Shown here: one piece after another, positions 1 to 64,000 of the stretch | How the letters are laid out: every line of letters begins with the position of its first letter | Position numbering within the stretch: the first letter of the stretch is position 1 | NCBI GenBank assembly: GCA_037576215.1 | Contig: JBANDB010000006.1 | Coordinates: forward strand, 5,952,001-6,016,000 | Reading direction: 5' to 3' | Length of the DNA stretch: 64,000 nucleotides | Source of the DNA: Armillaria gallica | Taxonomy: Eukaryota > Basidiomycota > Agaricomycetes > Agaricales > Physalacriaceae | Made by a program: the position numbers and the translations under genes | Notes under the pieces: generated by a model | Seen by the model: only the letters and a program-made list of their open reading frames with translations | The model's database searches: none | What the model was told of the DNA's origin: nothing

Positions 1-766
1 TCCAACTGGTAGCTCCTCCTGGAACGAAGTTTGAGATGAGTATCCAAAGGGATTTGGCACAAGATTGGATGTTCCATGTTGCAATGAAAAGGCGTCGCGT
101 GCCATTGGCGCGAAAATGTGGCCCTCAACATTATCGATACCAGACGAAATGGTGTGCTCAAATCGGTGTGCAGAACAACGTTCTCCCTACTATGCCTGGC
201 AGTCGCGGTGAAACCCGAATCATCAATTGGCGAAGCGTACGGTTGCCTACAAGCCTCGTCTTCATTCTAATCGTTTTTTCGTTTACTAGGTCCCTGGAGA
301 GCTAGATGACCTCCACGCAGTTGTTCTATCTAGAAGATCAGTCGTTCCCTATCTCGATAGAGTGTTGCGAACTGTAGGTCTAGGGGCAGAAGAGCGCGCC
401 TGTTTCATATCGTACGGCCATCTCTTTTCGCAGGAGTTCGTTTATCTGACGTATCATCTAAGGAACAACCTGTCTAGCCTTGTAGCAAAGTCGTATGTTG
501 CCTTGGTATTCGTTCCTCAAGCCCTTTACGACCGTCAGGCGCCATTGAAGATACAGCCGACTCCGGATGTCGTTACACGGATCCTTATGCTGTACAAAGG
601 TGTTCCTGCTACACATATTGGACGATGGCGTAATGCTGTCAAGCGAGCTGAAGAAAGCGTACAGCGTTGGATAGACATCATTGACCTAGATTTCCGGCGA
701 AATGATGGGACATTGTGTCGGGTTTGGCAGTGGGAATCACTCTGGTATCCATCAGACGAATGCTGA
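1..766 (+). CDS. Conserved fungal protein of unknown function, C-terminal part (runs off left edge)
   Basis: I do not know the function. Frame 3 is open from the window edge (protein text QLVAPPGTKFE...) to about 236. A 53-nt intron (237-289, GTACGG...TTTACTAG) then leads in phase into GELDDLHAVVL and on to the stop at 764-766. The second exon has the look of a conserved Agaricomycete family, with segments such as FVPQALYDRQAPL and PDVVTRILMLYKGV followed by a Trp-rich tail ending WESLWYPSDEC. An alternative donor at 258 would give a 32-nt intron, which is unusually short. The N-terminus lies outside the window. No signal peptide or membrane segment is visible in the part present. The call as a real gene is good; the exon before 237 is less certain. 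Confidence 0.6.
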
Positions 767-961
767 ATGAGTATCGGCACATTTCTTCCATCATGAAAGG
801 CACATTCGTATTGGACTCGGTAGTTAGCTATTCTGTACGGACATTAGATGTGTTATTTATAAGAACATTAACATGTCACGATGATTCGTCAGAAGATCAT
901 CGATGAGATGGTCAAGTATTCTAGTAACAATAGCCACCAGAATGTCCAGAAGATCCTTATT

Positions 962-1406
962 CTACGTTCGACCATAGTAATAGCACTCTTCAAGATACCC
1001 GTCCGCCGGCTGGGCCTTTCGTGCCCTCTTCTTCCGCTTGGTCTTTTGCGGGCCTTTTGCCACCGCCTCTATCGCTTTGTCCACACAAAAAAGAAGCTCG
1101 TCGGCAATGTCTCTTTTCATAGTGACCGTGACGCGCCATGTCGCATTGTCCGGAGTCCAGAACGACGAGATGCCGAAATCGTCGAGGGTCTTGTCCTCCG
1201 TTATCGCCCAGTTCGGGTCGGCACACGCTCCTTTGAGTGCGCCTGTAGCGCATTCCTAGAGTGAAGACGTCAACAGGGAAAGCGATGGAAAGTAAAGCAG
1301 AGGAACGTACAACGATGAAGTCTTTCACATGACAAGCCACAAAGTACGCAAGGTCTTGGCGTGTACTACCCACATCTTCAGGAGAGAAGGTGATGGTCCT
1401 TCTCAT
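962..1406 (-). CDS. Small two-exon protein, unknown function
   Basis: Start ATG at 1406 (MRRTITFSPEDVG...). A 55-nt intron lies at 1256-1310 (donor GTACGT, acceptor CTCTAG) and joins in phase to a second exon reading ECATGALKGACADPNWA and later WRVTVTMKRDIADELLF. A lysine/arginine-rich stretch (KTKRKKRARKAQ) precedes a tyrosine-rich end (EECYYYGRT). The product has about 129 residues, a globular front and a basic tail. The unspliced frame gives a different, low-complexity C-terminus, so the splice decides the protein. I do not recognise the family. It converges on the preceding gene with about 195 bp between stops. Confidence 0.55.
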
Positions 1407-1508
1407 ATTGTATCCCGGCCACTAAAGCACGGGTTAAAATTCAGCATCCACCTTCAATGAGAGCCTAACCTACTCACAGATAAATGCCAGACAAAATGAA
1501 ACTTGCCA

Positions 1509-1928
1509 TCAATTTTGAGGTTTCCAAAAGCAGGCGCGCTGGGTTCTGAGGCGTCTCCTCGCAAGAGCATCTGTCAACGAGTAACAGACCTCGTGTCTTG
1601 GAATGGTGGTAACGGTGGTAGCGAACAGAACGGTGTGCTCTGTCTCCGGTTGCATCTCTGGGAGACCCACCTGCGGAACAGGGACATCGAAGAGTATTTT
1701 CTCTCGATCCGAGGCCGGAACTTCAAGTCGACTCTTGGTGAGGAAAACGCGTTGGCGACTGGAACGTGGACGGTCGTCTGAAGTAATGCCTCTGGCCTCC
1801 GAGAGGGAGAGACTCGGATATATAGGATTGGATGAGGGGGGTGGCTTGTAGGATGCCTGGGTGGCCGTCAGTTTTCGTGACACCGAGGAAAGGAAAAGAA
1901 GGAACATATGGACGCGTCTTCCTGGCAC
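1509..1928 (-). CDS. Possible exon of an unidentified minus-strand gene
   Basis: An open minus-strand stretch with coding-like composition in its middle (SDREKILFDVPVPQVGL, TEHTVLFATTVTTIPRH). There is no recognisable domain, no clear start and no confirmed splice partner. It may be an exon of a gene whose 5' part lies toward 2250, or chance. Listed because it is the most coding-like stretch between 1.4 and 5.9 kb. Confidence 0.25.
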   Translation of the reverse strand: MPGRRVHMFLLFLSSVSRKLTATQASYKPPPSSNPIYPSLSLSEARGITSDDRPRSSRQRVFLTKSRLEVPASDREKILFDVPVPQVGLPEMQPETEHTVLFATTVTTIPRHEVCYSLTDALARRRLRTQRACFWKPQN

Positions 1929-4900
1929 TGCCCTAGGGAACGATCAACAAGAAGGCCAAGCAACAATGGAAGACGAACAGACCTCTTGTTTCGTCTTCCC
2001 TCGAGGTTCTGGTGAAGTGGTCTTCTTCTTGGAAGGCATGACAAAAGAAGTGTCGGATTCAATAGAGGATGGTGGGACCAAAGATAATCTCGAAGTCTTT
2101 TATTGTCCCCTGCTGGTCCAAGTGGCATGTAACCGCCGGCAGGGCTCAGAGCATGGTAAAAGCCACAGGACGGTAATGTCTTGGAAGTAATTTGTAGGAA
2201 CAAAGCAATGGACACTAGATCATCTGTTTCATCCGATCGTTCTGTCATTTGCACGGAGACGCTAAAGACAACAATTAGTAATTAGGCAAACAAAGATCTG
2301 CTGGCGCCTACATTCGGAGATAGGTATGCCGTCTATTTATCCAGAATGAACAAAATACAGACTGCACGCGTGCGCTGCCGGTCCATTCAAAAATCGAATC
2401 CCTCCACGAATGAACACCGATGAAAAAGCCAAGGCTTCGATTGTACTGTGCGACAGGCCTTTCGCGACGGAACCGCAGCTCTGACTCGGACAATATCAGA
2501 GTAACCTCTCTAGGCGAAATTGAATTTTTGTCGTGACTGAGAACTTTGGGCGTCAATCATCAAGACTACTAAGGCATCTTCGTAAGCATCTCCTGGTCGA
2601 TATGATGACGAAGAACAATAAACAGCAGAAAGGGTCTCTTGAGACAGTAGATACATACCGGCGAGTAGCGCGCGATGGCACATCCGTCAGGCGGCTGCCG
2701 GCGTGCTTTTGCTAGTTAACGCCAAGGAGTGCGGCGCAAATTATGAATGGCGTGGTGTTCGACAACATGTACGCGAATAAACGAGTGAACACCACGATAA
2801 CGGTTGAAGCTGAAGGCTAGCCCCGGTTTAACTGGCAGGGTTGAGGATATATTAGCAAAGAATTAGAGGTCCGACAGTGATATACTTACATTGCTGGATG
2901 ACGCGATCTCTAAGAGGAAAGGGCCGTCTCCACAACGGTTAAAGAACCGGCTTGACCGTGGCGTTACAGCCAACCGACTGAGAAAGGAGTGAATAGGCAC
3001 TCCTAAGATGCCCATCCACTGTTGAGAATGTGGCTCGACTGTATTCCGATAAACCACATATTTGGGTCAATGGGCAACGGAATATGCTGGAATATGCTAC
3101 GAGCCAGAGATGGTGACCAGTCTTAAACGAGGACTGAACACATTGAATAAGCAAATAGCTGTGATACGGAAAATCAGAGCGACTCAAAGGCAATTGGTGT
3201 ATACGCACCGTCCGGATAGCCTTGACCTTCTAAGTATCGACAGCATTCCGTCAAAGGGCTCGAAGTAATTGCAATAGCTCAAGTAACTGCCATTGCTGAA
3301 ATAAGATCGCATGAAACTACGCTGATAACAAACACGCACCTGTGTTATAGAGGATATGGCACCAAGTCATTCGTGGCTGCATATGAAGTGCCATGACCTG
3401 ACAGATGCGCTTTCACGACTCACTGGAAGCTGAGCAACGTCGTACAGACTTTTCACCGGACACTAGAGCAACAAATCAGAAAACGTCAGCAAGCCAAGAC
3501 GAATAGACAACTATCAGGGATGGCAAGTCGTCGCCAAGGCCAACATTCCCGTCCGAGGGGGAATATGAGACTGCGTATGACATGGAAATGGAACTTGAGT
3601 GACATCACGCAAATTTTCACCAGGCGCTAGCGCAAAAAATGAGAAAGGGAGAACAGGTATATATAGTTCGCTTACAGCAGCGGATGCTTTCAAGACGTAA
3701 ATTTCTCTTGGCTAGTCAGCATTGGCGATTTATAACGAAGAAACGGACATTGGACAAGTCCTATTGAGCTCTGCAGGCGGAAGTAATGATTGACCTGTTG
3801 AATGATTGGTAGATCTGCGATGAGGGGCATCAGAAAAACTGCAATGGACATATTATCGTCAACGCGCTTATAAAACAGTCGTTAACACTTGCATTCTCTC
3901 ATGGTGTGGAAGAAATGCGAGAGTAAACACGAGATAAGTGCGACAAACTGATATCTAGCCATTGCCAATGAGATGAAGCCTTTGCAGGGGATAATTTATA
4001 TACAAAAAACATCCTTACCTGCCGACCTGCCGCCAATTCTTCCAATCCCCGACCTCGGGGATCGAACAGGGCTGGATTGGAGTTATTCAAGCGCTATAGT
4101 GTCTCTAAGCTTCTCCGTTTGGCCATCGCTGTCGCGTCGAGGGGAATGCCCAAATTTTGAACCAAAGGCTAGGTCAGGGGGAAGCCACTCTCGCTAAATT
4201 CTGAGCTCAAAGCAGTCATATTTCGGTGGTATTGCAGTACTGTAGAGCCGTCCGCCTGGGAGAGCGGGATGGAATGGTGATGATGGTGGAGGTGGAGGGA
4301 AAAGATATTTCCGGATCGGCAATCTTCGGCTGGATATTGATATCGGGCCGTCGTACCGTTTGCACTGATCAATGACTTGCATCAATACCATCAATTTGAA
4401 TCTACCCGTAACTTGGCAACGGTCAGTCTTATCGAATGCGACATCTCCTTTTGGTGAAAAGATTCTCTAACCTTTCTTACCCTGCTTGTTCCCGTTTCGT
4501 AGCTTAGTGTGTTATATGATTCTACACTTCCGACTCATCCACGGACCACATTGCGTCCACTAGATTAACAAGTTCCACTGGCTACAAAATCCATACGAGT
4601 TATTAGTTGCATGAAAAATTACTCGAATGTACTTCTGACGCGCTCATGGAAAGGGGAAGATACTCTCATGCCCAATTCGTATTTCCCACTCGTGTCGGAC
4701 CTGTCTATAATGGGGTCAAGCACGAGTAAACGCCACGGCCACGCTCCGCGCTGATAGCTGACTACGTCTTCAATATGCATTAGAACGCACCTTGAGTGGT
4801 TGTATACGTGCTATCATAGTCCCTGGGCGTAGATATAGAATATGGACTCATTTCAACCTTTAGGCTACTTTCATTATGTGCATCTGATAGATTGACAAGA

Positions 4901-5906
4901 AAAGAAAGGCACTTCATCAAAAGCCTAGTATGCCATAAACCGTCCTGTGCTCCTAAACCTTGGGCTTGAACAACAGAAACCGCTCTTTTCGGATAGGTCC
5001 ATCCGGGGTTGACGAGGATGCGTGATTGCAGATTAAATAGATCAGACCTTTCATTGAGATGTGTCTAGCCGGCAGGCACCCCCGTGTACGTCATGAAAAC
5101 CTCGTTCTTAGTCACTCATCTCGTCATGAATATCGATATGTACGTCACGCACAGGCTCCGCCCATGCAAAGCAACCCTATCAACCCATCTTAAAATCTTC
5201 TCTAGCCCTTGTAGCGCACGCCTATCATGTTCAATCTCATGTCTATCCAAAAGCTTCGGTGTTAGTTTGCAAAGGCAAAAATTCTATCTATGTCTTGGCT
5301 CTTGGGATCTTTCAGACCTAGACCTGCATGCTGTCGCCTGCCGCTAAACGATCTACTAGGCAATAGAGTACTGAAGCTATTCTTGTTCTCGTATTATGCG
5401 AACGTAATTGCTCTGTCCTGGGCCTTTTGAACCCATGGTTGTCTCGCCTGTACACAAGGAACGGCACCATTTGCCACAAACTAGCAGATCTATGCAGCGG
5501 GTGAGAGGTGGGTACCTTCACGCGCATGGATCACAAATCCATATGAATATCATTTTGCAAAACGTATTCCACGGATCCGCCACCACTCTGTCACCTTGGC
5601 TTTCGAAACTCCATTACTCACGGCCCGATCTTCAGCGCGGCTTCTAGATATATGCAATGAGACAAAACACGGCTCTCCTTGCGCTGGTCTATTGTAGGCC
5701 TCGTTCTGCACTCTGCAGGGCCATATTCGCCACTGTCAAAAATCCATGGGAGTCATCATTCAAGTGTGTGTACATTTTGAACCTTCATTCGAGTTTCGTG
5801 CGACCCTTTGACTCATGGAAAGGCAAAATTCGCGTTACGCTTCTGCGATGTCTACAGCGAGCTGATACTTAAGTGTGCCCTACTGACTACATTCTCTCAC
5901 TTCCTT
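1929..5906. other. About 4 kb without a supportable gene
   Basis: Only short open frames with biased composition and no recognisable motif occur here. Near 3430-3640 two degenerate copies of a roughly 45-bp unit lie about 160 bp apart (common cores TTTTCACC, then GCAA...AAAT.AGAAA), perhaps old repeat remains. No intact transposase, tRNA or conserved exon is seen. Confidence 0.5.
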
Positions 5907-6665
5907 ATGTCTGTACTCAAAATTCCTCTATTGTTCTCCGACGCAATCGGCATGCGCATTACAGGAACACCGCCCAACAACCCGCTTCCTTCGGTGGAAC
6001 ATATTGTTCCTGATTGGAGAGAAAATTTTCTCAGGAGTCTTGCTTGGCCATGCATCTTCTTGCGTGTAAGTCTCCGATAACATCTTTCTTTGTCGTCCGA
6101 TAACATCCTCTACCAGCTTATATCTTGGTCCATCTGTATTATTGAAACGACCGTCATACTTGCCCACCATTACCCATCTCTTCCAGCCTCGCATCTCATC
6201 CTATCAATCTTCGCTTTCAACGGCAATACAGATGGAATCGCCATTACCCCTCTCTTCCTCTTGGGGAACGTCCTTACGGTTGTGGGAACGGTCATTCGCT
6301 TGCATTGCTATAGCGCGCTTGGGCGCCTTTTCACTTTCGAGCTCAGCATACAAAAGAATCACCGCTTGATCGTACATGGACCCTACTCCGTGGTCAGGCA
6401 TCCTAGCTATACGGGGATGATTTTGACAATTCTGGGCGCAATATGCAGCCAATCAACCGGGTCCTGGGTAATGGAATGTGGGTTAATCGACATGTGGTAT
6501 GGGAAGGTTTTGGCCTTGTATTGGTTACTCGTTGCAGCAGCAGTTGTCACGAGTCTTTTGCTCAGGATCTCCGTGGAGGATCGGCTACTCCATAAGAGAT
6601 TCGGTCACGAATGGATTGAGTGGAATCGAAGAGTGCCGTATGCTTTGTTACCCGGGGTGTATTAG
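5907..6665 (+). CDS. Isoprenylcysteine carboxyl methyltransferase (ICMT/Ste14-like) family membrane protein
   Basis: Two exons (5907-6065 and 6117-6665, 51-nt intron) give 235 residues. Start MSVLKIPLLF was chosen because a short hydrophobic N-terminus beginning there suits this family. Several hydrophobic membrane segments follow. The C-terminal half holds the family signature: GRLFTFEL, then HGPYSVVRHPSYTG, and near the end EDRLLHKRFGHEW with VPYALLPGVY. In ICMT the HPxY and ED...F...W elements bind S-adenosylmethionine and the methyl acceptor in the ER membrane, methylating C-terminal prenylcysteines such as those of mating pheromones and Ras proteins. Whether this member acts on prenylcysteine or on another small molecule cannot be told. 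The gene looks intact. Confidence 0.88.
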
Positions 6666-7550
6666 GAATCGTAATATCTGAAAATGGTGCGCGAATTGGC
6701 GTCTGTCACGAATTATTACCACCTAATTCGCGTCTTTAGGAATTTTGTAGCCTGAGATACGTGCTTTGAAGCTTGTCATAGGAAATCGCTTGACTCAGAC
6801 CGCTGATAAGAAGATGAAATATGACGCTCACTGTAAAACATTTATGTAGTTAAATACCTTGCTATGGAGCCCATTTGCAAAGACGACGAGAACTGAAATG
6901 GACATGGAGGTCAAGATGTGACACATGCTTCGCTCGCTTCAAAGCGTAACATTTACAGCAATACACGACGGTGAGGAGCCGGCAAGGTCAGTTTTTCCGA
7001 GAGTAAGCCCATTGATCCGTTCCTATTGAACCCGGTGAGAAAAAATGTTATTTTTTGACAATGAACTCGGATCGTGAGCAGTTAGGAACTTGCTGGAAGG
7101 AAGAAAGAAACAGCCGAGACATTGCACATTCACTGCAGCAGTTCGAAGGTCATAATCATCCTTCGACGACTGCAAGAAAATCCCGGGACCGGGGATAAGA
7201 TTCAAGAAAGAGTGCTCTGCTCCACGGTAATACCACATGGCAACAAGGATAATCTAATTTGGCGTATGGAATGCCTACACGATAAATGTTTCTAACTACT
7301 TGATATTGAGGCGGTGGAAGAGACCGGACGACAAGGGGACGACGCGCGTCTTGCGCGTGTTGATTGAGGAATGTCACGACACGTGATGTGACCGACGCGT
7401 CCATGACAAATTTTTGAACATTGACATTGACAAGCCTAACGTCGCTGTTTCCATCCCATTTGTTTCCTTCCCGCTTACACAAACCACCACACCTTCGAGT
7501 AATTTTGTCTTCTATAATTTTGTCTTTCTTCGACACTCACTCAAGAAGCA
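6666..7550. other. Intergenic region, promoter side of the MYND gene
   Basis: No gene is supported. The last 60 bp before 7551 are pyrimidine-rich with TTTTG tracts, as expected for a fungal 5' leader. A minus-strand open stretch at 7156-7536 has no recognisable content and looks like the antisense of this promoter. Confidence 0.5.
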
Positions 7551-9441
7551 ATGGACCCGGATGAAATCAAAGTCAGTGTTACCAGGACTCTCTGAGTGAA
7601 GCTGAGCGACTCATTGATAATTGTTTTATTTTATTTACCAGAGAGATGCGCTTTCAGATTCTTCGAAGTCGCTTGTGAAGCTTGGAGAGATGGTGGCCGA
7701 AAATTCCTCTTTATTTCAGCCTGTAGTCGAAATTGTGCGCATCGGACTGTCCATTTTAGAAAAGCCATACGAAACCTACAATCCTTCGGATCCTAATCGT
7801 CATCGAAAAACGTTGGAAATAGCTGCCGACTTATATACAGGACTCAATTCAGCCCTCGCGCCCCGTAGTTTCCGGAGTTCACCAGGAGATATCGCGTCAC
7901 TTCAGACCGTGGCAGGACCTATATATGAATGGGCGTTGGTTTTCTACCAGACGCATTTCCTTGATATTGCTGAAGTTACGAAGGACAAAGCTCTCCTCGT
8001 AGATGTGTGTCTCCAGCTTGCCAAGCTGTTTCAATCTTTTTCCCTTGTCCAGGAGCTCGCTGATATCATGGCGACTACACCTGGTTTCATTACGGGCGTC
8101 ACCATGCTCTGGATTCACTCCATTTGGAATGTATTAGACATGCGTCTTTACTACCAGCCCACTGTGATATCCTTCTCCTCTCATCGCGAAGTGATTCAGC
8201 GATGTCTGGATTGCAGCGTCCCAGGTGACGTTATAGCGAAGTGTTGCTCCATCATGTTGACCCAGAAGCCAACTTCTTCACCTTCAGGGACATATCCCAT
8301 GGACGGTCCCATTGGCTTTGTCGTGGCAATCTCAGGATTCTCTGAGAAATTCCGACATGCCCTTGTCGCCAAGCATGCGCCATCTTGGTTGTGCAGGCAG
8401 CTGTCTATCCATATCTCTAAGGAAAAGGATGATATCGATAAAGATCCGTTTCGCACGGTTGAGGTTATTCTGACTGGAATTTGGAGATTCGGCCTCGAGG
8501 GCTCCCGTTGCATTGTCGATATACTTGACAGCAATATCGTAGGGCTTTTGTCGGACTGCGCTTCCCTACCGGGATCGAGATGCAAGAAGGAGTCTGTGCG
8601 GGTCTTGGAATTGATAGCGAAACTTCTCTTCTACCGCCCTGTCATCCCCCGAGTAGCGAAGTGCCTGCGTGGTCTGGACATCGAAAGTCTGACTCCGGGT
8701 CCTATACGAGACGCACTATTATCTCTCAAGGAAGTGACATTGCTGAGAGAGAGTTTTCTTGAAAACTACGTCCAATCAAGGGAGTATTGTAGATGCTCGT
8801 TATTCAAGGTATAGTTTGATCCAACCCCTCTTCACTGAGCCTCATCGTTCTGATCTCGCGGTTACTAGTGTAAAATAAACCACGAGTTTATTGATGAAGA
8901 TCCGGCAAACCAAAATAGGCCTCGCCCGGTTTTGAGACACTGTGCTAAATGTCACTCTGTGTCATACTGCTCCGCAGAATGCCAAAAAATCGATTGGAAG
9001 AACGGGCACAAATTAATCTGCAAAATGACTTCACGTAGGGTCCTAGGTCGGTGACGAATTGTTCTTCTTGATTAACAATCGGAGTTAAGCTTTGCTTCAG
9101 ATGGTTTCCCGCCCGACCTCACTGAACGCGACCGCCATTTCATTTTGTATATCGTGGAACAGGACGTTCGTGATAACGAAGAAATGATTAAAAAGCTCAT
9201 AGCTGAGCGCGAAGGTCCAGGCGTGTCGTTTGTCGAGATTAACTACGACGCTGTTCCCCGCACGATCGTAATCAAGACATCAGAAGAATTTCGAGGCAGA
9301 GAATTGCCGGAGGATCATATGGAGCATGTTGAGGACGCAAAATGTGGAAAGATCGTTATTGGTTTCCGAGTTCCTCATACAACTCACGAAGTCTTCGATG
9401 CAGTCGTGACTTACCCATTTGATTGGCGCACAATCTTTTAG
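7551..9441 (+). CDS. MYND-type zinc-finger protein
   Basis: Four exons (7551-7571, 7642-8808, 8869-9034, 9101-9441), all phases consistent, give 564 residues. The start is the first ATG, encoding MDPDEIK before a 70-nt intron. Residues 8-395 form a long, probably helical region. Residues about 392-450 carry the MYND finger: an early CRC pair and CK, then RHCAKCHSVSYCSAECQ and DWKNGHKLICK, so the later Cys/His ligands are all present. The final exon (FPPDLTERDRHFILYIV...) is the usual short conserved tail in this fungal group. MYND fingers generally mediate protein-protein contacts. Agaricomycetes have many such genes of unknown role, and no SET domain is seen here. The reading frame appears intact. 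Confidence 0.85.
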
Positions 9442-9690
9442 ATATTTTGATTCGACCAACTCATACCAGGACCTCGAAGTTAATCGATTGTCCAATAAGG
9501 ATTATCGCGTGGAACCGTATATTGCAAGAGGCAGATATAGTCATAGTTGCATTCACGAGACCATTGATCGGAGAGTTGTGATGCATACAGTGTATCTAGT
9601 CTGTAGATTCTAGAGCAACGGTACGACTAAATTGGAGAGGAAAAAAGGTCCGATCCCGCATATCTATGGTAGTTCTGAATTAATTTCGTG

Positions 9691-11350
9691 TCACTCCAGG
9701 CAAGTCATCTTCCACGCCCGTGGCAGCAGCCCTTCCATATCTTCAATGTGACTCCTTATGCTCCTCGACAACCGAAGATCTACTTTCGCTATATCAGGTC
9801 CATTGTAGACTCCGTCTATACTCCAGCACTCCAGACGCTGGCGAAGAAATGTCCCAATGTTTTTCCCAGGCCGTACACAAAGTGCCTTGTTCGACACGGA
9901 GAGATACCAAGTCTCAAGGTCGGACATGTTCATCGCACGACGAGCATGGAGCCCGTCATTCAAGTCATTGAGATTGATAGGATAGTTCATGTACTCCATG
10001 AATACGCCACAAGGAGAATACAGATATAGGTGCCTGAGTGCAGTAAGTCGACGAATAAACCGCAGGGAGACAGGAAGCCTGTCTTCATCTTGGAGCCATC
10101 CGTTCTTCACGAAGTCTTTATGAACGGTTGTCAGAGTGTCTGTGCAATGATCACCATGGCAGACACGATCGAGTGTGAGCATGTGGATCTGATGCAAAGG
10201 GAGGTACTCTATAATGCTCTCGATGGCATCGGTAGAATCACAACACCAAACAGCTTCAAGGTTACTGATATTGAGGTCAGCGACAGCCGGGAGGTCGAGG
10301 TATTGGAATAAAAGTCTGACTTCTTGTGGGGTGGTGTACCCGAGAATAAAGTGACGGACATGAGGAAGAGTGAGTCGCCTATTGGGAAGACCGAAATCAT
10401 TTGAAGATGTTTCAGTGGAGACAACACCGTTGAGCTCGAGAATCTCCAGTGTATCCACACTTCCAGCTAGAATCCCACGTAAAATGGAGGCCGACGGTCG
10501 TTCTTCGTACGGCTGAAACCGAAGACATAGTCTGGTAAGGTCTCGAGGGCAAAAGAGATGCCAACGAAAGGGAACGCCGGACAAATCCAACACTTTGAGG
10601 GACGGGTACATGTACTTGTTCCACAGAATCTGATCTTCAGTGGATGAAAGCGCGGGATGTTGAAGGACGTCTATTTCTCCCTCCTGTAGATCGTCCTCAA
10701 AGTCTTCTTCGAAGGCGACTTGGCTCATCGACCGGTGGCAGATCTCGAAACTCTGCAGACGAGGCATCGGCACGTTACGGAATGCGGTCAAGGCGTTGAC
10801 ATGGGAGCTCCAAAAGCCCGTGTCCACGGAAAAGTGCTTGATATGATACGCGTGCTGGACGAGGAGTCGAGAGAGACAGAGAAAGTGTCTGTCGGTGAAG
10901 ACCATGTGTGATGGCTGAAGACTCGCAGAGTCGTAAAATGGTGCCGATCCTATGCGAATGATGACATCGATATCCAGTTGCGATGAACGTTCAAGAAAGG
11001 AAGCCACTCGCGGGAATACTGCCTTAGGTCCCAAGTCGGGGTCAAGGATGGATGCTGTGGCAGCCGGACTGTAATCTGGCGAGCAATCAGTGATGTAGAG
11101 GCGCGTCCACAGCAGTGGATAGTCGATCATTATGGAACGCCAGCGTTTACAAATCACGGAGAGGAGGAAAGGATAGTCAACCCGACCACTGGTTGACGTG
11201 GCCATGGTAAATATTTCGACTAGAAGCTCGTTCGGGAGCTTCGCACTGTAGTTGTCCGATGGCTGTTGGATGAACTGAGGAAAAACACAAATTCTACAAT
11301 GGACGTTAGAAGGGCATCGATGCCTTTAAAATATACACGTACTTCTGCAT
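9691..11350 (-). CDS. F-box protein with leucine-rich C-terminal region (F-box gene C)
   Basis: The main exon is 9691-11274. A short first exon (ATG at 11350, about 12 nt, donor GTGTAT) is the only in-phase way found to give a start upstream of the F-box; this boundary is tentative. The F-box core reads LPNELLVEIF, followed by SVICKRWRSIMIDYPLLWTR, the classic F-box helix pattern that binds Skp1 in SCF ubiquitin ligases. The rest (about 480 residues) has irregular leucine-rich repeat-like segments such as LDLPAVADLNISNL and SLRFIRRLTALRHLYL, probably the substrate-binding part. It is a diverged paralogue of F-box gene A next to it. About 531 residues. Substrate unknown. Confidence 0.8.
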
Positions 11351-11990
11351 GATGACGACCGGTGGACTATCAAATTCAAGCGAGGAAGAGGAGGAAAAGA
11401 CGTGTAACTTCCCTCTAGTAAAGCATCTTTATATGGCGACCCTTGTTTGCAAACAAACAATAAACATTGTGACGAGTGCCACTAAGTATAACCCAAGGCA
11501 AATAAATTATCTTTGTTGTAAAAGGTTACAGCCAGCTTGGCTTTAGTCGACTTGTGCATTTGAACAGAGGTCCGTCGAGGATCATGGAGCGGTCCAAGTA
11601 GCGTTCGTGATGATCGATCTGACCTCGGCATTTCGGTATTGCTTTCCGGCAGGTCAATGCTTCAGTCTCATTAACCAAAGCCATTCAACTGGGATCCGAT
11701 GAAAGTCTCACAAGGCCAGGAGATTATGGACATAGTGTAAGGTCCTTGTCGCGCAACGAGGAATTGGATAGACAACTTCTCCCGCGGCAAGTAGGTAGGA
11801 CATATATTTTAACACATTGCGTTGTTAAAGTGCTTTATAGCAAGAACTACACAAGAAGTTGGTTGTATGCCTCGCCCTCTGTCATATCATCAAGACACAA
11901 GCAGAAGCTAACATTGCCACCTTTGTCTATATCATCGTCATCAAGCACCCATTCCAAGTCGAAATCTTTGGCGAGCTGAGAATATTGATT
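11351..11990. other. Intergenic, nothing recognised
   Basis: This 640 bp separates two minus-strand F-box genes. It must hold the 3' end of neither and the promoter of gene C. No conserved exon, RNA gene or clear repeat is visible. Confidence 0.45.
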
Positions 11991-13577
11991 CTAGATGACG
12001 TCTTCCAAGGATGGATGCATAAAATGGGACACCTCCGAGAGCTTGTACGGTAACATCATGTTCAGCCTATTCATCACCACTCCATGATAAACCCCGTCTG
12101 GTGCCGACAGCCATTGAAACCGGTTATGCAAGAAAGTCAAGGCAGGGTCCCAATCCCGGATCTCCCAGTTATCTGCTTCGATGTTCATTGTCTCGACGGT
12201 GCTGAAATTGATCGGCCGAGCTAGGTCGTCGAGCGTGATCTCGTCGTCTCCGCGAAGTGTCTGCGGGTACGTGGCGAAGTACATGAATACGGGGCACGGA
12301 GAATTCACTGAGAGTTGCTTGACAGTGGTGAGCTTGCGAATGAACCTCAGCGGGGTGGGCAGATCCTCTTCGGAATCGAATTTTCCGTCAAGCACATCTT
12401 GGGACGTGATGTAGTCCTCTCTGACCTCGAAACGAATTTTCGACAGTTTCAGAGAATCAATCTGGTGCAACGGAAGGCGCTTCATGATGTGGCTGAACGC
12501 ACCGTCGGAGGCAGATAACGGCGCAATATGGCAGTCTTTGATGCTCAGGTCGCGAACAGCCGGTATGTCGAGGAATTGGAGGATAAGCTCGACTTCTTTG
12601 ATCGTTCGACCATACCCTAGAGAGAAGGTATGGACGTTTGGAAGGGTTATATGTTCCTTCGGGACTGGCGAGTCCTCGACATCACGGACTGCACATACGA
12701 GTGACAGAATTTCGAGGGTATCGACGAGATTAGAAAGAGCAAGACGCAGCTCGGATGGTGTAGGGAGATTGTCCGATGGTAGGCCGACTAGCTGCAGGTT
12801 ATGGATACCACCACAGAAAGAAAAAGAGCCAAGTGGCATTCCTTGTACAGAGAAGCTGCGAAGGGAGGGGTATGTCGCACTGTGCCACTGTTCCAAGGGA
12901 AGAGATGGATGACCAGGATATTTCATCAGCGTCAGTCCCTCGTTCGTAATGTCCAGATTGTCGTGCCGAAGTCGTACATATTGCAAGCGCGGCATGGGCT
13001 TATTTATGAACGCAGAAAACAGGTCGACCTGGGTAGTCCAATCTCTCGTAATGACATTGAGAGATCGGATGCGATGGGCATGTGCGCTGAGGAGTAAGGA
13101 GAGGGACCGGGAGTGCTCGCTGCTGAAGGAGAACGGAGGGTGTCCTTCACAGCGTTGGGAGCAGTATATCACCACCTCTTGAAAGTCTAGAGGAACGTTG
13201 GGTGGAGCCCAAATGTCGACTTTAACGTCGATATCACAGTTCGAAGAGCGTTCGAGAATACGGGCTAGTTTTGGGAACGTGGATTGAGGACTACTGCCGA
13301 CTTTGGCTGGGTAACATACTGGATGGTCGGGTGAGAAATCTGTGATAGAGACGCCTGTCCATAGAGTAGGGCACACTTCGATGAGGTCTCGCCACTGCTT
13401 GCATACCAAAGACAGTCTAAATTGACTGGCGTGCTTTCGAGGAACCCCCTCCTCGTCGTCCTCAGTCGATACGACGATGGCGAATATGTCTTGTAGGAGC
13501 TCGCAAGGGAGATCGTTTATGAGATCTCGTTGTAAGTCAGCTTTAGAGAACTGTTCGTGGCTCGAGAGGGAATTCAT
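11991..13577 (-). CDS. F-box protein (F-box gene A, intact copy)
   Basis: A single coding exon of 528 residues starting at ATG 13575-13577 (MNSLSSHEQFSK...). The start was chosen because an intron acceptor (ACTCCTAG) lies immediately upstream and the paralogue at 21325 has the same arrangement. The upstream frame has no ATG needed for the conserved part. F-box core: INDLPCELLQDIFAIV, then LVCKQWRDLIEVCPTLWTG. The remainder contains LRR-like segments (LPNVHTFSLGYGRTIKEV, FLDIPAVRDLSIKDCH). Predicted role: Skp1-bound substrate receptor of an SCF ubiquitin ligase, target unknown. A broken inverted duplicate lies at 21325-24454. Confidence 0.82.
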   Translation of the reverse strand: MNSLSSHEQFSKADLQRDLINDLPCELLQDIFAIVVSTEDDEEGVPRKHASQFRLSLVCKQWRDLIEVCPTLWTGVSITDFSPDHPVCYPAKVGSSPQSTFPKLARILERSSNCDIDVKVDIWAPPNVPLDFQEVVIYCSQRCEGHPPFSFSSEHSRSLSLLLSAHAHRIRSLNVITRDWTTQVDLFSAFINKPMPRLQYVRLRHDNLDITNEGLTLMKYPGHPSLPLEQWHSATYPSLRSFSVQGMPLGSFSFCGGIHNLQLVGLPSDNLPTPSELRLALSNLVDTLEILSLVCAVRDVEDSPVPKEHITLPNVHTFSLGYGRTIKEVELILQFLDIPAVRDLSIKDCHIAPLSASDGAFSHIMKRLPLHQIDSLKLSKIRFEVREDYITSQDVLDGKFDSEEDLPTPLRFIRKLTTVKQLSVNSPCPVFMYFATYPQTLRGDDEITLDDLARPINFSTVETMNIEADNWEIRDWDPALTFLHNRFQWLSAPDGVYHGVVMNRLNMMLPYKLSEVSHFMHPSLEDVI

Positions 13578-13937
13578 CCTAGGAGTATGATAAAACATGC
13601 GTGTCATCAGAGTAAAAGACCTACGCACAGTAGTTTCGGTAGCAATGGACTATAGTGGGTGCAGTGGATTCATGTTTGTTGCACGTGCGAATATATAAGT
13701 GTTATGGGAAAGCTTCATATCGGGAGGTCTTTGTCCATAATGAACCCTTCGAGAACAATGGAATTCCTTTGTTAGATAATACCGTTACTTTGCTATCAAT
13801 GTTCTTTCTCTAAGAAGTATGTGTTACAATCGGTCCAAAAGTTTATGTACGTACTTACAACGGGTAACTATGTGGGTCGATAGGTGAGACTGTCTAACTG
13901 CCTAAATTGATGCGACCATCTAAACCATGCCCCTTGG
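13578..13937. repeat. Spacer inside duplicated block, homologous to 20972-21324 (inverted)
   Basis: Read on the minus strand it matches the plus-strand spacer after the F-box gene at 20971, including CAATTTAGGCAG, AATCCACTGCACC and GAAACTACTGT. This shows the duplication covered both F-box genes and the DNA between them. It probably contains the 5' leader intron of gene A. Confidence 0.75.
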
Positions 13938-15503
13938 CTAATCCTGCCACTTCAACGCCGCTAGCCGACGATTTGTATCCACACTAAATTCTTCGTATGG
14001 ATTGAGCCTCCCTATAGTAACCTCCTTCAGCTTCCCATACGCTCGGCGCATTTCAACCATTTTCATCAGCGCCTGTTCCAGCTTGCGCTTAGTATCCTCC
14101 CTCAGCCAAATGAACTCCACCGGCTCGAGGTCCGGAAGGAACATGGGATTAGCTTCGATGTGAGTGGCCAACGTCTGCGAGACAGGACAATACGGGATGA
14201 AGCTTCCGAGCACCGGATCGCGGAGCTCGAGGCGCGTTAAGCCAGGGACGACCGGAAGAATGTCAATCAGACATGACGCTCGAACTGGAACTTTCTCCAA
14301 TGAGAATGAACGAAGAGACGGCGAGCATGTTCCAAGGACATCAGTGATGGATTCCGCTGCGAATGGATATTGGATAATATTGCCGACGTATTTCAGGGCG
14401 AAAGAACACAGGCATGGTAAAGAGAGATCGGATAAGCAGCACTTAACCTTGCCGTGGCAGGTGTAGTCAACCCAGAGGGTCAAGGATGTCAGAACGGATA
14501 AAGAAAGGGTTGGTGGGATGCTATCTTCGTAGTGACTGACCAGCGGAACGGAGAATACAATGTTTTGAATAGACGGTAAATGTAGCTGAGCGCGCCGTAT
14601 AACAAGAATGCTACCATCCATGATATCACCTCGAGTGGAAGAACCATTAATGGTCAATGACTGTATTTCGTTGAATGGGAAATCTAGATGCGAAAATCTA
14701 TTTCCAATGCTATAACAGCAGTCCAAGAACAGGCATCGGGAAAGGCTTGTATATCCTGAGAGCGTTACGGTATCTGCCGCCTTCAAACACTGAGCTCCGC
14801 TTTCAAAAAGCGACAGAAGTCTTGTTCACTCCACATGCTTAGAACATTGAGATCTTTCCAGCCGGTGGGACTGGCAGAGCAGGACCATCTGCCTATCGCT
14901 AATTGGGAAAATCTATTCTGGAGGAGGAGGCTTTGGTGGAGATTTTGTACTCCTACACACAAAAATGCTGATTGGTCGGCTCTGGGAGCGCTGAATAGAG
15001 ATTCGTGATCTCTTCCTGCTTCATGGCATGGCGAGCACGATCGTCAGGTCCTGGCTCGCCATCCCGCGGCGCTGGGGTTGAGATAAGGATGGTGATATTC
15101 GTCCACAGGCGATTGGAGTAAAGCGACACCGCACGCCAATGTGAGCAGACGAGTGACAATCGCAAAGCGGGGTAGGGATTTTGGGGATACTGTATAATTT
15201 CGACCAAGTGTTCAGTAACGCGTAACGGTGGCCCTTGAACTGAACACTTTTGCCAAGGTGTAACGGGTAACGGGGTCTCTGACTTGCCAGTGCACGACGA
15301 ATATGGGAATTTTTCGCCGCTGCGCGGCCGGTATTAGCCTATATATAGCAGGTGGACCCTGTATGAACACTTTGCGAACTGAACACTAGGTGTAACGCGT
15401 AACATGCTATGAACACTTGGTCGAAATTATACAGTATGCGTTATAGGGCTTTTCGGTACATAAATGGAGGAATATTTCCAACAGAACATTCAAGAGGACT
15501 ACC
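13938..15503 (-). pseudogene. F-box pseudogene (gene B, dead copy)
   Basis: Closely related to the intact F-box gene at 19574-20971 over its whole length (shared end NPYEE.SVDTNRRLAALKWQD). It is disabled by a 2-nt loss near 14990 (CTCTATTCAGCG against CTCTACGTTCAGCG), a TGG-to-TAG change near 14910 (CCAGAATAG), a deletion around 14740 that removes about a dozen residues, and a 245-bp MITE at 15190-15434. The similarity resumes beyond the MITE (GTTGGAAATATTCCTCCAT on the minus strand) and ends near 15500. The 3' part (13938-14786) is still one open frame. It transcribes toward the intact gene A. Confidence 0.85.
15190..15434. mobile_element. 245-bp MITE with perfect 25-bp inverted ends and TA duplication (Tc1/mariner-like)
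   Basis: The ends are exact inverted copies for 25 bp (left starts CTGTATAATTTCGACC, right ends GGTCGAAATTATACAG). TA dinucleotides flank it at 15188-15189 and 15435-15436. The intact paralogue at about 19665 has the empty site (GCATATCCC). No coding capacity; the interior is made of GTAAC/GTGTAAC-rich repeats. The TA target duplication is typical of Tc1/mariner-derived MITEs; the family assignment is an inference. Confidence 0.88.
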
Positions 15504-16731
15504 CTGCAAGCAAAGAAAACGTCAGCGTGGGAACAAGGTAAAGGAAAAATAACACAGACAATCAATACTTCGAAAGCAGAGGGTCAGGTTGGGCTCAGGT
15601 ATAATTGATGATGTAGAAGGGAGCGAAGCACGGTGCGGCGCCGCCCCTAATTCCGAGTCTGAGACTTACGTACGTCTGACTCTCAGTACCTCTGCTTCTT
15701 GCTCAAACTTTTACGATGGAACGGTGATGAACGAAATAGCAGGACACCCGCCGAAGTGGGAAGGGAAATGGATTGGCGACGAGTAGAGACTCGAGAGATC
15801 TGCACAAGTACATACAAAGGACAGAAAGTAGGTAGAGAATAAGTAGATAACATATATTATATGGGAGAGGTGGGTGGGTGAATGAAAAATGTGACAAAAT
15901 ATAAGATACGGAACGACGTTCGTGCAGAGGCCTACGAAAATGTTCCCTACCCACATTTACGCCGAACGCAACTACCGTCACTTATCGTCATATGACGTGA
16001 CTTAAGCGGCAGCTCCGGGCCGGGGTCACAACGTCAATGCTTGGTCACGGTGCCAGCCTTGTCACTTGAATTCATGCGGCTATGGTCCTCTAGCTCTCTT
16101 TTTCCTCATATCAATCTGAATATGGGATCACCACTTGCGGATAAATCTCTCTTCGTCTCACTGAATCGATGTACCACCCTCTGACTCTTGTGCGGCGCAA
16201 CTGCGGTGAACAAAATTCCCGAAGCAATGATCAAGGCAAGGTACCGACTGCCAGTGACGTTTGCTATTCATTTCAATTTCGTATTCATTCTGTTCTCAAT
16301 GTCATAATTCATTGAAACATAGTAGTCTCGGTGAACCCACTTGAAGCGCGTTCACTGGATGCGTATTTACTGCGTCGACATTCCTAGAGCCGCGAGCGCT
16401 TATCGATAAAATCCTCAATCCTTCCATTCCGCTAGGACCTTTATACAGCTCCCTTCCTTCGTCTCGCACATAGCATATGTCCTGGAACCATAATTTGGTT
16501 GGCGTTCGCTCATCGCATCTTTGAAATACGCGTGGCATCTTCAATTAGATCGGTGGCGCCGCTAGCACCAAAATCATTCGCCATGTCATCTTTGATTGGT
16601 TCCCCGCATCCAAAATCTTGCTGTTTCCGTTGTTGTAGCGGAAATACGCTTCCAAACTAATGTTTCGGCCAAACATACTTTCGCTTATATATCACCTTAC
16701 GCTCGAATGGCCGTCATTCCTTCTACTACTC
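15504..16731. other. Intergenic, nothing firm recognised
   Basis: Several short frames without motifs. The last 70 bp before 16732 (TTATATATCACC, then CTTCTACTACTC) look like a fungal core promoter and pyrimidine-rich leader of the next gene. Confidence 0.4.
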
Positions 16732-17259
16732 ATGACTCAGTCTGCGATTTTGAACTCGCGCTCCTCGAGTGCTAGGCGACCCAAGTCCGTATCCTTCCTA
16801 CCAAGCTATTCCCCTCCTGCACGCCCCCAAAAACCACGTTCACTTCTTTCTGCTCTCAAATTCATCCGTAGGAAGGTCATCAATAGCCTCCTCTCCCGTC
16901 CTAGTCCATCTCGAATCCCTATACCAGCACCGACCCACGAACCCAAGGTGGATTCTGAAGTGATGGTTATCTCGCGACCTGTGACTCTCCAGGTTAGACT
17001 GGTGCCGAGAAAGGTGCACTACGAGACGGTCCGGCGACGACAGCATGGAGAGGAGCCTGCCCTTCATACTTTCCAGCCTGTCCTTGCTCATTCTCGGCGA
17101 CCCAAGCGCCCTTCCACAGCACCACAGTTACAGAACTACGGTTCTAGCAAACGCTTTGATGGGTTCGTTCGAAGGAGGGAGAAGAAGCAAGCGTGGAGCG
17201 GCGAATGGAATAGGACGGATATACGGGACGTCATTAAAGATCTGAGAAGTTTGAGGTGA
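16732..17259 (+). CDS. Small, highly basic protein of unknown function
   Basis: A single exon of 175 residues starting MTQSAILNSRSSS. An in-frame ATG at 16660 would add 24 hydrophobic residues (SLIYHLTLEWPSFLLLL), but that stretch looks like a translated pyrimidine-rich leader, so the downstream start is preferred. The protein is rich in Arg, Lys, Ser and Pro (ARRPKSVSFLPSYSPPARP) and ends with a compact conserved-looking motif WSGEWNRTDIRDVIKDLRSLR minus its last residue. Such Trp-containing C-terminal helices recur in small basidiomycete proteins of unknown role. If the upstream start were used, a signal-anchor protein would be possible. Confidence 0.6.
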   Translation: MTQSAILNSRSSSARRPKSVSFLPSYSPPARPQKPRSLLSALKFIRRKVINSLLSRPSPSRIPIPAPTHEPKVDSEVMVISRPVTLQVRLVPRKVHYETVRRRQHGEEPALHTFQPVLAHSRRPKRPSTAPQLQNYGSSKRFDGFVRRREKKQAWSGEWNRTDIRDVIKDLRSLR

Positions 17260-19573
17260 TTTCTATCTTCCGTTATGCTCGGTGTTGATGATGTTGGTGT
17301 TGAACTCTCCATTGATAGTCGTTTATCTCTTTAGGTGAATTTGTATTGTACTTTTACAGTCTATCTTTCTATCTTCGTTTTATCTGATACTCTTTACTTC
17401 ATTGTTACTGTTGATACGAACTGTATTGGTGCACCGTACTGTAGTTTATTATCTATTCGACTAGGCCGTCGCATGACGTCTTCCATTCAGCATTTGACAG
17501 ATAAATGTTCTGTGTTCTGAGCGACTCATGATCCCGGGACGGTGTCATTTCTTGATACGAAATGACGGCATATCGCGCTAAAAAAAGACATCGAGCGACA
17601 TGAGTGACTGATCCTGTCTTATATTCTTTTAACAGGGTCTTTCTTTCCACATGGATTTGCGCCTGATATTAAAAGAAGACCGGTCCTATTGGAGAACGTG
17701 ATATAGGATACAAATACACTGCCACATAAGTATTTGAACAAGTACAGGAATGAAACTCGTCCCAAGTATGAGGAGGTGAACAGGACGTGGGTATTCGAAC
17801 AAATAATTGCGTCAGAACTACCAGTAAATACGCACCAGTCACTGCCCAAAAACATCGCTATCTAGCTCACCCGACCACTCAGACGTCCGAAGAGAATGAA
17901 CGATAACCCTTGCGGCCGCCACGACTCATGGCCTCGATCTCCGCCATAAAACATTCACGGCGAGACCAAAGCACAACCATGAGTGTTTGTGGCGTTCGAA
18001 GAGAATACCGTTGAGACCCTAGGATAGTGAGCAGTGAGTGAGAGAAGGGTACAGATAGAGATAACGCCCACCAGCCACCAGCATTCCCTTTTATATCCCG
18101 TTCCGGGCCCATCACGCAACGGAGCGCGATAATGTCGACCGGTGTGATTTTCCGGTGCCGAGATTGCTTTCCTCGGCTAGAATTCACATCGGGTCCGTTG
18201 AAACAGCGAGGGGCGGGTATCTGCGCGATAAGGATGAGAAGTCGTGATACGGAAGAATCTGTGCATTGTGAGGAATTCAGCTACGTGTTGGTCAAGGCTT
18301 GGGATGGTTGCATGTTCCTCAGACGGTGAAGACATAGACACGATACGCAGGACGAGCATCGGCTCTAGCAACGGGGATATCGTGATTCGTGCGGGGCCAA
18401 ATCGAGTGTGGCACTTTTCGAGGAATCCGTCTTTCATGTCGCTTAACGACCTACGTATTAACGGTCGTGGCGAACAGGATGAGACAAGAAGAATGTACGT
18501 GTAGCCAAGAGATCAGCGGGGAGTCGAAAGAAGCAGCACCAGAGAAGTAGGAGGGTGAAAAGAACGTTTGGTATGGTGTGGATGTGGAGCAAGGGCCCTG
18601 TTAGAAACAGGGTAAACGACGGGCCCGGCTCGTAATCTTTGTTACAGTTCGATAAAGGTTGTCACTGATGAATTGGACCGTTCCACCAGACTCTTTAGCG
18701 TCGATTAGGTATGTTGTCACTGCTGGTGAGCAACTATGTCGCGTCAGGAGAAAATAGTGGAAAAACATGGATAGCCAGACGAAGTGTAGTCATCTTGAGC
18801 GCAGCAAAATCTGTCGGTTGTACCACCAAGGGGAAGCCCGACGAATTTTGTTGGAGTCAAAATCGTATCTCGGTTGTAATCGGTTTCCTTGCGTATTAGA
18901 CGGCGCGAATTCGCGCGCGGAGCAGGACGTTAACACGTGGCTGAAACGCTTTGACGAAGGTATCACAGACACCGCTCGGCGTCGCCTGACATGTGATTTA
19001 GCTAGTTTGTATGATTACAATCGCAGAACCAGGCAAGGACCAAGATGATTCTAATCAGAGGGGAAACCTGTTCAGTTATCAGTTAGTAGAATGTCTCGAC
19101 TCAAGACTGAGAGCCGTCAGCAGAGATTATTGATGGAAAAACTATTGCGAGGGGATTAAAGGGACGCGGAGGAAAGCCATGGCCGTAGTAGCCTCTGAAA
19201 GTTCTGAGCTTTTCAGAGCTCCAGAAAGGTTCTGCCAGATTAATTCTGGGGACACTAGACAGGCTATTTCAATCTCCGTTTTGAAGCAGAAACTCCGATT
19301 GATTCGGTGCATGCCGAGGCGGTGGTTGCGTTTTGAAGCGGCCCGAATGAGCCGCTCCTGTGTATAAGTCACATCGCATGACCATGTCTCAGCGTGACAT
19401 TGATTGCGCGGCCGCGGCGCACGCCGCAGCGGCAAACTCCCGCTCCGTTCCCTTCTCAATCCCTTCTAGTGCCTGCCCCCCTCGTTTTGAAGTCTCCGTT
19501 GTGTATTTTGTTCTTTCCTTTCCCCTTGTTCCCACGCTAACGTTTTTTTTCGTAAAGGGGAAGGCTTTTCGCA
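17260..19573. other. 2.3-kb stretch without a supportable gene
   Basis: Minus-strand open stretches at 17879-18437 and a plus-strand stretch at 18767-19048 have mixed coding-like composition but no motif, start or splice pattern that I can defend. They could be decayed genes. The segment ends in the promoter of the F-box gene at 19574. Confidence 0.4.
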
Positions 19574-20971
19574 ATGCCCAATGAAAATTTTATTTCCCAT
19601 CTGAACGACGATGTCCTGTTGGAAATATTCCTCCATCTATGTACCGAAAAGCCCCATAATGCATATCCCAAATATCCCTATCCCGCTCTGCAATTGGCAC
19701 TCGTCTGCTCACGCTGGCGAGCAGTGTCCCTTTCCACCTATCGTTTGTGGACGAATATCACGGCCTTTATCTCAACCCCAGCGCCGCGGGATGGCGATCC
19801 GGGACCCGACGATCGTGCTCACTATGCCATGAAGCAGGAAGAGATCACGAATCTCTACGTTCAGCGCTCCCAGGGCAGGTCAATCAGCATTTTCGTGTGC
19901 AGGAGCACAAAAGCTCCACCACCGAAAAATCCTCCTCCAGCAGAATGGATTTTCCCAATTAGCGATCGGCAGATTTCCCTGTTCTGCCAGGCTACCGACT
20001 GGAAGGAGATCAGGGTTTTAAGCACGTGGCATGGACCAGACCTGTGTCGCTTGTTTGATATGGGAGCTCAGTACCAGTGTTTGAAGACAGTGGATACTGT
20101 AGCACTCCCAGGATATTCAAGCTTGTACGAGACGCCTGTTCTTGCACCGGCTCCCAATTTTCGCAACCTCTATATCCATGGCCACAACTGCTGTTATAGC
20201 ATTGGGAATGGATTATCACACGCCGATTTCCCTTTCAACAAGATACGCTCATTGGCCATTAATGGTTCTTCCACTCGAGGCGACATCATGGCTGGTAGCA
20301 TTCTCGTGATACGGCGCGCTCTTCGGTGTTTCCCGTATATTCGAGACCTTATATTCTCAGTTCCGCGCGTCGATACCCACGAATTTGACATCCCACCAGC
20401 CTTTTCTTTATCTTTTCTGACTTCCTTGACCCTCTGGGTTGATTACACCTGCCAGGGCAAGGTGAAGTACTGCTTATCCGATCTCTCTTTACCATGTCTG
20501 CGTTATTTCGCCCTGAAATACGTCAACGACATGATCCAGTACCCCTTCGCAGCGGAATCCGTCACTGATGTCCTCGGAACATGCTCGCAGTCTCTTCGTT
20601 CTTTCTCATTGGAGAAAGTTCCAATTCGAGCGTCAAGTCTGATTGACATTCTCTCAGTCGTCCCTGGCTTAATGCGCCTCGAGCTCCGCGATCCGGTGCT
20701 CGGCAGCTTCATCCCGTATTGTCCTGTCTCGCAGACATTGGCCACTTACATCGAGGCTAATCCCATGTTCCTTCCAGACCTCGAGGCCGTGGAGTTTATC
20801 TGGCAGAGGGAGGATATTGGGCGTAAGCTAGAAAAGGCGCTGATGGAAACGGTTGAGACGCGCAGAGCTTATGGGAAGCTGAAGGAGATTATTATCGGGA
20901 GGGTCAATCCATACGAAGAATTGAGTGTGGATACAAATCGTCGGCTGGCGGCGTTGAAGTGGCAGGATTAG
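19574..20971 (+). CDS. F-box protein (F-box gene B, intact copy)
   Basis: A single exon of 465 residues starting MPNENFISHLNDDVLLEIF, where LNDDVLLEIFLHLC is the F-box core, followed by ALQLALVCSRWRAVSLSTYRLWTNI. The C-terminal 330 residues have diverged leucine-rich segments (FLTSLTLWVDYTC, VPGLMRLELRDPVLGSF). Predicted substrate adaptor of an SCF ubiquitin ligase. It is the intact partner of the pseudogene at 13938-15503, in the opposite orientation, and lies 5' of the dead gene A copy, so the gene order B then A is kept in both arms. About 350 bp separate it from the next start. Confidence 0.85.
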   Translation: MPNENFISHLNDDVLLEIFLHLCTEKPHNAYPKYPYPALQLALVCSRWRAVSLSTYRLWTNITAFISTPAPRDGDPGPDDRAHYAMKQEEITNLYVQRSQGRSISIFVCRSTKAPPPKNPPPAEWIFPISDRQISLFCQATDWKEIRVLSTWHGPDLCRLFDMGAQYQCLKTVDTVALPGYSSLYETPVLAPAPNFRNLYIHGHNCCYSIGNGLSHADFPFNKIRSLAINGSSTRGDIMAGSILVIRRALRCFPYIRDLIFSVPRVDTHEFDIPPAFSLSFLTSLTLWVDYTCQGKVKYCLSDLSLPCLRYFALKYVNDMIQYPFAAESVTDVLGTCSQSLRSFSLEKVPIRASSLIDILSVVPGLMRLELRDPVLGSFIPYCPVSQTLATYIEANPMFLPDLEAVEFIWQREDIGRKLEKALMETVETRRAYGKLKEIIIGRVNPYEELSVDTNRRLAALKWQD

Positions 20972-21004
20972 CCGACGGGCATGGTTTAGAAATCTCGCGT
21001 CAAT

Positions 21005-21301
21005 TTAGGCAGTCTCCTGACCGATACGTATATCATCATACGTAGCATAAGCACGTACATAAACTCTTGGTTGACGATTGTAACTCATACCTCTGAGAAA
21101 AAGAACATTGATACCTGTTCGGGGCATAATAACGGTACTGGTTAACCAAGGAACTCCATTGTTCTCGACAAAGTCCTGAAGTTTTCCATCGCACTTATAC
21201 ATTCGCACTTCCAATGGAACTGAATCCACTGCACCGCTATAGTCTATCTTCACCGAAACTACTGTCCCGAAATCTATGTACATCTTTGACCCTGATGACA
21301 C
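21005..21301 (-). CDS. Possible small ORF in the duplicated spacer (doubtful)
   Basis: A 98-residue minus-strand frame starting MSSGSKMYIDFG. The homologous spacer at 13578-13937 has lost any equivalent open frame, so either a small gene died there or this frame is chance. No domain recognised. Confidence 0.25.
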   Translation of the reverse strand: MSSGSKMYIDFGTVVSVKIDYSGAVDSVPLEVRMYKCDGKLQDFVENNGVPWLTSTVIMPRTGINVLFLRGMSYNRQPRVYVRAYATYDDIRIGQETA

Positions 21302-21324
21302 GCATTTTTTAACATACTTCTAGG

Positions 21325-24300
21325 ATGAATTGCTTCTCGAACACTCCTAGTTCCCAGGAACGGTTCTCTAACGACTTACAACGAGGCCTCATAAACGATC
21401 TCTTTTGCGAACTCCTTCAGGAAATATTTGCCATCGTCGTATCCACTGAAGAAGATAACGAGGAGGATCCTAGAAAGCGCGCCAGTCAATTCAGACAGTC
21501 TTTGGTATGCAAGTAGTGGCGAGACTTCATCGACGCATGCCCTACTCTATAGACAGGCGTCACCATCACAGATTTCTCACCCGACCATTCAGTGTGTTAC
21601 CCAACTAAAGTCGGCTGTAGTCCCCAGTCCACGTTCCCAAAACTAGCCCGTATTCTCGAACGGTCTGCACACTGTGATATCGACGTTAAAATCGACATTT
21701 GGGCTCCAACCAACGTCCCTCTAGATTTTCAAGAGGTAGTGATGTACTGCTCCCAAAGCTGTAAAGGACACCCGCCATTCTCCTTCAGCAGCGAGCACTC
21801 CCGGTCCCTCTCCCTACTCAGTGCACATGCCCATCGCATCTGAACGCTCGGTGCATCAGGAAAAAGCTTTTTGCTACATAACTCCGTGCCAGTGCTATGT
21901 AACGCTACCCAGGTTACGTAGCTGAGATAGTTCACCCCTACAGCTACGTAGCTTCCGGTAGCACCCCGTACCTTGCTGCTAGATGTACTGTAACAGTATA
22001 TATCTTGTGAAAGAGATAGAAATTAGACAGTTACATTGAAGTGAATCAAGAAGCCAAAATCAGGTATGCGGTGACTTTGGACAGGTAGCTTAAGCAACTG
22101 AACTAGAAAAATTATGGTGATCTTGGAAGACTTCCAGATACAAAATGCGAGCTGAATTGATTGCCGATTGGCGGGAACTGACTCAACCGTCTCCAGGAAG
22201 CCTAGGGTATGCACGTAGTGACTGCAAGTGCAATGTCTGCGACTCAGGCTGCCTGGCAATCGAGAATTGATACCTCACACTTAGGGATTAACAATGGAAA
22301 CTATCATTTATGGAAGAGAAGCACACCGAAAAAGTGGACATAGTTGAAGCTAACAGAGACCAGATACTTCACTGCGCAAATGCGACGCAAATGATGAAGC
22401 CCATTTAAAACCCCGATCAAGGTCCGAAGGTCCGTGCACAATCAACGAAACGATCACGCCATCCGATCAAACCAACCCCCTTTTCTTCCCTTTCGCCATC
22501 ATCACTCGTAGCTTCTCTCTTGAGCATATGGCCTTCACTGACTTTGCGCTGCTCCTGTTTCGGGCTTCAAGCTTCAAGATTTCAATCCTTTGACTGTCAT
22601 TCTCTGTGAATGCAATGGATCTATGGCTGCCGGTGAGTGGCATTTTATTGTTGGTTCTTCCTTTTGATGATTTTGGACACATTCAGCTTTGACGGAAACC
22701 GATGGCGCGCGCTTATGCAGGTTTGGCATTGTATAACGAAGAGTCGCAATGAATGCACTGCTTAGGTTCAGTTTGGGTATGTCGTTCGTCGTCGCCATTT
22801 CCGCACTAACTAAAGAGCCAATCATAGGACTGCTGGGACCCCCTGTAGTTGTATGATAGGCGGTCATCCTGGTTTCGTTGGTGGGTTTGCTTTCCATTTT
22901 CATGGCTATGGGATCCTCTTATATCTTTTCAGTTCTCCGGTCGGACCAATTTTATTCTTCCGTCTACTTTCCGGTACGTCATACTAGCACCTGATCTGAT
23001 GCTCGCCTTAACATGTCTTCTCTTCAACAGGTGTCGCTGTATTTTTCTTTCCCCTTCGCGGCCGTATTGTGGGGATTCGGAAGGTGCGCTGCGCGGACGA
23101 GACAGTTCTCCATGTCACAGATCCAATCGTTTCAACAACCGACTGTGGCGGTTCATAGTCATCTCTGTATTGTGTATGGTGGAGAAGACTGGGTTGTCCA
23201 CTTCTTTGCATGACGCCATTGCCCTGCCCACCCTGGTGCCTTTTATATAGGAAATAGCGTCGTATACACCATTTTGTATAGTCTATAAATGAAATTGATT
23301 TCAATGGATTTACACGCAACGTATGAGATATCTTGAGCAATAGTACAAGTATATGACTGTTACAGGATAATTAGTGGTGTGCTACGGCACCCTATGTAGC
23401 GGTACGTAACATTAGCTGAATGCTACCGGATGCTATATAAGGGGGGACCTGACTACGGGGCTACCTGAGCTATATACCACCGATACTTGTATATAGCTTG
23501 GTGAGTTTTTCCTGATGTGTCATTACGAGAGATTGGACTACCCAGGTCGACCTGTTTTCTGCGTTCATCAACAATCCCATGCCACGCTTGCAATGTTTAC
23601 GACTTCGGCACGAGAATCTGGACATTACAAACGAGGGGTCAACGCTGATGAAATACCCAGGTCATTCATCTCTTCCCTTGGAGCAGTGGCACAGTGCGAT
23701 GTACCCCTCCCTTCGCAGCTTCTCTGTTCAGGGAATGCCACTTGGCTCATTTTCTTTCGGTGGCAGCATCCAAAACCTGCAGCTAGTCGGCCTACCATCG
23801 GGCAACCTCCCTACACCATCCGAGCTGCGCCTTGCTCTTTCTAATCTCGTCGATACCCTCGAAATTCTGTCATTCATATGTGCAGTCCGTGATGTCGAGG
23901 ACTCGCCAGTCCCGGAGGAACATCTAACCCTTCCAAACGTCCATACCTTCTCTCTAGGGTATGGTCGAACGATCAAAGAGGTCGAGTTTATCCTTCAATT
24001 CCTCGACATACCTGCCGTTCGCGACCTGAGCATCAAAGACTGTCATATAACACCATTATCTGCCTCCGACGGTGCGTTCACCCACATCATGAAGCGCCTT
24101 CCGTTGCACCAGATTGTCTCTCTGAAACTATCGAACATCCGTTTCGAGGGCCGAGAGGACTGCATCACGTCCCAAGATGTGCTTGACGGAAAATTCGATT
24201 CCGAAGAGGAACTACCCATCCCACTGAGGTTCATTCGCGAACTCACGACCGTCAAGAAACTCTCAGTGAATTCTCTGTGCCCCATATTCATGTACTTCGC

Positions 24301-24454
24301 CACGTATCCGCAGACACTTCGCGGAGACAACGAGATCACGCTCGAAGACCTGGCTGCGCTGATCAATTTCAGCGCCGTCGAGACAATGAGCATCGGATTC
24401 GAAGCAGATAACTGGGAGATCCGGGATTGGGTTTCAATGGCCGTCGGCACATAG
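21325..24454 (+). pseudogene. F-box pseudogene (gene A, dead copy), split by a 1.66-kb transposon
   Basis: A near-identical inverted copy of the intact gene at 11991-13577. Two nonsense changes are visible in the first half: LVCKQW reads LVCK-stop-W (21514-21516), and TLWTG reads TL-stop-TG. An insertion at 21854-23517 then interrupts the frame. The second half (23579-24454) is open and matches from PMPRLQ onward. A deletion of about 30 bp near 24429 joins RDW to the sequence for WLSA out of frame, ending the similarity. It cannot make a full protein. Confidence 0.88.
21854..23517. mobile_element. 1,664-bp non-autonomous DNA transposon with TIRs and 2-bp TSD
   Basis: Left end CATCAGGAAAAAGC and right end GTTTTTCCTGATG are inverted copies for 12 bp. 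The duplication TG flanks it (21852-21853 and 23518-23519). The intact paralogue (minus strand near 13060, CTCTCAATGTCATTACG) is the empty site. About 100 bp inside each end are motifs rich in GCTAC/GTAGC in opposite orientations (for example GGTAGC left and GCTACCGGA right). No transposase is recognisable. Short open frames include a 35-residue one at 22749-22856 with a hydrophobic core. The superfamily is not assigned; a 2-bp duplication would fit an EnSpm-like group. Confidence 0.85.
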
Positions 24455-24577
24455 ATCCCAATATGAATGAGGCCCGATCGCAATGTTGACTCTCGGGAAA
24501 AAGTTGTTCCATGTGACGTCATCCGTCCTGTATTGTGCTCACTAAGCACTTGTCCTTTCTTCCTTACCACCACCACG

Positions 24578-26009
24578 ATGCCCGCCATCCAAGCAAAATC
24601 TGCAGCGAAGGTCCTTGTATCTGGAGCCAATGGATATATCGCCATCTGGGTTGTCCGTACTCTTCTGGAGCGAGGATACTCAGTGAGAGGCACCGTTCGT
24701 TCGACGGAGAAAGGGAAGCATCTACTTGAGATATTCAAAGGATACGGGGACAAATTTGAGGTTGTGGTAGTTGAGGATATCACCAAGGTGCGTCTCAGTG
24801 CGAGACATACTAGGCGAGCCGCTTATTTCCATCGATTCCTAGGAAGGGGCGTTCGATGAGGCTGTCAAGGGTGTCGACGCGATTGCCCATACGGCATCTC
24901 CTTTCCACTTGATTGCAGTGGATCCTCAAGGTATGAGATGCTCCGTATTTACGCGATAGCTGACTTAGACTACCTGGGTAGAGCTCATTGGACCAGCGGT
25001 GAAAGGTACTGCAGGAATGCTAGCTAGTGCACTCAAGAACGGGTAGGCGTTTGTTAAAATATGCGGCCCTTAGTCTCTAATACTGAAATACGTTACAGTT
25101 CCTCCGTCCAACGCATCGTTGTGACCTCGTCGTGCGCCTCTGTTCTCCACGTATCACCCGAGCCCAAGGTATTCTCCGAAGTCGACTGGAACGAGCAGTC
25201 TATCAAAGAAGTCGAGGAGCAAGGCAAGGATGCACCTGGTATTGCAAAGTACCGTGCATCGAAGACCTTGGCTGAGAAAGGTCAAATTAACTCTGCTCCG
25301 TCCAGTTCTTCATCTGATTATGTGCGTTGTCCTTAGCGGCCTGGGACTTCTACAAGAAACACAAATCTGGGATCAAGTGGGATCTTTCCGTCATTAACCC
25401 TCCATTTGTACGCATTATCTCGCTTCATATTTTCTCCTTTGTTCAAAAATTTTGGTTCCTCAGGTCTTTGGTGTAAGTGTTCGTTGCATTCAAGACACGA
25501 CGGCCTGACCATTTCATAGCCCTTCATTCATGACGCGTCGAACGTGGACTCCCTCAATGAGTCAGCCCGAGTGTGGTATGGCATCGTTGCTAAGGAAGAC
25601 TCGGGTGGAAAGTCCCCGGAATTCCTAGCTACCCAGGGATCCTGCTGGATAGATGTACGCGATCTCGCAGAGGGCCACGTGCGCGCCTTAGAGGCCCCTG
25701 CTGCCGGAGACGAGCGGATCATCATATCTGCGGGTCCATTCGTGTGGCAGGATTGGAGTTCGTCTTCTCCTCGCATCAATTTTTACTCTCTTATCTGATA
25801 GCGCTGCAGTTGACACAGCAAATACGCTCTCTCCCAGCCCCATCCCATCGCATACACTTCCAAGAGGTGTTCCTGGTGCTGGGAAAGTAGCCAAGTATCC
25901 AGTGGATTACGATACTGCGAAGGAGAAGAGGATTTTGGGACTTACTCTCAGAACGAAAGAGGAGACGGCAAAGGATACCTTGGCGGATTTCGAGAGGAGG
26001 GGATGGTAA
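24578..26009 (+). CDS. NAD(P)-dependent short-chain reductase of the dihydroflavonol/cinnamoyl-CoA reductase-like (extended SDR) family, copy 1
   Basis: Eight exons (24578-24787, 24843-24930, 24982-25042, 25099-25280, 25337-25407, 25464-25472, 25520-25757, 25810-26009) give 352 residues with all phases consistent. The Rossmann motif is SGANGYIA (residues 15-22, GxxGxxA type). The catalytic Tyr and Lys are in AKYRASK (Y-x3-K). [10 protein letters not shown] and the nearby VFG/PFIH region line the substrate pocket in the family. The family reduces aldehydes or ketones with NADPH; the substrate here is unknown. A 9-nt micro-exon (25464-25472, encoding VFG) is shared with copy 2. The gene converges on the split aldo-keto reductase. 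Confidence 0.88.
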
Positions 26010-26354
26010 GTAAAGAAAGTGAAAAGAGTGAACGACCGAGAAATGTTTGTATGCTTTCCTTGTGCTAGAATTGTTGTTTTGACCTCGTGACAAAGCTTTT
26101 CCGCATTATGATTCTGTCACTAAGATTGAATCACTGGGAGATATTCAGAAATGTATAGTTGACAGTGGACCAAATACCAAAACAATGGCATTCCAATTTT
26201 CAGAACCTTGATTTCCCTGGTCCTGATAAGGTCTCCCCATTGACCGTCTGCAATACCAACGATAGCCCCGATTGTTCCCCCTTTAGACTGACTATGGCTG
26301 AAGTAGAAAGACGAAGTGAATACATTGTTTTGTAACTGCCATTCGTGACTATAA
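26010..26354. other. Spacer between convergent SDR and AKR genes
   Basis: Contains only 3' flanks. Parts resemble 47503-47831 (for example GAATACATTGTTTT.TAACT), which supports tandem duplication of an SDR-AKR unit. Confidence 0.55.
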
Positions 26355-26677
26355 CTACCACCCCATGCGCTCTTTCGTCCATCCCCAGATCTTTCCATTC
26401 TTATCGAGCGGGTTACACAGCCTCTCACCATGATCCAACCCGTCAATCCTCTTCAAATCCTCTTCATCCAAAGTGGGGAGCTAAAAAGAACGAGTCCAAT
26501 CAGAATTGATTTGCCAAAGAGAACCACGACTGCTGACGTTAATATTATCCTTCTGCCGCTGTTCGTTTACGCTCTTTGGTAAGATGATGATGTCTCCCAC
26601 AATGTTCCATGCGAGGATGACCTGCGTGGGTGATACACCGTGCTTTGCAGCGATTTCGTTGATGACTGGGTCTTCTC
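26355..26677 (-). pseudogene. 3' part of an aldo-keto reductase gene split by the 18.9-kb element
   Basis: Encodes the C-terminal part starting [18 protein letters not shown] and, after an in-phase intron (GTCAGC...TTTTTAG), ending GWTKERMGW-stop. The frame is intact. The upstream (N-terminal) part of the same gene lies at 45588-46768, same strand. Fused at the insertion point (one TC removed), the codons run AIR-EDPVIN, identical to the intact copy at 47832-49279. The C-terminal part forms the last strands and helices of the TIM barrel and contributes to NADPH binding (IILPKS). Confidence 0.92.
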
Positions 26678-26947
26678 TGTCGGAGATTTGGCACGACCCT
26701 TAAAATCTAGATCGATTTTTAAGGGCCGTCGATAAGATGAGATAAGATTTGGATCACCTTTATAAGCAGATTATCCGATAAAAATGATAAGATAAGATAA
26801 TATTCGGATTTTTTTCTCATGGGCGAAATTTTAAGATCGAGATAGTTTCATGTATTGTATATCAAGAAATAAAACTTTGTGAGTATATACAACGTATATA
26901 GGATATAAGTACAGATGGTATATTCAAATATTGACCGACGTCAAATC
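26678..26947. repeat. Left terminal region of the large element: TIR, hairpin and GATAAGAT repeats
   Basis: The TIR is followed by a palindrome (CCCTTAAAATC 26697-26707 / GATTTTTAAGGG 26714-26725). Then come several GATAAGAT/GATAAAA units (26730-26806). No gene. Such subterminal repeats are typical transposase-binding regions. Confidence 0.7.
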
Positions 26948-27446
26948 CTAAGGCGAGAACCTGCAAATTTTAATTAATTCGCATTCACGAACCAGAGAAA
27001 ACACGTACCAGCCACTGACGTACTGAATTCCGACGGCAGGTGCAGAGTCGACGAGGACGCTTCCCGGTACACGACGAACTACGCGTTCAGCTGAGCGACG
27101 GTGGACGAATTCCGCAATGCCGGTGCTCTGGGAGTAACGCAAGATCCCCAAGTATTGATTATACCCGAAGATTGCACCGATGCTGAAAGTAGCGCCTTCT
27201 ACAACTAAGTCACTGCGAACGGGTTCGTAAGTTTCTCACTGTCGAACGTTGAAGTGAAACTTACAGTAGAATACAGTCAATGTACTTAAACGCTCTACCA
27301 GGGCGTCCATACCATTCCTCGCGAGATACCCTACTGATGTCGTTGAGGGTACGTTCCAATGCCGCGTGTAGTTCTCTAGTTTCGTCCTCGCGATACAGAT
27401 AAAACGCCGTCTCCGTCGCGTCCGTGGTGAATATGTTGATTTTCAT
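26948..27446 (-). CDS. 132-residue protein of unknown function (element cargo)
   Basis: Three coding exons (27265-27446, 27009-27212, 26948-26960) with GT-AG introns of 52 and 48 nt and consistent phase. The protein starts MKINIFTTDATETAFYLY, continues WYGRPGRAFKYIDCIL and VVEGATFSIGAIFGYN, and ends VSGWFSP. The start codon sits directly after a splice acceptor (TTTATAG), so at least one non-coding 5' exon exists; donors at about 27499 and 27613 (GTAAGTA on the minus strand) suggest two or three leader introns. The fold looks alpha/beta. I do not recognise the family. It is transcribed toward the left end of the element. Confidence 0.6.
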
Positions 27447-27851
27447 CTATAAATATATGTAGGTCAGTGAAAATCAAGGACCAGCTCAAGAGTACTTACA
27501 GATGATTGGTTGTAGGAGCAGAGGAGAGCAGGGGAGCTGACTGAAAGGCTGTTGGTACTGACAGAACAATGAAGAGTATGTGAAGAAGCAGAGTTTGCTT
27601 AGGAATACTTACATTGTTGCTTCAGCTAGCTGGATGTGCTGGTAGAGTAGAGAAGAGAGTGGATGTTAAGAAGTGATGACGATGGCAGAGTGGATGAAAG
27701 AAGAAAGGTAAAAATGTTGAAAGTCACCTGACCATCGCAGGTAGATACATTGAGCCTCGCGGATAGCAGAACAAAGCGAAGGCAAGCCTGCTATCCGCCG
27801 TATGTTACAGACGCGTCATCGCATGCTTCTCCTCCCTACGCGCCTCTCCCG
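27447..27851. other. Divergent promoter and spliced 5' leader region
   Basis: Purine-rich on the plus strand. It carries splice-like signals (TACTTAC on the plus strand, that is GTAAGTA on the minus strand) for leader introns of the 132-aa gene, and the promoter of the plus-strand gene at 27852. Confidence 0.5.
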
Positions 27852-28643
27852 ATGACGACCAGGACGGTGAGCCCGACAGACTACAATCCTCGACCTGCCA
27901 AGCGTCAGCGTCGCGACAGCACTTCCAAGGTCGCCTTTTCTGTCGACGGCAATGACCTTGCTCCCTCCACGGCGCCGGGGTCTGTATGTCTCACCCCATT
28001 GCCCCCCTCTCTCCTGCTCGTTTCGCTTCCAGGCATTCTGATCCACCCACCGACGCACCGGTATCACGCTCAGTCGGTATGCCTATCTCTTCTTGCCCTT
28101 CGGAGGTATTTGAACCTACCCAATTTGACGCCGGAAGTGGAATGCAGAGCATGGACCGCGTTGGTGGAGGTTGGTATGCTTGTGATAGGAGGAGGCTTCA
28201 GTCAAAATGATGACCCTTTGTGGGCGAGAGGTATAAAAATCGAGGTATGACTTATGTTTCTTTCTTTCTGTTGAGCTAGCATGACTTTTTGTGTATCAGA
28301 TGGAGACGGCGGCGAATAAAGCAGTAAGTATCTGATTGCATGGATATTTCGCGTACTAAACTGCCCGCTTTCAGCTGAATATTGCTCCGGCCTCACGTAA
28401 CCTGCTTAACGGCACAAGTCTACCGATGAGTTTTGGACTGACATCCCAATCGGTACGGGGTCACTTCTCGCGGGTCTTGAATCCCATCCTCTGGGCACAG
28501 GAAACACGTTCAAACCTGGCGTAGGGGTGAAGATGTGTGTAAGGCCGGCGAGTGATTCGATAAATTCGAAGAAGCCGCTGGCTGCGGAGGTGGTGGAGAT
28601 GATATCGGAGGTGATGGATCCGCACCCTCCGATGCAGCCTTAG
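27852..28643 (+). CDS. 213-residue protein, possibly a captured and shortened host gene (Mau2/Scc4-like start?)
   Basis: Three exons (27852-28244, 28300-28323, 28419-28643) in consistent phase. The start is the first in-frame ATG (MTTRTVSPTDYNP). A nuclear-type basic stretch (RPAKRQRRDS) leads into LLLVSLPGILIHPPTH and LSLLALRRYLNLP, ECRAWTALVEVGM. From memory this resembles the N-terminus of basidiomycete cohesin-loading factor Mau2/Scc4, but the TPR body is absent: after ANKA the protein jumps to FWTDIPIGTGSLLAGLE and ends DPHPPMQP. This suggests a chimera or a transduplicated fragment carried by the element. The family hint is weak, the gene structure moderate. Confidence 0.45.
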
Positions 28644-28846
28644 CTTGTTCTTCGACGCCAGTTGGGGTATAAACTCTACATAGCCTTAAGTAAGTACGTG
28701 CGGGAATTAATGGGCTGATTGACCTTGAGCCGTCAAGTTGACTGTCAAATCGAGCTGTAGACGAGCCTACTGCCTAATCTAAGTAAGGATGTCAGATAGG
28801 TTAGCGGCGAAGGAAGTCTGGACCTACTCTCCAGCCAATAGCATCA
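28644..28846. other. Short spacer between convergent cargo genes
   Basis: No gene or repeat seen; it holds the 3' ends of the chimera gene and the transposase. Confidence 0.4.
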
Positions 28847-31800
28847 TTAAATGGTTGATTTTCCTACGTAATGGAGAGACTGCATCCTTAGAAACATATC
28901 TGCGTCAACCACATCAACTACCAGGTATTCCTTCACATTTTCATCTTCGGGATTGAAATCGGAATCTTCTATCAGTAAGGCACCCCTTATGACCGAATAT
29001 ATGGAAACTAAACGGGGTTCGCTCTTTTTCATGTCTGTTCTGACACGATAAAATCCTAGATCCTGATCCTTTTGTGCGCTATGTCCTTCCGTGGGTTGGT
29101 CGAATGGACGAATCAACATGAGGGGAAATGTCTTCTCGCGTACGGTGCATTCGAATACCATAACTAGCTGTGCAAACAGGGGGCCATCGACGGTGTCAAC
29201 GAGAACAAAGTCATAGCGAGGACGATGGTTGAAGCTGGGCGAACATCGCAGGATATCTATGGCGGTCTGCCAGTCAGCAAGACTGGGATAGTATGACTTT
29301 AGCATTCCATATAATGATATCTGTGATAACTGGCGTGAGACATGCTACACAATTCAAGAAGAAATACGAGGTACCTGATCGTTGAACGCGAAGCCCTCAA
29401 ATGCTACTGCAGTCCCATTAATCAAAGGAAGCTCCTCTGGATGACTCTTGAAATGTTTCGCCATGTATTTTGATAGGCGTTGTCGAAATTTAGAAAAGTC
29501 GCGATTATCCGCAGCTTTTGCTTCTACCTCTGTAATTGATAACCTGCCTCCTCCCTTTCCTCGACCGCCGTGCACTGAAGCAGCTGAAACGTAGTCCGGT
29601 TGACTATTGGCAGTTTCCGTCTCTCTCTCCGGCTGGTTGGAGTCGTCGATTTCATCGGTTTCCTTTTCCTCTGCAGATGTGGCCAGCCGTTCTTGCTGCG
29701 CATCAATCTGTTGACGAATGAATGACATAGCATTATACCATTGATCGATCCGAAGAATCTGAGCAAATACGACGTCAGCCAATTTAACAAACTGCAAGAG
29801 AAGTTGAACATTGACCTGTTTTTCAAAGTCCTTGAAATTGGTGCGACGTTGATAAGATTCTTTGAATGATCCATGCATACTTTCATTCGGTTTTGTATTG
29901 TAGTTAAGTGTGACACCTTTGGCTTCAATGTCATCGAAGAGATGTTTGTGCGAGTGGACTTTGGGAAAATCCCAGGTCTTGAACGTCAACTTCTTGGGTG
30001 GTTGTTTTCCAGCATCCAACGCAGCTTGCTTGATCTGCTCGTACTCTTCTCGAGAAGCTTTCTCGTATTCCTGGCATACAATGAGCTCAAGTTCTGAAAG
30101 CGGAGCTATAGGCATACCTTAATTAGGGCAGACAGTATTGGCAGCCTCGCTCGTCCAGCTTGGAGAGAGCTAGATGTATGAAGAGAAAAGCTAGCGTACA
30201 TATCCAACTCCATGTACACTCGTAAAGCGCGGAGAAGAATATATCCAATAGGATCTCTTTCTCTAGTGAGGATGTTATGAGCGACGAAAATCAGTTGCTA
30301 TGGATAAGGATTAGCTAATAAGGACAAGATTTTAAATCTGTAGATACCTTTGAAAGCATCTCATATTTCCGTCCATCCGTAAATGTAAGATGCATGAATC
30401 CCTGTTTAAAACGATACAAATCCTTCCAAGGAGGGAAAGCGCTCAATCTTGATTTAAGGATTAGTTAGTATTAAAGGAAAATTTCACGACAATTAGGTAG
30501 ACGTACTGTTCATCTGCTCGTTGGGCAAAAGAATGTGAGTGCTTCAACTTCTCAATTCTTCCAATAACTTCCTCCAGTAAGTGGTCTGCAAAAAGACCAT
30601 TATTGAAAGCATGCAATCGATCGAACGATAGAGCCCGATAGACATCACAATGACCAATGCTCCAAAAGACGTTCTAAGTCCCGTATTAATACATGGACAT
30701 TAAACTGGACGAAAAACCTACTTCTATAAACCGGAGACTGAACTGCTTAAGGAATGCATTTCGATCTGTAGCGCCAGATATTTCTTTAGCCTGTTCGAAT
30801 ATGTCTTGGGCCCAAGACGTAGTTCGAAGTCTATATGTCTCCTCCATCTCGAGCAGATGTCCTTCGGGGACGAGACATATATTGCAGGGAAATTTGGATC
30901 TGCTCCCCCGAATCAGAGACATCATACACCTGTTAGAAATATTAATCCTTGAAAGACACGTAAAGCAACGGCTTACTGCTCTTCATAATCTGCAGATAAA
31001 ATCATGATAGTAGGAAAGAGATACCAGGGTGCAACATCTGGATCGGAGGATTGCACCCAAGCCCCGATTTTTGACCTATCCTTGATGGACGATAGAATGA
31101 TCTCGAATGCTTTATGCCATACAGCTCTCTTGAAATCAGCATAGTACGTCTTATCGCGATGCTCAGACTCTTCGGGTACCTAGCAAAGACGATTTGAGTA
31201 AGGTGATCGTCTTCATCCCAATTAAAACATACGATAGGTAACCATCCGATAACACGTCCACCTCCAACACCTTGTCCATTACGAATATGAGCCGGCAGGT
31301 TTCCTAGTCTAACGATAACAGGATAACCCTGAACTGTGCCGAATGAAGAAAGCCGTGTTTTGTCTGCGTAAATGATGTAACATATAGGTTTTCCATTAAC
31401 TGGAAGAGCCGACTATTCCTTCAATCAGTGCCTTGTGATTTAAATATAGACAAGATAAAATACGTGCCTGCACCTCCCAAAAGGTGTTGCCCGTCCAAGG
31501 CTCAGTGTAGAATCGTTCGGATGTGCGGCCTTCGCATTTAAAAAGTCGTTGAGCATCCCAGACAATGTGGGGAGCAAGGACTGGATCCAGAAGAATGTCC
31601 AAAGTCCAGGACCACAGATCTCGGTGATATACCTCAAATTCGTAATCTTGGTTTTTCAATGGCACACTAAAGGTCGTCTTTGTAAACTATTTCAAAGGTC
31701 AATTTTCAAGCACGGATCAGATAGGAAAAATTCGAACCTGGGTGCGAAGATCGGCTGCTTTCTCCCACAAGGCGATTAACTCTCGGTGGTTTCGGAATGA

Positions 31801-32492
31801 AGGTAGCTCTCCTCCTCGTTGTACTATATTTTTCAGAAGGCCGTCAATTTCACCTTCATTTAAAGCAGCCTGTAGAATAAACTCCGCCAGCTCGAAGTCA
31901 ATTTTGGATTTAAATGGGTGCCAGGGCGAATCGTCAAAGTCAACGTTGGACTTCTCTTCCCGAGCTTGATACTCTTCCAGCAAATCTTCTCTTGAGTCTC
32001 GCCCGCTGGACGGGTGATACTCAGTGCGGATATAAGTGACATCAGGTCTTGGTTGGTCGGAGGTGGCCTGGATAGGCGGAGTCGTAGCCCCATCTTCCTC
32101 TGGAATGACTTGATCGTCTGAAATCGAATGTCATCAGCCGGCCAGACATGCTGCGGCAGAAAGGACAAACGACTTACCTATTCCGCCGTTTCTACGTTCA
32201 CGAAATCGTTCAAAGGAGTCTACCAAAGATGTTGTCGCTTCTTCTGGCTCCGGGGAGGGAATCGGTTCGGAAGGGGAATTGCGAGACCGTCGCCCTAGGA
32301 AGTGTCAGTATCTGAGACCTTCCGGACCATATTAGACCACTGACCAGGCATTTGGCCTCGGTGTTGTCTCTCATATGCAATCTTGCGCATGCGGTCCTCA
32401 TGCCTCTTAGAGCAAGCTATCTCATGGGTTGTATAGCCTCGAACGTTGTAAGGATCTCGGCAATAAGGGCAGATTTTCTCTTTATTTTGCAT
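28847..32492 (-). CDS. Plavaka-type DDE transposase (EnSpm/CACTA-related)
   Basis: Thirteen exons, all GT-AG and in phase, give 1,002 residues (exon limits on the minus strand: 32492-32345, 32294-32178, 32117-31738, 31686-31474, 31412-31233, 31179-30977, 30929-30722, 30673-30507, 30447-30348, 30297-30118, 30070-29816, 29758-29375, 29320-28847). The N-terminus has a C2H2-like finger (ICPYCRDPYNVRG, then HEIACSKRHED). Next comes WHPFKSKIDFELAEFI, then the core: YADKTRLS and PVIVRLGNLPAHIRNGQG, FDRLHAFNNGLFADH, and KPNESMHGSFKESYQRRTNF. Asp, Asp and Glu in these three blocks are the likely catalytic triad. The end (DWQTAIDILRCSP, LGFYRV, LVVDVVDADMFLR) is the family's usual C-terminal domain. 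No stop or frameshift was found, so the enzyme may be active. Confidence 0.9.
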
Positions 32493-32915
32493 GTTTGAAG
32501 AGCTATCGAGTTGATATCGCTCTAGGAGACTGTCAGGAAAAGTCGTCGACAATAGAGGCGGGATACAAATGGGAGTCCTTACCCCGGGAGAAGAGAAACG
32601 TGTAGGAGAGTGCAGAGTACAGCTGTCCCCTAGTAGCGGTGAGGAAGGAAAATAAGGAAGTGGCTACTTCGCCGCCGCCACAGGCTCACTCTTAAAAATA
32701 TCAAATATTTTGAAAATATTAGTGCGGTTATTCGAGTTGCTATGACGTCATCGCAAGAGGAAAATTCACTCAAAACCGGGCCTGACATCATAAAAGCTTT
32801 GCCATGGCTCAAAGAAGTTTTTATTGACTGACAAAATACAAACTTCGGTGATGGAAGTTAGAAAAAGTTGTTCAGCACCTGAAAAAAAGCCGCGTACCTC
32901 ATGAATATCAATGAT
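32493..32915. other. Leader/promoter of the transposase and 3' flank of the 715-aa gene
   Basis: A likely leader intron runs from about 32582 (GTAAGG on the minus strand) to 32524 (CTCCTAG). A/T-rich short palindromes lie at 32696-32722 (AAATATCAAATATTTTGAAAATATT). No other gene. Confidence 0.45.
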
Positions 32916-35113
32916 TTATTTTTCTCTTTCCAGCTCCTCCGGCTCGTTAAGCGGTGCACTCTGATGAGGAATACGAGGCAGTACTGGAGGCCGACCAAAG
33001 TGATCAAAGAATGTCTGAGCATAATGCTTTACCAAGGCTTTCTCAACCTTCAAAGACGCATTATCATCCGATGGATCTAAAAGACCCTTGGCCTCAAACA
33101 CCAGTGGTACCTCCCATTCCGACATAATTTTTCTGAAAGCTTCAAGGACAATACATCGTTCCTTCCAACTTGTCGAGTGAAAGCTGACCGAACCGACAGA
33201 ATGAGATGGCAATGGAACGAGGGATTCTCCCGGAAACAGCTTTAGTATTGCGTTCTGACGTTTGAGCTGGAAGTCGGTATCGTCAGAAACTAGGGAGCGT
33301 GTAAGATGTGCATCAATTGCTAGAAGCTCCAGCCGGAAGTTGAGTTCGCAAAGCTCCCAAATAAGGTAACGACCCCGGTTGACATCAAATGGCTCGTCTG
33401 TATGTGTTGTTGGGCTTCGTATATCTGGTCTGGGCATCTGAAGGGCAGCTCCCATCATGTCTAACATGGTGTCGTGAGCTTTGATAGTTTTAGTATGCTC
33501 TTTCTTGAAGGGCATAGCAAGTAGCTCTCTCCACACTTGCGGACGAACGGGCGAAGCATTTGAGGTCGACGAAGCAACACGATAAATGAGAGCATCTCGA
33601 TAATGCTCCCACTGGCGGAAGTAGGTGCTTTGCCGAGTAGTAGAAGCGTACACAAAGAGTCCGGGATCGGGGAAGGCATATCCCATATTGACGTTGTAGT
33701 CCTTCTTCTCGCCGTTTGTATCATGTCGGCTCTGGATGCGTCGAGCTTGAGCTTCGCGCCGCTGAAAACATTCTGAGTTCTGGTCAATTCTTTCGTTGGC
33801 ACCAGCCCACGCAGGTATAGCCGGTGGAGCGTAACTCCCAGACAAGTCTGCAAATTTATCTCTTGTACTTTGCAGATTTTCTGACCAAGTACAGATACGT
33901 GAGCCTTTGAAACAACAGTGTAGAAAAGTTTCCTTACGAGCCTTGCTTCTTTGTGATGATCCCTTGCCCAGAGGTCCAGACGCTCGGGCCTTGGATCTCT
34001 GGTTACGCACTGGAGCGCCTGAGGTTGAAGGAGGGACGGAAGGAGAAGGAAGTACAGACGTTGAGGGAATGGCAGAAGGGGTAGGAGAAGACACAGTGGA
34101 AAAAATGAAAGGGTTGCGATACGTATGAAAGATTCGCATGAAGCGATGCATGGCATCAAATTTTTTGGGGTGAGATGGGTCTCCGCTGAATACTACAGGA
34201 AACGAGGGCTGGGGAAGAGTTTTGTTTACACTGAAAACAGTTGGTTGTTCCGCTTTCAGTATGATTTGATTTGTGAACTGCTCGATTGGTCTGACAAGGT
34301 AGACCGGTATGCCAGCTTTCATGTGCTGTTCGGCAACATCCAGACTGAGGGTAAATACACCAATGAGACGATTGAAGTCAAAAGTTTCGTCGCGTTGAAC
34401 TTTTCCATTCATCACCGGCTGATGAATCTGCATGTAATCCAGCCCAGCAACGAGCTCCAGCCAGTATCGCTGCATTGCTGTCACCTGGACACGAATGCTC
34501 ATAGCGTCTGCCATCACTGACTCAGTTCGGTTGACCAAGGCTTCCAGACGAGTGCACCTGATACTGAGGAATTCTCGGAATTCGTCAGAAAACATTTTGG
34601 TATTCTGTATCCGAGAACATCGCCCTTTGATGTAATGCCATGCATGCCGGAATCGCTTATGGATAAAAGGGTGAAGTAAACCTATGTGCGACAGATACCC
34701 TGAGGAGAATACGATGTCGCTGTCAGCAACATCGTACCAAATTGTATCGAGCCACTGATAGTAAGGGTGGTACAAATCAGAAACTAGGGGTCGACGAGGA
34801 ATAGCAGGAAAATGACAGAATTTTTCCTCAAAGAACTGAGGAACACGAGTGGGGTCGTGGTCTCCAAATCGCCCGTCCTCATACAAATGGATTTCTCGTG
34901 AGTTCGGAGGGTACGGGATGAATTTGCTATTGGGAGTCGTGATGAAGATCTGATCCTCCTCGATATAGGTCCCAACACGACCATCGTTTACGCCTAACTG
35001 TCCTGATACGACTCGCATCAGCCTTGCATCAAAGGCGAATGAACGTAGTTACCTTTGTAATTTTGAGAGAACTTCGTGAGATCACCGAGTGTAAATTTTG
35101 TATTGCCTTGCAT
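32916..35113 (-). CDS. 715-residue protein of unknown function (element cargo)
   Basis: Exon 1 is 35053-35113 (MQGNTKFTLGDLTKFSQNY). A 50-nt intron (35003-35052) leads in phase to exon 2 (32916-35002), which reads GQLGVNDGRVGTYIEE. The first half is globular (PPNSREIHLYEDGRFGDHD, YHPYYQWLDTIWYDV, VYLVRPIEQFTNQIIL). The middle holds a low-complexity Ser/Pro/Thr linker (SSPTPSAIPSTSVLPSPS) and a basic stretch. The C-terminal third is again globular (WRELLAMPFKKEH, LIWELCELNFRLELLAID, FFDHFGRPP). From memory this type of protein recurs in Agaricomycete genomes without a known role; its presence inside a TIR-bounded element suggests that it is transposon cargo. No nuclease or polymerase motif is visible. 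Confidence 0.75.
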
Positions 35114-36376
35114 TAGGGTCGCTGTACCACATAGCAACATTAGCTTCAGTTCAAGTGTACTAGCGAGAACACAAACCCTCGAGTAGTACACAAACTTCAG
35201 ATCCTTCTTCGTTCTTTGGTAGGCAATAAGGTCGAATATAAGACGTTCTTGAGGTCCGAAAATTTATACGTCGCGTATAAATTTCCTCCGCACCCGCCAA
35301 TACACGTCTCGTATATTGGCTGTACAAAATACTCTCGTATTTTGCACTTGAAGTTTAGCTAGCGAATATTGCGATCAGGGCTAAAAACATTTTGTGAGAT
35401 CAGTAAGAGCAGAGCGCGACAGAAATGAACTTACATGACGAGCCGGGTAGCTGACAGAAGTTATCGTCGGAGCTAGCAGGTTGGATAGGGGATTGAACAA
35501 AAAGCTGACAATGAAACTTCAACTTTGCGATCGGACCGGACAGTCACGTGTCTTGCCTCGGCTTGTCCTCTACTACTACTACTACTACTATCCTCTCGTC
35601 TCAAATTCATCCCCGGCACTTAGTGTGTCCACATCAACGAGACGTTGATGCGGGAGGACCGTTTTGCGCGAAGCAGAATGGACTCAGGTTGTCTGACGTG
35701 ATGTCGGATAGCCCCACTACTTCATTCAATTCTGTCCTCAAGCCTCTGCCCCTGCCCCTGCCTCCGAGCAAACCCGGACTCATCCAAGATCTGAGCGCAT
35801 ACTTTCACCAGTCCTACCTCTTTTGAGGAAGCGGAGGTGCTTCAAGTTCCCTAACATTCGTGCATTGATATGCCTTTATCATGGTTTGCTTTACTGTGTA
35901 TCCCGGTATGTGCTTAAGCTTGAGTGTCAATATTAGTGGATTCTGATCATTAATTTGTATTCGTAAGGCCATAACATTCGTTTATACACCCACCTATGGA
36001 CGCATATGACGGCATACAAATGTTCAGTCAACAGCTAGGGGTTTCTTTATGTAGGGGGCGGCCGGAGGATCAGACAGTTAATTTCGAGAAGATATTCTCA
36101 TTGTACCGCATTCTCAGGTTGTAATGAGACTCGGAGAGTGACTCAGACCCAGTGAGACTCTGAATGTTTAGGCCGTAGGTCTTGGAGCAGGTCTCAAATC
36201 ACTCAGGGAGTGACTCGAGCGCCTTGAAACTCTTTGAGTTTCTGGCGGAGGATTCGATGACGTCGTAGCTGGTATCTGCGAGTTCAGAATACCGGGGATG
36301 GCGTCATACAGAGATTAAATAAAACTACAGTTGGCTCTCTCTCTCTCCTTCGTCTTCTCTCCTCTACCCATCCAAG
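35114..36376. promoter_or_regulatory. Divergent intergenic region between two cargo genes
   Basis: Separates the 715-aa gene (minus) from the 1,420-aa gene (plus). It holds three consecutive hairpins (35260-35344), a CTA trinucleotide run (35570-35590), a run of GAGACTC/GTGACTC-type repeats (36126-36240), and a CT-rich leader (36340-36365) directly before the plus gene. A plus-strand open stretch at 35548-35826 has no recognisable content. Confidence 0.5.
35260..35344. repeat. Three adjacent perfect hairpins with related loops
   Basis: Hairpin 1: AAATTTATACG (35260-35270), loop TCG, CGTATAAATTT (35274-35284). Hairpin 2: GCCAATA (35296-35302) and TATTGGC (35314-35320) around CACGTCTCGTA. Hairpin 3: CAAAATAC (35325-35332), loop TCTC, GTATTTTG (35337-35344). 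The arms differ but the centres share TAC..(G)TC.CGTA. They lie about 150-230 bp upstream of the minus-strand 715-aa gene. Confidence 0.85.
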
Positions 36377-39300
36377 ATGACTACAACCTCGAGCTTCCTG
36401 AGCAGTGATAGTGGTTCCATCGCTCACTCCACTCCCCGTATCATTCGTCGTCTACCTCAGAAGAGGACTGCTTTAGGAATAACCCCCGATCCAACCGCAC
36501 CACCTATTCTAGCCCATCGTCCACCTAGATTAATTCCCAGCCAGTGGACTAAGCTTGAGCCAGCAAATCGTAGCTCTCGATTTCCCGACGTCTACATTGC
36601 ACCGTCCCACTCCCAAGTACCCGCCGGTCACGGAAACATCTATGTCATTGTTGTTAGTACTGACTCGGAGGACCTTCATGAAATCTTCGCTCATGGGGCC
36701 AGTCTTTCGTCCTTCTGTACTTTGGAGGAGGCAGCTGCGAAAGGTTCGTTTGCTACAATTCCTCTGATTACCTTATATATCTAAGTTCGCGAACAGGCAT
36801 GCCTGCACTACGGCCTAGCCTCAACGACTTCCTTGTCTTTCGTGACAAGTACGGAAGAGAAGAGGATGGGGATGGCAAAGACGCAGTAAAATCTTGGAGC
36901 CGTGCGAAGTACGTCTATCTGTAGTTTCCGCTGAGTTTTTGACTGAGTTTGTTTTCAGGAAAGAATTTACGACACCAACTTTAGAGCATCTCCAGAAATT
37001 GCGGGATGATATCTACGGCGAAAAAGAACTCATGTCAGATTCGAAAGCTGTTGCAATCGACGGGAAATTTTGCGGAGGCATTGCTATTGAGCGAACGTTT
37101 CGTTCTCGATTCCATGTCAGAAACGCCCAACGTGCATACCATCTCACTACAAGCTTTCAGGAGGCACGAGGATTGGAGGCGCCTCACCTGTCAAACAAAG
37201 CAGACACCGTAAAGGAGAAGGACCATGAGAATGTGCTGCGTCAGCGGGTTAATGAGGTGCAATTCGTTGTGGTTATTCTCGTGATTTTTCTCATCAGTAA
37301 TTTTCAGCTTGTCATTCGTACAGCGAATGAAGGATTGCTCAAAGGAGCACCAGATGTACCCGGAATCATGGCGAAGTGGGCGGATCTCGTCAATTTTCCT
37401 AAGACTGGAGGTTACGATCGCTATGAGGGCTTCAGCAGCTCTGTTAATAATTGTTGGCCAGCGTCACAGATGAATTTAGCTTCTGCCCGCAGAGGTTAGT
37501 TCAACAACTATCATGAGTTATACCTTGTCCAATGCCAATCTAGGTGAAACTCATGCAGAAGAGACCGTTGAAAGCTCTCCGTCGGCGGGTGAAGGTACAG
37601 TTACATTTGCCAATAAAGCTAGCGGCTATCTAATTATTTTGTAGATGAAAACTCATCTGAAGACGCTCGGGGAGGCCTTAAGAAAGACATAGGAAAATAC
37701 GGCGGAAATCATAGCGATGGCGGTGATCATACTGTCGTTCCTACAGCAATGACCACTCTCACGCGACCTCATCCTGATGTTCCAGAAGAGTGCTTCTGCT
37801 TGATGGAATTTGGTATCGTTTGGGTACTTGAAGAGTTCTGTACTCTGTACTTTTCAGGCTTGCATATGCACGGCGGAGGGTTGGCTCAATACGGCCCTCT
37901 CCACACCGACGATTCTATCTATACTCGCGTGACCGTAATCCTCTATCCTCCTCAAGTCATTTTGAACGGAGAATCTGCACTCGCTTTTGCTGCCTTGCCA
38001 TACCCTCCAGATCCCTGTCGGGTCTGTCAAAAGCGGTCTAGAAAAGAACGCCGAGTGTCCAGAGACGTGGAGAATCTTGGCCGTAATGACGACGAGGACG
38101 AAGACGAAGACGAAGAAGAGGATCGTGCAGAGAACTGCAATGATGCTGCCAAAGCGCCTAAGAAGCACCATCCTTTAAAGACAACTCTTTTAAAGTTACC
38201 GATGGAGTGGCGCCGACGTGGGTATGTCATCTCTTCAATATGACATTCAATGTACAACGCTGATTCTCTCCTCAGTATACATCAATTATCTCTCGGAAGA
38301 AACTACACCGAACAAGCAACATACGTCAGCGACGGTGGCAGCTTTCTTGCGCCAAAAGACCACTTCAACCACAGCATTCGCTCTCTTCTTCAATGGATCA
38401 ATGGCATAATTCAACAATTTCCCCCTCATTATTTTGTACGCTTCGACAAAGAGCTCCTCCTCAGTGCGTTCTCCATGGAGCTTGAAGGTGTACGTTTGGC
38501 TGCAGAACCTTGGGATCTAGGTCCGGGATGGACTGGGAACGACGTTCGGATTGGATCAAAGTCTGATGTCTCCATCGAATCAATGACGCCCCAGCAACTT
38601 GCTCAACGATGGAATACTAATGACTGTGCCAGTTCAGCTCCATATGGCAACGCCAACATTGAAAAGGTTGAGGAAGCATTCTATACGTTGGCTGAAGAGA
38701 TGGGTCGAACAATTCCTCTTAATGTTGGCGCTCTCCGTAATATGGAACGACCTTTAGGAGGACGACCTCATATTGCAGACCCTCAGGGTAAACGAAGTAA
38801 GTTGAATGCATCCTCCTTAGATATTGTATTGACTCTCACCAACAGACTACGTTCTGCAGACCCGGAACAATAGTGGAGACAAGGATCCGTCGGCGATGAA
38901 AAGAAGTGAGCAGATTCTTCAAACGGCCAAATAATATACTAATCTTTGTTAGAGCGCAAGCCAGACGAGCAGTGCGATGATCTTCCATCCTGTAAACGAC
39001 AAAAGATAGCGGAGAAACAGATTGTAGTGGCTAAAGATCGTAAGCTCGTATCTCAAGCCTCTGGCACCGGCTCATAGTATATCAGCAATACATGTTTTTA
39101 ATCAGCAAAATTTGGAAGCGATACTTGCGAAGGTAGAAGCTCCTGCTAGCGTCTTGATCAATTGCCGGCTCGATGAAGATTCCAATGTCACCTTCATCAA
39201 AGATTTGCTCCACATCGCGGAGCAAGAAGGATCATGCTTCAAGCCGATTCAGAAGCTCTTATCTCATCGGACGAACAGTAGCCATCAACGCGCTTTTGCT

Positions 39301-41196
39301 ACTCGAACAAAAATTGTTTACCGCCAGCAAGAGCAACTAGCTAAGATGGCTCTATGGGGCTGCATAGATCGATTGTTGAAGGAAGCTTGGGAATCTCATG
39401 ACGACTTCTACAACCCTCTATGCAATCTTTTTCGTCGCGTCTCTTCACTGATAACGATCAATCAAGGCCAAAGCCTCTGTGCGACGGAGTATCTTTACGA
39501 CTGGCCTACAGATTGTATGGCCAATTTCCGGCCCCGGATCCCCCGTGTTGATCCAACTAGCCAGGCTATTATCGACGTCTGCCGAAATCTGATGTCGCAA
39601 TGGCTATGTTTGGACTCTGAGGCGACATACAAAAGCGCACAGGTCGTGCAGTTCTTTGTTGACCGGCTAGGTGCGGAGGCTACTTTGCTTGATCTTCGAA
39701 AGTTTGATGTATCAACTCCAACCAAAATGGCGGATCTGCAAGCCAAACTTGAGAATGCAATCATAATTAATCAAGACAGTATCGGGAGGACAATGCTACG
39801 ACAGATTGCCAGTGTCTCAGGCGCACCAGACCAAGCCGAACTGACATCAATTCTGGTGTGTATTTATCCGTTTTCATGTGCTAGGACCATTGACATACCT
39901 TAATGTTTCAGTCTAAAACACCTCGGTGCGATGCATTAGATTATGGGACATCGTTACCGTTCTTCCTCCGCTCCGAAGGATCGTCAATACCAGGATCTGC
40001 CTTCTCTGGTGTCCTACCATCAGACTCTTTCGAGAGCTCTTTCCAAGGCCCGTCATCGCCGCTATGTTCTTCCCGATCCCTATCTTCAAATACTTCTATG
40101 GTTGGAACTCACGGTGATGTAAAGCGGCTTCAACTAATGTTTGAACTATTATATCCTCTACTGGACGGAGTGTCGGAGCCTCATCCACCCTTCAATGAAA
40201 CGCCGGAGCTTACCGCTGCCGTTCGCAACTTCATCGACTACGTTAATGTTGACATGGATAGGCTGAGCATCTTTCGAGATCTAGCCAGCAGCCGTCTTCA
40301 ATCGTTACGACCTGGCGGCCCGTGGGATCCAGATAACTTGCGTACACGTGCTGGGTTTTTCAGTGCGCTTGTATGCCGAGGAATCATTCATCGCACCGCA
40401 TATATAAAGGACCCCAATAACCCTGTTTATTTCTCCGATGAAGATGCCTGGAACATAATTCGATACGGCCCGCAACAACAGCAAGGAGAAAAATATTTCT
40501 GTATTAAAAAAGCCTACAGCGATGCTCCCAGTGCTAAACGAACATCGGCCAACGCGTCACAGTACTGGAAAGCAGCTTCTGATTTCCGATACAACTGGTT
40601 CCTGACCGCCGAGAAACCGACACCATTCCTCGAGCTCTGGAATCACTTCCGAAACACCAAATTCCAAGACCCCGACCAGGAACATCGTTGGGTGAAGGTA
40701 TTTCCTGAGATCGGAAATTTACAGGCGTATTTGTTAGCTTCTGACTACGCAATTGCTGGCTTAGCGACAACTCCAACACCTGCGGAAATGGCAGTAGTCC
40801 TTCAGACAATCGATGCTGGAGGTATGAAGGGCCTACGTCTTCTAAATCTACCCTGTTCGAGTCTCGAGGAAGTCACATCATCTTTCCAATATGTTTACGA
40901 ATACCTCTCGCAGGTGATACCAACAGCACGGCAACAACAGATGAAGTTCAACATATTTGTCGTTGAACACTCTCTGTGCAAGTATTCCTCGTCTAAGCGA
41001 CTGAATAACGATAAATTCCATGCTATAGAGAATCTTCTGGTAGAGTTGTCACCGGTATGTGTCTACAATCAAAATCTCAGTGGTGCACTTACTGAACATT
41101 GGTCAGAACGAGGGTCCGTTGTCACTCTCTTCAAACTTTGACTCATCCAGTCGAATGAGGAGCGCTGCTGATCGAAATTTCGGGCCGCGGTTTTGA
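36377..41196 (+). CDS. 1,420-residue, 12-exon protein of unknown function (element cargo)
   Basis: Exons 36377-36743, 36797-36908, 36959-37256, 37308-37494, 37544-37594, 37645-38221, 38276-38796, 38846-38905, 38953-39039, 39086-39855, 39912-41054 and 41107-41196 join in phase. Notable segments: CGGIAIERTFRSRFHVRN, FSGLHMHGGGLAQYG followed by VTVILYPPQVILNGES, an acidic run near residue 490 (NDDEDEDEDEEEDRAEN), then MELEGVRLAAEPWDLGPGW, and in the C-terminal third FLELWNHFRNTKF, LLASDYAIAGLA and FNIFVVEHSLCKY. These blocks recall, from memory, recurrent Agaricomycete proteins without a known function. The HMHGG block resembles part of a jelly-roll fold but lacks a clear 2-oxoglutarate dioxygenase triad. 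The unbroken frame over 12 exons argues that it is maintained. Confidence 0.8.
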
Positions 41197-41938
41197 GAAA
41201 ACAGAGGGTGCCCACGAGGCAAGAACACCTGGTTGTTGACGTGGTTAACCCCAAATATGTTTCGATGAATCTTTTACGTAGGGTGAATTTTGAGGGTAAA
41301 AATGCTTTAATTTCGTTCAATTCAGATTTTATTTCACCCTTCTTACGATTGATGCGCTCGACGAAACTCACGAACAATCAAGAATCTCAGAAGCTTAACG
41401 TTTAAATACGATCGCCAACCATTGCAGTAGTCATCAGAAGCCGTCGAAATTGTTTGGTTGCTCATCGTCTGTCACGATTATCGGGTTCGAGAGTTCTGAA
41501 TGAGACAGCCGTGTGAATGAGGGTACTATCAGTTCGTAACTCAAAGGTACCGTTAAAGCGTAATGCTTACCCTGAAAGATGATGTTTTCACTTAGGGTCT
41601 AGAAAGTCAGTAGAAGACAAGGATCGGACAGATAAACATAATGGAGACGGGTAAATATATTAGAGTGTCTGATCCTTCAGTCGGGCGTCGGTGGCGGTCG
41701 CACATTGCATGACGACTTTAAACACGTGGATCAGAAAGGTAATGTCATGTGATAAGCACATTCACGCGATGTCATTGCTTCGTTGCCATCCCCGATTTTG
41801 TCTTCAATGTCGCATCTTTCACGCCCTGAATTTCTGCTATACCACTTGACACCGCACTTATACAATCCCAAAAGGTTGCCCGCTAAAGCTTTAAAAAAGC
41901 TTAACCTACCCTTGCGACGTTGCAAGTTTTTCTCCCGC
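41197..41938. other. Spacer between cargo genes
   Basis: No separate gene. An in-frame ATG at 41807 could extend the next protein by 44 basic, non-conserved-looking residues; 41807-41938 is more likely leader. Confidence 0.4.
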
Positions 41939-42550
41939 ATGCCCTCTCCAGCTTCGTCCCGTAGCTCAACCCTCTATAACGGTTCTGGGCAGTCCTCTCC
42001 AGGACAACACTCATCTGGTTATTCGTCTGGCTCAGATATGCACATTGATTCGCCGCCTACAGCTCTTCGTGCCGGGATCGCTCCCCCCGGACCCTCCGGC
42101 AGACCTTCCACCCCTCCACGAACTGCGCCATCGGTTCAACTACACTTCGAGAGGAGAGACGGTTCCCCCCCACCTGCTGATCCAAGTGATCTCCTGTCCG
42201 CCCTGCCCATTGGCAGGGACCTCGGTGCCTCCAGTGCCGCGTAAGTATCTGTTCTTTCAATAAATGTTATCTATCTAATCATCCATTTAGCCCTTCTCCT
42301 GCGTCGGCTACTACTCCCGTCCTTCCTCCCACTCCTGCTGCTGCGTTTGAGCCTGCACTGGATCCTGAGACGTCATTGGTAGTGAAATTAATCTCTTTTA
42401 CTTGTCAGAGTCTTACTTTTTTGTTCGCAGATGGCCGAAATGGTTATTTTAGGAGTTATCCAGGGTTTGTCCCCGTACTTAAACCGTATGATTGCTTTAC
42501 TCGTGAGCATTCAGAAGGATTTGGCCGAGACAAAGGCCATGAGAAAGTAA
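41939..42550 (+). CDS. 169-residue Ser/Pro-rich protein (element cargo)
   Basis: Three exons (41939-42240, 42291-42378, 42431-42550) in phase. The first two thirds are low-complexity, rich in Ser, Pro, Gly and Thr (SGQSSPGQHSSGYSSGSD, PGPSGRPSTPPRTAPS). The last exon encodes a short amphipathic helix (MAEMVILGVIQGLSPYL, IQKDLAETKAMRK). It resembles the N-terminal low-complexity parts often attached to the coiled-coil protein encoded next, so it may be a shortened relative or partner. Function unknown. Confidence 0.55.
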
Positions 42551-42853
42551 CCTGTTCATTGTTTTATTTTTCCAGTTGTAGTTCTGCGCATTAAGTGATG
42601 TACAGTCAGAAGTCAATGGGAGTTTTCTGTAATATTTGTAACATCTTTTACTCTTTTCCTTTTGCAACCTCTGCCTTATTTAAATAGGTGTCTTATTTAA
42701 CTGGGAGTCTTATTTAAATCATCCTAACAATGACATGTTTTACGGCGCCTTTAGGCTTTTATTAATGTTCCTGCAATTTCTCCGACAATTTTTTGTTCGC
42801 CTCATCAACTCACCTTTTCTTGCAACACCTACCTTTCATTCGCATTTCTTACT

Positions 42854-44826
42854 ATGTCGAACTCTTCCAGCAACTCGTCGGCTCCTCAGAATGTCTCGAT
42901 GGAGGTCTTGCTTCAGGTATGACTTACAAATCTGTGTTCGTTGCGTCAGAATGTGCTTTACTGATATCACCGTCTCATGATTCAGGCCATACAGGCTCTC
43001 GAGCTCAAAAATCAAGCCTTAGCTATGGAAAATAGGTCCCTCAAGGTGACTCAGCCAGCACCGGCTCGCTCCAAATCGGCGTCTCGAGGCCCCAGCTCCT
43101 CAGCTCCCTCGGTTCAAGGTGGATCCTCTCCGACAGTATCAGATGCAGAAGAAAATGAAAAGAGCCTTCTCTCGGCTGAAGACACGAAGAAACTTCAGCA
43201 CTGTGCAAAGTCTCTTACCGTGTTCTGTAACATATTTTGGGAGAAGAAACATGTTTTCGGTTATTCACGGGAAAAAGCCGCTGAAGAACTGGCTCGTGTT
43301 CGTGAGGAACTCGATCGTCTCAATCAGATGGATGACAATAAAAGGGAGGCTATGGGAACCGCCTTCAAAACCCAAAAGCGACAGGCGGAGGAACGAATTT
43401 CTCTCCTGCGGATCGTCGAGGCTCTTTACGAGTCTGTTCCTGCAAAATTCCATGAAATGGTTGAGTACGATTATCAAGAAGTAAGAGATACGGTACGTTT
43501 AATTCTGGAAGTGCATTGTTGTAAAATATTAACGCGATGTCAGATGAAAGCGGCAGCAAAGTCAGCAAGGGCGAACCTCGTTTACTATGCAAAACGCTCA
43601 GCAACCGATATCTTCAACGATATCCCTATCCCTTATGCCACCTTCGGCTCCAAATACAATCGCGTCGGCGACGAGCTCTGCTTGCGCCTTTTAGGATATG
43701 ACAAGAAGAAGCAGCGATATGCGCAGTGCCCCGAGATTCTCTATCCCGTTGGCCAAGGGGGCAAGGCCGATTCCAATGTTTTCCAAGCTCCGGCCTTGAT
43801 CAAGGTATGATAATAGTCTCGTTATACTAGTACATACATCAATAATGTGTTCTAGCTTCTCAGTGTCACTTTATATGGCCAGTCATCTCTCCAATCCAAT
43901 AAGACGACGAAGGCTACCAATGGGGACCTCTGGGAAGTAACCTCTATCTCAGCTGGCGCCATTGCTTGCACGGCTACTGTGGTGAGCTCCCATCTCTCAG
44001 GTAGCACCTGGCAGCACTTACTGACATCTGTGTCTAGGTGCGATATTTACTGTCCCATGACACTAGCTTTACAACGCGAGGCGATAAAACTCACATCCCA
44101 TATGAGAAAGACTGCGAATTTTATATACGGATGATCGAATCGACTCTCACCTTCCGATCAACCATCAAGACGCTTGAGTATTTTAACCAAAATCTCTTTT
44201 CGGCTAAGGGGCGTAACTTGGGTTTCATGGCTGATGCTGGAGAGGAGTCAGATCATTCGGATGAAGACGATATAATGCGTGCTCTGAGGCGACCAGAGCT
44301 CGATCGTGAAACCGAGGTGAACACCTCTCTTGACGAGGAGAATTTGTCAGCCTTGACATTGATGCCATTGGCCACGCTGATGCCACTGCCTCGGGCCGAA
44401 GACACTGCACTCCCTGTTTCCTCTGAGCCCACCTATGTGGATGTATCTGACAATGAACCGTCTGCTGTTCAAAACAGCGAAGTCGATCAGGCTCCTGGTG
44501 GTGGGGTCTCAGTTGTCTCTGCAGGCCCGCCTGCTCAAGAGACCATTACCAAACCCACCAGAGGTCGAGGTCGAGGCAGCAAGAAACCTACTTCTGGGCG
44601 AGGCAAGGTGAATCGAGGCGGCGCTAAAAGTCGTGGTACGGGAGCATCTGTCAGAGCGCCCGGTGATAGTGCTGCTACTGCGCCAAAAGCCCTGGGTGGC
44701 CATCAGCTTCGTGCTAGAGGTGGCAATAAACAGAATGTCGAGCATTCCGGTTCTCTCGCAGACAACTTGGATTTGGATGAAAGCATTGAGGAGGATTTTG
44801 AGTATAGCGCAGCCAACATCCATTAG
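42854..44826 (+). CDS. 581-residue coiled-coil protein of a recurrent basidiomycete family (element cargo)
   Basis: Five exons (42854-42916, 42986-43492, 43544-43804, 43856-43981, 44038-44826), all in phase. The order is: a leucine-containing helix (LQAIQALELKNQALAMENR), a Ser/Pro linker, a coiled-coil (EELARVREELDRLNQMDD), then a conserved core with NLVYYAKRSATDIFNDIP, NGDLWEVTSISAGAIAC and VRYLLSHDTSFTTRG, where the last block is the most typical. The tail is acidic then Arg/Gly-rich (TRGRGRGSKKPTSGRG). It resembles an uncharacterised family common near basidiomycete transposons (perhaps the one catalogued as DUF6698; not checked). The RG-rich tail suggests nucleic-acid binding. The frame is intact. 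Confidence 0.75.
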
Positions 44827-45587
44827 TATAAATAGCTTGTTGAGACATTTGTAGTACAGCTTAATATGATATCATTGTGATCAAGTCCGTAACCGTCTCA
44901 AATCTGTGAGTTGAAGGACTCAAAATGAAAAGAATTGACGTTGTCAGTCATAGCTACATTTGTATCATAATAACCCAATGGACATATATTTATAAGGCCT
45001 CTTAGTGTATTGGTTATATCATGTGTGTATATTTGTATCATTATTGTATTTGTTCGCTGGTTCGAACCTCAGTCCTAACATTATTTCTTTCTCCTTGTTT
45101 GCTTACGTAATCAGTAATGAAATGTCCTGTTGACTCAGCAATATTACTGACCCTGGGTCTAGACTGAGTCGAGATCCAAACTCGCAAGTTGCCGAACATT
45201 TTGTCTTCCTAAAAAACCTCTTTCCGAGGATTAAAATGTGTTAAAATTTCTCTTCCGGCGAGGTGGTGCGGCTATTAAAATACCCAAAAAGGGCCAGCTC
45301 ATCGAAAATAATGTCCTAAAATTGACCCTTTTAAGGCCTCGTCCCCTCTGTAATAATCGATTAAATGCTCGATTGGAAATATTTCAATAGTGATTTAAAA
45401 ACCTATTCCTATAGGGGTATAGTCGGTCTTTTATTGCTCTTTTATGTTCTCGAAGTGATATCATCGTGCGATTAAAATCCCGGACTCTTTTATCAAAATG
45501 TCATTTATTGTACCTATTCCAATTTTGGTATTATGACGATTTTATTCGCTAAAAATCCCAAAAAAGGCCGTTGCACAATGTCCGACA
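44827..45587. repeat. Right terminal region of the large element
   Basis: A/T-rich, with repeated ATTAAAAT cores (45230-45480) and a 19-bp unit present twice with three mismatches (45277-45295 and 45551-45569, AAAAT.CCCAAAAA.GGCC). It ends with the TIR TTGCACAATGTCCGACA. No gene. Confidence 0.65.
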
Positions 45588-46768
45588 TCGGATGGCGTTT
45601 TTGTTGCCTGCGTGGAGGGAGGAATCTGATGAGAGGACTCAATGCAACGCAATGGCGTGCTCACCTCCGGGAGAATACGCCTCGGTGGCGATACCCTTCT
45701 TCTTGTGGTATGCAATGAGATCATTCTGTGCGAGGTAGGGATGTCGCCTGAAAAGGTCCTCCTTAAAACTTCCTAGATGATAATCGCGTTCATACATACT
45801 CGACCTGGTTTACTGCCGGAACGACTGTAGCCGTTTGGAGGAGCTCTTCAAGACTTCGAGTGTCACTGTTAGTACGGAGACACAGGCACATGACAGAAAC
45901 AACACACGTCTTGATAGAGAAATTGCTGACTCCGATAGCCTTGGCCCTCCCACTGGCGTATATTTTCTCAATTTCGGCATAAGACTCGTTGAAAGTAGGA
46001 GAATCAAGTGTGACCATAGAACCGTCGGGCCCGAGAGGAAAAGCCATCCACGTGTCTTGAAGAGACGTTATGATTAGGCCAAGAATGGAAGGCGGTCTAC
46101 CTGACTTGCCTTGTTGATAAGGGATGGTCATGGGCTGATGCATCAGGTACTGTCAAGGTACTCAGCCAATCTGTATTCTCTCAGAGCAAACAAGACCTAC
46201 CAGGTCCACGTAGTCTAGCCCCAGGTTCTTGAGACTCAAGTCGAACGATTCAGCGACACGATCTTGGCAAGTGAATCTAAGGATCGGAGCTCAATGGAGG
46301 GCCGGTTTCAAGAAAAGGGCAATGGCGCGCACGGCAGTTTGGTCGTGATGAAGAATTCCTCGCGAGGAATACCAGATTCTCTGATAGCCTCACCGACGAC
46401 TTTCTCCGTACCTGTTGGTTATGATTGTTCAACCTTTGTAAAAAAAACCATTGATGGAACTTGGATCGCAGACCATAAACCTGGGCGGTGTCGATGTGCC
46501 TATACCCCGCCTTGGTAGTAAACGTTTCAGTCGACAAGTCCCAGATTGTAAAAAAGCTGGGTATACTACTCACCTGAATCGCTGTCAAGATCCATTTCTT
46601 AGCCGGATCACAGCCTTCAGCTGCGAACGGGCTAGGAGCGGCACCAGCACCTAGACACAGAACGAGTGTGATATTGCGCAATTATCGTCGCGGCGCACGG
46701 AGGGAATTACCTATGAGTGGTATCTTCGTACCGTTGTTCAGCTCGACCTGGGGGATCGTTGGAGACAT
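45588..46768 (-). pseudogene. 5' part of the aldo-keto reductase gene split by the 18.9-kb element
   Basis: Start ATG 46768 ([17 protein letters not shown]). All introns are recognisable and in phase. The protein carries [13 protein letters not shown] (catalytic Asp and Tyr), FITTKLP (Lys), YLMHQPM (His), GVSNFSIKT and [17 protein letters not shown], then stops at AGNKNAIR where the element begins. The remaining codons are at 26355-26677. The AKR family reduces carbonyls with NADPH in the cytosol. Apart from the insertion no lesion was found. Confidence 0.9.
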
Positions 46769-47831
46769 CGAAGTCGATTGAGAGGTTCTGAGAAGGTCTG
46801 CCCTATATACGGAACCTACGGTTAACCGGCACGGGTCAAACGACAGTTTGTTCACAGCATCAGGTTCCTTTGTAGTCAGCAGATAGCCCTCGATCGCCGA
46901 TGGAAAAGGACATTGTCGTGCTGAAGAATAAGTACTCCATGTGTAGAGAGAGATCTTTGAGAAAAAAATATAAGGATTTACCAGAGCGGGGTGAGGTCCA
47001 CTGGTTAGCATCAAGGAACCGCTATGGTGATGCGCCTACGAAACGAGATGCCGAAAGACCATCAATCGGAGCTGACAACTTGGTGAGATTGAAATTCCGG
47101 GTTCCCTCAAGTATTTTCCCTGCCGAAAGCGATCCGGACTAAGTAAATGCACCCATCATCTCGAAATGACCGATATGTCCAAGAGTCTCGAGTCGGCAGT
47201 TATTGGCGGCCGTTTACTGATAGTCTCCGAGTCATGTATACTAGAGTGCTTCTTTGACATGCTTAGCTGTAATTCATAACCACCATCGATTTTCACGGTT
47301 TGCTCTCTTGGCCTAAATTCTCGTCTCGCCTCTTCAGATTTGAATAGCCTCTCCGTGTGCTGCAAGACGCCTGATTCGAAACTTTGTTGGCTGTCCTCGC
47401 CAGGAACCCGGGCCCGGATTTCGAGAGGAGAGGGTGGTTGGTAATGAAAAGGAATGACCGAGAAGTATTTGTATGTTTTCCTTGTGGTAGAATCATTCGG
47501 TGGCCACTTGACATCTCTATAACAAGAGCTACACGTAAAAGTTCGGATAAAGTTCGAGCAATTGTGGGGTGGCTAACTACCTGTGTTCCGACTAGGGGCT
47601 GCCTTACCTTTCAACATCAGCGCTTTCCCCACACTGCAATCCAACCTGGAGGCCAATGGTGTTGGTACCGGCACAAGATCCGAAACATGGCATGGCGAAC
47701 CGTGTGCTTTAGCCACGAAGCTCCATACCTTTGTGATCACACTATTGAGTGACTCGCACGGAGTAGAGACTCTTCGTGGGCTACACTGGAGAAAGAATAC
47801 ATTGTTTTATAACTACCTTTTACGAGCAAGA
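46769..47831. other. AKR-to-AKR spacer with an SDR 3'-end relic
   Basis: 47415-47503 closely resembles the last codons and 3' flank of the SDR gene (25984-26080: CGGATTTCGAGAGGAG, GACCGAGAA.T.TTTGTATG), on the same strand. It is what remains of another SDR copy between the two AKR genes. No complete gene is present. Confidence 0.65.
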
Positions 47832-49279
47832 CTACCACCCAAGGCGCTCCGTCGTCCATCCCCAGACCTTTCCATTCTCATCGATCTTGTAACACAGCCT
47901 CTCACCACGATCCAGCCCGTCTATCCTCTTCAAATCCTCTTCATCCAAAGCGGGGAGCTGTGAAGGAATAAGGAATTGATTTACCAAAGAGAACCGCGGC
48001 TACTACTAACAGTCATATTATCCTTCTGCCGTTGTTCGTTTTCGCTCTTTGGTATGACGATGACGCCTCCCGCGGTGTGCCACGCGAGGATGACCTGCGT
48101 GGGTGATACGCCGTGCTTCGCTGCGATTTCGTTGATGACCGGGTCTTCTCGGATGGCGTTTTTGTTGCCTGCATGGAGGAATCTGATGAGAGGACTCAAT
48201 GAAATAATGGCGTGCTCACCCCCAGGAGAATACGCCTCGGTGGCGATACCCTTCGTCTTGTGGTACGCAATGAGATCATTCTGCGCGAGGTAGGGATGTC
48301 GCCTGAAACGTCCTCCTTAAAACTTCCTAGATAATAATCGCGTTCATACGTACTCGACCTGGTTTACTGCCGGAACGACTGTAGCCGTTTGGAGCAGCTC
48401 TTCAAGACTTTGTGTGTCACTGTTAGTATGGATCCACATGCACATGACAGAAACAACACACGTCTTGATAGAGAAATTGCTGACTCCGATAGCCTTGGCC
48501 CTCCCACTGGCGTATATTTTCTCAATTTCAGCGTAAGACTCGTTGAAGGTAGGAGAATCGACTGTGACCACAGAGCCATCGGGCCCGCGCGGAAAATCCA
48601 GCCAGGCGTCTGGAAGAGATACGGTTAGGCAAGAAATGAAGGAGCATATATTGACTTGCCTCGATAAGGGATAGTCATGGGCCAATGCATCAGGTACTGT
48701 CAAGGTAGTCAGATTGACACACTCTCCGAGGAAGGAGCCCCTACCAGGTCAACGTAGTCAACCCCGAGGTTCTTGAGACTCTGGTCGAAGGATTCGGCGA
48801 CACGATCTTGGCAATTGAATCTAGGGATCGGAGCTCAATGGAAGCGGGTTTCAAGAAAAGGCAACGGCGCGCACGGCAGTTTGGTCGTGATGAAGAATTC
48901 CTCGCGCGGAATGCCAGACTCTCTGATAGCCTCGCCGATCACTTTCTCCGTACCTGTGGTCGCAGATCAATCACAAGTCCACGACGCGAAACTTGATCCC
49001 AGACCATAGAGGAGGGCGGTATCGATGTGCCTGTACCCCGCCTTGGCAGCATTCAGCCAATCGATCTAGTCGGAAATAGCTGGGTACACCTCACCTGAAT
49101 CGCCGTCGAAATCCACTTCTTAGCCGCCTCACACGCTTCTGCTGTCAACGAGCTAGGACCACCGCCAGTACCTAGACACACGAGCGTTACATTGCACAAT
49201 ATCGTCGCGCACGGGCGTCATTACCTATGATGGGTATCTTGGTACCGTTATTCAGCTCGACTTGGGGGATCTGAGACAT
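47832..49279 (-). CDS. Aldo-keto reductase, intact copy
   Basis: Start ATG 49277-49279 ([16 protein letters not shown]); stop after GWTTERLGW. About nine short introns were placed, each with GT-AG ends and correct phase. The catalytic tetrad is present: Asp and Tyr in [12 protein letters not shown], Lys in FITTKLP, His in [20 protein letters not shown] and [18 protein letters not shown] are the family's middle and late signatures, and VIPKSENEQ is the NADPH-binding loop. Expected: a cytosolic (alpha/beta)8 NADPH-dependent carbonyl reductase of the yeast Gcy1/Ypr1 type. It lies between an SDR relic and SDR copy 2, and serves as the empty-site reference for the 18.9-kb insertion. Confidence 0.88.
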
Positions 49280-49981
49280 CGAAGTGGTTTGAGTGTTCTG
49301 AGAAGTCCGCCCGCAGTTTAATCGACATCTTGTTCACGGCATCAGGGTCCTTTGTAGTCAGCAGAGAACCCCCGATTCCCGATGGAACAGGAAATTGTCG
49401 TGCCGAATAAGTGCTCCATGTGTAGAGGGCGATCTTGGAGAGGGGAACCCATGCATTATGGGAGCAGGGTCAGGTCATTGGTTCGCGTCAAGGAAATGTC
49501 GTGGTTGCAAAAGTACAGTGTTCAATGCGCTTACATAAGATGCCGAAAGACGTCACTAATCGGAGTTGACGTTGAACGTTGAATTGGGAAAGCTGAGATT
49601 GAAATGCTAGCCTGCCGAAAGTCATCCCGACCAAACACATCCCGCCATCTCGAAATGTCCGCTACGACTATGTCCAAGAGGCCACTAGCGCAGCCTGAAA
49701 CCATTTCGCTCGAGACCAACTCCTTTATACCCAATTTATCGGAAGGTGCGACTGTAAGGACCCCTCGGCTTTGCCAATAAAGGGTATCCCGACACATTTT
49801 ACGGTGTACACAAACTGGATCAAATTCTCATTGAACAAGAGAGCTCTTTACCATCTATAACGGCATATCCGAATCGTCGATCAATCGGATTGACCGGAAC
49901 GAGGTATTCGGCATAAAAGACGCGCGTCCTAAGTTTGCTGTCCTTCCGGGCATACCTTCCTCCTCCTCCTTCAATATTACC
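49280..49981. other. Divergent promoter region of AKR and SDR copy 2
   Basis: No gene. It is partly similar to the sequence upstream of the split AKR (46769-47130; for example CATCAGG.TCCTTTGTAGTCAGCAG), which supports tandem duplication. Confidence 0.45.
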
Positions 49982-51388
49982 ATGCCCGCAGTCTGACAAA
50001 ATTCGAACACAAGAATACTAGTCACTGGGGTGAATGGATACATCGGCTCATGGATCGCTCGGACCCTGCTTGAACGGGGTATAGCTGTACGGGGCACAGT
50101 ACGGAACGAAAAGAAGGGTAAGCATCTGAAAGAGCTCTTTTCTTCCTATGAGGACAGGTTCCAGCTCGTCGAGGTGCCCGATATCATGGCGGTGCGAACA
50201 CGATCATTCATAATATCATGAACTGATTTATTTGACAGGACGGTGCATTCGATAAAGCAGTTCAGGACGTCGACGGCGTCATTCATACAGCCTCACCTGT
50301 CGTCTTGACTGCGGTGGATCCGGAAGGTGAGATAATTTCGAGGGGCACTTTCCTTTACTCGGAGTAAACGTTTGGATTAGAGGTTATCGGACCGGCTGTC
50401 AAGGGAACGCTCAGTTTACTAACCAGCGTCGCCAAGTTTGGGTGAATGTGCCACACTCCTCTTCCGACGCGATATACTAACTGGGATAGGGCACAAGTTC
50501 AGCGCGTGGTCGTTACGTCTTCATGCACCGCCGTCTTCCATTTTCCCTCTGAACCCACGGTCTTCTCAGAGGCCGACTGGAACGAGCAAGCAGTCAATGA
50601 AGTCGAGGAGAAAGGAAGCGATGCTTCTTTTGCTGCGAAATATTGCGCGTCTAAGACTTTGGCGGAAAGAGGTTAGTTACTATTCCTTGCGCCTAGTTTC
50701 TCGAGATCTCACCATCTGGATGATAGCTGCTTGGGACTTCTTTGAAAAACACAAAACCGCGTTACCTTGGGATCTCTCAGTTATAAACCCACCCAATGTA
50801 AGTTCCTGCAGACAAATCCTAATTATATCATATCGCTAACCCTTGTTTAGGTTCACGGGGTGAGTCCCAAGCGTCGTTTGTCCCTTCTTCTATGTGCTGA
50901 TCAAAAGGCAGCCTTTTATCAATGAAGTAGCAAATCCCCAATCACTCGGATACGCTACGAACGAATGGTACAACATCGTTGTCAGCGGGAGCATGAGCCC
51001 CGAAGACATGGCTACCCAAGGTCACTGCTGGGTCGACGTTCGTGATTTAGCAGAGGCACACGTCCGGGCTTTGTTCGTCGAAGCTGCCGGAGGTGAGAGG
51101 ATTATCGTGTCAGCAGGCCCGTATGTATGGCAGGACTGGCGTAAGTGCTTCATCATTCCTACATGTCAGTATCTTATGTCCAAGAAAGTGGATGTCGCCA
51201 ACTCGCTATCCCCTTCGCCTATCCCATCGCATCGTCTTCCGGTAGGCGTTCCGGGCGCTGGGGCTGGGGCCAGTTATCTGATGAGCTACCGCACTGACAA
51301 GCAAGCAAGGATATTGGGGTTGAATTTCAGGACGAAAGCGGACACTGCGCGCGACGTTTTGACTGATTTCGAGCGGCTTGGGTGGTGA
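49982..51388 (+). CDS. Short-chain reductase (extended SDR), copy 2, with a stop codon at position 5
   Basis: Same exon plan as copy 1. It has [10 protein letters not shown] (Rossmann), AAKYCASK (catalytic Tyr and Lys), [10 protein letters not shown], a 9-nt micro-exon encoding VHG, then PFINEV, and a C-terminus ending DFERLGW. Every exon is open except the first: the ATG aligned with copy 1 is followed by CCC GCA GTC and then TGA where copy 1 has CAA. No other in-frame ATG precedes the Rossmann motif. Either this is a very young pseudogene, or translation starts at a non-AUG codon or by read-through. The rest shows no decay. Confidence 0.75.
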
Positions 51389-51530
51389 ACCTCATCTATT
51401 CTGGACGGATGAAATGAGGTATGGCACAAGGTTACTCTTAAGCTTTGGTGCTACGAAATAGAAACAATCGCATGTATTTCGCTTGCAAATATGATTTTGA
51501 ATTCACGACACTACTCTTTGATACCTAGAT

Positions 51531-53463
51531 TCAGAAATCGTCCCCACGCAGCCACCTCTGTACCATTTCCAAGGATTCCTTTGGTTTATCATAAGGGACC
51601 TGATGAATTTGAGCTCATCTCACTTTTTGTAACGGCTGAAGAAGCTGAACTGACCATGTGCCCTGCTCCATGAATAGTAGCAAACGACAACCCTTTTGCA
51701 CTTCGAGTCTTCCCAGCGGGCTTTCCGTCGACATACCAATCTCTCAATTCCTTCCCCGCAAATTCCGTCTGCCCACTCCATTGCAGCGCGAGCGTCCATC
51801 TCTCATTACCGACCCAGTTGCATATCCAGTCGTACGAGCCTACGTAGATAAGCACCTTGACACCACGCTCAAGAAGAGCAGCAACGTAGTCTTTAGTGGG
51901 ATGGAGAGTATCCTGAGCGGCGCGGAAGTCACTGCCTACGTCACTGTTGCACGAAGTGAAGTTGGCGGTCAGTGAGGGATCCACACCAAGCAGGGTACGA
52001 ATGTCCGGATCGTCGAGGTACTGGCGGATGTACCTAGTAGGATATCAGGAGGTGAAGATGCAGAGATAATGGTAACGAACTTTGTTACTGGATAGCAGAG
52101 CGTCTCGGAGATATCTCCATCACATTTCCGACTCATGTCGTATGGGTTCATACCTAGGGATTCTTAGCACATCCACATGAAAAGCTAGACTGCGTACCTG
52201 TCTGGCGGTAAGGAGCGCTGAAAACAGAGCTGCAGAAGGAGTATGCGGCGCCGCAGTTGATGGAGTCAAATTGGTCGATGCAGGAACTAGTCATCCACTT
52301 TTCGCATCTTGATAGCTGCGAAGACCATGGTAAGCGAAGATGACGGAGTATGAGTGGAGGCATACCGTGGATTTCATGTTCACGCAGGTGTTGATGTCTA
52401 GGATTGGGGGGACAGAGGCTGCGGTGCATTGTACGTCGAAATAGGATAGAAGCGTCGTGATGCTGTCCGTTATCCCGTTTCCTTTGTTTAATGAGTAAAT
52501 ATCCATACTGTCGTGAAGGACAAGATAAACACGTACCTATCATTACGGAAGTGAGGTTGATAGGTGTCTGGCCAGCAGCTAGTAGCTTTGCGTTGTTGTC
52601 ATATACAGCGGAGGCGAATAGAGGCAGGTATCTTCCCTGGACATCAAATTAGCAGTAATCAAAAGGCACGAAATACGAAGCATACCCCGTATGATTCGCC
52701 CGACATATGAAACGCCCTTCCCTTGAATTGGTCGAAATTGCTGAAGAAAATGGTGACAAAGGCAGCTACATCTTGCGCGGCTTCTTCAGACGTGCTCTAT
52801 AAGAAACATATCTTAGACCATCGACAATACAATAACATTGTACATACAACAGTCTCGCCATACTCGGCGTAGGAGAATCCGACTCCGATGGGCTGATCAA
52901 TGAAGAATATGTTCGCATTGGTATTCCAACTCTCCGGATGGTACTTGGCCCCGTCAGAATCGAGGACACGACAAGGTCCTGTTGGCGGGATGAGTTCCTG
53001 TTGATTTCTAGGGCATACTTGCGCTCACCTAGTTCCATGAACAAACCAAGCGACGACGAGCAACCCGGACCCCCATTAGTCCAGAATATAACATCATCTT
53101 TGTCCGGGTCGCTCCTGCTCTCGAAAAAGTAGAAGAACAGATGGCGCGCTTCGATATCGATGTACCCAGTGTATGCACTAGAGTATTCCTCGAATCTGTC
53201 GACTATTAGATACTGCGATAGGGCTCGTACCTTACGGTGTCATCACAAAAGTCAGTTTTCTTGATCCTCACAGAGTGCTCAGGGTACAGTGGATGGTCGA
53301 GGATTTCAAAATGGTCATGAGAAACAAGCGAAAGTGATTTCGGATGCGCGACATTTTTGTAATCCAGGTCCCCAGTGGTTGATTTGTCCAGTGCCAGGGA
53401 TGTCTGCAAGGCAAAGCTGGAGCAGAGAAGCGAAAAGACAGAAAAAAGGTAGTACACCAACAT
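51531..53463 (-). CDS. Serine carboxypeptidase (S10 family, carboxypeptidase Y-like)
   Basis: Start ATG 53461-53463 with a signal peptide ([20 protein letters not shown]). Many short introns, in phase wherever checked. Motifs in order: [56 protein letters not shown] (catalytic Ser), [53 protein letters not shown] (catalytic Asp before Trp-Ile-Cys) and [13 protein letters not shown] (catalytic His, after a final intron). The usual GDK just before the Asp reads GSY here. It acts in the vacuole or outside the cell, removing C-terminal residues from peptides. It appears intact, about 500 residues. Confidence 0.9.
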
Positions 53464-53796
53464 GACAGGAACTGCAGACGACGCTGATGATAACGGGTAT
53501 CTTTTTCTTCAGGGCTGGAAGCCACCTGAGAATCCAAGCACAAATATGTGCCCTTGACGCGTGCTGCGATAAGACAACTCCCAGGGACCTATGTTTATCT
53601 GTAACAGTGATAAAGTCCTCTTCGCCTAGATAGATAACCGGACAAGGTCCGAAAATGGAAGCCCGGGAGGTAAAGTCTGGCACGGAATCTCCGGCCCGAA
53701 TCTTTTCCAACGCAAACACGTGCGGCGCGGGGGTTAAACTGGTACCATCAATTTGGCATTTCGCGCTCGACTCTAGCTGGGAAGAGACGGGAAAGC
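53464..53796. promoter_or_regulatory. Shared divergent promoter region
   Basis: 333 bp between the carboxypeptidase start (minus) and the two-module gene start (plus). No motif stands out. Confidence 0.4.
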
Positions 53797-56700
53797 ATGT
53801 CCTCGACTTTGAATTCCATTGACTTGCCTCCTGATATTGACACAAACGGGGGGGAGCAAATGATATGGGAGGATACATTTCTTCCGGAAGTTCGAGACAA
53901 TTCTCCAAAGCCAGATAGAGGTGTGTTCTCACAGTTGCGTTCTTATGCGTCCCTGAAATCGTTTCAGTGTTGGATGCACAGGAGATTCATTCTGAAATGG
54001 TGGATATCGCCGCTCCTGACAACGAGTCTCCGTCGCACAACGATGTTGGTAGCCATGCGCAATCTCCTCAAAGAGACTCTGCGCTACCCTCACCTTTAAG
54101 CGACGCGTCAGGTCATGCAAGGTAAGTATTCAGTGGTCCCTCTGCTCTGGTAGACATCATTGAACGTCATTATTATAAGCTCCGCCGGCCGCTCTAATAA
54201 CGAGGGTATTGATATGCCCTGGGAACGCAAGGTCTCTATATTACTTGTAATGGGGCCAAAACCCGAAAAGGGACCACATAACTCATGGCATACGCACGAA
54301 AATCGTCTCGGAGTTGAGTGGGAGGACATGCGCTGCTCTCCCCAACTCTCTGCCGACCTTCTGAATGACGAGAACTGTCGCGGTTTTATTTATCCTCTCA
54401 GACTGGCCCCGGGAGAGCCACCGGTTCTAGCCACCGGACAGAAATGGGGCCAATGGTACGCGCATTACATGGCGAGTGGATGTTGTTGTCGCAATCACGT
54501 CCTGTCGGTTAATTAATCTAAACAGACGCTACTGCTTACTCGCTTCCCGGACACGCCTTTCATCTCCGTGACGAGATGTAGTATCGAATCTTTCATCGAG
54601 AAAGTCTGCTCTCCATCTGAGCTTGAGAAGCTGGACCAGTATACTTGCATTATAGCTCGTCTAACTGACCCCTCAAGCGATGACCTGTAAGCATGGAATT
54701 CTTGTCCTGATATCCTCCCTAATATATGGATCTAGTGCCTCACTACCCTCCCTCGCTTCTCCCACCCGTCTTGCGACATTCGTCTCAGGAATGCGCGAGC
54801 TCTGCAAAAGGACAGCTGTCTTTCCAGATATCGACGAGATGGAGTACGCTGCCCAAAAGTTGCGCGTCATCGAGTGTCTCGACTCCATCGCGCAATCTGT
54901 GACCTCAACACCACGTCCCAAGACTACCGTAGCAGGGGGGAAATTCCCGGGACAGATATACAAACGTGAAGGTTCGCATTGCGAGCGCCACGTGTTGTTA
55001 CCAAAACAGATACAGTCGTCAAATTATCGTTCGGTGATGAGGGAAGGACAACACCCAACGTACCGTTGGCTCCAGCAGGATTATGTTCCGTACAACATCG
55101 AGTGGCGGGTGTTTCTTGTTGGTGGAGAGGTAGTGAAGGTGAGGGTATCAAAGAGGAAGGAGCTGGACAATAGCTGGGTTGCTGAGACGCAATACAGTCG
55201 GTGTCCGCTTTTTGAACTCGAGTTGGGTTCATCTTCCTTTCTTTCATCTGTTCTTTGCTGACAAGGGTAAAGGGAGCGACTAAGAGCGCAGCCAGAGGAT
55301 GAGGACGAGTTCCCCGACTTGACTGCTCATGATGAGGAGTCCCGGATTCGTTCTGATGAAGAGCTTATTGGGTTTGCGGAGCGTACCTTGGCGGCCCTTG
55401 TCCAGCGAGAGACGGAGATTCTAGGACACGTTCCGTCGATTGCGATGCTCTGTCGTCTGGACATTTCGATTATGCGACAATCAAGGTCCGGGCAATTACA
55501 ATACTGGGTTGTAAGTGTCGCTAGGGGCGCTAACGTCCCAATCCACGGTATCGATGACAGCTTTGATACTCTTGGTGTCATCGCCGACGAGTTGGTCGAT
55601 GCACTTAGGAAGAAACCTGGAGCTTGTAAGTTCCTTGTTTCGTATTTAGAGCAGAAAGATACGACTCAATCCCTCTCCAGCGGATCCTTCATTTCCCTAC
55701 TGCCCAGGGAGAGAAATCGCCCCACCAGTGGTACGGGACATACCAGTGGATCGGACAGTTAAGTACATCCTCGTCGTACCAGGCCCTCCCAACTCGTTCT
55801 CTCCAGTTGCCAAGGTATGGGACGACACGCATACCATCGTGAACTCGAACTCTCTCTGGGTGAAAGTCGATTTGCCACGTACAGATGTCCAACTCCTAGT
55901 TACGCATAAAGCGACCAAAGGTTTCATTCATGAAATTCCGTTAAGGGACCTCAAAGATGGTGTTAAGCCCAGGAGAGGGTATTCGGGCGTTTGGATACAT
56001 CAGTTGGTGGGTACTCTCGATCCATTTCCGGACCTCGTTCTCATGGTATTCTGTTGCAGGTCCTTTTAGGATACTACTGGTCTCGCAGGAGCTTTACAGA
56101 CGTGACATTCATGTCGTGGAGTGATTTCATAGACAGAGTCATCGCCGGGAACATCAAAGCAGACATAATCTGGGGTGGTGTAGATCTAACTACTGCTCTG
56201 TAGGCTATCATTTCTCCCTTTCTCCTCGTATTTACCTATACCTAGTGATACGGTCCCTGGGATCAAAGATCCCAGCATGTGCCAGCGCTTCCTCGACTCT
56301 TTGGGTAAACTCAAAGCCAATTTTGGTACCGTCGATGAGCTGCTTCGTGCCGGACGGAAATTCGACGTCATCGGGGACCTTGATAACATCGCTGAGTATA
56401 GCATGGGAACGCCACGACCAGAAACCGACATCCTCTCACTCGATGGTGAAGACGACAACCTAGATATCCGGTCTTGGATTTTCAAGCGTGAAGGCAGCCA
56501 TAATTTTGCTCACGTCCAAGCGTGCATAACGCCGAGCGAACTGCAGCCGCACCCCAAGTATCGATGGTTAAAGCAGCATTATGTTCGCTCGCTGGATCGC
56601 CACGTCGAATGGCATGTCTTTATGATCAAAGGGAAGGTAAAGTGCGTGTTTTATGTAATGCCGATGGACAAGGTCGGGTTGAGGGAGGTTCACGGGGTCT

Positions 56701-57149
56701 CTCGAGATGAATACTCATACCGCTCTGTATGGCTGAGAACGAAAGGCTGGGATTTGGCAACGATGAAGTACGTGAGATCACTTTGCTGTTTCGTGTCTCG
56801 CTAATCCACCTGCAGTACTTTCGCGCATAGAGGCAAACGCCAGCTCGTACACAGGTCAGGCGGGACCCGGGTTTCTCTAGAGCAGGCCGATGCTGAGATG
56901 AGGGAATTTGCCGAAGGTACCCTGGCCGAGCTGATTCGGGTGGAGAAGCGGAGGTTCGAGGGTCAAACGCTCTCGATAGAGAAGTTTTGCCGGATGGATT
57001 TGGGAATCATGACGGATGCCAGTGGGCAACTGCAGTACTTTGTGCACGGGATTCGCAGGGGCCCGTTTATCGAGATGTTCCCCTCGGAAGTCGAGGATGG
57101 GGCCTTTCGGTACCTCAGTAACGAGATATTAAAGGCTCTGAGGGAATAG
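53797..57149 (+). CDS. Protein with two tandem homologous modules, possibly ATP-grasp-like; function unknown
   Basis: Start MSSTLNSIDLPPDIDTNG. Exons join in phase from 53797 to the stop at 57149. Module 1 (from about 54225) includes PFISVTRCSIESFIEKV, QIYKREGSHCERHV, YRWLQQDYVPYNIEWRVFL and LCRLDISIMRQ. Module 2 (from about 55760) includes FTDVTFMSWSDFIDRV, WIFKREGSHNFAHVQ, YRWLKQHYVRSLDRHVEW and FCRMDLGIMTD. The spaced KREGSH, EWRVF and CR(L/M)D blocks are reminiscent of ATP-grasp enzymes, but that is a hunch from pattern. The junction between modules (intron about 55626-55679) keeps the frame (ALRKKPGA to SDPSFPYCPG), which argues for one gene; two neighbouring genes remain possible because module 2 could have its own start. 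Confidence 0.6.
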
Positions 57150-57289
57150 GTAGGCGCGATCGTCGAAACTGAATTATGGCTGTTTATATGTCTTGAGGAG
57201 CCGATTCTCAATAAAATATTTTGTGCGATTGGTCGGGAGTGCAACCAGTGTGGTGTATCTATTCTCTAAGCGCGAGCCCCCAAGTGGTT

Positions 57290-57379
57290 GGCCGTGTAGC
57301 GTAATGGTTAACGCGCTAGTTTCCGGTGTTCATGATATCGCTAAGCTAGAGATTCCGAGTTCGAGTCTCGGCATGGTCG
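57290..57379 (+). tRNA. tRNA-Arg (CCG anticodon) with a 17-nt intron
   Basis: Acceptor strands GGCCGTG (57290-57296) and CATGGTC (57372-57378) pair with G-T wobbles. The D arm is GCG...CGC with GG in the loop. The anticodon stem CTAGT/GCTAG encloses TT-CCG-G. A 17-nt intron follows position 37. The T arm is CCGAG TTCGAGT CTCGG. Box A (TAGCGTAATGG) and box B (GTTCGAGTC) match. A TTTT terminator lies at 57401-57404. Confidence 0.9.
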
Positions 57380-57449
57380 TTAGAAAATTGGATTGCCGTC
57401 TTTTATCGAACTTAGTACCAATGCATAGTTCTAAGTTGATTCTTCGAAG

Positions 57450-57810
57450 TAGGGTAGCGCACGAAACCTCTGGGCAGGTAAGTAACTGTTTGTTACTGAC
57501 CCCGCCCCAGGAGGGTAGTTTTGCTACGGTAACTTACCGTTACTTACCTCTCACGTGCATCCTCACATGACGAGCACGCAGATTTTTTCAGGTCCTGTAT
57601 CTTCGCGTTTTTACTCATTTTTTGCTCATTTTCTCTCTCTCAGGAGCTGTTATACATCTGGAAGTATTGAATACATCTACCTCTATATTGTACAAGGAAC
57701 ATACATATAATTGCAATGCCTAGCTGACAGTCACATGATTGGTAAGTTACCAGTAAGTTACCGGTAATAAACCCAAGTGTAACGAAACCTAGGTTTCGTG
57801 CGCTACCCTA
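57450..57810. mobile_element. 361-bp hAT-type MITE
   Basis: The ends are TAGGGTAGCGCACGAAACC and its exact reverse complement (20 bp). The 8-bp sequence CTTCGAAG is repeated directly at 57442-57449 and 57811-57818. TAGGG-type ends plus an 8-bp duplication fit the hAT superfamily. The interior has GTAAGTAAC/GTTACTTAC repeats in both orientations and no coding capacity. It sits 70 bp downstream of the tRNA gene. Confidence 0.88.
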
Positions 57811-58419
57811 CTTCGAAGTTCGAAGGCTGAATGGCTGAGTGAGACCCAAAAACCAAAGCAGTTTGTCGACGCGCTATCCCCTGACCAACGAGAGTCACTG
57901 TGCCATAAATTTTTATTGAAATTTGATGTGCAGGGTACTAGTAGCTATTCTTCTCTAAATTTAATCTAGTCATTTTAGAGGTCACACAATTGATCATCAA
58001 ATTTCCCTGCGTGGAGTTTCTTCGCCTGCCCTCTCCATCTAGGATGAATAATTTTACTCCAAAGTTCTCCCAGATTGGAAGCCTTTTTATCTGACATTCG
58101 AGCCTAGTCTATGTTTGCACACCGATAGAGACCTCTAGCATATCTCCTTCATTTGAGTCCGAGCATAGATGATAGGAGGACCACGCCATGAAATCACGAC
58201 GGTGACTTCCATTTCGGGAAGTTCTCTAGCCTTTCCCTTCTACCATCAGTCACCGTCACCGAGGACCGTGGTGTATTTCTATTTCGTGGCCTCAGTCTAA
58301 AGCAACGAATCTCGAACTATTGCTGCACGGTCTCTCACGGTAAGTCTGAGAATCCCGTGATGATTACAACTAACCCACCTTTGTCTCATTATTTTTTACA
58401 ATCAGCGTACACAAACAAT
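57811..58419. other. Intergenic with leader intron of the next gene
   Basis: No gene. A leader intron (about 58340-58405, GTAAGTCT...CAATCAG) precedes the start at 58420. Confidence 0.5.
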
Positions 58420-59897
58420 ATGGTGCGAATTTCCGATAATTCTGGAAGCTTAACTGCATATCCCGTCCATCGAACGCGCCAGAAAAAGGCGCAAAACTAT
58501 ACATCTGCTCATGAAGTCGCTGTCAAGACTACCGTAAAAAAGGAAGAGCCATCTGACAACGATACCATCCCCCTTCTCTTGCATTCCCCCTCTCCGGAAG
58601 TTGACGATATAAATGGCTGGCGACATCCTGCGGAACTCGAATACTTGGAAGCCGTTGATTGGTCGAAAGCCGACGTCATCAAATTCCTCATCACGCACTC
58701 CTTTTCCGTCCCTGGTAGACCGCCTCACCGAGGACGGTGGACCACCATCACATCTGGAGATGGTTCAACAACAGTCATTCCTACTCCATACCGTATCCCT
58801 CTCATGTTCGCTGCCAACTTTCAGTGGACGTCTCTCCAGCTCGTTCTCTCCGTCGACACAAATATTCTGCAGACGGAATGGAGCGAATATAAAGGGGGGA
58901 TACTGCATATCTCCAGGCTGTGCGATGCGTTGCTGTGCTCAGCTCGGAGAGCCATGAATGTCGGAATGAAGCGTACGTGGCGGTGCAAGACGTTCGATCG
59001 GGCTCTCGTAAGGTATCGCATGGGGTGGCTTCTTTCCGATCCGGGGAAGGTGCAGGAGTTTTGGGATATGTATGGAGATGAGGAATATGGGAAGGATCCA
59101 GTGAAGCTCGGTATGTCCTGAGATATGCAATTTGACACGACGCTCACTCAGATTATTACCATCTAGACTGGAAGAGATGGGTTTTGAAAGGGTATAAAGG
59201 ATTCAAACTTGACGAAAAGCAGATCGAGGGTGGTATCTCGTTGGATCAATGGATGGATGGTCTGAAGAAATACAAGGATGATTGGGTGTGGGATGCGGTC
59301 AATGCATTTCCAACATCTCTCTCTGCCCTGCAATGTCTCGCGCATTGGAAGAAAGCAGGAACTTGGGGCCAAGAGCTCGAAGCACCTGCACCCGTAGGTG
59401 GGAGTCTATACTCCCGTCACGCAGATCTGTGCTCAAATACCATGGATGTTGATCCAGTATCGCACGAAATACCCTTCTCCTCCGAACCAGTATCATGCGA
59501 TACACACATTATTTCTCCCGACCAGAATCATAATCCGACATCCACCGAGTTCCTTGAAATTCTTCATAGTCGTTTCAAGGCACAGGAACAGCGGATCTCG
59601 CTCCTCGAGGCTGAGGTTAGGAAGCTGAAGCACGGGCAGGCAGACGTTCCATTTCCACTGCATCCATCTCCTCTACCGGCAGCATTCGCACCTGCTAAGA
59701 ATTTCCCCGATATACGAGACCGTGAGTGTACGGAAAGTTTTTGGAACGATCCGCTCGAAAGGTTCCTAGATCCGAGGTGCTTGGACGGTCTAGAACCTGT
59801 AGTTATGTCGCGTTCGAGGGCAGAGGAGACTACGGGTGAAACATCTTCAGCAGGACCGATAAAGTCCTTGCGTAAACTGCAGAAGACTGGAACTTAA
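58420..59897 (+). CDS. 473-residue protein with C-terminal coiled coil, unknown function
   Basis: Two exons (58420-59110, 59167-59897). The start MVRISDNSGSLTAYPV was chosen because the upstream ATG at 58360 falls inside a likely leader intron. The N-terminal 60 residues are disordered and contain VKKEEPSDN, a SUMO-site-like sequence. A globular part follows (WSKADVIKFLITHSFSV, CDALLCSARRAMNVGMKRTW, DYKRWVLKGYKG with Trp-rich neighbours). Near residue 370 is a coiled-coil (FKAQEQRISLLEAEVRKLKH). It converges with the Cys-cluster gene at 60038-61417, with which it may form a pair. The family is not recognised. Confidence 0.65.
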
Positions 59898-60037
59898 ACC
59901 ATTCCAATCATATTTAAATCAACGCTCTTCACTTCACGTCTCTTCAAATCAGGATGTCAGAAATTGTCTCGTGGCGGTCGGGACCTTTATTTTGAGCTAG
60001 CGTTACTGTCACAATATTTCCTTGCTGCAAATTCGAT

Positions 60038-61417
60038 CTACGGTCGTACCATCCTCGAAAAGAGTTCTTTCATGGGGCCCTCAAGATTCGCAAGCGCCGT
60101 TTCCGCTTTCCCAGCCATTCTTTTCATCATCGAAAAGCTCTCCTCCATTCTTCGACAGTCGTCCCTGGCAGCTGCCTCTGATTTCCTGATTTTTTCAAGC
60201 TCTCGCTCGAACTTCTCGTGTGTATCCTTCAAATCAGAGTATTCTCTCTTCATCGACGCGACTTCTGCAGTGAGTCTTGTGCATTCTGCCTGCATCTCAT
60301 CCGCAAGTAAATGGTAACCCGCCTTGATTGTATCGAGTGATTCGTCGAGCGTTGCAATATAGGACGGAATTCGGTTATGCTGTGGAATATTGTTCTGTTG
60401 TGAAAGAGAAAGTGTTGTTGATAGCCTTCGTTGATCGTTCGAACCATCGTCACGGGAGACCTCTGGGCCACGCATTCTCTGGGCGCTGCGTGTCTCTTCT
60501 TCTCCAACTTCTTCTTCCCTCATACGTTTCGGCTTCCTGAGAGGCGCTTCTGGCGTCAGAGGCACGCGTTTTGATGGGGAGTAATCCCAACAAGCCATCC
60601 ATGCGCCACAATTTGTACCAGACCGAGAAGCGATGCAGTACTTGCAGCTAAGTCCCTTATATTTCCTACGTCCTTCTGGAGAGCCGACTGGCACCCCAAT
60701 CGCTTTCGCTTCGCAGCGCAGTCCGGCTATCTGGTATTTGAAGCACTGGGTATACTTAGCGCTGACAGTAGTACATCAATGTAAATGGGGGTGGCTTACT
60801 CCTTTATCAAATGTGGGTGCCTTCAGAGACCAATCGCTAATGTTCACAGGTCCGTCCCGACGCCCTGTTTTCACTCGTTTCTCTAAGGGTCGTAGCCATG
60901 GATACTCAAGATATAAGAGTCGATGAAATTCGCCATAGTTCATGGCCCGTGCTGCATAGATAATTTCATCATTCTCCTTCAATAGCGCTTCTTTGAGAGG
61001 ACTCAAGACTACTTCGGAGTAGTTGGCCCAGGTTTCCTCGCCATCCCATGGTCGATATCCAAGTCTTTTCTTGTTTGCATTCCAAATTTTCTTTGATCAC
61101 ACGAAGTGAGTCAGACGAAAGAATAAGCCGTCGGAATTCGAGACTCACAGTGCATTCATCCTTGTACAGGTATACTTCTGCTTTCTTCCTCGGCGAAATA
61201 GGCAGTGGAAGTCCTTGTTCCGCTTTGAGTTTTATATCTGGGTCAATGTTAGGGCTTAAACGAAGCTGAACATGAAAGTGAGCTGAAACGAACACCAAAG
61301 GATCACTAAACTCACTTCATCGATATCATCGCCTTCCGAGAGCACAGAATTTAATCTAGACATCGAACCTATGCTCTCGTTAAGTAGTTTGGAAACCTTG
61401 TCCGTCCCTCTTTTCAT
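60038..61417 (-). CDS. 408-residue Cys-cluster and coiled-coil protein, unknown function
   Basis: Four exons (61417-61316, 61265-61149, 61090-60800, 60754-60038) with introns of 50, 58 and 45 nt, all in phase. Residues 1-34 (MKRGTDKVSKLLNESIG) are followed by a globular part (KAEVYLYKDECT, WDGEETWANYSEVVL). Then comes a cysteine cluster at about 170-220 (YTQCFKYQIAGLRCE, LSCKYCIASRSGTNCGAW, ACWDY), a plausible zinc-knuckle. A basic linker (KRVPLTPEAPLRKPKRM) leads to a long coiled-coil (ECTRLTAEVASMKREYSDL and onward) that runs to the end. This layout suggests a nuclear, perhaps DNA-binding, dimeric protein, but that is inference. Confidence 0.65.
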
Positions 61418-61512
61418 GAAGGACTTGCGAGATGTAGGTGAAAAAGAAGGGGTGCGCGAGGGAATAAAGGTCCAGAGAATAGTCCATGACTTACGAAGGC
61501 CCGATCAATCAT

Positions 61513-61897
61513 TCACGAATACTGATTCTGGAACATTAAAGTAAGCACGAAGTCCCACGCACCCAAGCATGGAGCGAAGTCGATACCAGATTGGTATATA
61601 CTATACGCTAAGAAGCTCAGGCAAGAACGAGAAGGATCTTCGATATCAAGCGGGAAACATTGCTTCATAGCTCTCGGGACCGACATCCCGATTCTCGAAG
61701 CTGGTTGCATCTTGTTGGGAAAAGGGACACTGATATGGCCGACGACGCTAGACGTATCAAAACAGCCGCGTTTATCCACGGGAACCACTTCGATGTACTC
61801 GCCAGACCGATATTTGGGCCGCCCAGATGAAGGTAAGGAAACAGGAAGAGTCGATTGTATTGACGGGTTGATAAGTACAAGACAAGTAGCATAGAAC
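61513..61897 (-). CDS. Last exon of an unidentified minus-strand gene
   Basis: Open from a plausible acceptor (CTTTTTAG) at 61898 to the stop at 61513. The protein text includes RPKYRSGEYIEVVPVDKRG and VGHISVPFPNKMQPA, ending LTLMFQNQYS. The composition looks coding and is compact and globular. No upstream exon could be fixed with confidence (candidates at 61930-62066). Not recognised; it may be a fragment. Confidence 0.35.
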
Positions 61898-63048
61898 CTA
61901 AAAAGTGGGGAAGAAAATACGTTAGGTCTCGATAAGGAAAGAAAGTTGGACAGTCGCTAAGTGTCGCGACTGGATTTGAGGGACTCCGAGTTCGGGGCAG
62001 CAGATAAGTTGCATCAATCGCTATCAATCTGATCCACCACAGTGCCATGGAATAATTAGAAGGCATACAGAAATATCAATACAATATCATTTGTTGCCAT
62101 GGACGCGTTCTGAGGCTGGTGACGGCACAGGGTACGCGACCACATGTGGAGGGAAGTGTTGTCCATGTGATTCAGGGAGTTATGATCGGATTTATTAATC
62201 TGGCAATGACCGCATCTTTTCCGGGGCCCCAACAACGCGTCATTTATCTTTTGGCTAGACATCTTTTACTCACCTGGCAAGACTACGTGGTGTTATCCTC
62301 AATTTCCCAAATTTCGATCAGAATTGTAGACATCCCTGCAATAGTTTGACTCTGATTTCGAATCAGATGAGGCGGCGAATGATCATTGAGCGAGAGATGC
62401 ATGTTGCTCCTGGTTGAATAGCAGATGACTGATCTTGATAATGGAAGTTGTATTGCATAGCAAGTGCGATAAAGTACACACACCTGAAATCGTTGCCTTC
62501 GTAGAACACAGGTCGCTCGACAGTTTCTTTCTCTCTACAGCAAAACTGCACGAAATCTTAGTTGTGCGCGGTATCGTCCCCCCCTTTGACGGCCTAATTC
62601 CGAATGATTTGCAGTCACTTTGAAACGAGTTAGAGCAAAAGATTTTCTCAGCGCTTCCATGTGGCGAGCGGGATCCGGAACCCAAAAGGACAGCCTTTTT
62701 GTGGCGACGAAGAAATCTTCCTAGATTGGCAGTGCTGTATTTGGCCGGTATACTTCGAAGCGGGTGCACTTGGAGCTCTCAATCAGACGTTGAAACATCC
62801 AAAAGTAACGTGTTCCTCTTGTCATGCTTGGAAAGTCGGATCTTGGGTATGGAATCCCATGAAGTATCGTACCTGAATTGATCGGACAATCACTGCCCTC
62901 AAATTGAATACTTTATGGCCGGCAAATGCTCCGCATGAGCGGGATCTCAGGGCGATGATTGTCACAGCTCATAGAAGACCGTAAGGTAAATCCGATATCA
63001 AGCATCAATCATTTCTATACGTTGGGACCACACAAGCTATGTAGTATC
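61898..63048. other. Region without a supportable gene
   Basis: Short frames only. The part at 62640-62880 has some coding-like text (FCGDEEIFLDWQCC) but no consistent splice pattern. It could be gene remains. Confidence 0.4.
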
Positions 63049-64000
63049 TTAACGATACTCAGCCCCACAATCGCCGATAGTAGTAATCATCCGACGTCCA
63101 TTGGAGAGCTCCAAGACAGCCTCGATAGCAATACGATCCTCTTCAGTCAAAGCGAATTCGAAGACGCGGCTGTTGTCCGCTGGATGTTCGGAAATACCCA
63201 AGCGCGCTCCTGGAATTTGTAATTGAGACCAAATACTTAATTAAATGGTCATCGGAGAACATTACTTACCGATGATCACTGCTCCAACGAAGTGATGATC
63301 TAATACCCACCGAGTGGCAACGTTGGCGATGCTGACTCCTCCATGGCGATCACCGATAATGCGAAGTGCCGAAAGAAGGGACTGGAAAAGAGTCCAGTCA
63401 CCCCAGGCCTTTACAATCATGTCTAGGTACTATATTTCAAGGTCCGCGATGAGACGGTGTAGAAACGCCAAAGGGGAGAGTACCTTTCGTTGAGAGGGCG
63501 TAAGATTACCAGTGTAGGAATCTGGCTCTGGTTGATTAAGCCATTTGTCAGCGAGAAAACCGCCACACTAAAGGTAGCACCGATTCTATCTCATGATAGT
63601 GAACTGACATTGCGAGGATACTCACAACGGTACCATAGGTCAAGAGCTTTAGACCATGTCTGTCACAGACATCAGACATGCCATGAAGCGGGCGTGTATC
63701 AATCAATGAAAACTGCAAAGAGTGATGCAAATTATTGGTAGCCAGTATCTGCAGGTAGAGAGGGCATTACTTGCACTTGATTGGATACAATGACACCTCG
63801 ACCCAGTTGAGTACAAATCTCATCCGTATGAACAGCGTCAAAATTGCAAAGTCCGATCGCCGTTATCAAACCATTATTTTGAATATCTTGAAGGATTTGT
63901 AGGGTAGGAAGGTACTCCTTATTCCCGTAATCTTGCCAATGGAACTGTAGAGAGAAGGATTGAGTAGGGGAATGACGTCAAGTGGGACCAGCTGTACCTG
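63049..64000 (-). CDS. Aldo-keto reductase, C-terminal part (runs off right edge)
   Basis: Read on the minus strand, exons give FHWQDYGNKEYLPTLQILQ, then GLITAIGLCNFDAVHTDEI, GVIVSNQVQ-FSLIDTRPL, LLTYGTV-CGGFLADKWL, VATRWVLDHHFVGAVIIGAR and an end GAEYR-stop at 63049. GLCNFD and SNQVQFSL match the AKR mid-barrel signatures (family normally GxxNF and NQxxY/F). FLADKWL and VIIGAR are typical of the group containing L-galactose dehydrogenase-like and other bacterial/fungal AKRs, different from the Gcy1-type copies at 46-49 kb. The N-terminus with the catalytic Asp and Tyr lies outside the window. Confidence 0.82.

Follow-up and report, generated by a model that had tools for sequence, protein, structure and literature searches.

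The genome of Armillaria gallica contains an insertion of an 18.9-kb cut-and-paste transposon, which interrupts an aldo-keto reductase (AKR) gene in the window studied here (the whole stretch of DNA that was analysed, 64,000 nucleotides). It is very likely that this is an apparently recent insertion of an autonomous element of the PlavakaA kind, related to EnSpm/CACTA transposons and equipped with a conserved set of four genes. The ends of the element, a 2-bp duplication, an empty paralogue, collinear relatives bearing the same ends, and selection acting on the genes are all shown by comparison of sequences.

The complete PlavakaA-like element occupies positions 26678..45587 (18,910 bp, unstranded), as delimited by its ends, the duplication, the empty paralogue and the ends of its relatives. 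The left terminal inverted repeat, TGTCGGAGATTTGG..., lies at 26678..26699 (+) and has the same terminus as a relative on C14, and the right one, ...TCCGACA, at 45566..45587 (-), shares its terminus with a 95% copy at C11:118679. The inverted ends TGTCGGA/TCCGACA comprise 7 perfect inverted bases in this element and 11 in a relative on C15. Both the inverted ends at 26678 and 45587 and the 2-bp duplication, TC, found at 26676..26677 on the left and 45588..45589 on the right (both unstranded), had been proposed originally and are borne out, the termini being common to independent copies in the genome. Matching dinucleotides flank six of the seven elements in which both ends were recognised (4e-7 by chance). 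The unequal flanks, TT/AA, of the C13a element count against the preferred explanation, and so do the elements on C1 and C20, in which no convincing right end was found.

The interrupted gene provides an independent view of the insertion. Its 3' part, originally placed at 26355..26677 (-), and its 5' part, at 45588..46768 (-), whose exons align to a paralogue, each contain a piece matched by PF00248, as does the paralogue itself; the piece at 26484-26699 (E 2.3e-6) is the only one above the Pfam cut-off, the match in the 5' part (45790-46143, E 7e-4) falling below it. When the flanks are joined, the AKR exons are open and the alignment with the paralogue, in which 1,445 of 1,671 aligned bases are identical, crosses the junction gap-free, which upholds the proposal that the element splits the gene into two fitting halves. 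The predicted empty site was likewise found, as the uninterrupted sequence TCTTCTCGGATGG at 48144..48156 (-) of the paralogue. An assembly joint, named in the original prediction as the alternative that would refute it, or a segmental duplication could be considered, as the element is known from assembled sequence alone; however, a precise 2-bp duplication, termini common to independent copies, and exact restoration of the AKR sequence upon removal of the element make such an origin exceedingly unlikely.

The first gene of the transposon, G1 (28847..32663, -; comparative model, with a first exon up to 32791 possible), is predicted to encode a Plavaka transposase. PF18759 matches it with E 1.4e-45 at profile positions 1-323 of 325, and its dN/dS is 0.13-0.17. 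An intact transposase of 1,002 aa had been expected; the Plavaka transposase is indeed present, but its predicted length is 1,070 aa in the comparative model and 1,098 aa in a hand-merged one. In the sections of the source consulted, PlavakaA is characterised by termini 5'-TGT..ACA-3', a 2-bp target duplication, and two motifs of the CMCT clade, C(2)C and H(3-4)H (Kojima 2025, PMC12730594). The ends TGTCGGA..TCCGACA and the TC duplication of our element match this published group, and likeness extends to the PF18759 transposase domain and to the two motifs, present as CNIC for C(2)C and HSHKH for H(3)H as read off the G1 model rather than through a reference alignment of catalytic residues. 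PlavakaB, which requires CATCA..TGATG ends, was rejected. What distinguishes the studied element from PlavakaA is its giant size and four conserved genes, including those for a DUF6698 protein and two unnamed proteins; this module is absent from the PlavakaA description in the consulted sections of PMC12730594, the comparison being one of text and not of deposited sequences. Judging from the family, the transposase would recognise TGTCGGAGATT-type ends, excise the unit, and insert it with a 2-bp stagger.

All five complete giant elements found in the genome (18.9-34.8 kb, the studied copy included) carry, between ends of the same type and in the same order, genes for the Plavaka transposase, an unnamed protein of ~700 aa (G2), an unnamed protein of ~1,420 aa (G3) and the DUF6698 protein (G4). 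The dN/dS values are 0.13-0.19 for G1, G2 and G3, and saturated for G4. Less favourably for this explanation, genes of the relatives contain 1-11 stop codons each, and none in one gene, although some of these stops possibly stem from predicted exon borders. Since the three companion genes recur jointly in other giants, they look like working parts and not random passengers, and a conserved accessory module carried by giant Plavaka elements, one of the options raised originally, is supported by the comparison of these copies.

The original prediction had listed seven genes, the transposase and six further cargo genes, and a true seven-gene passenger cargo would agree with the open frames present at 27.7-28.3 kb and 41.8-42.2 kb. 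Yet when recurrence between such ends was checked in this genome, conservation in relatives was limited to four genes; the other three have no conserved counterpart there, and part of their DNA is captured host sequence. The segment 41142-42976, between the third and fourth genes, is mostly missing from the C15 relative, and no match to 41.1-42.4 kb was found elsewhere in the genome. A cargo of seven genes is thus improbable. In the left arm, 27837-28835 matches four other loci of the genome piecewise. The piece at 27837..28387 (+) is a captured fragment of a host gene for a cohesin-loading factor, 88% identical over 551 bp to C16:635434-635980, where the adjoining reading frame matches PF10345 (E 9.2e-16). 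It is followed by fragments at 28395..28562 (+), 91% identical to C1:2650702-2650869, a locus at which no donor gene was identified; at 28568..28620 (-), 53 bp with 92% identity to a C8 reading frame that has weak TPR/STI1 matches below the cut-off; and at 28657..28835 (+), 76% identical to C6:1307451-1307648. The left arm has thus acquired host gene fragments in the fashion of Pack-type elements, which are known to capture them and which the studied transposon resembles in this respect.

Starships are giant fungal elements too, with a tyrosine recombinase (captain, DUF3435) and variable cargo, and they resemble the studied element in size and in carrying several genes. However, its mobility gene encodes a Plavaka transposase and its gene set is conserved. 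When the four gene models were scanned against Pfam (E up to 1), PF18759, PF20414 and one weak unrelated match came up, but no tyrosine-recombinase captain, and assignment to Starships was rejected.

G2 (32916..35018, -; an open frame supported by conservation, with extra upstream exons possible) matches no Pfam family, and has 41 homologues and dN/dS of 0.18-0.19. G4 (42977..44826, +; gene model) encodes a predicted 580-aa protein with DUF6698 (PF20414, E 8.7e-10) and an RG-rich tail, and has 8 homologues. A Plavaka transposase lies within 15 kb of 35 of the 46 DUF6698-type loci, against a mean of 1.2 and a maximum of 5 in 2,000 simulations, one counted pair (C13a) possibly stemming from a second Plavaka locus nearby; at the remaining 11 loci no Plavaka/G1 match was found within this distance. 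By profile alone, 15 of 24 DUF6698 loci are near PF18759 loci. Helitron genes, used as a control, show no excess (4 of 144 near a Plavaka transposase, 3.7 expected). Chance nesting, in which G2, G3 and G4 would be host genes or transposons in their own right that ended up inside Plavaka elements by accident, would account for the 31 of 47 G2 loci with no G1-search match within 15 kb, and for two distant G3 relatives situated away from Plavaka. On the other hand, the constant gene order in the complete giants, the DUF6698 association unmatched by Helitrons, and low dN/dS make it distinctly improbable. The conserved module remains our preferred reading, and co-transmission suggests that G4 and G2 might be accessory factors of transposition or its regulation. 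Plant En/Spm (CACTA) elements encode, besides the transposase, a second, DNA-binding accessory protein. The parallel lies in the pairing of a transposase with a putative accessory protein; the proteins of the studied element are unrelated to it in name, and their function is putative.

G3 (36377..41141, +; comparative model), a protein of ~1,420 aa with an HxD...GLHxHG centre, likewise matches no Pfam family. Its 7 homologues come exclusively from Armillaria or Desarmillaria, and its dN/dS is 0.14-0.16. Both HxD and GLHxHG are invariant in two alignments of G3, in all 6 rows of one and all 7 rows of the other; two relatives, P0004 and P0002, were left out of these, and the site reads HSN in the former and is missing from the latter. 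G3 is a tentative candidate for an Fe(II)/2-oxoglutarate oxygenase. The predicted structure (pLDDT 30) is too low in confidence for fold comparison. According to the consulted sections of PMC12730594, PlavakaB and Kyakuja include TET-bearing elements, large fungal DNA transposons whose extra gene is presumed to act against silencing. The studied element is similarly a large fungal DNA transposon with an extra gene, G3 being the candidate for such a role; no relevant TET/JBP match was found for G3 among Pfam and PDB profiles. Near-exclusive to the giant lineage, G3 could conceivably counter silencing, possibly as an oxygenase. A speculative and rather doubtful proposal goes further: G3 would be the founding member of a yet unrecognised class of Fe(II)/2-oxoglutarate DNA dioxygenases borne by transposons, and giant PlavakaA elements would thus bring along an enzyme against silencing in addition to the DUF6698/G2 transposition module.

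The CpG observed/expected ratio is 0.96 in the element, against 0.16-0.64 in its relatives. In view of this normal CpG content and the CpG loss in relatives, the studied copy looks young, and its insertion into the AKR gene is probably recent. Over about 2.57 kb, 114 differences at non-CpG sites separate it from its nearest copy; therefore, however fresh the insertion, its lineage has some age. If G3 were the proposed enzyme, it would let an active lineage retain its CpGs in a genome that erodes those of transposons. Older G3-carrying copies are eroded, hence any protection would end upon silencing of a copy.

No paper on DUF6698, a functionally uncharacterised Pfam family, was found in our literature search, and the present results give it a likely role, as an accessory factor to Plavaka transposons. 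They also document capture of host gene fragments within a Plavaka element, and define a giant multi-gene Plavaka lineage by a set of genes that can be tested for. With one copy intact in its CpGs and the relatives eroded, one can ask which gene aids the escape of a large fungal transposon from silencing.

The window (C6:5952001-6016000, on a 6.07-Mb contig of the 86.0-Mb, 28-contig genome) carries its Plavaka-type element at 26678-45587 (18,910 bp), with inverted ends TGTCGGA/TCCGACA at 26678 and 45587 and a TC dinucleotide on both flanks. When the element and one TC were removed, the junction aligned gap-free to the aldo-keto reductase (AKR) paralogue at 47.8-49.5 kb, the joined flanks sharing 1,445 of 1,671 aligned bases with it, and the AKR exons were open in the joined sequence, including across the junction. 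The original prediction was correct both in that a transposon had split the AKR gene and in that the two halves fit together. PF00248 matched parts of the two AKR halves and of the paralogue, only the 26484-26699 piece exceeding the Pfam cut-off. A tandem pair of AKR paralogues, 86% identical over aligned bases, occupies 45588-49290; loss of the split copy may be tolerated because its paralogue adjoins.

Both the ends and the complete element served as queries in a search of the host genome for relatives. The same terminal sequences were found elsewhere: the right terminus recurs in a 95% copy at C11:118679, the left one at C14:1589219, and four further complete giant elements were recognised. 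These are C15:1352714-1373067 (20,354 bp, flanks AA/AA), C9:193835-214481 (20,647 bp, AG/AG, one change in the left end) and two elements on C13, C13a (2336176-2364233, 28,058 bp, non-matching flanks TT and AA) and C13b (2565315-2600079, 34,765 bp, CA/CA). Together with smaller Plavaka elements on C2 (AA/AA) and C7 (TT/TT), flank dinucleotides matched in six of the seven elements with both ends recognised (chance 4e-7). Elements on C1 and C20 have the left end and no convincing right end, flanks of the candidate right ends being non-matching. The surplus length of C13a and C13b, whose sequence was incompletely fetched, lies inside or beside the third conserved gene and perhaps represents nested insertions. 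The right arm's nearest copy is split into two oppositely oriented pieces, C11:118267-118679 and C11:132509-135722, about 14 kb apart with a Helitron gene between them. The 11-base end TGTCGGAGATT has 69 genome copies versus 8 for a reversed-letter control; of the 69 copies, 11 are no more than 15 kb from a locus found with the transposase, so many may be short non-autonomous elements.

Four genes were supported when the element was compared with its relatives using tblastn and a short script for spliced genes: the Plavaka transposase G1 (28847-32663, minus strand; PF18759, E 1.4e-45), G2 (32916-35018, minus; ~700 aa), G3 (36377-41141, plus; ~1,420 aa) and G4 (42977-44826, plus; 580 aa; DUF6698, PF20414, E 8.7e-10). 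A Pfam scan of the gene models assigned no family to G2 or G3. The order G1-G2-G3-G4 is common to all five complete giants. Of the seven genes originally predicted, four stand as conserved; the remaining stretches are unconserved and in part probably captured fragments. The 41 listed G2 homologues bear names including Armillaria, Desarmillaria, Laccaria, Hebeloma, Panaeolus, Marasmius, Steccherinum, Leucocoprinus and Athelia; the seven G3 homologues found at the sensitivity of the search belong to Armillaria and Desarmillaria only, and all eight of G4 are named Armillaria. The names of the G3 homologues make the host itself a probable Armillaria. Homologues of G2, G3 and G4 are each listed on a 312,308-bp contig of A. 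luteobubalina and on a 2,427,087-bp contig of A. mellea, with consecutive G3 and G4 locus tags in both species. From these listings, the four-gene set is probably present in other Armillaria species as well.

The association extends beyond the giants. Merging searches with the G4 protein and the PF20414 profile gave 46 DUF6698-type loci. Of these, 35 have one of the 74 Plavaka loci at a distance of 15 kb or less (random placement, 2,000 trials: mean 1.2, maximum 5); with profiles alone, 15 of the 24 PF20414 loci have a PF18759 locus at that distance. In the C13a pair, the Plavaka partner counted may be a second locus that lies immediately beyond the element. For Helitron loci, which served as the control for transposon clustering, 4 of 144 were near Plavaka versus 3.7 expected. 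Conversely, a DUF6698-type gene is near 35 of the 74 Plavaka loci, and a G2 relative near 16 of the 28 loci from the G1 search (0.46 expected); no G1 hit is near 31 of the 47 G2 loci. These counts are lower bounds, since the best candidates alone were scored. Nine G3 loci were found in the host genome: five are the complete giants, two were assigned to giants by gene content (C11:386 kb, all four genes; C19, G2 and G3), and two distant relatives (C20:779472-783642 and C3:5346997-5347248) lie away from G1, G2 and G4 hits. The latter retain HxD and GLHxHGG at ~27-36% identity. At the smaller Plavaka loci C1:6236703-6246613 and C15:425240-433220 (the latter read by flipping), G1-search hits are oriented opposite to the giants relative to G2/G4, hinting that the transposase gene may have been inverted in one lineage.

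The segment 27837-28387 aligns over 551 bp, at 88% identity, with a portion of a C16 gene whose adjoining frame encodes a cohesin-loading-factor domain (PF10345, E 9.2e-16), and shorter pieces following it match C1 (91%), C8 (92%, 53 bp) and C6 (76%). The corresponding stretch, 1,668 bp in the window element with these pieces included, measures 282 bp in the C14 relative; the pieces had no match in C15, C9, C13a or C13b. Our reading is that host fragments would have been captured in the lineage of the window element; copying from the host is suggested by the greater length of the donor gene. The gap between G3 and G4 is 1.8 kb, as against ~0.35 kb between aligned parts in C15, and 41.1-42.4 kb had no match elsewhere in the host genome in a search that skips simple repeats.

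Compared with the four giant relatives, dN/dS was 0.13-0.17 for G1, 0.18-0.19 for G2 and 0.14-0.16 for G3, with synonymous sites near saturation; those of G4 were saturated. Stop codons per relative copy (G1 4-11, G2 0-5, G3 1-2, G4 1-4) indicate that these copies are partly decayed or that the modelled exon borders contain errors. Identity is 94-96% among C15, C9 and C13a, and 83-84% between these and C13b. The CpG observed/expected ratio is 0.96 in the window element and 0.98-1.00 in its flanks, versus 0.64 in C15, 0.57 in C9 and, from incompletely fetched sequence, 0.63 in C13a and 0.42 in C13b; for the nearest copy, on C11, the aligned part has 0.16 where the window element has 0.86. Between these two, 108 transitions fall at CpGs intact in the window element and 5 at CpGs intact in C11, besides 91 other transitions and 23 transversions. 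The relatives thus look eroded as cytosine methylation would predict, and the window copy looks young, consistent with the open AKR exons. Its lineage is older, as 114 differences outside CpGs in ~2.57 kb show. Copies on C9, C13, C14, C15 and C11 have strongly lost CpG and gained TpG/CpA, as has a 40-kb stretch of C14 (CpG observed/expected 0.22). This contrasts with a report, cited in passages of PMC12730594, that hypermutation was not detected in Agaricomycotina.

Judging from the family and the duplications, the transposase would cut at TGTCGGAGATT-type ends and insertion would occur with a 2-bp stagger. Co-transmission and selection make the DUF6698 protein and G2 best read as putative transposition or regulation factors, and the RG-rich tail of G4 would suit nucleic-acid binding. 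The conserved centre of G3 contains HxD followed by GLHxHG in 6/6 and 7/7 rows of two alignments, both omitting P0002 (without the site) and P0004 (HSN). Although a 2-oxoglutarate oxygenase could show this pattern, no profile or fold supported that assignment, and several relatives have lost a downstream arginine; we consider such a function unlikely.

Passages of Kojima 2025 (PMC12730594) divide Plavaka into PlavakaA (TGT..ACA, 2-bp duplication) and PlavakaB (CATCA..TGATG), to which all TET-bearing Plavaka belong; by its ends and duplication the window element fits PlavakaA. In the Marasmius oreades papers (PMC8290104, PMC9674265), Plavaka elements are described as abundant and the transposon library extends to ~42 kb; large mushroom transposons are thus already known. 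In the open-access main texts covered, no description of a four-gene Plavaka module was seen and no paper on DUF6698 was found. The window element is thus a real, giant, PlavakaA-like and young-looking transposon, whose novelty is not a new kind of transposon but its conserved accessory gene set.
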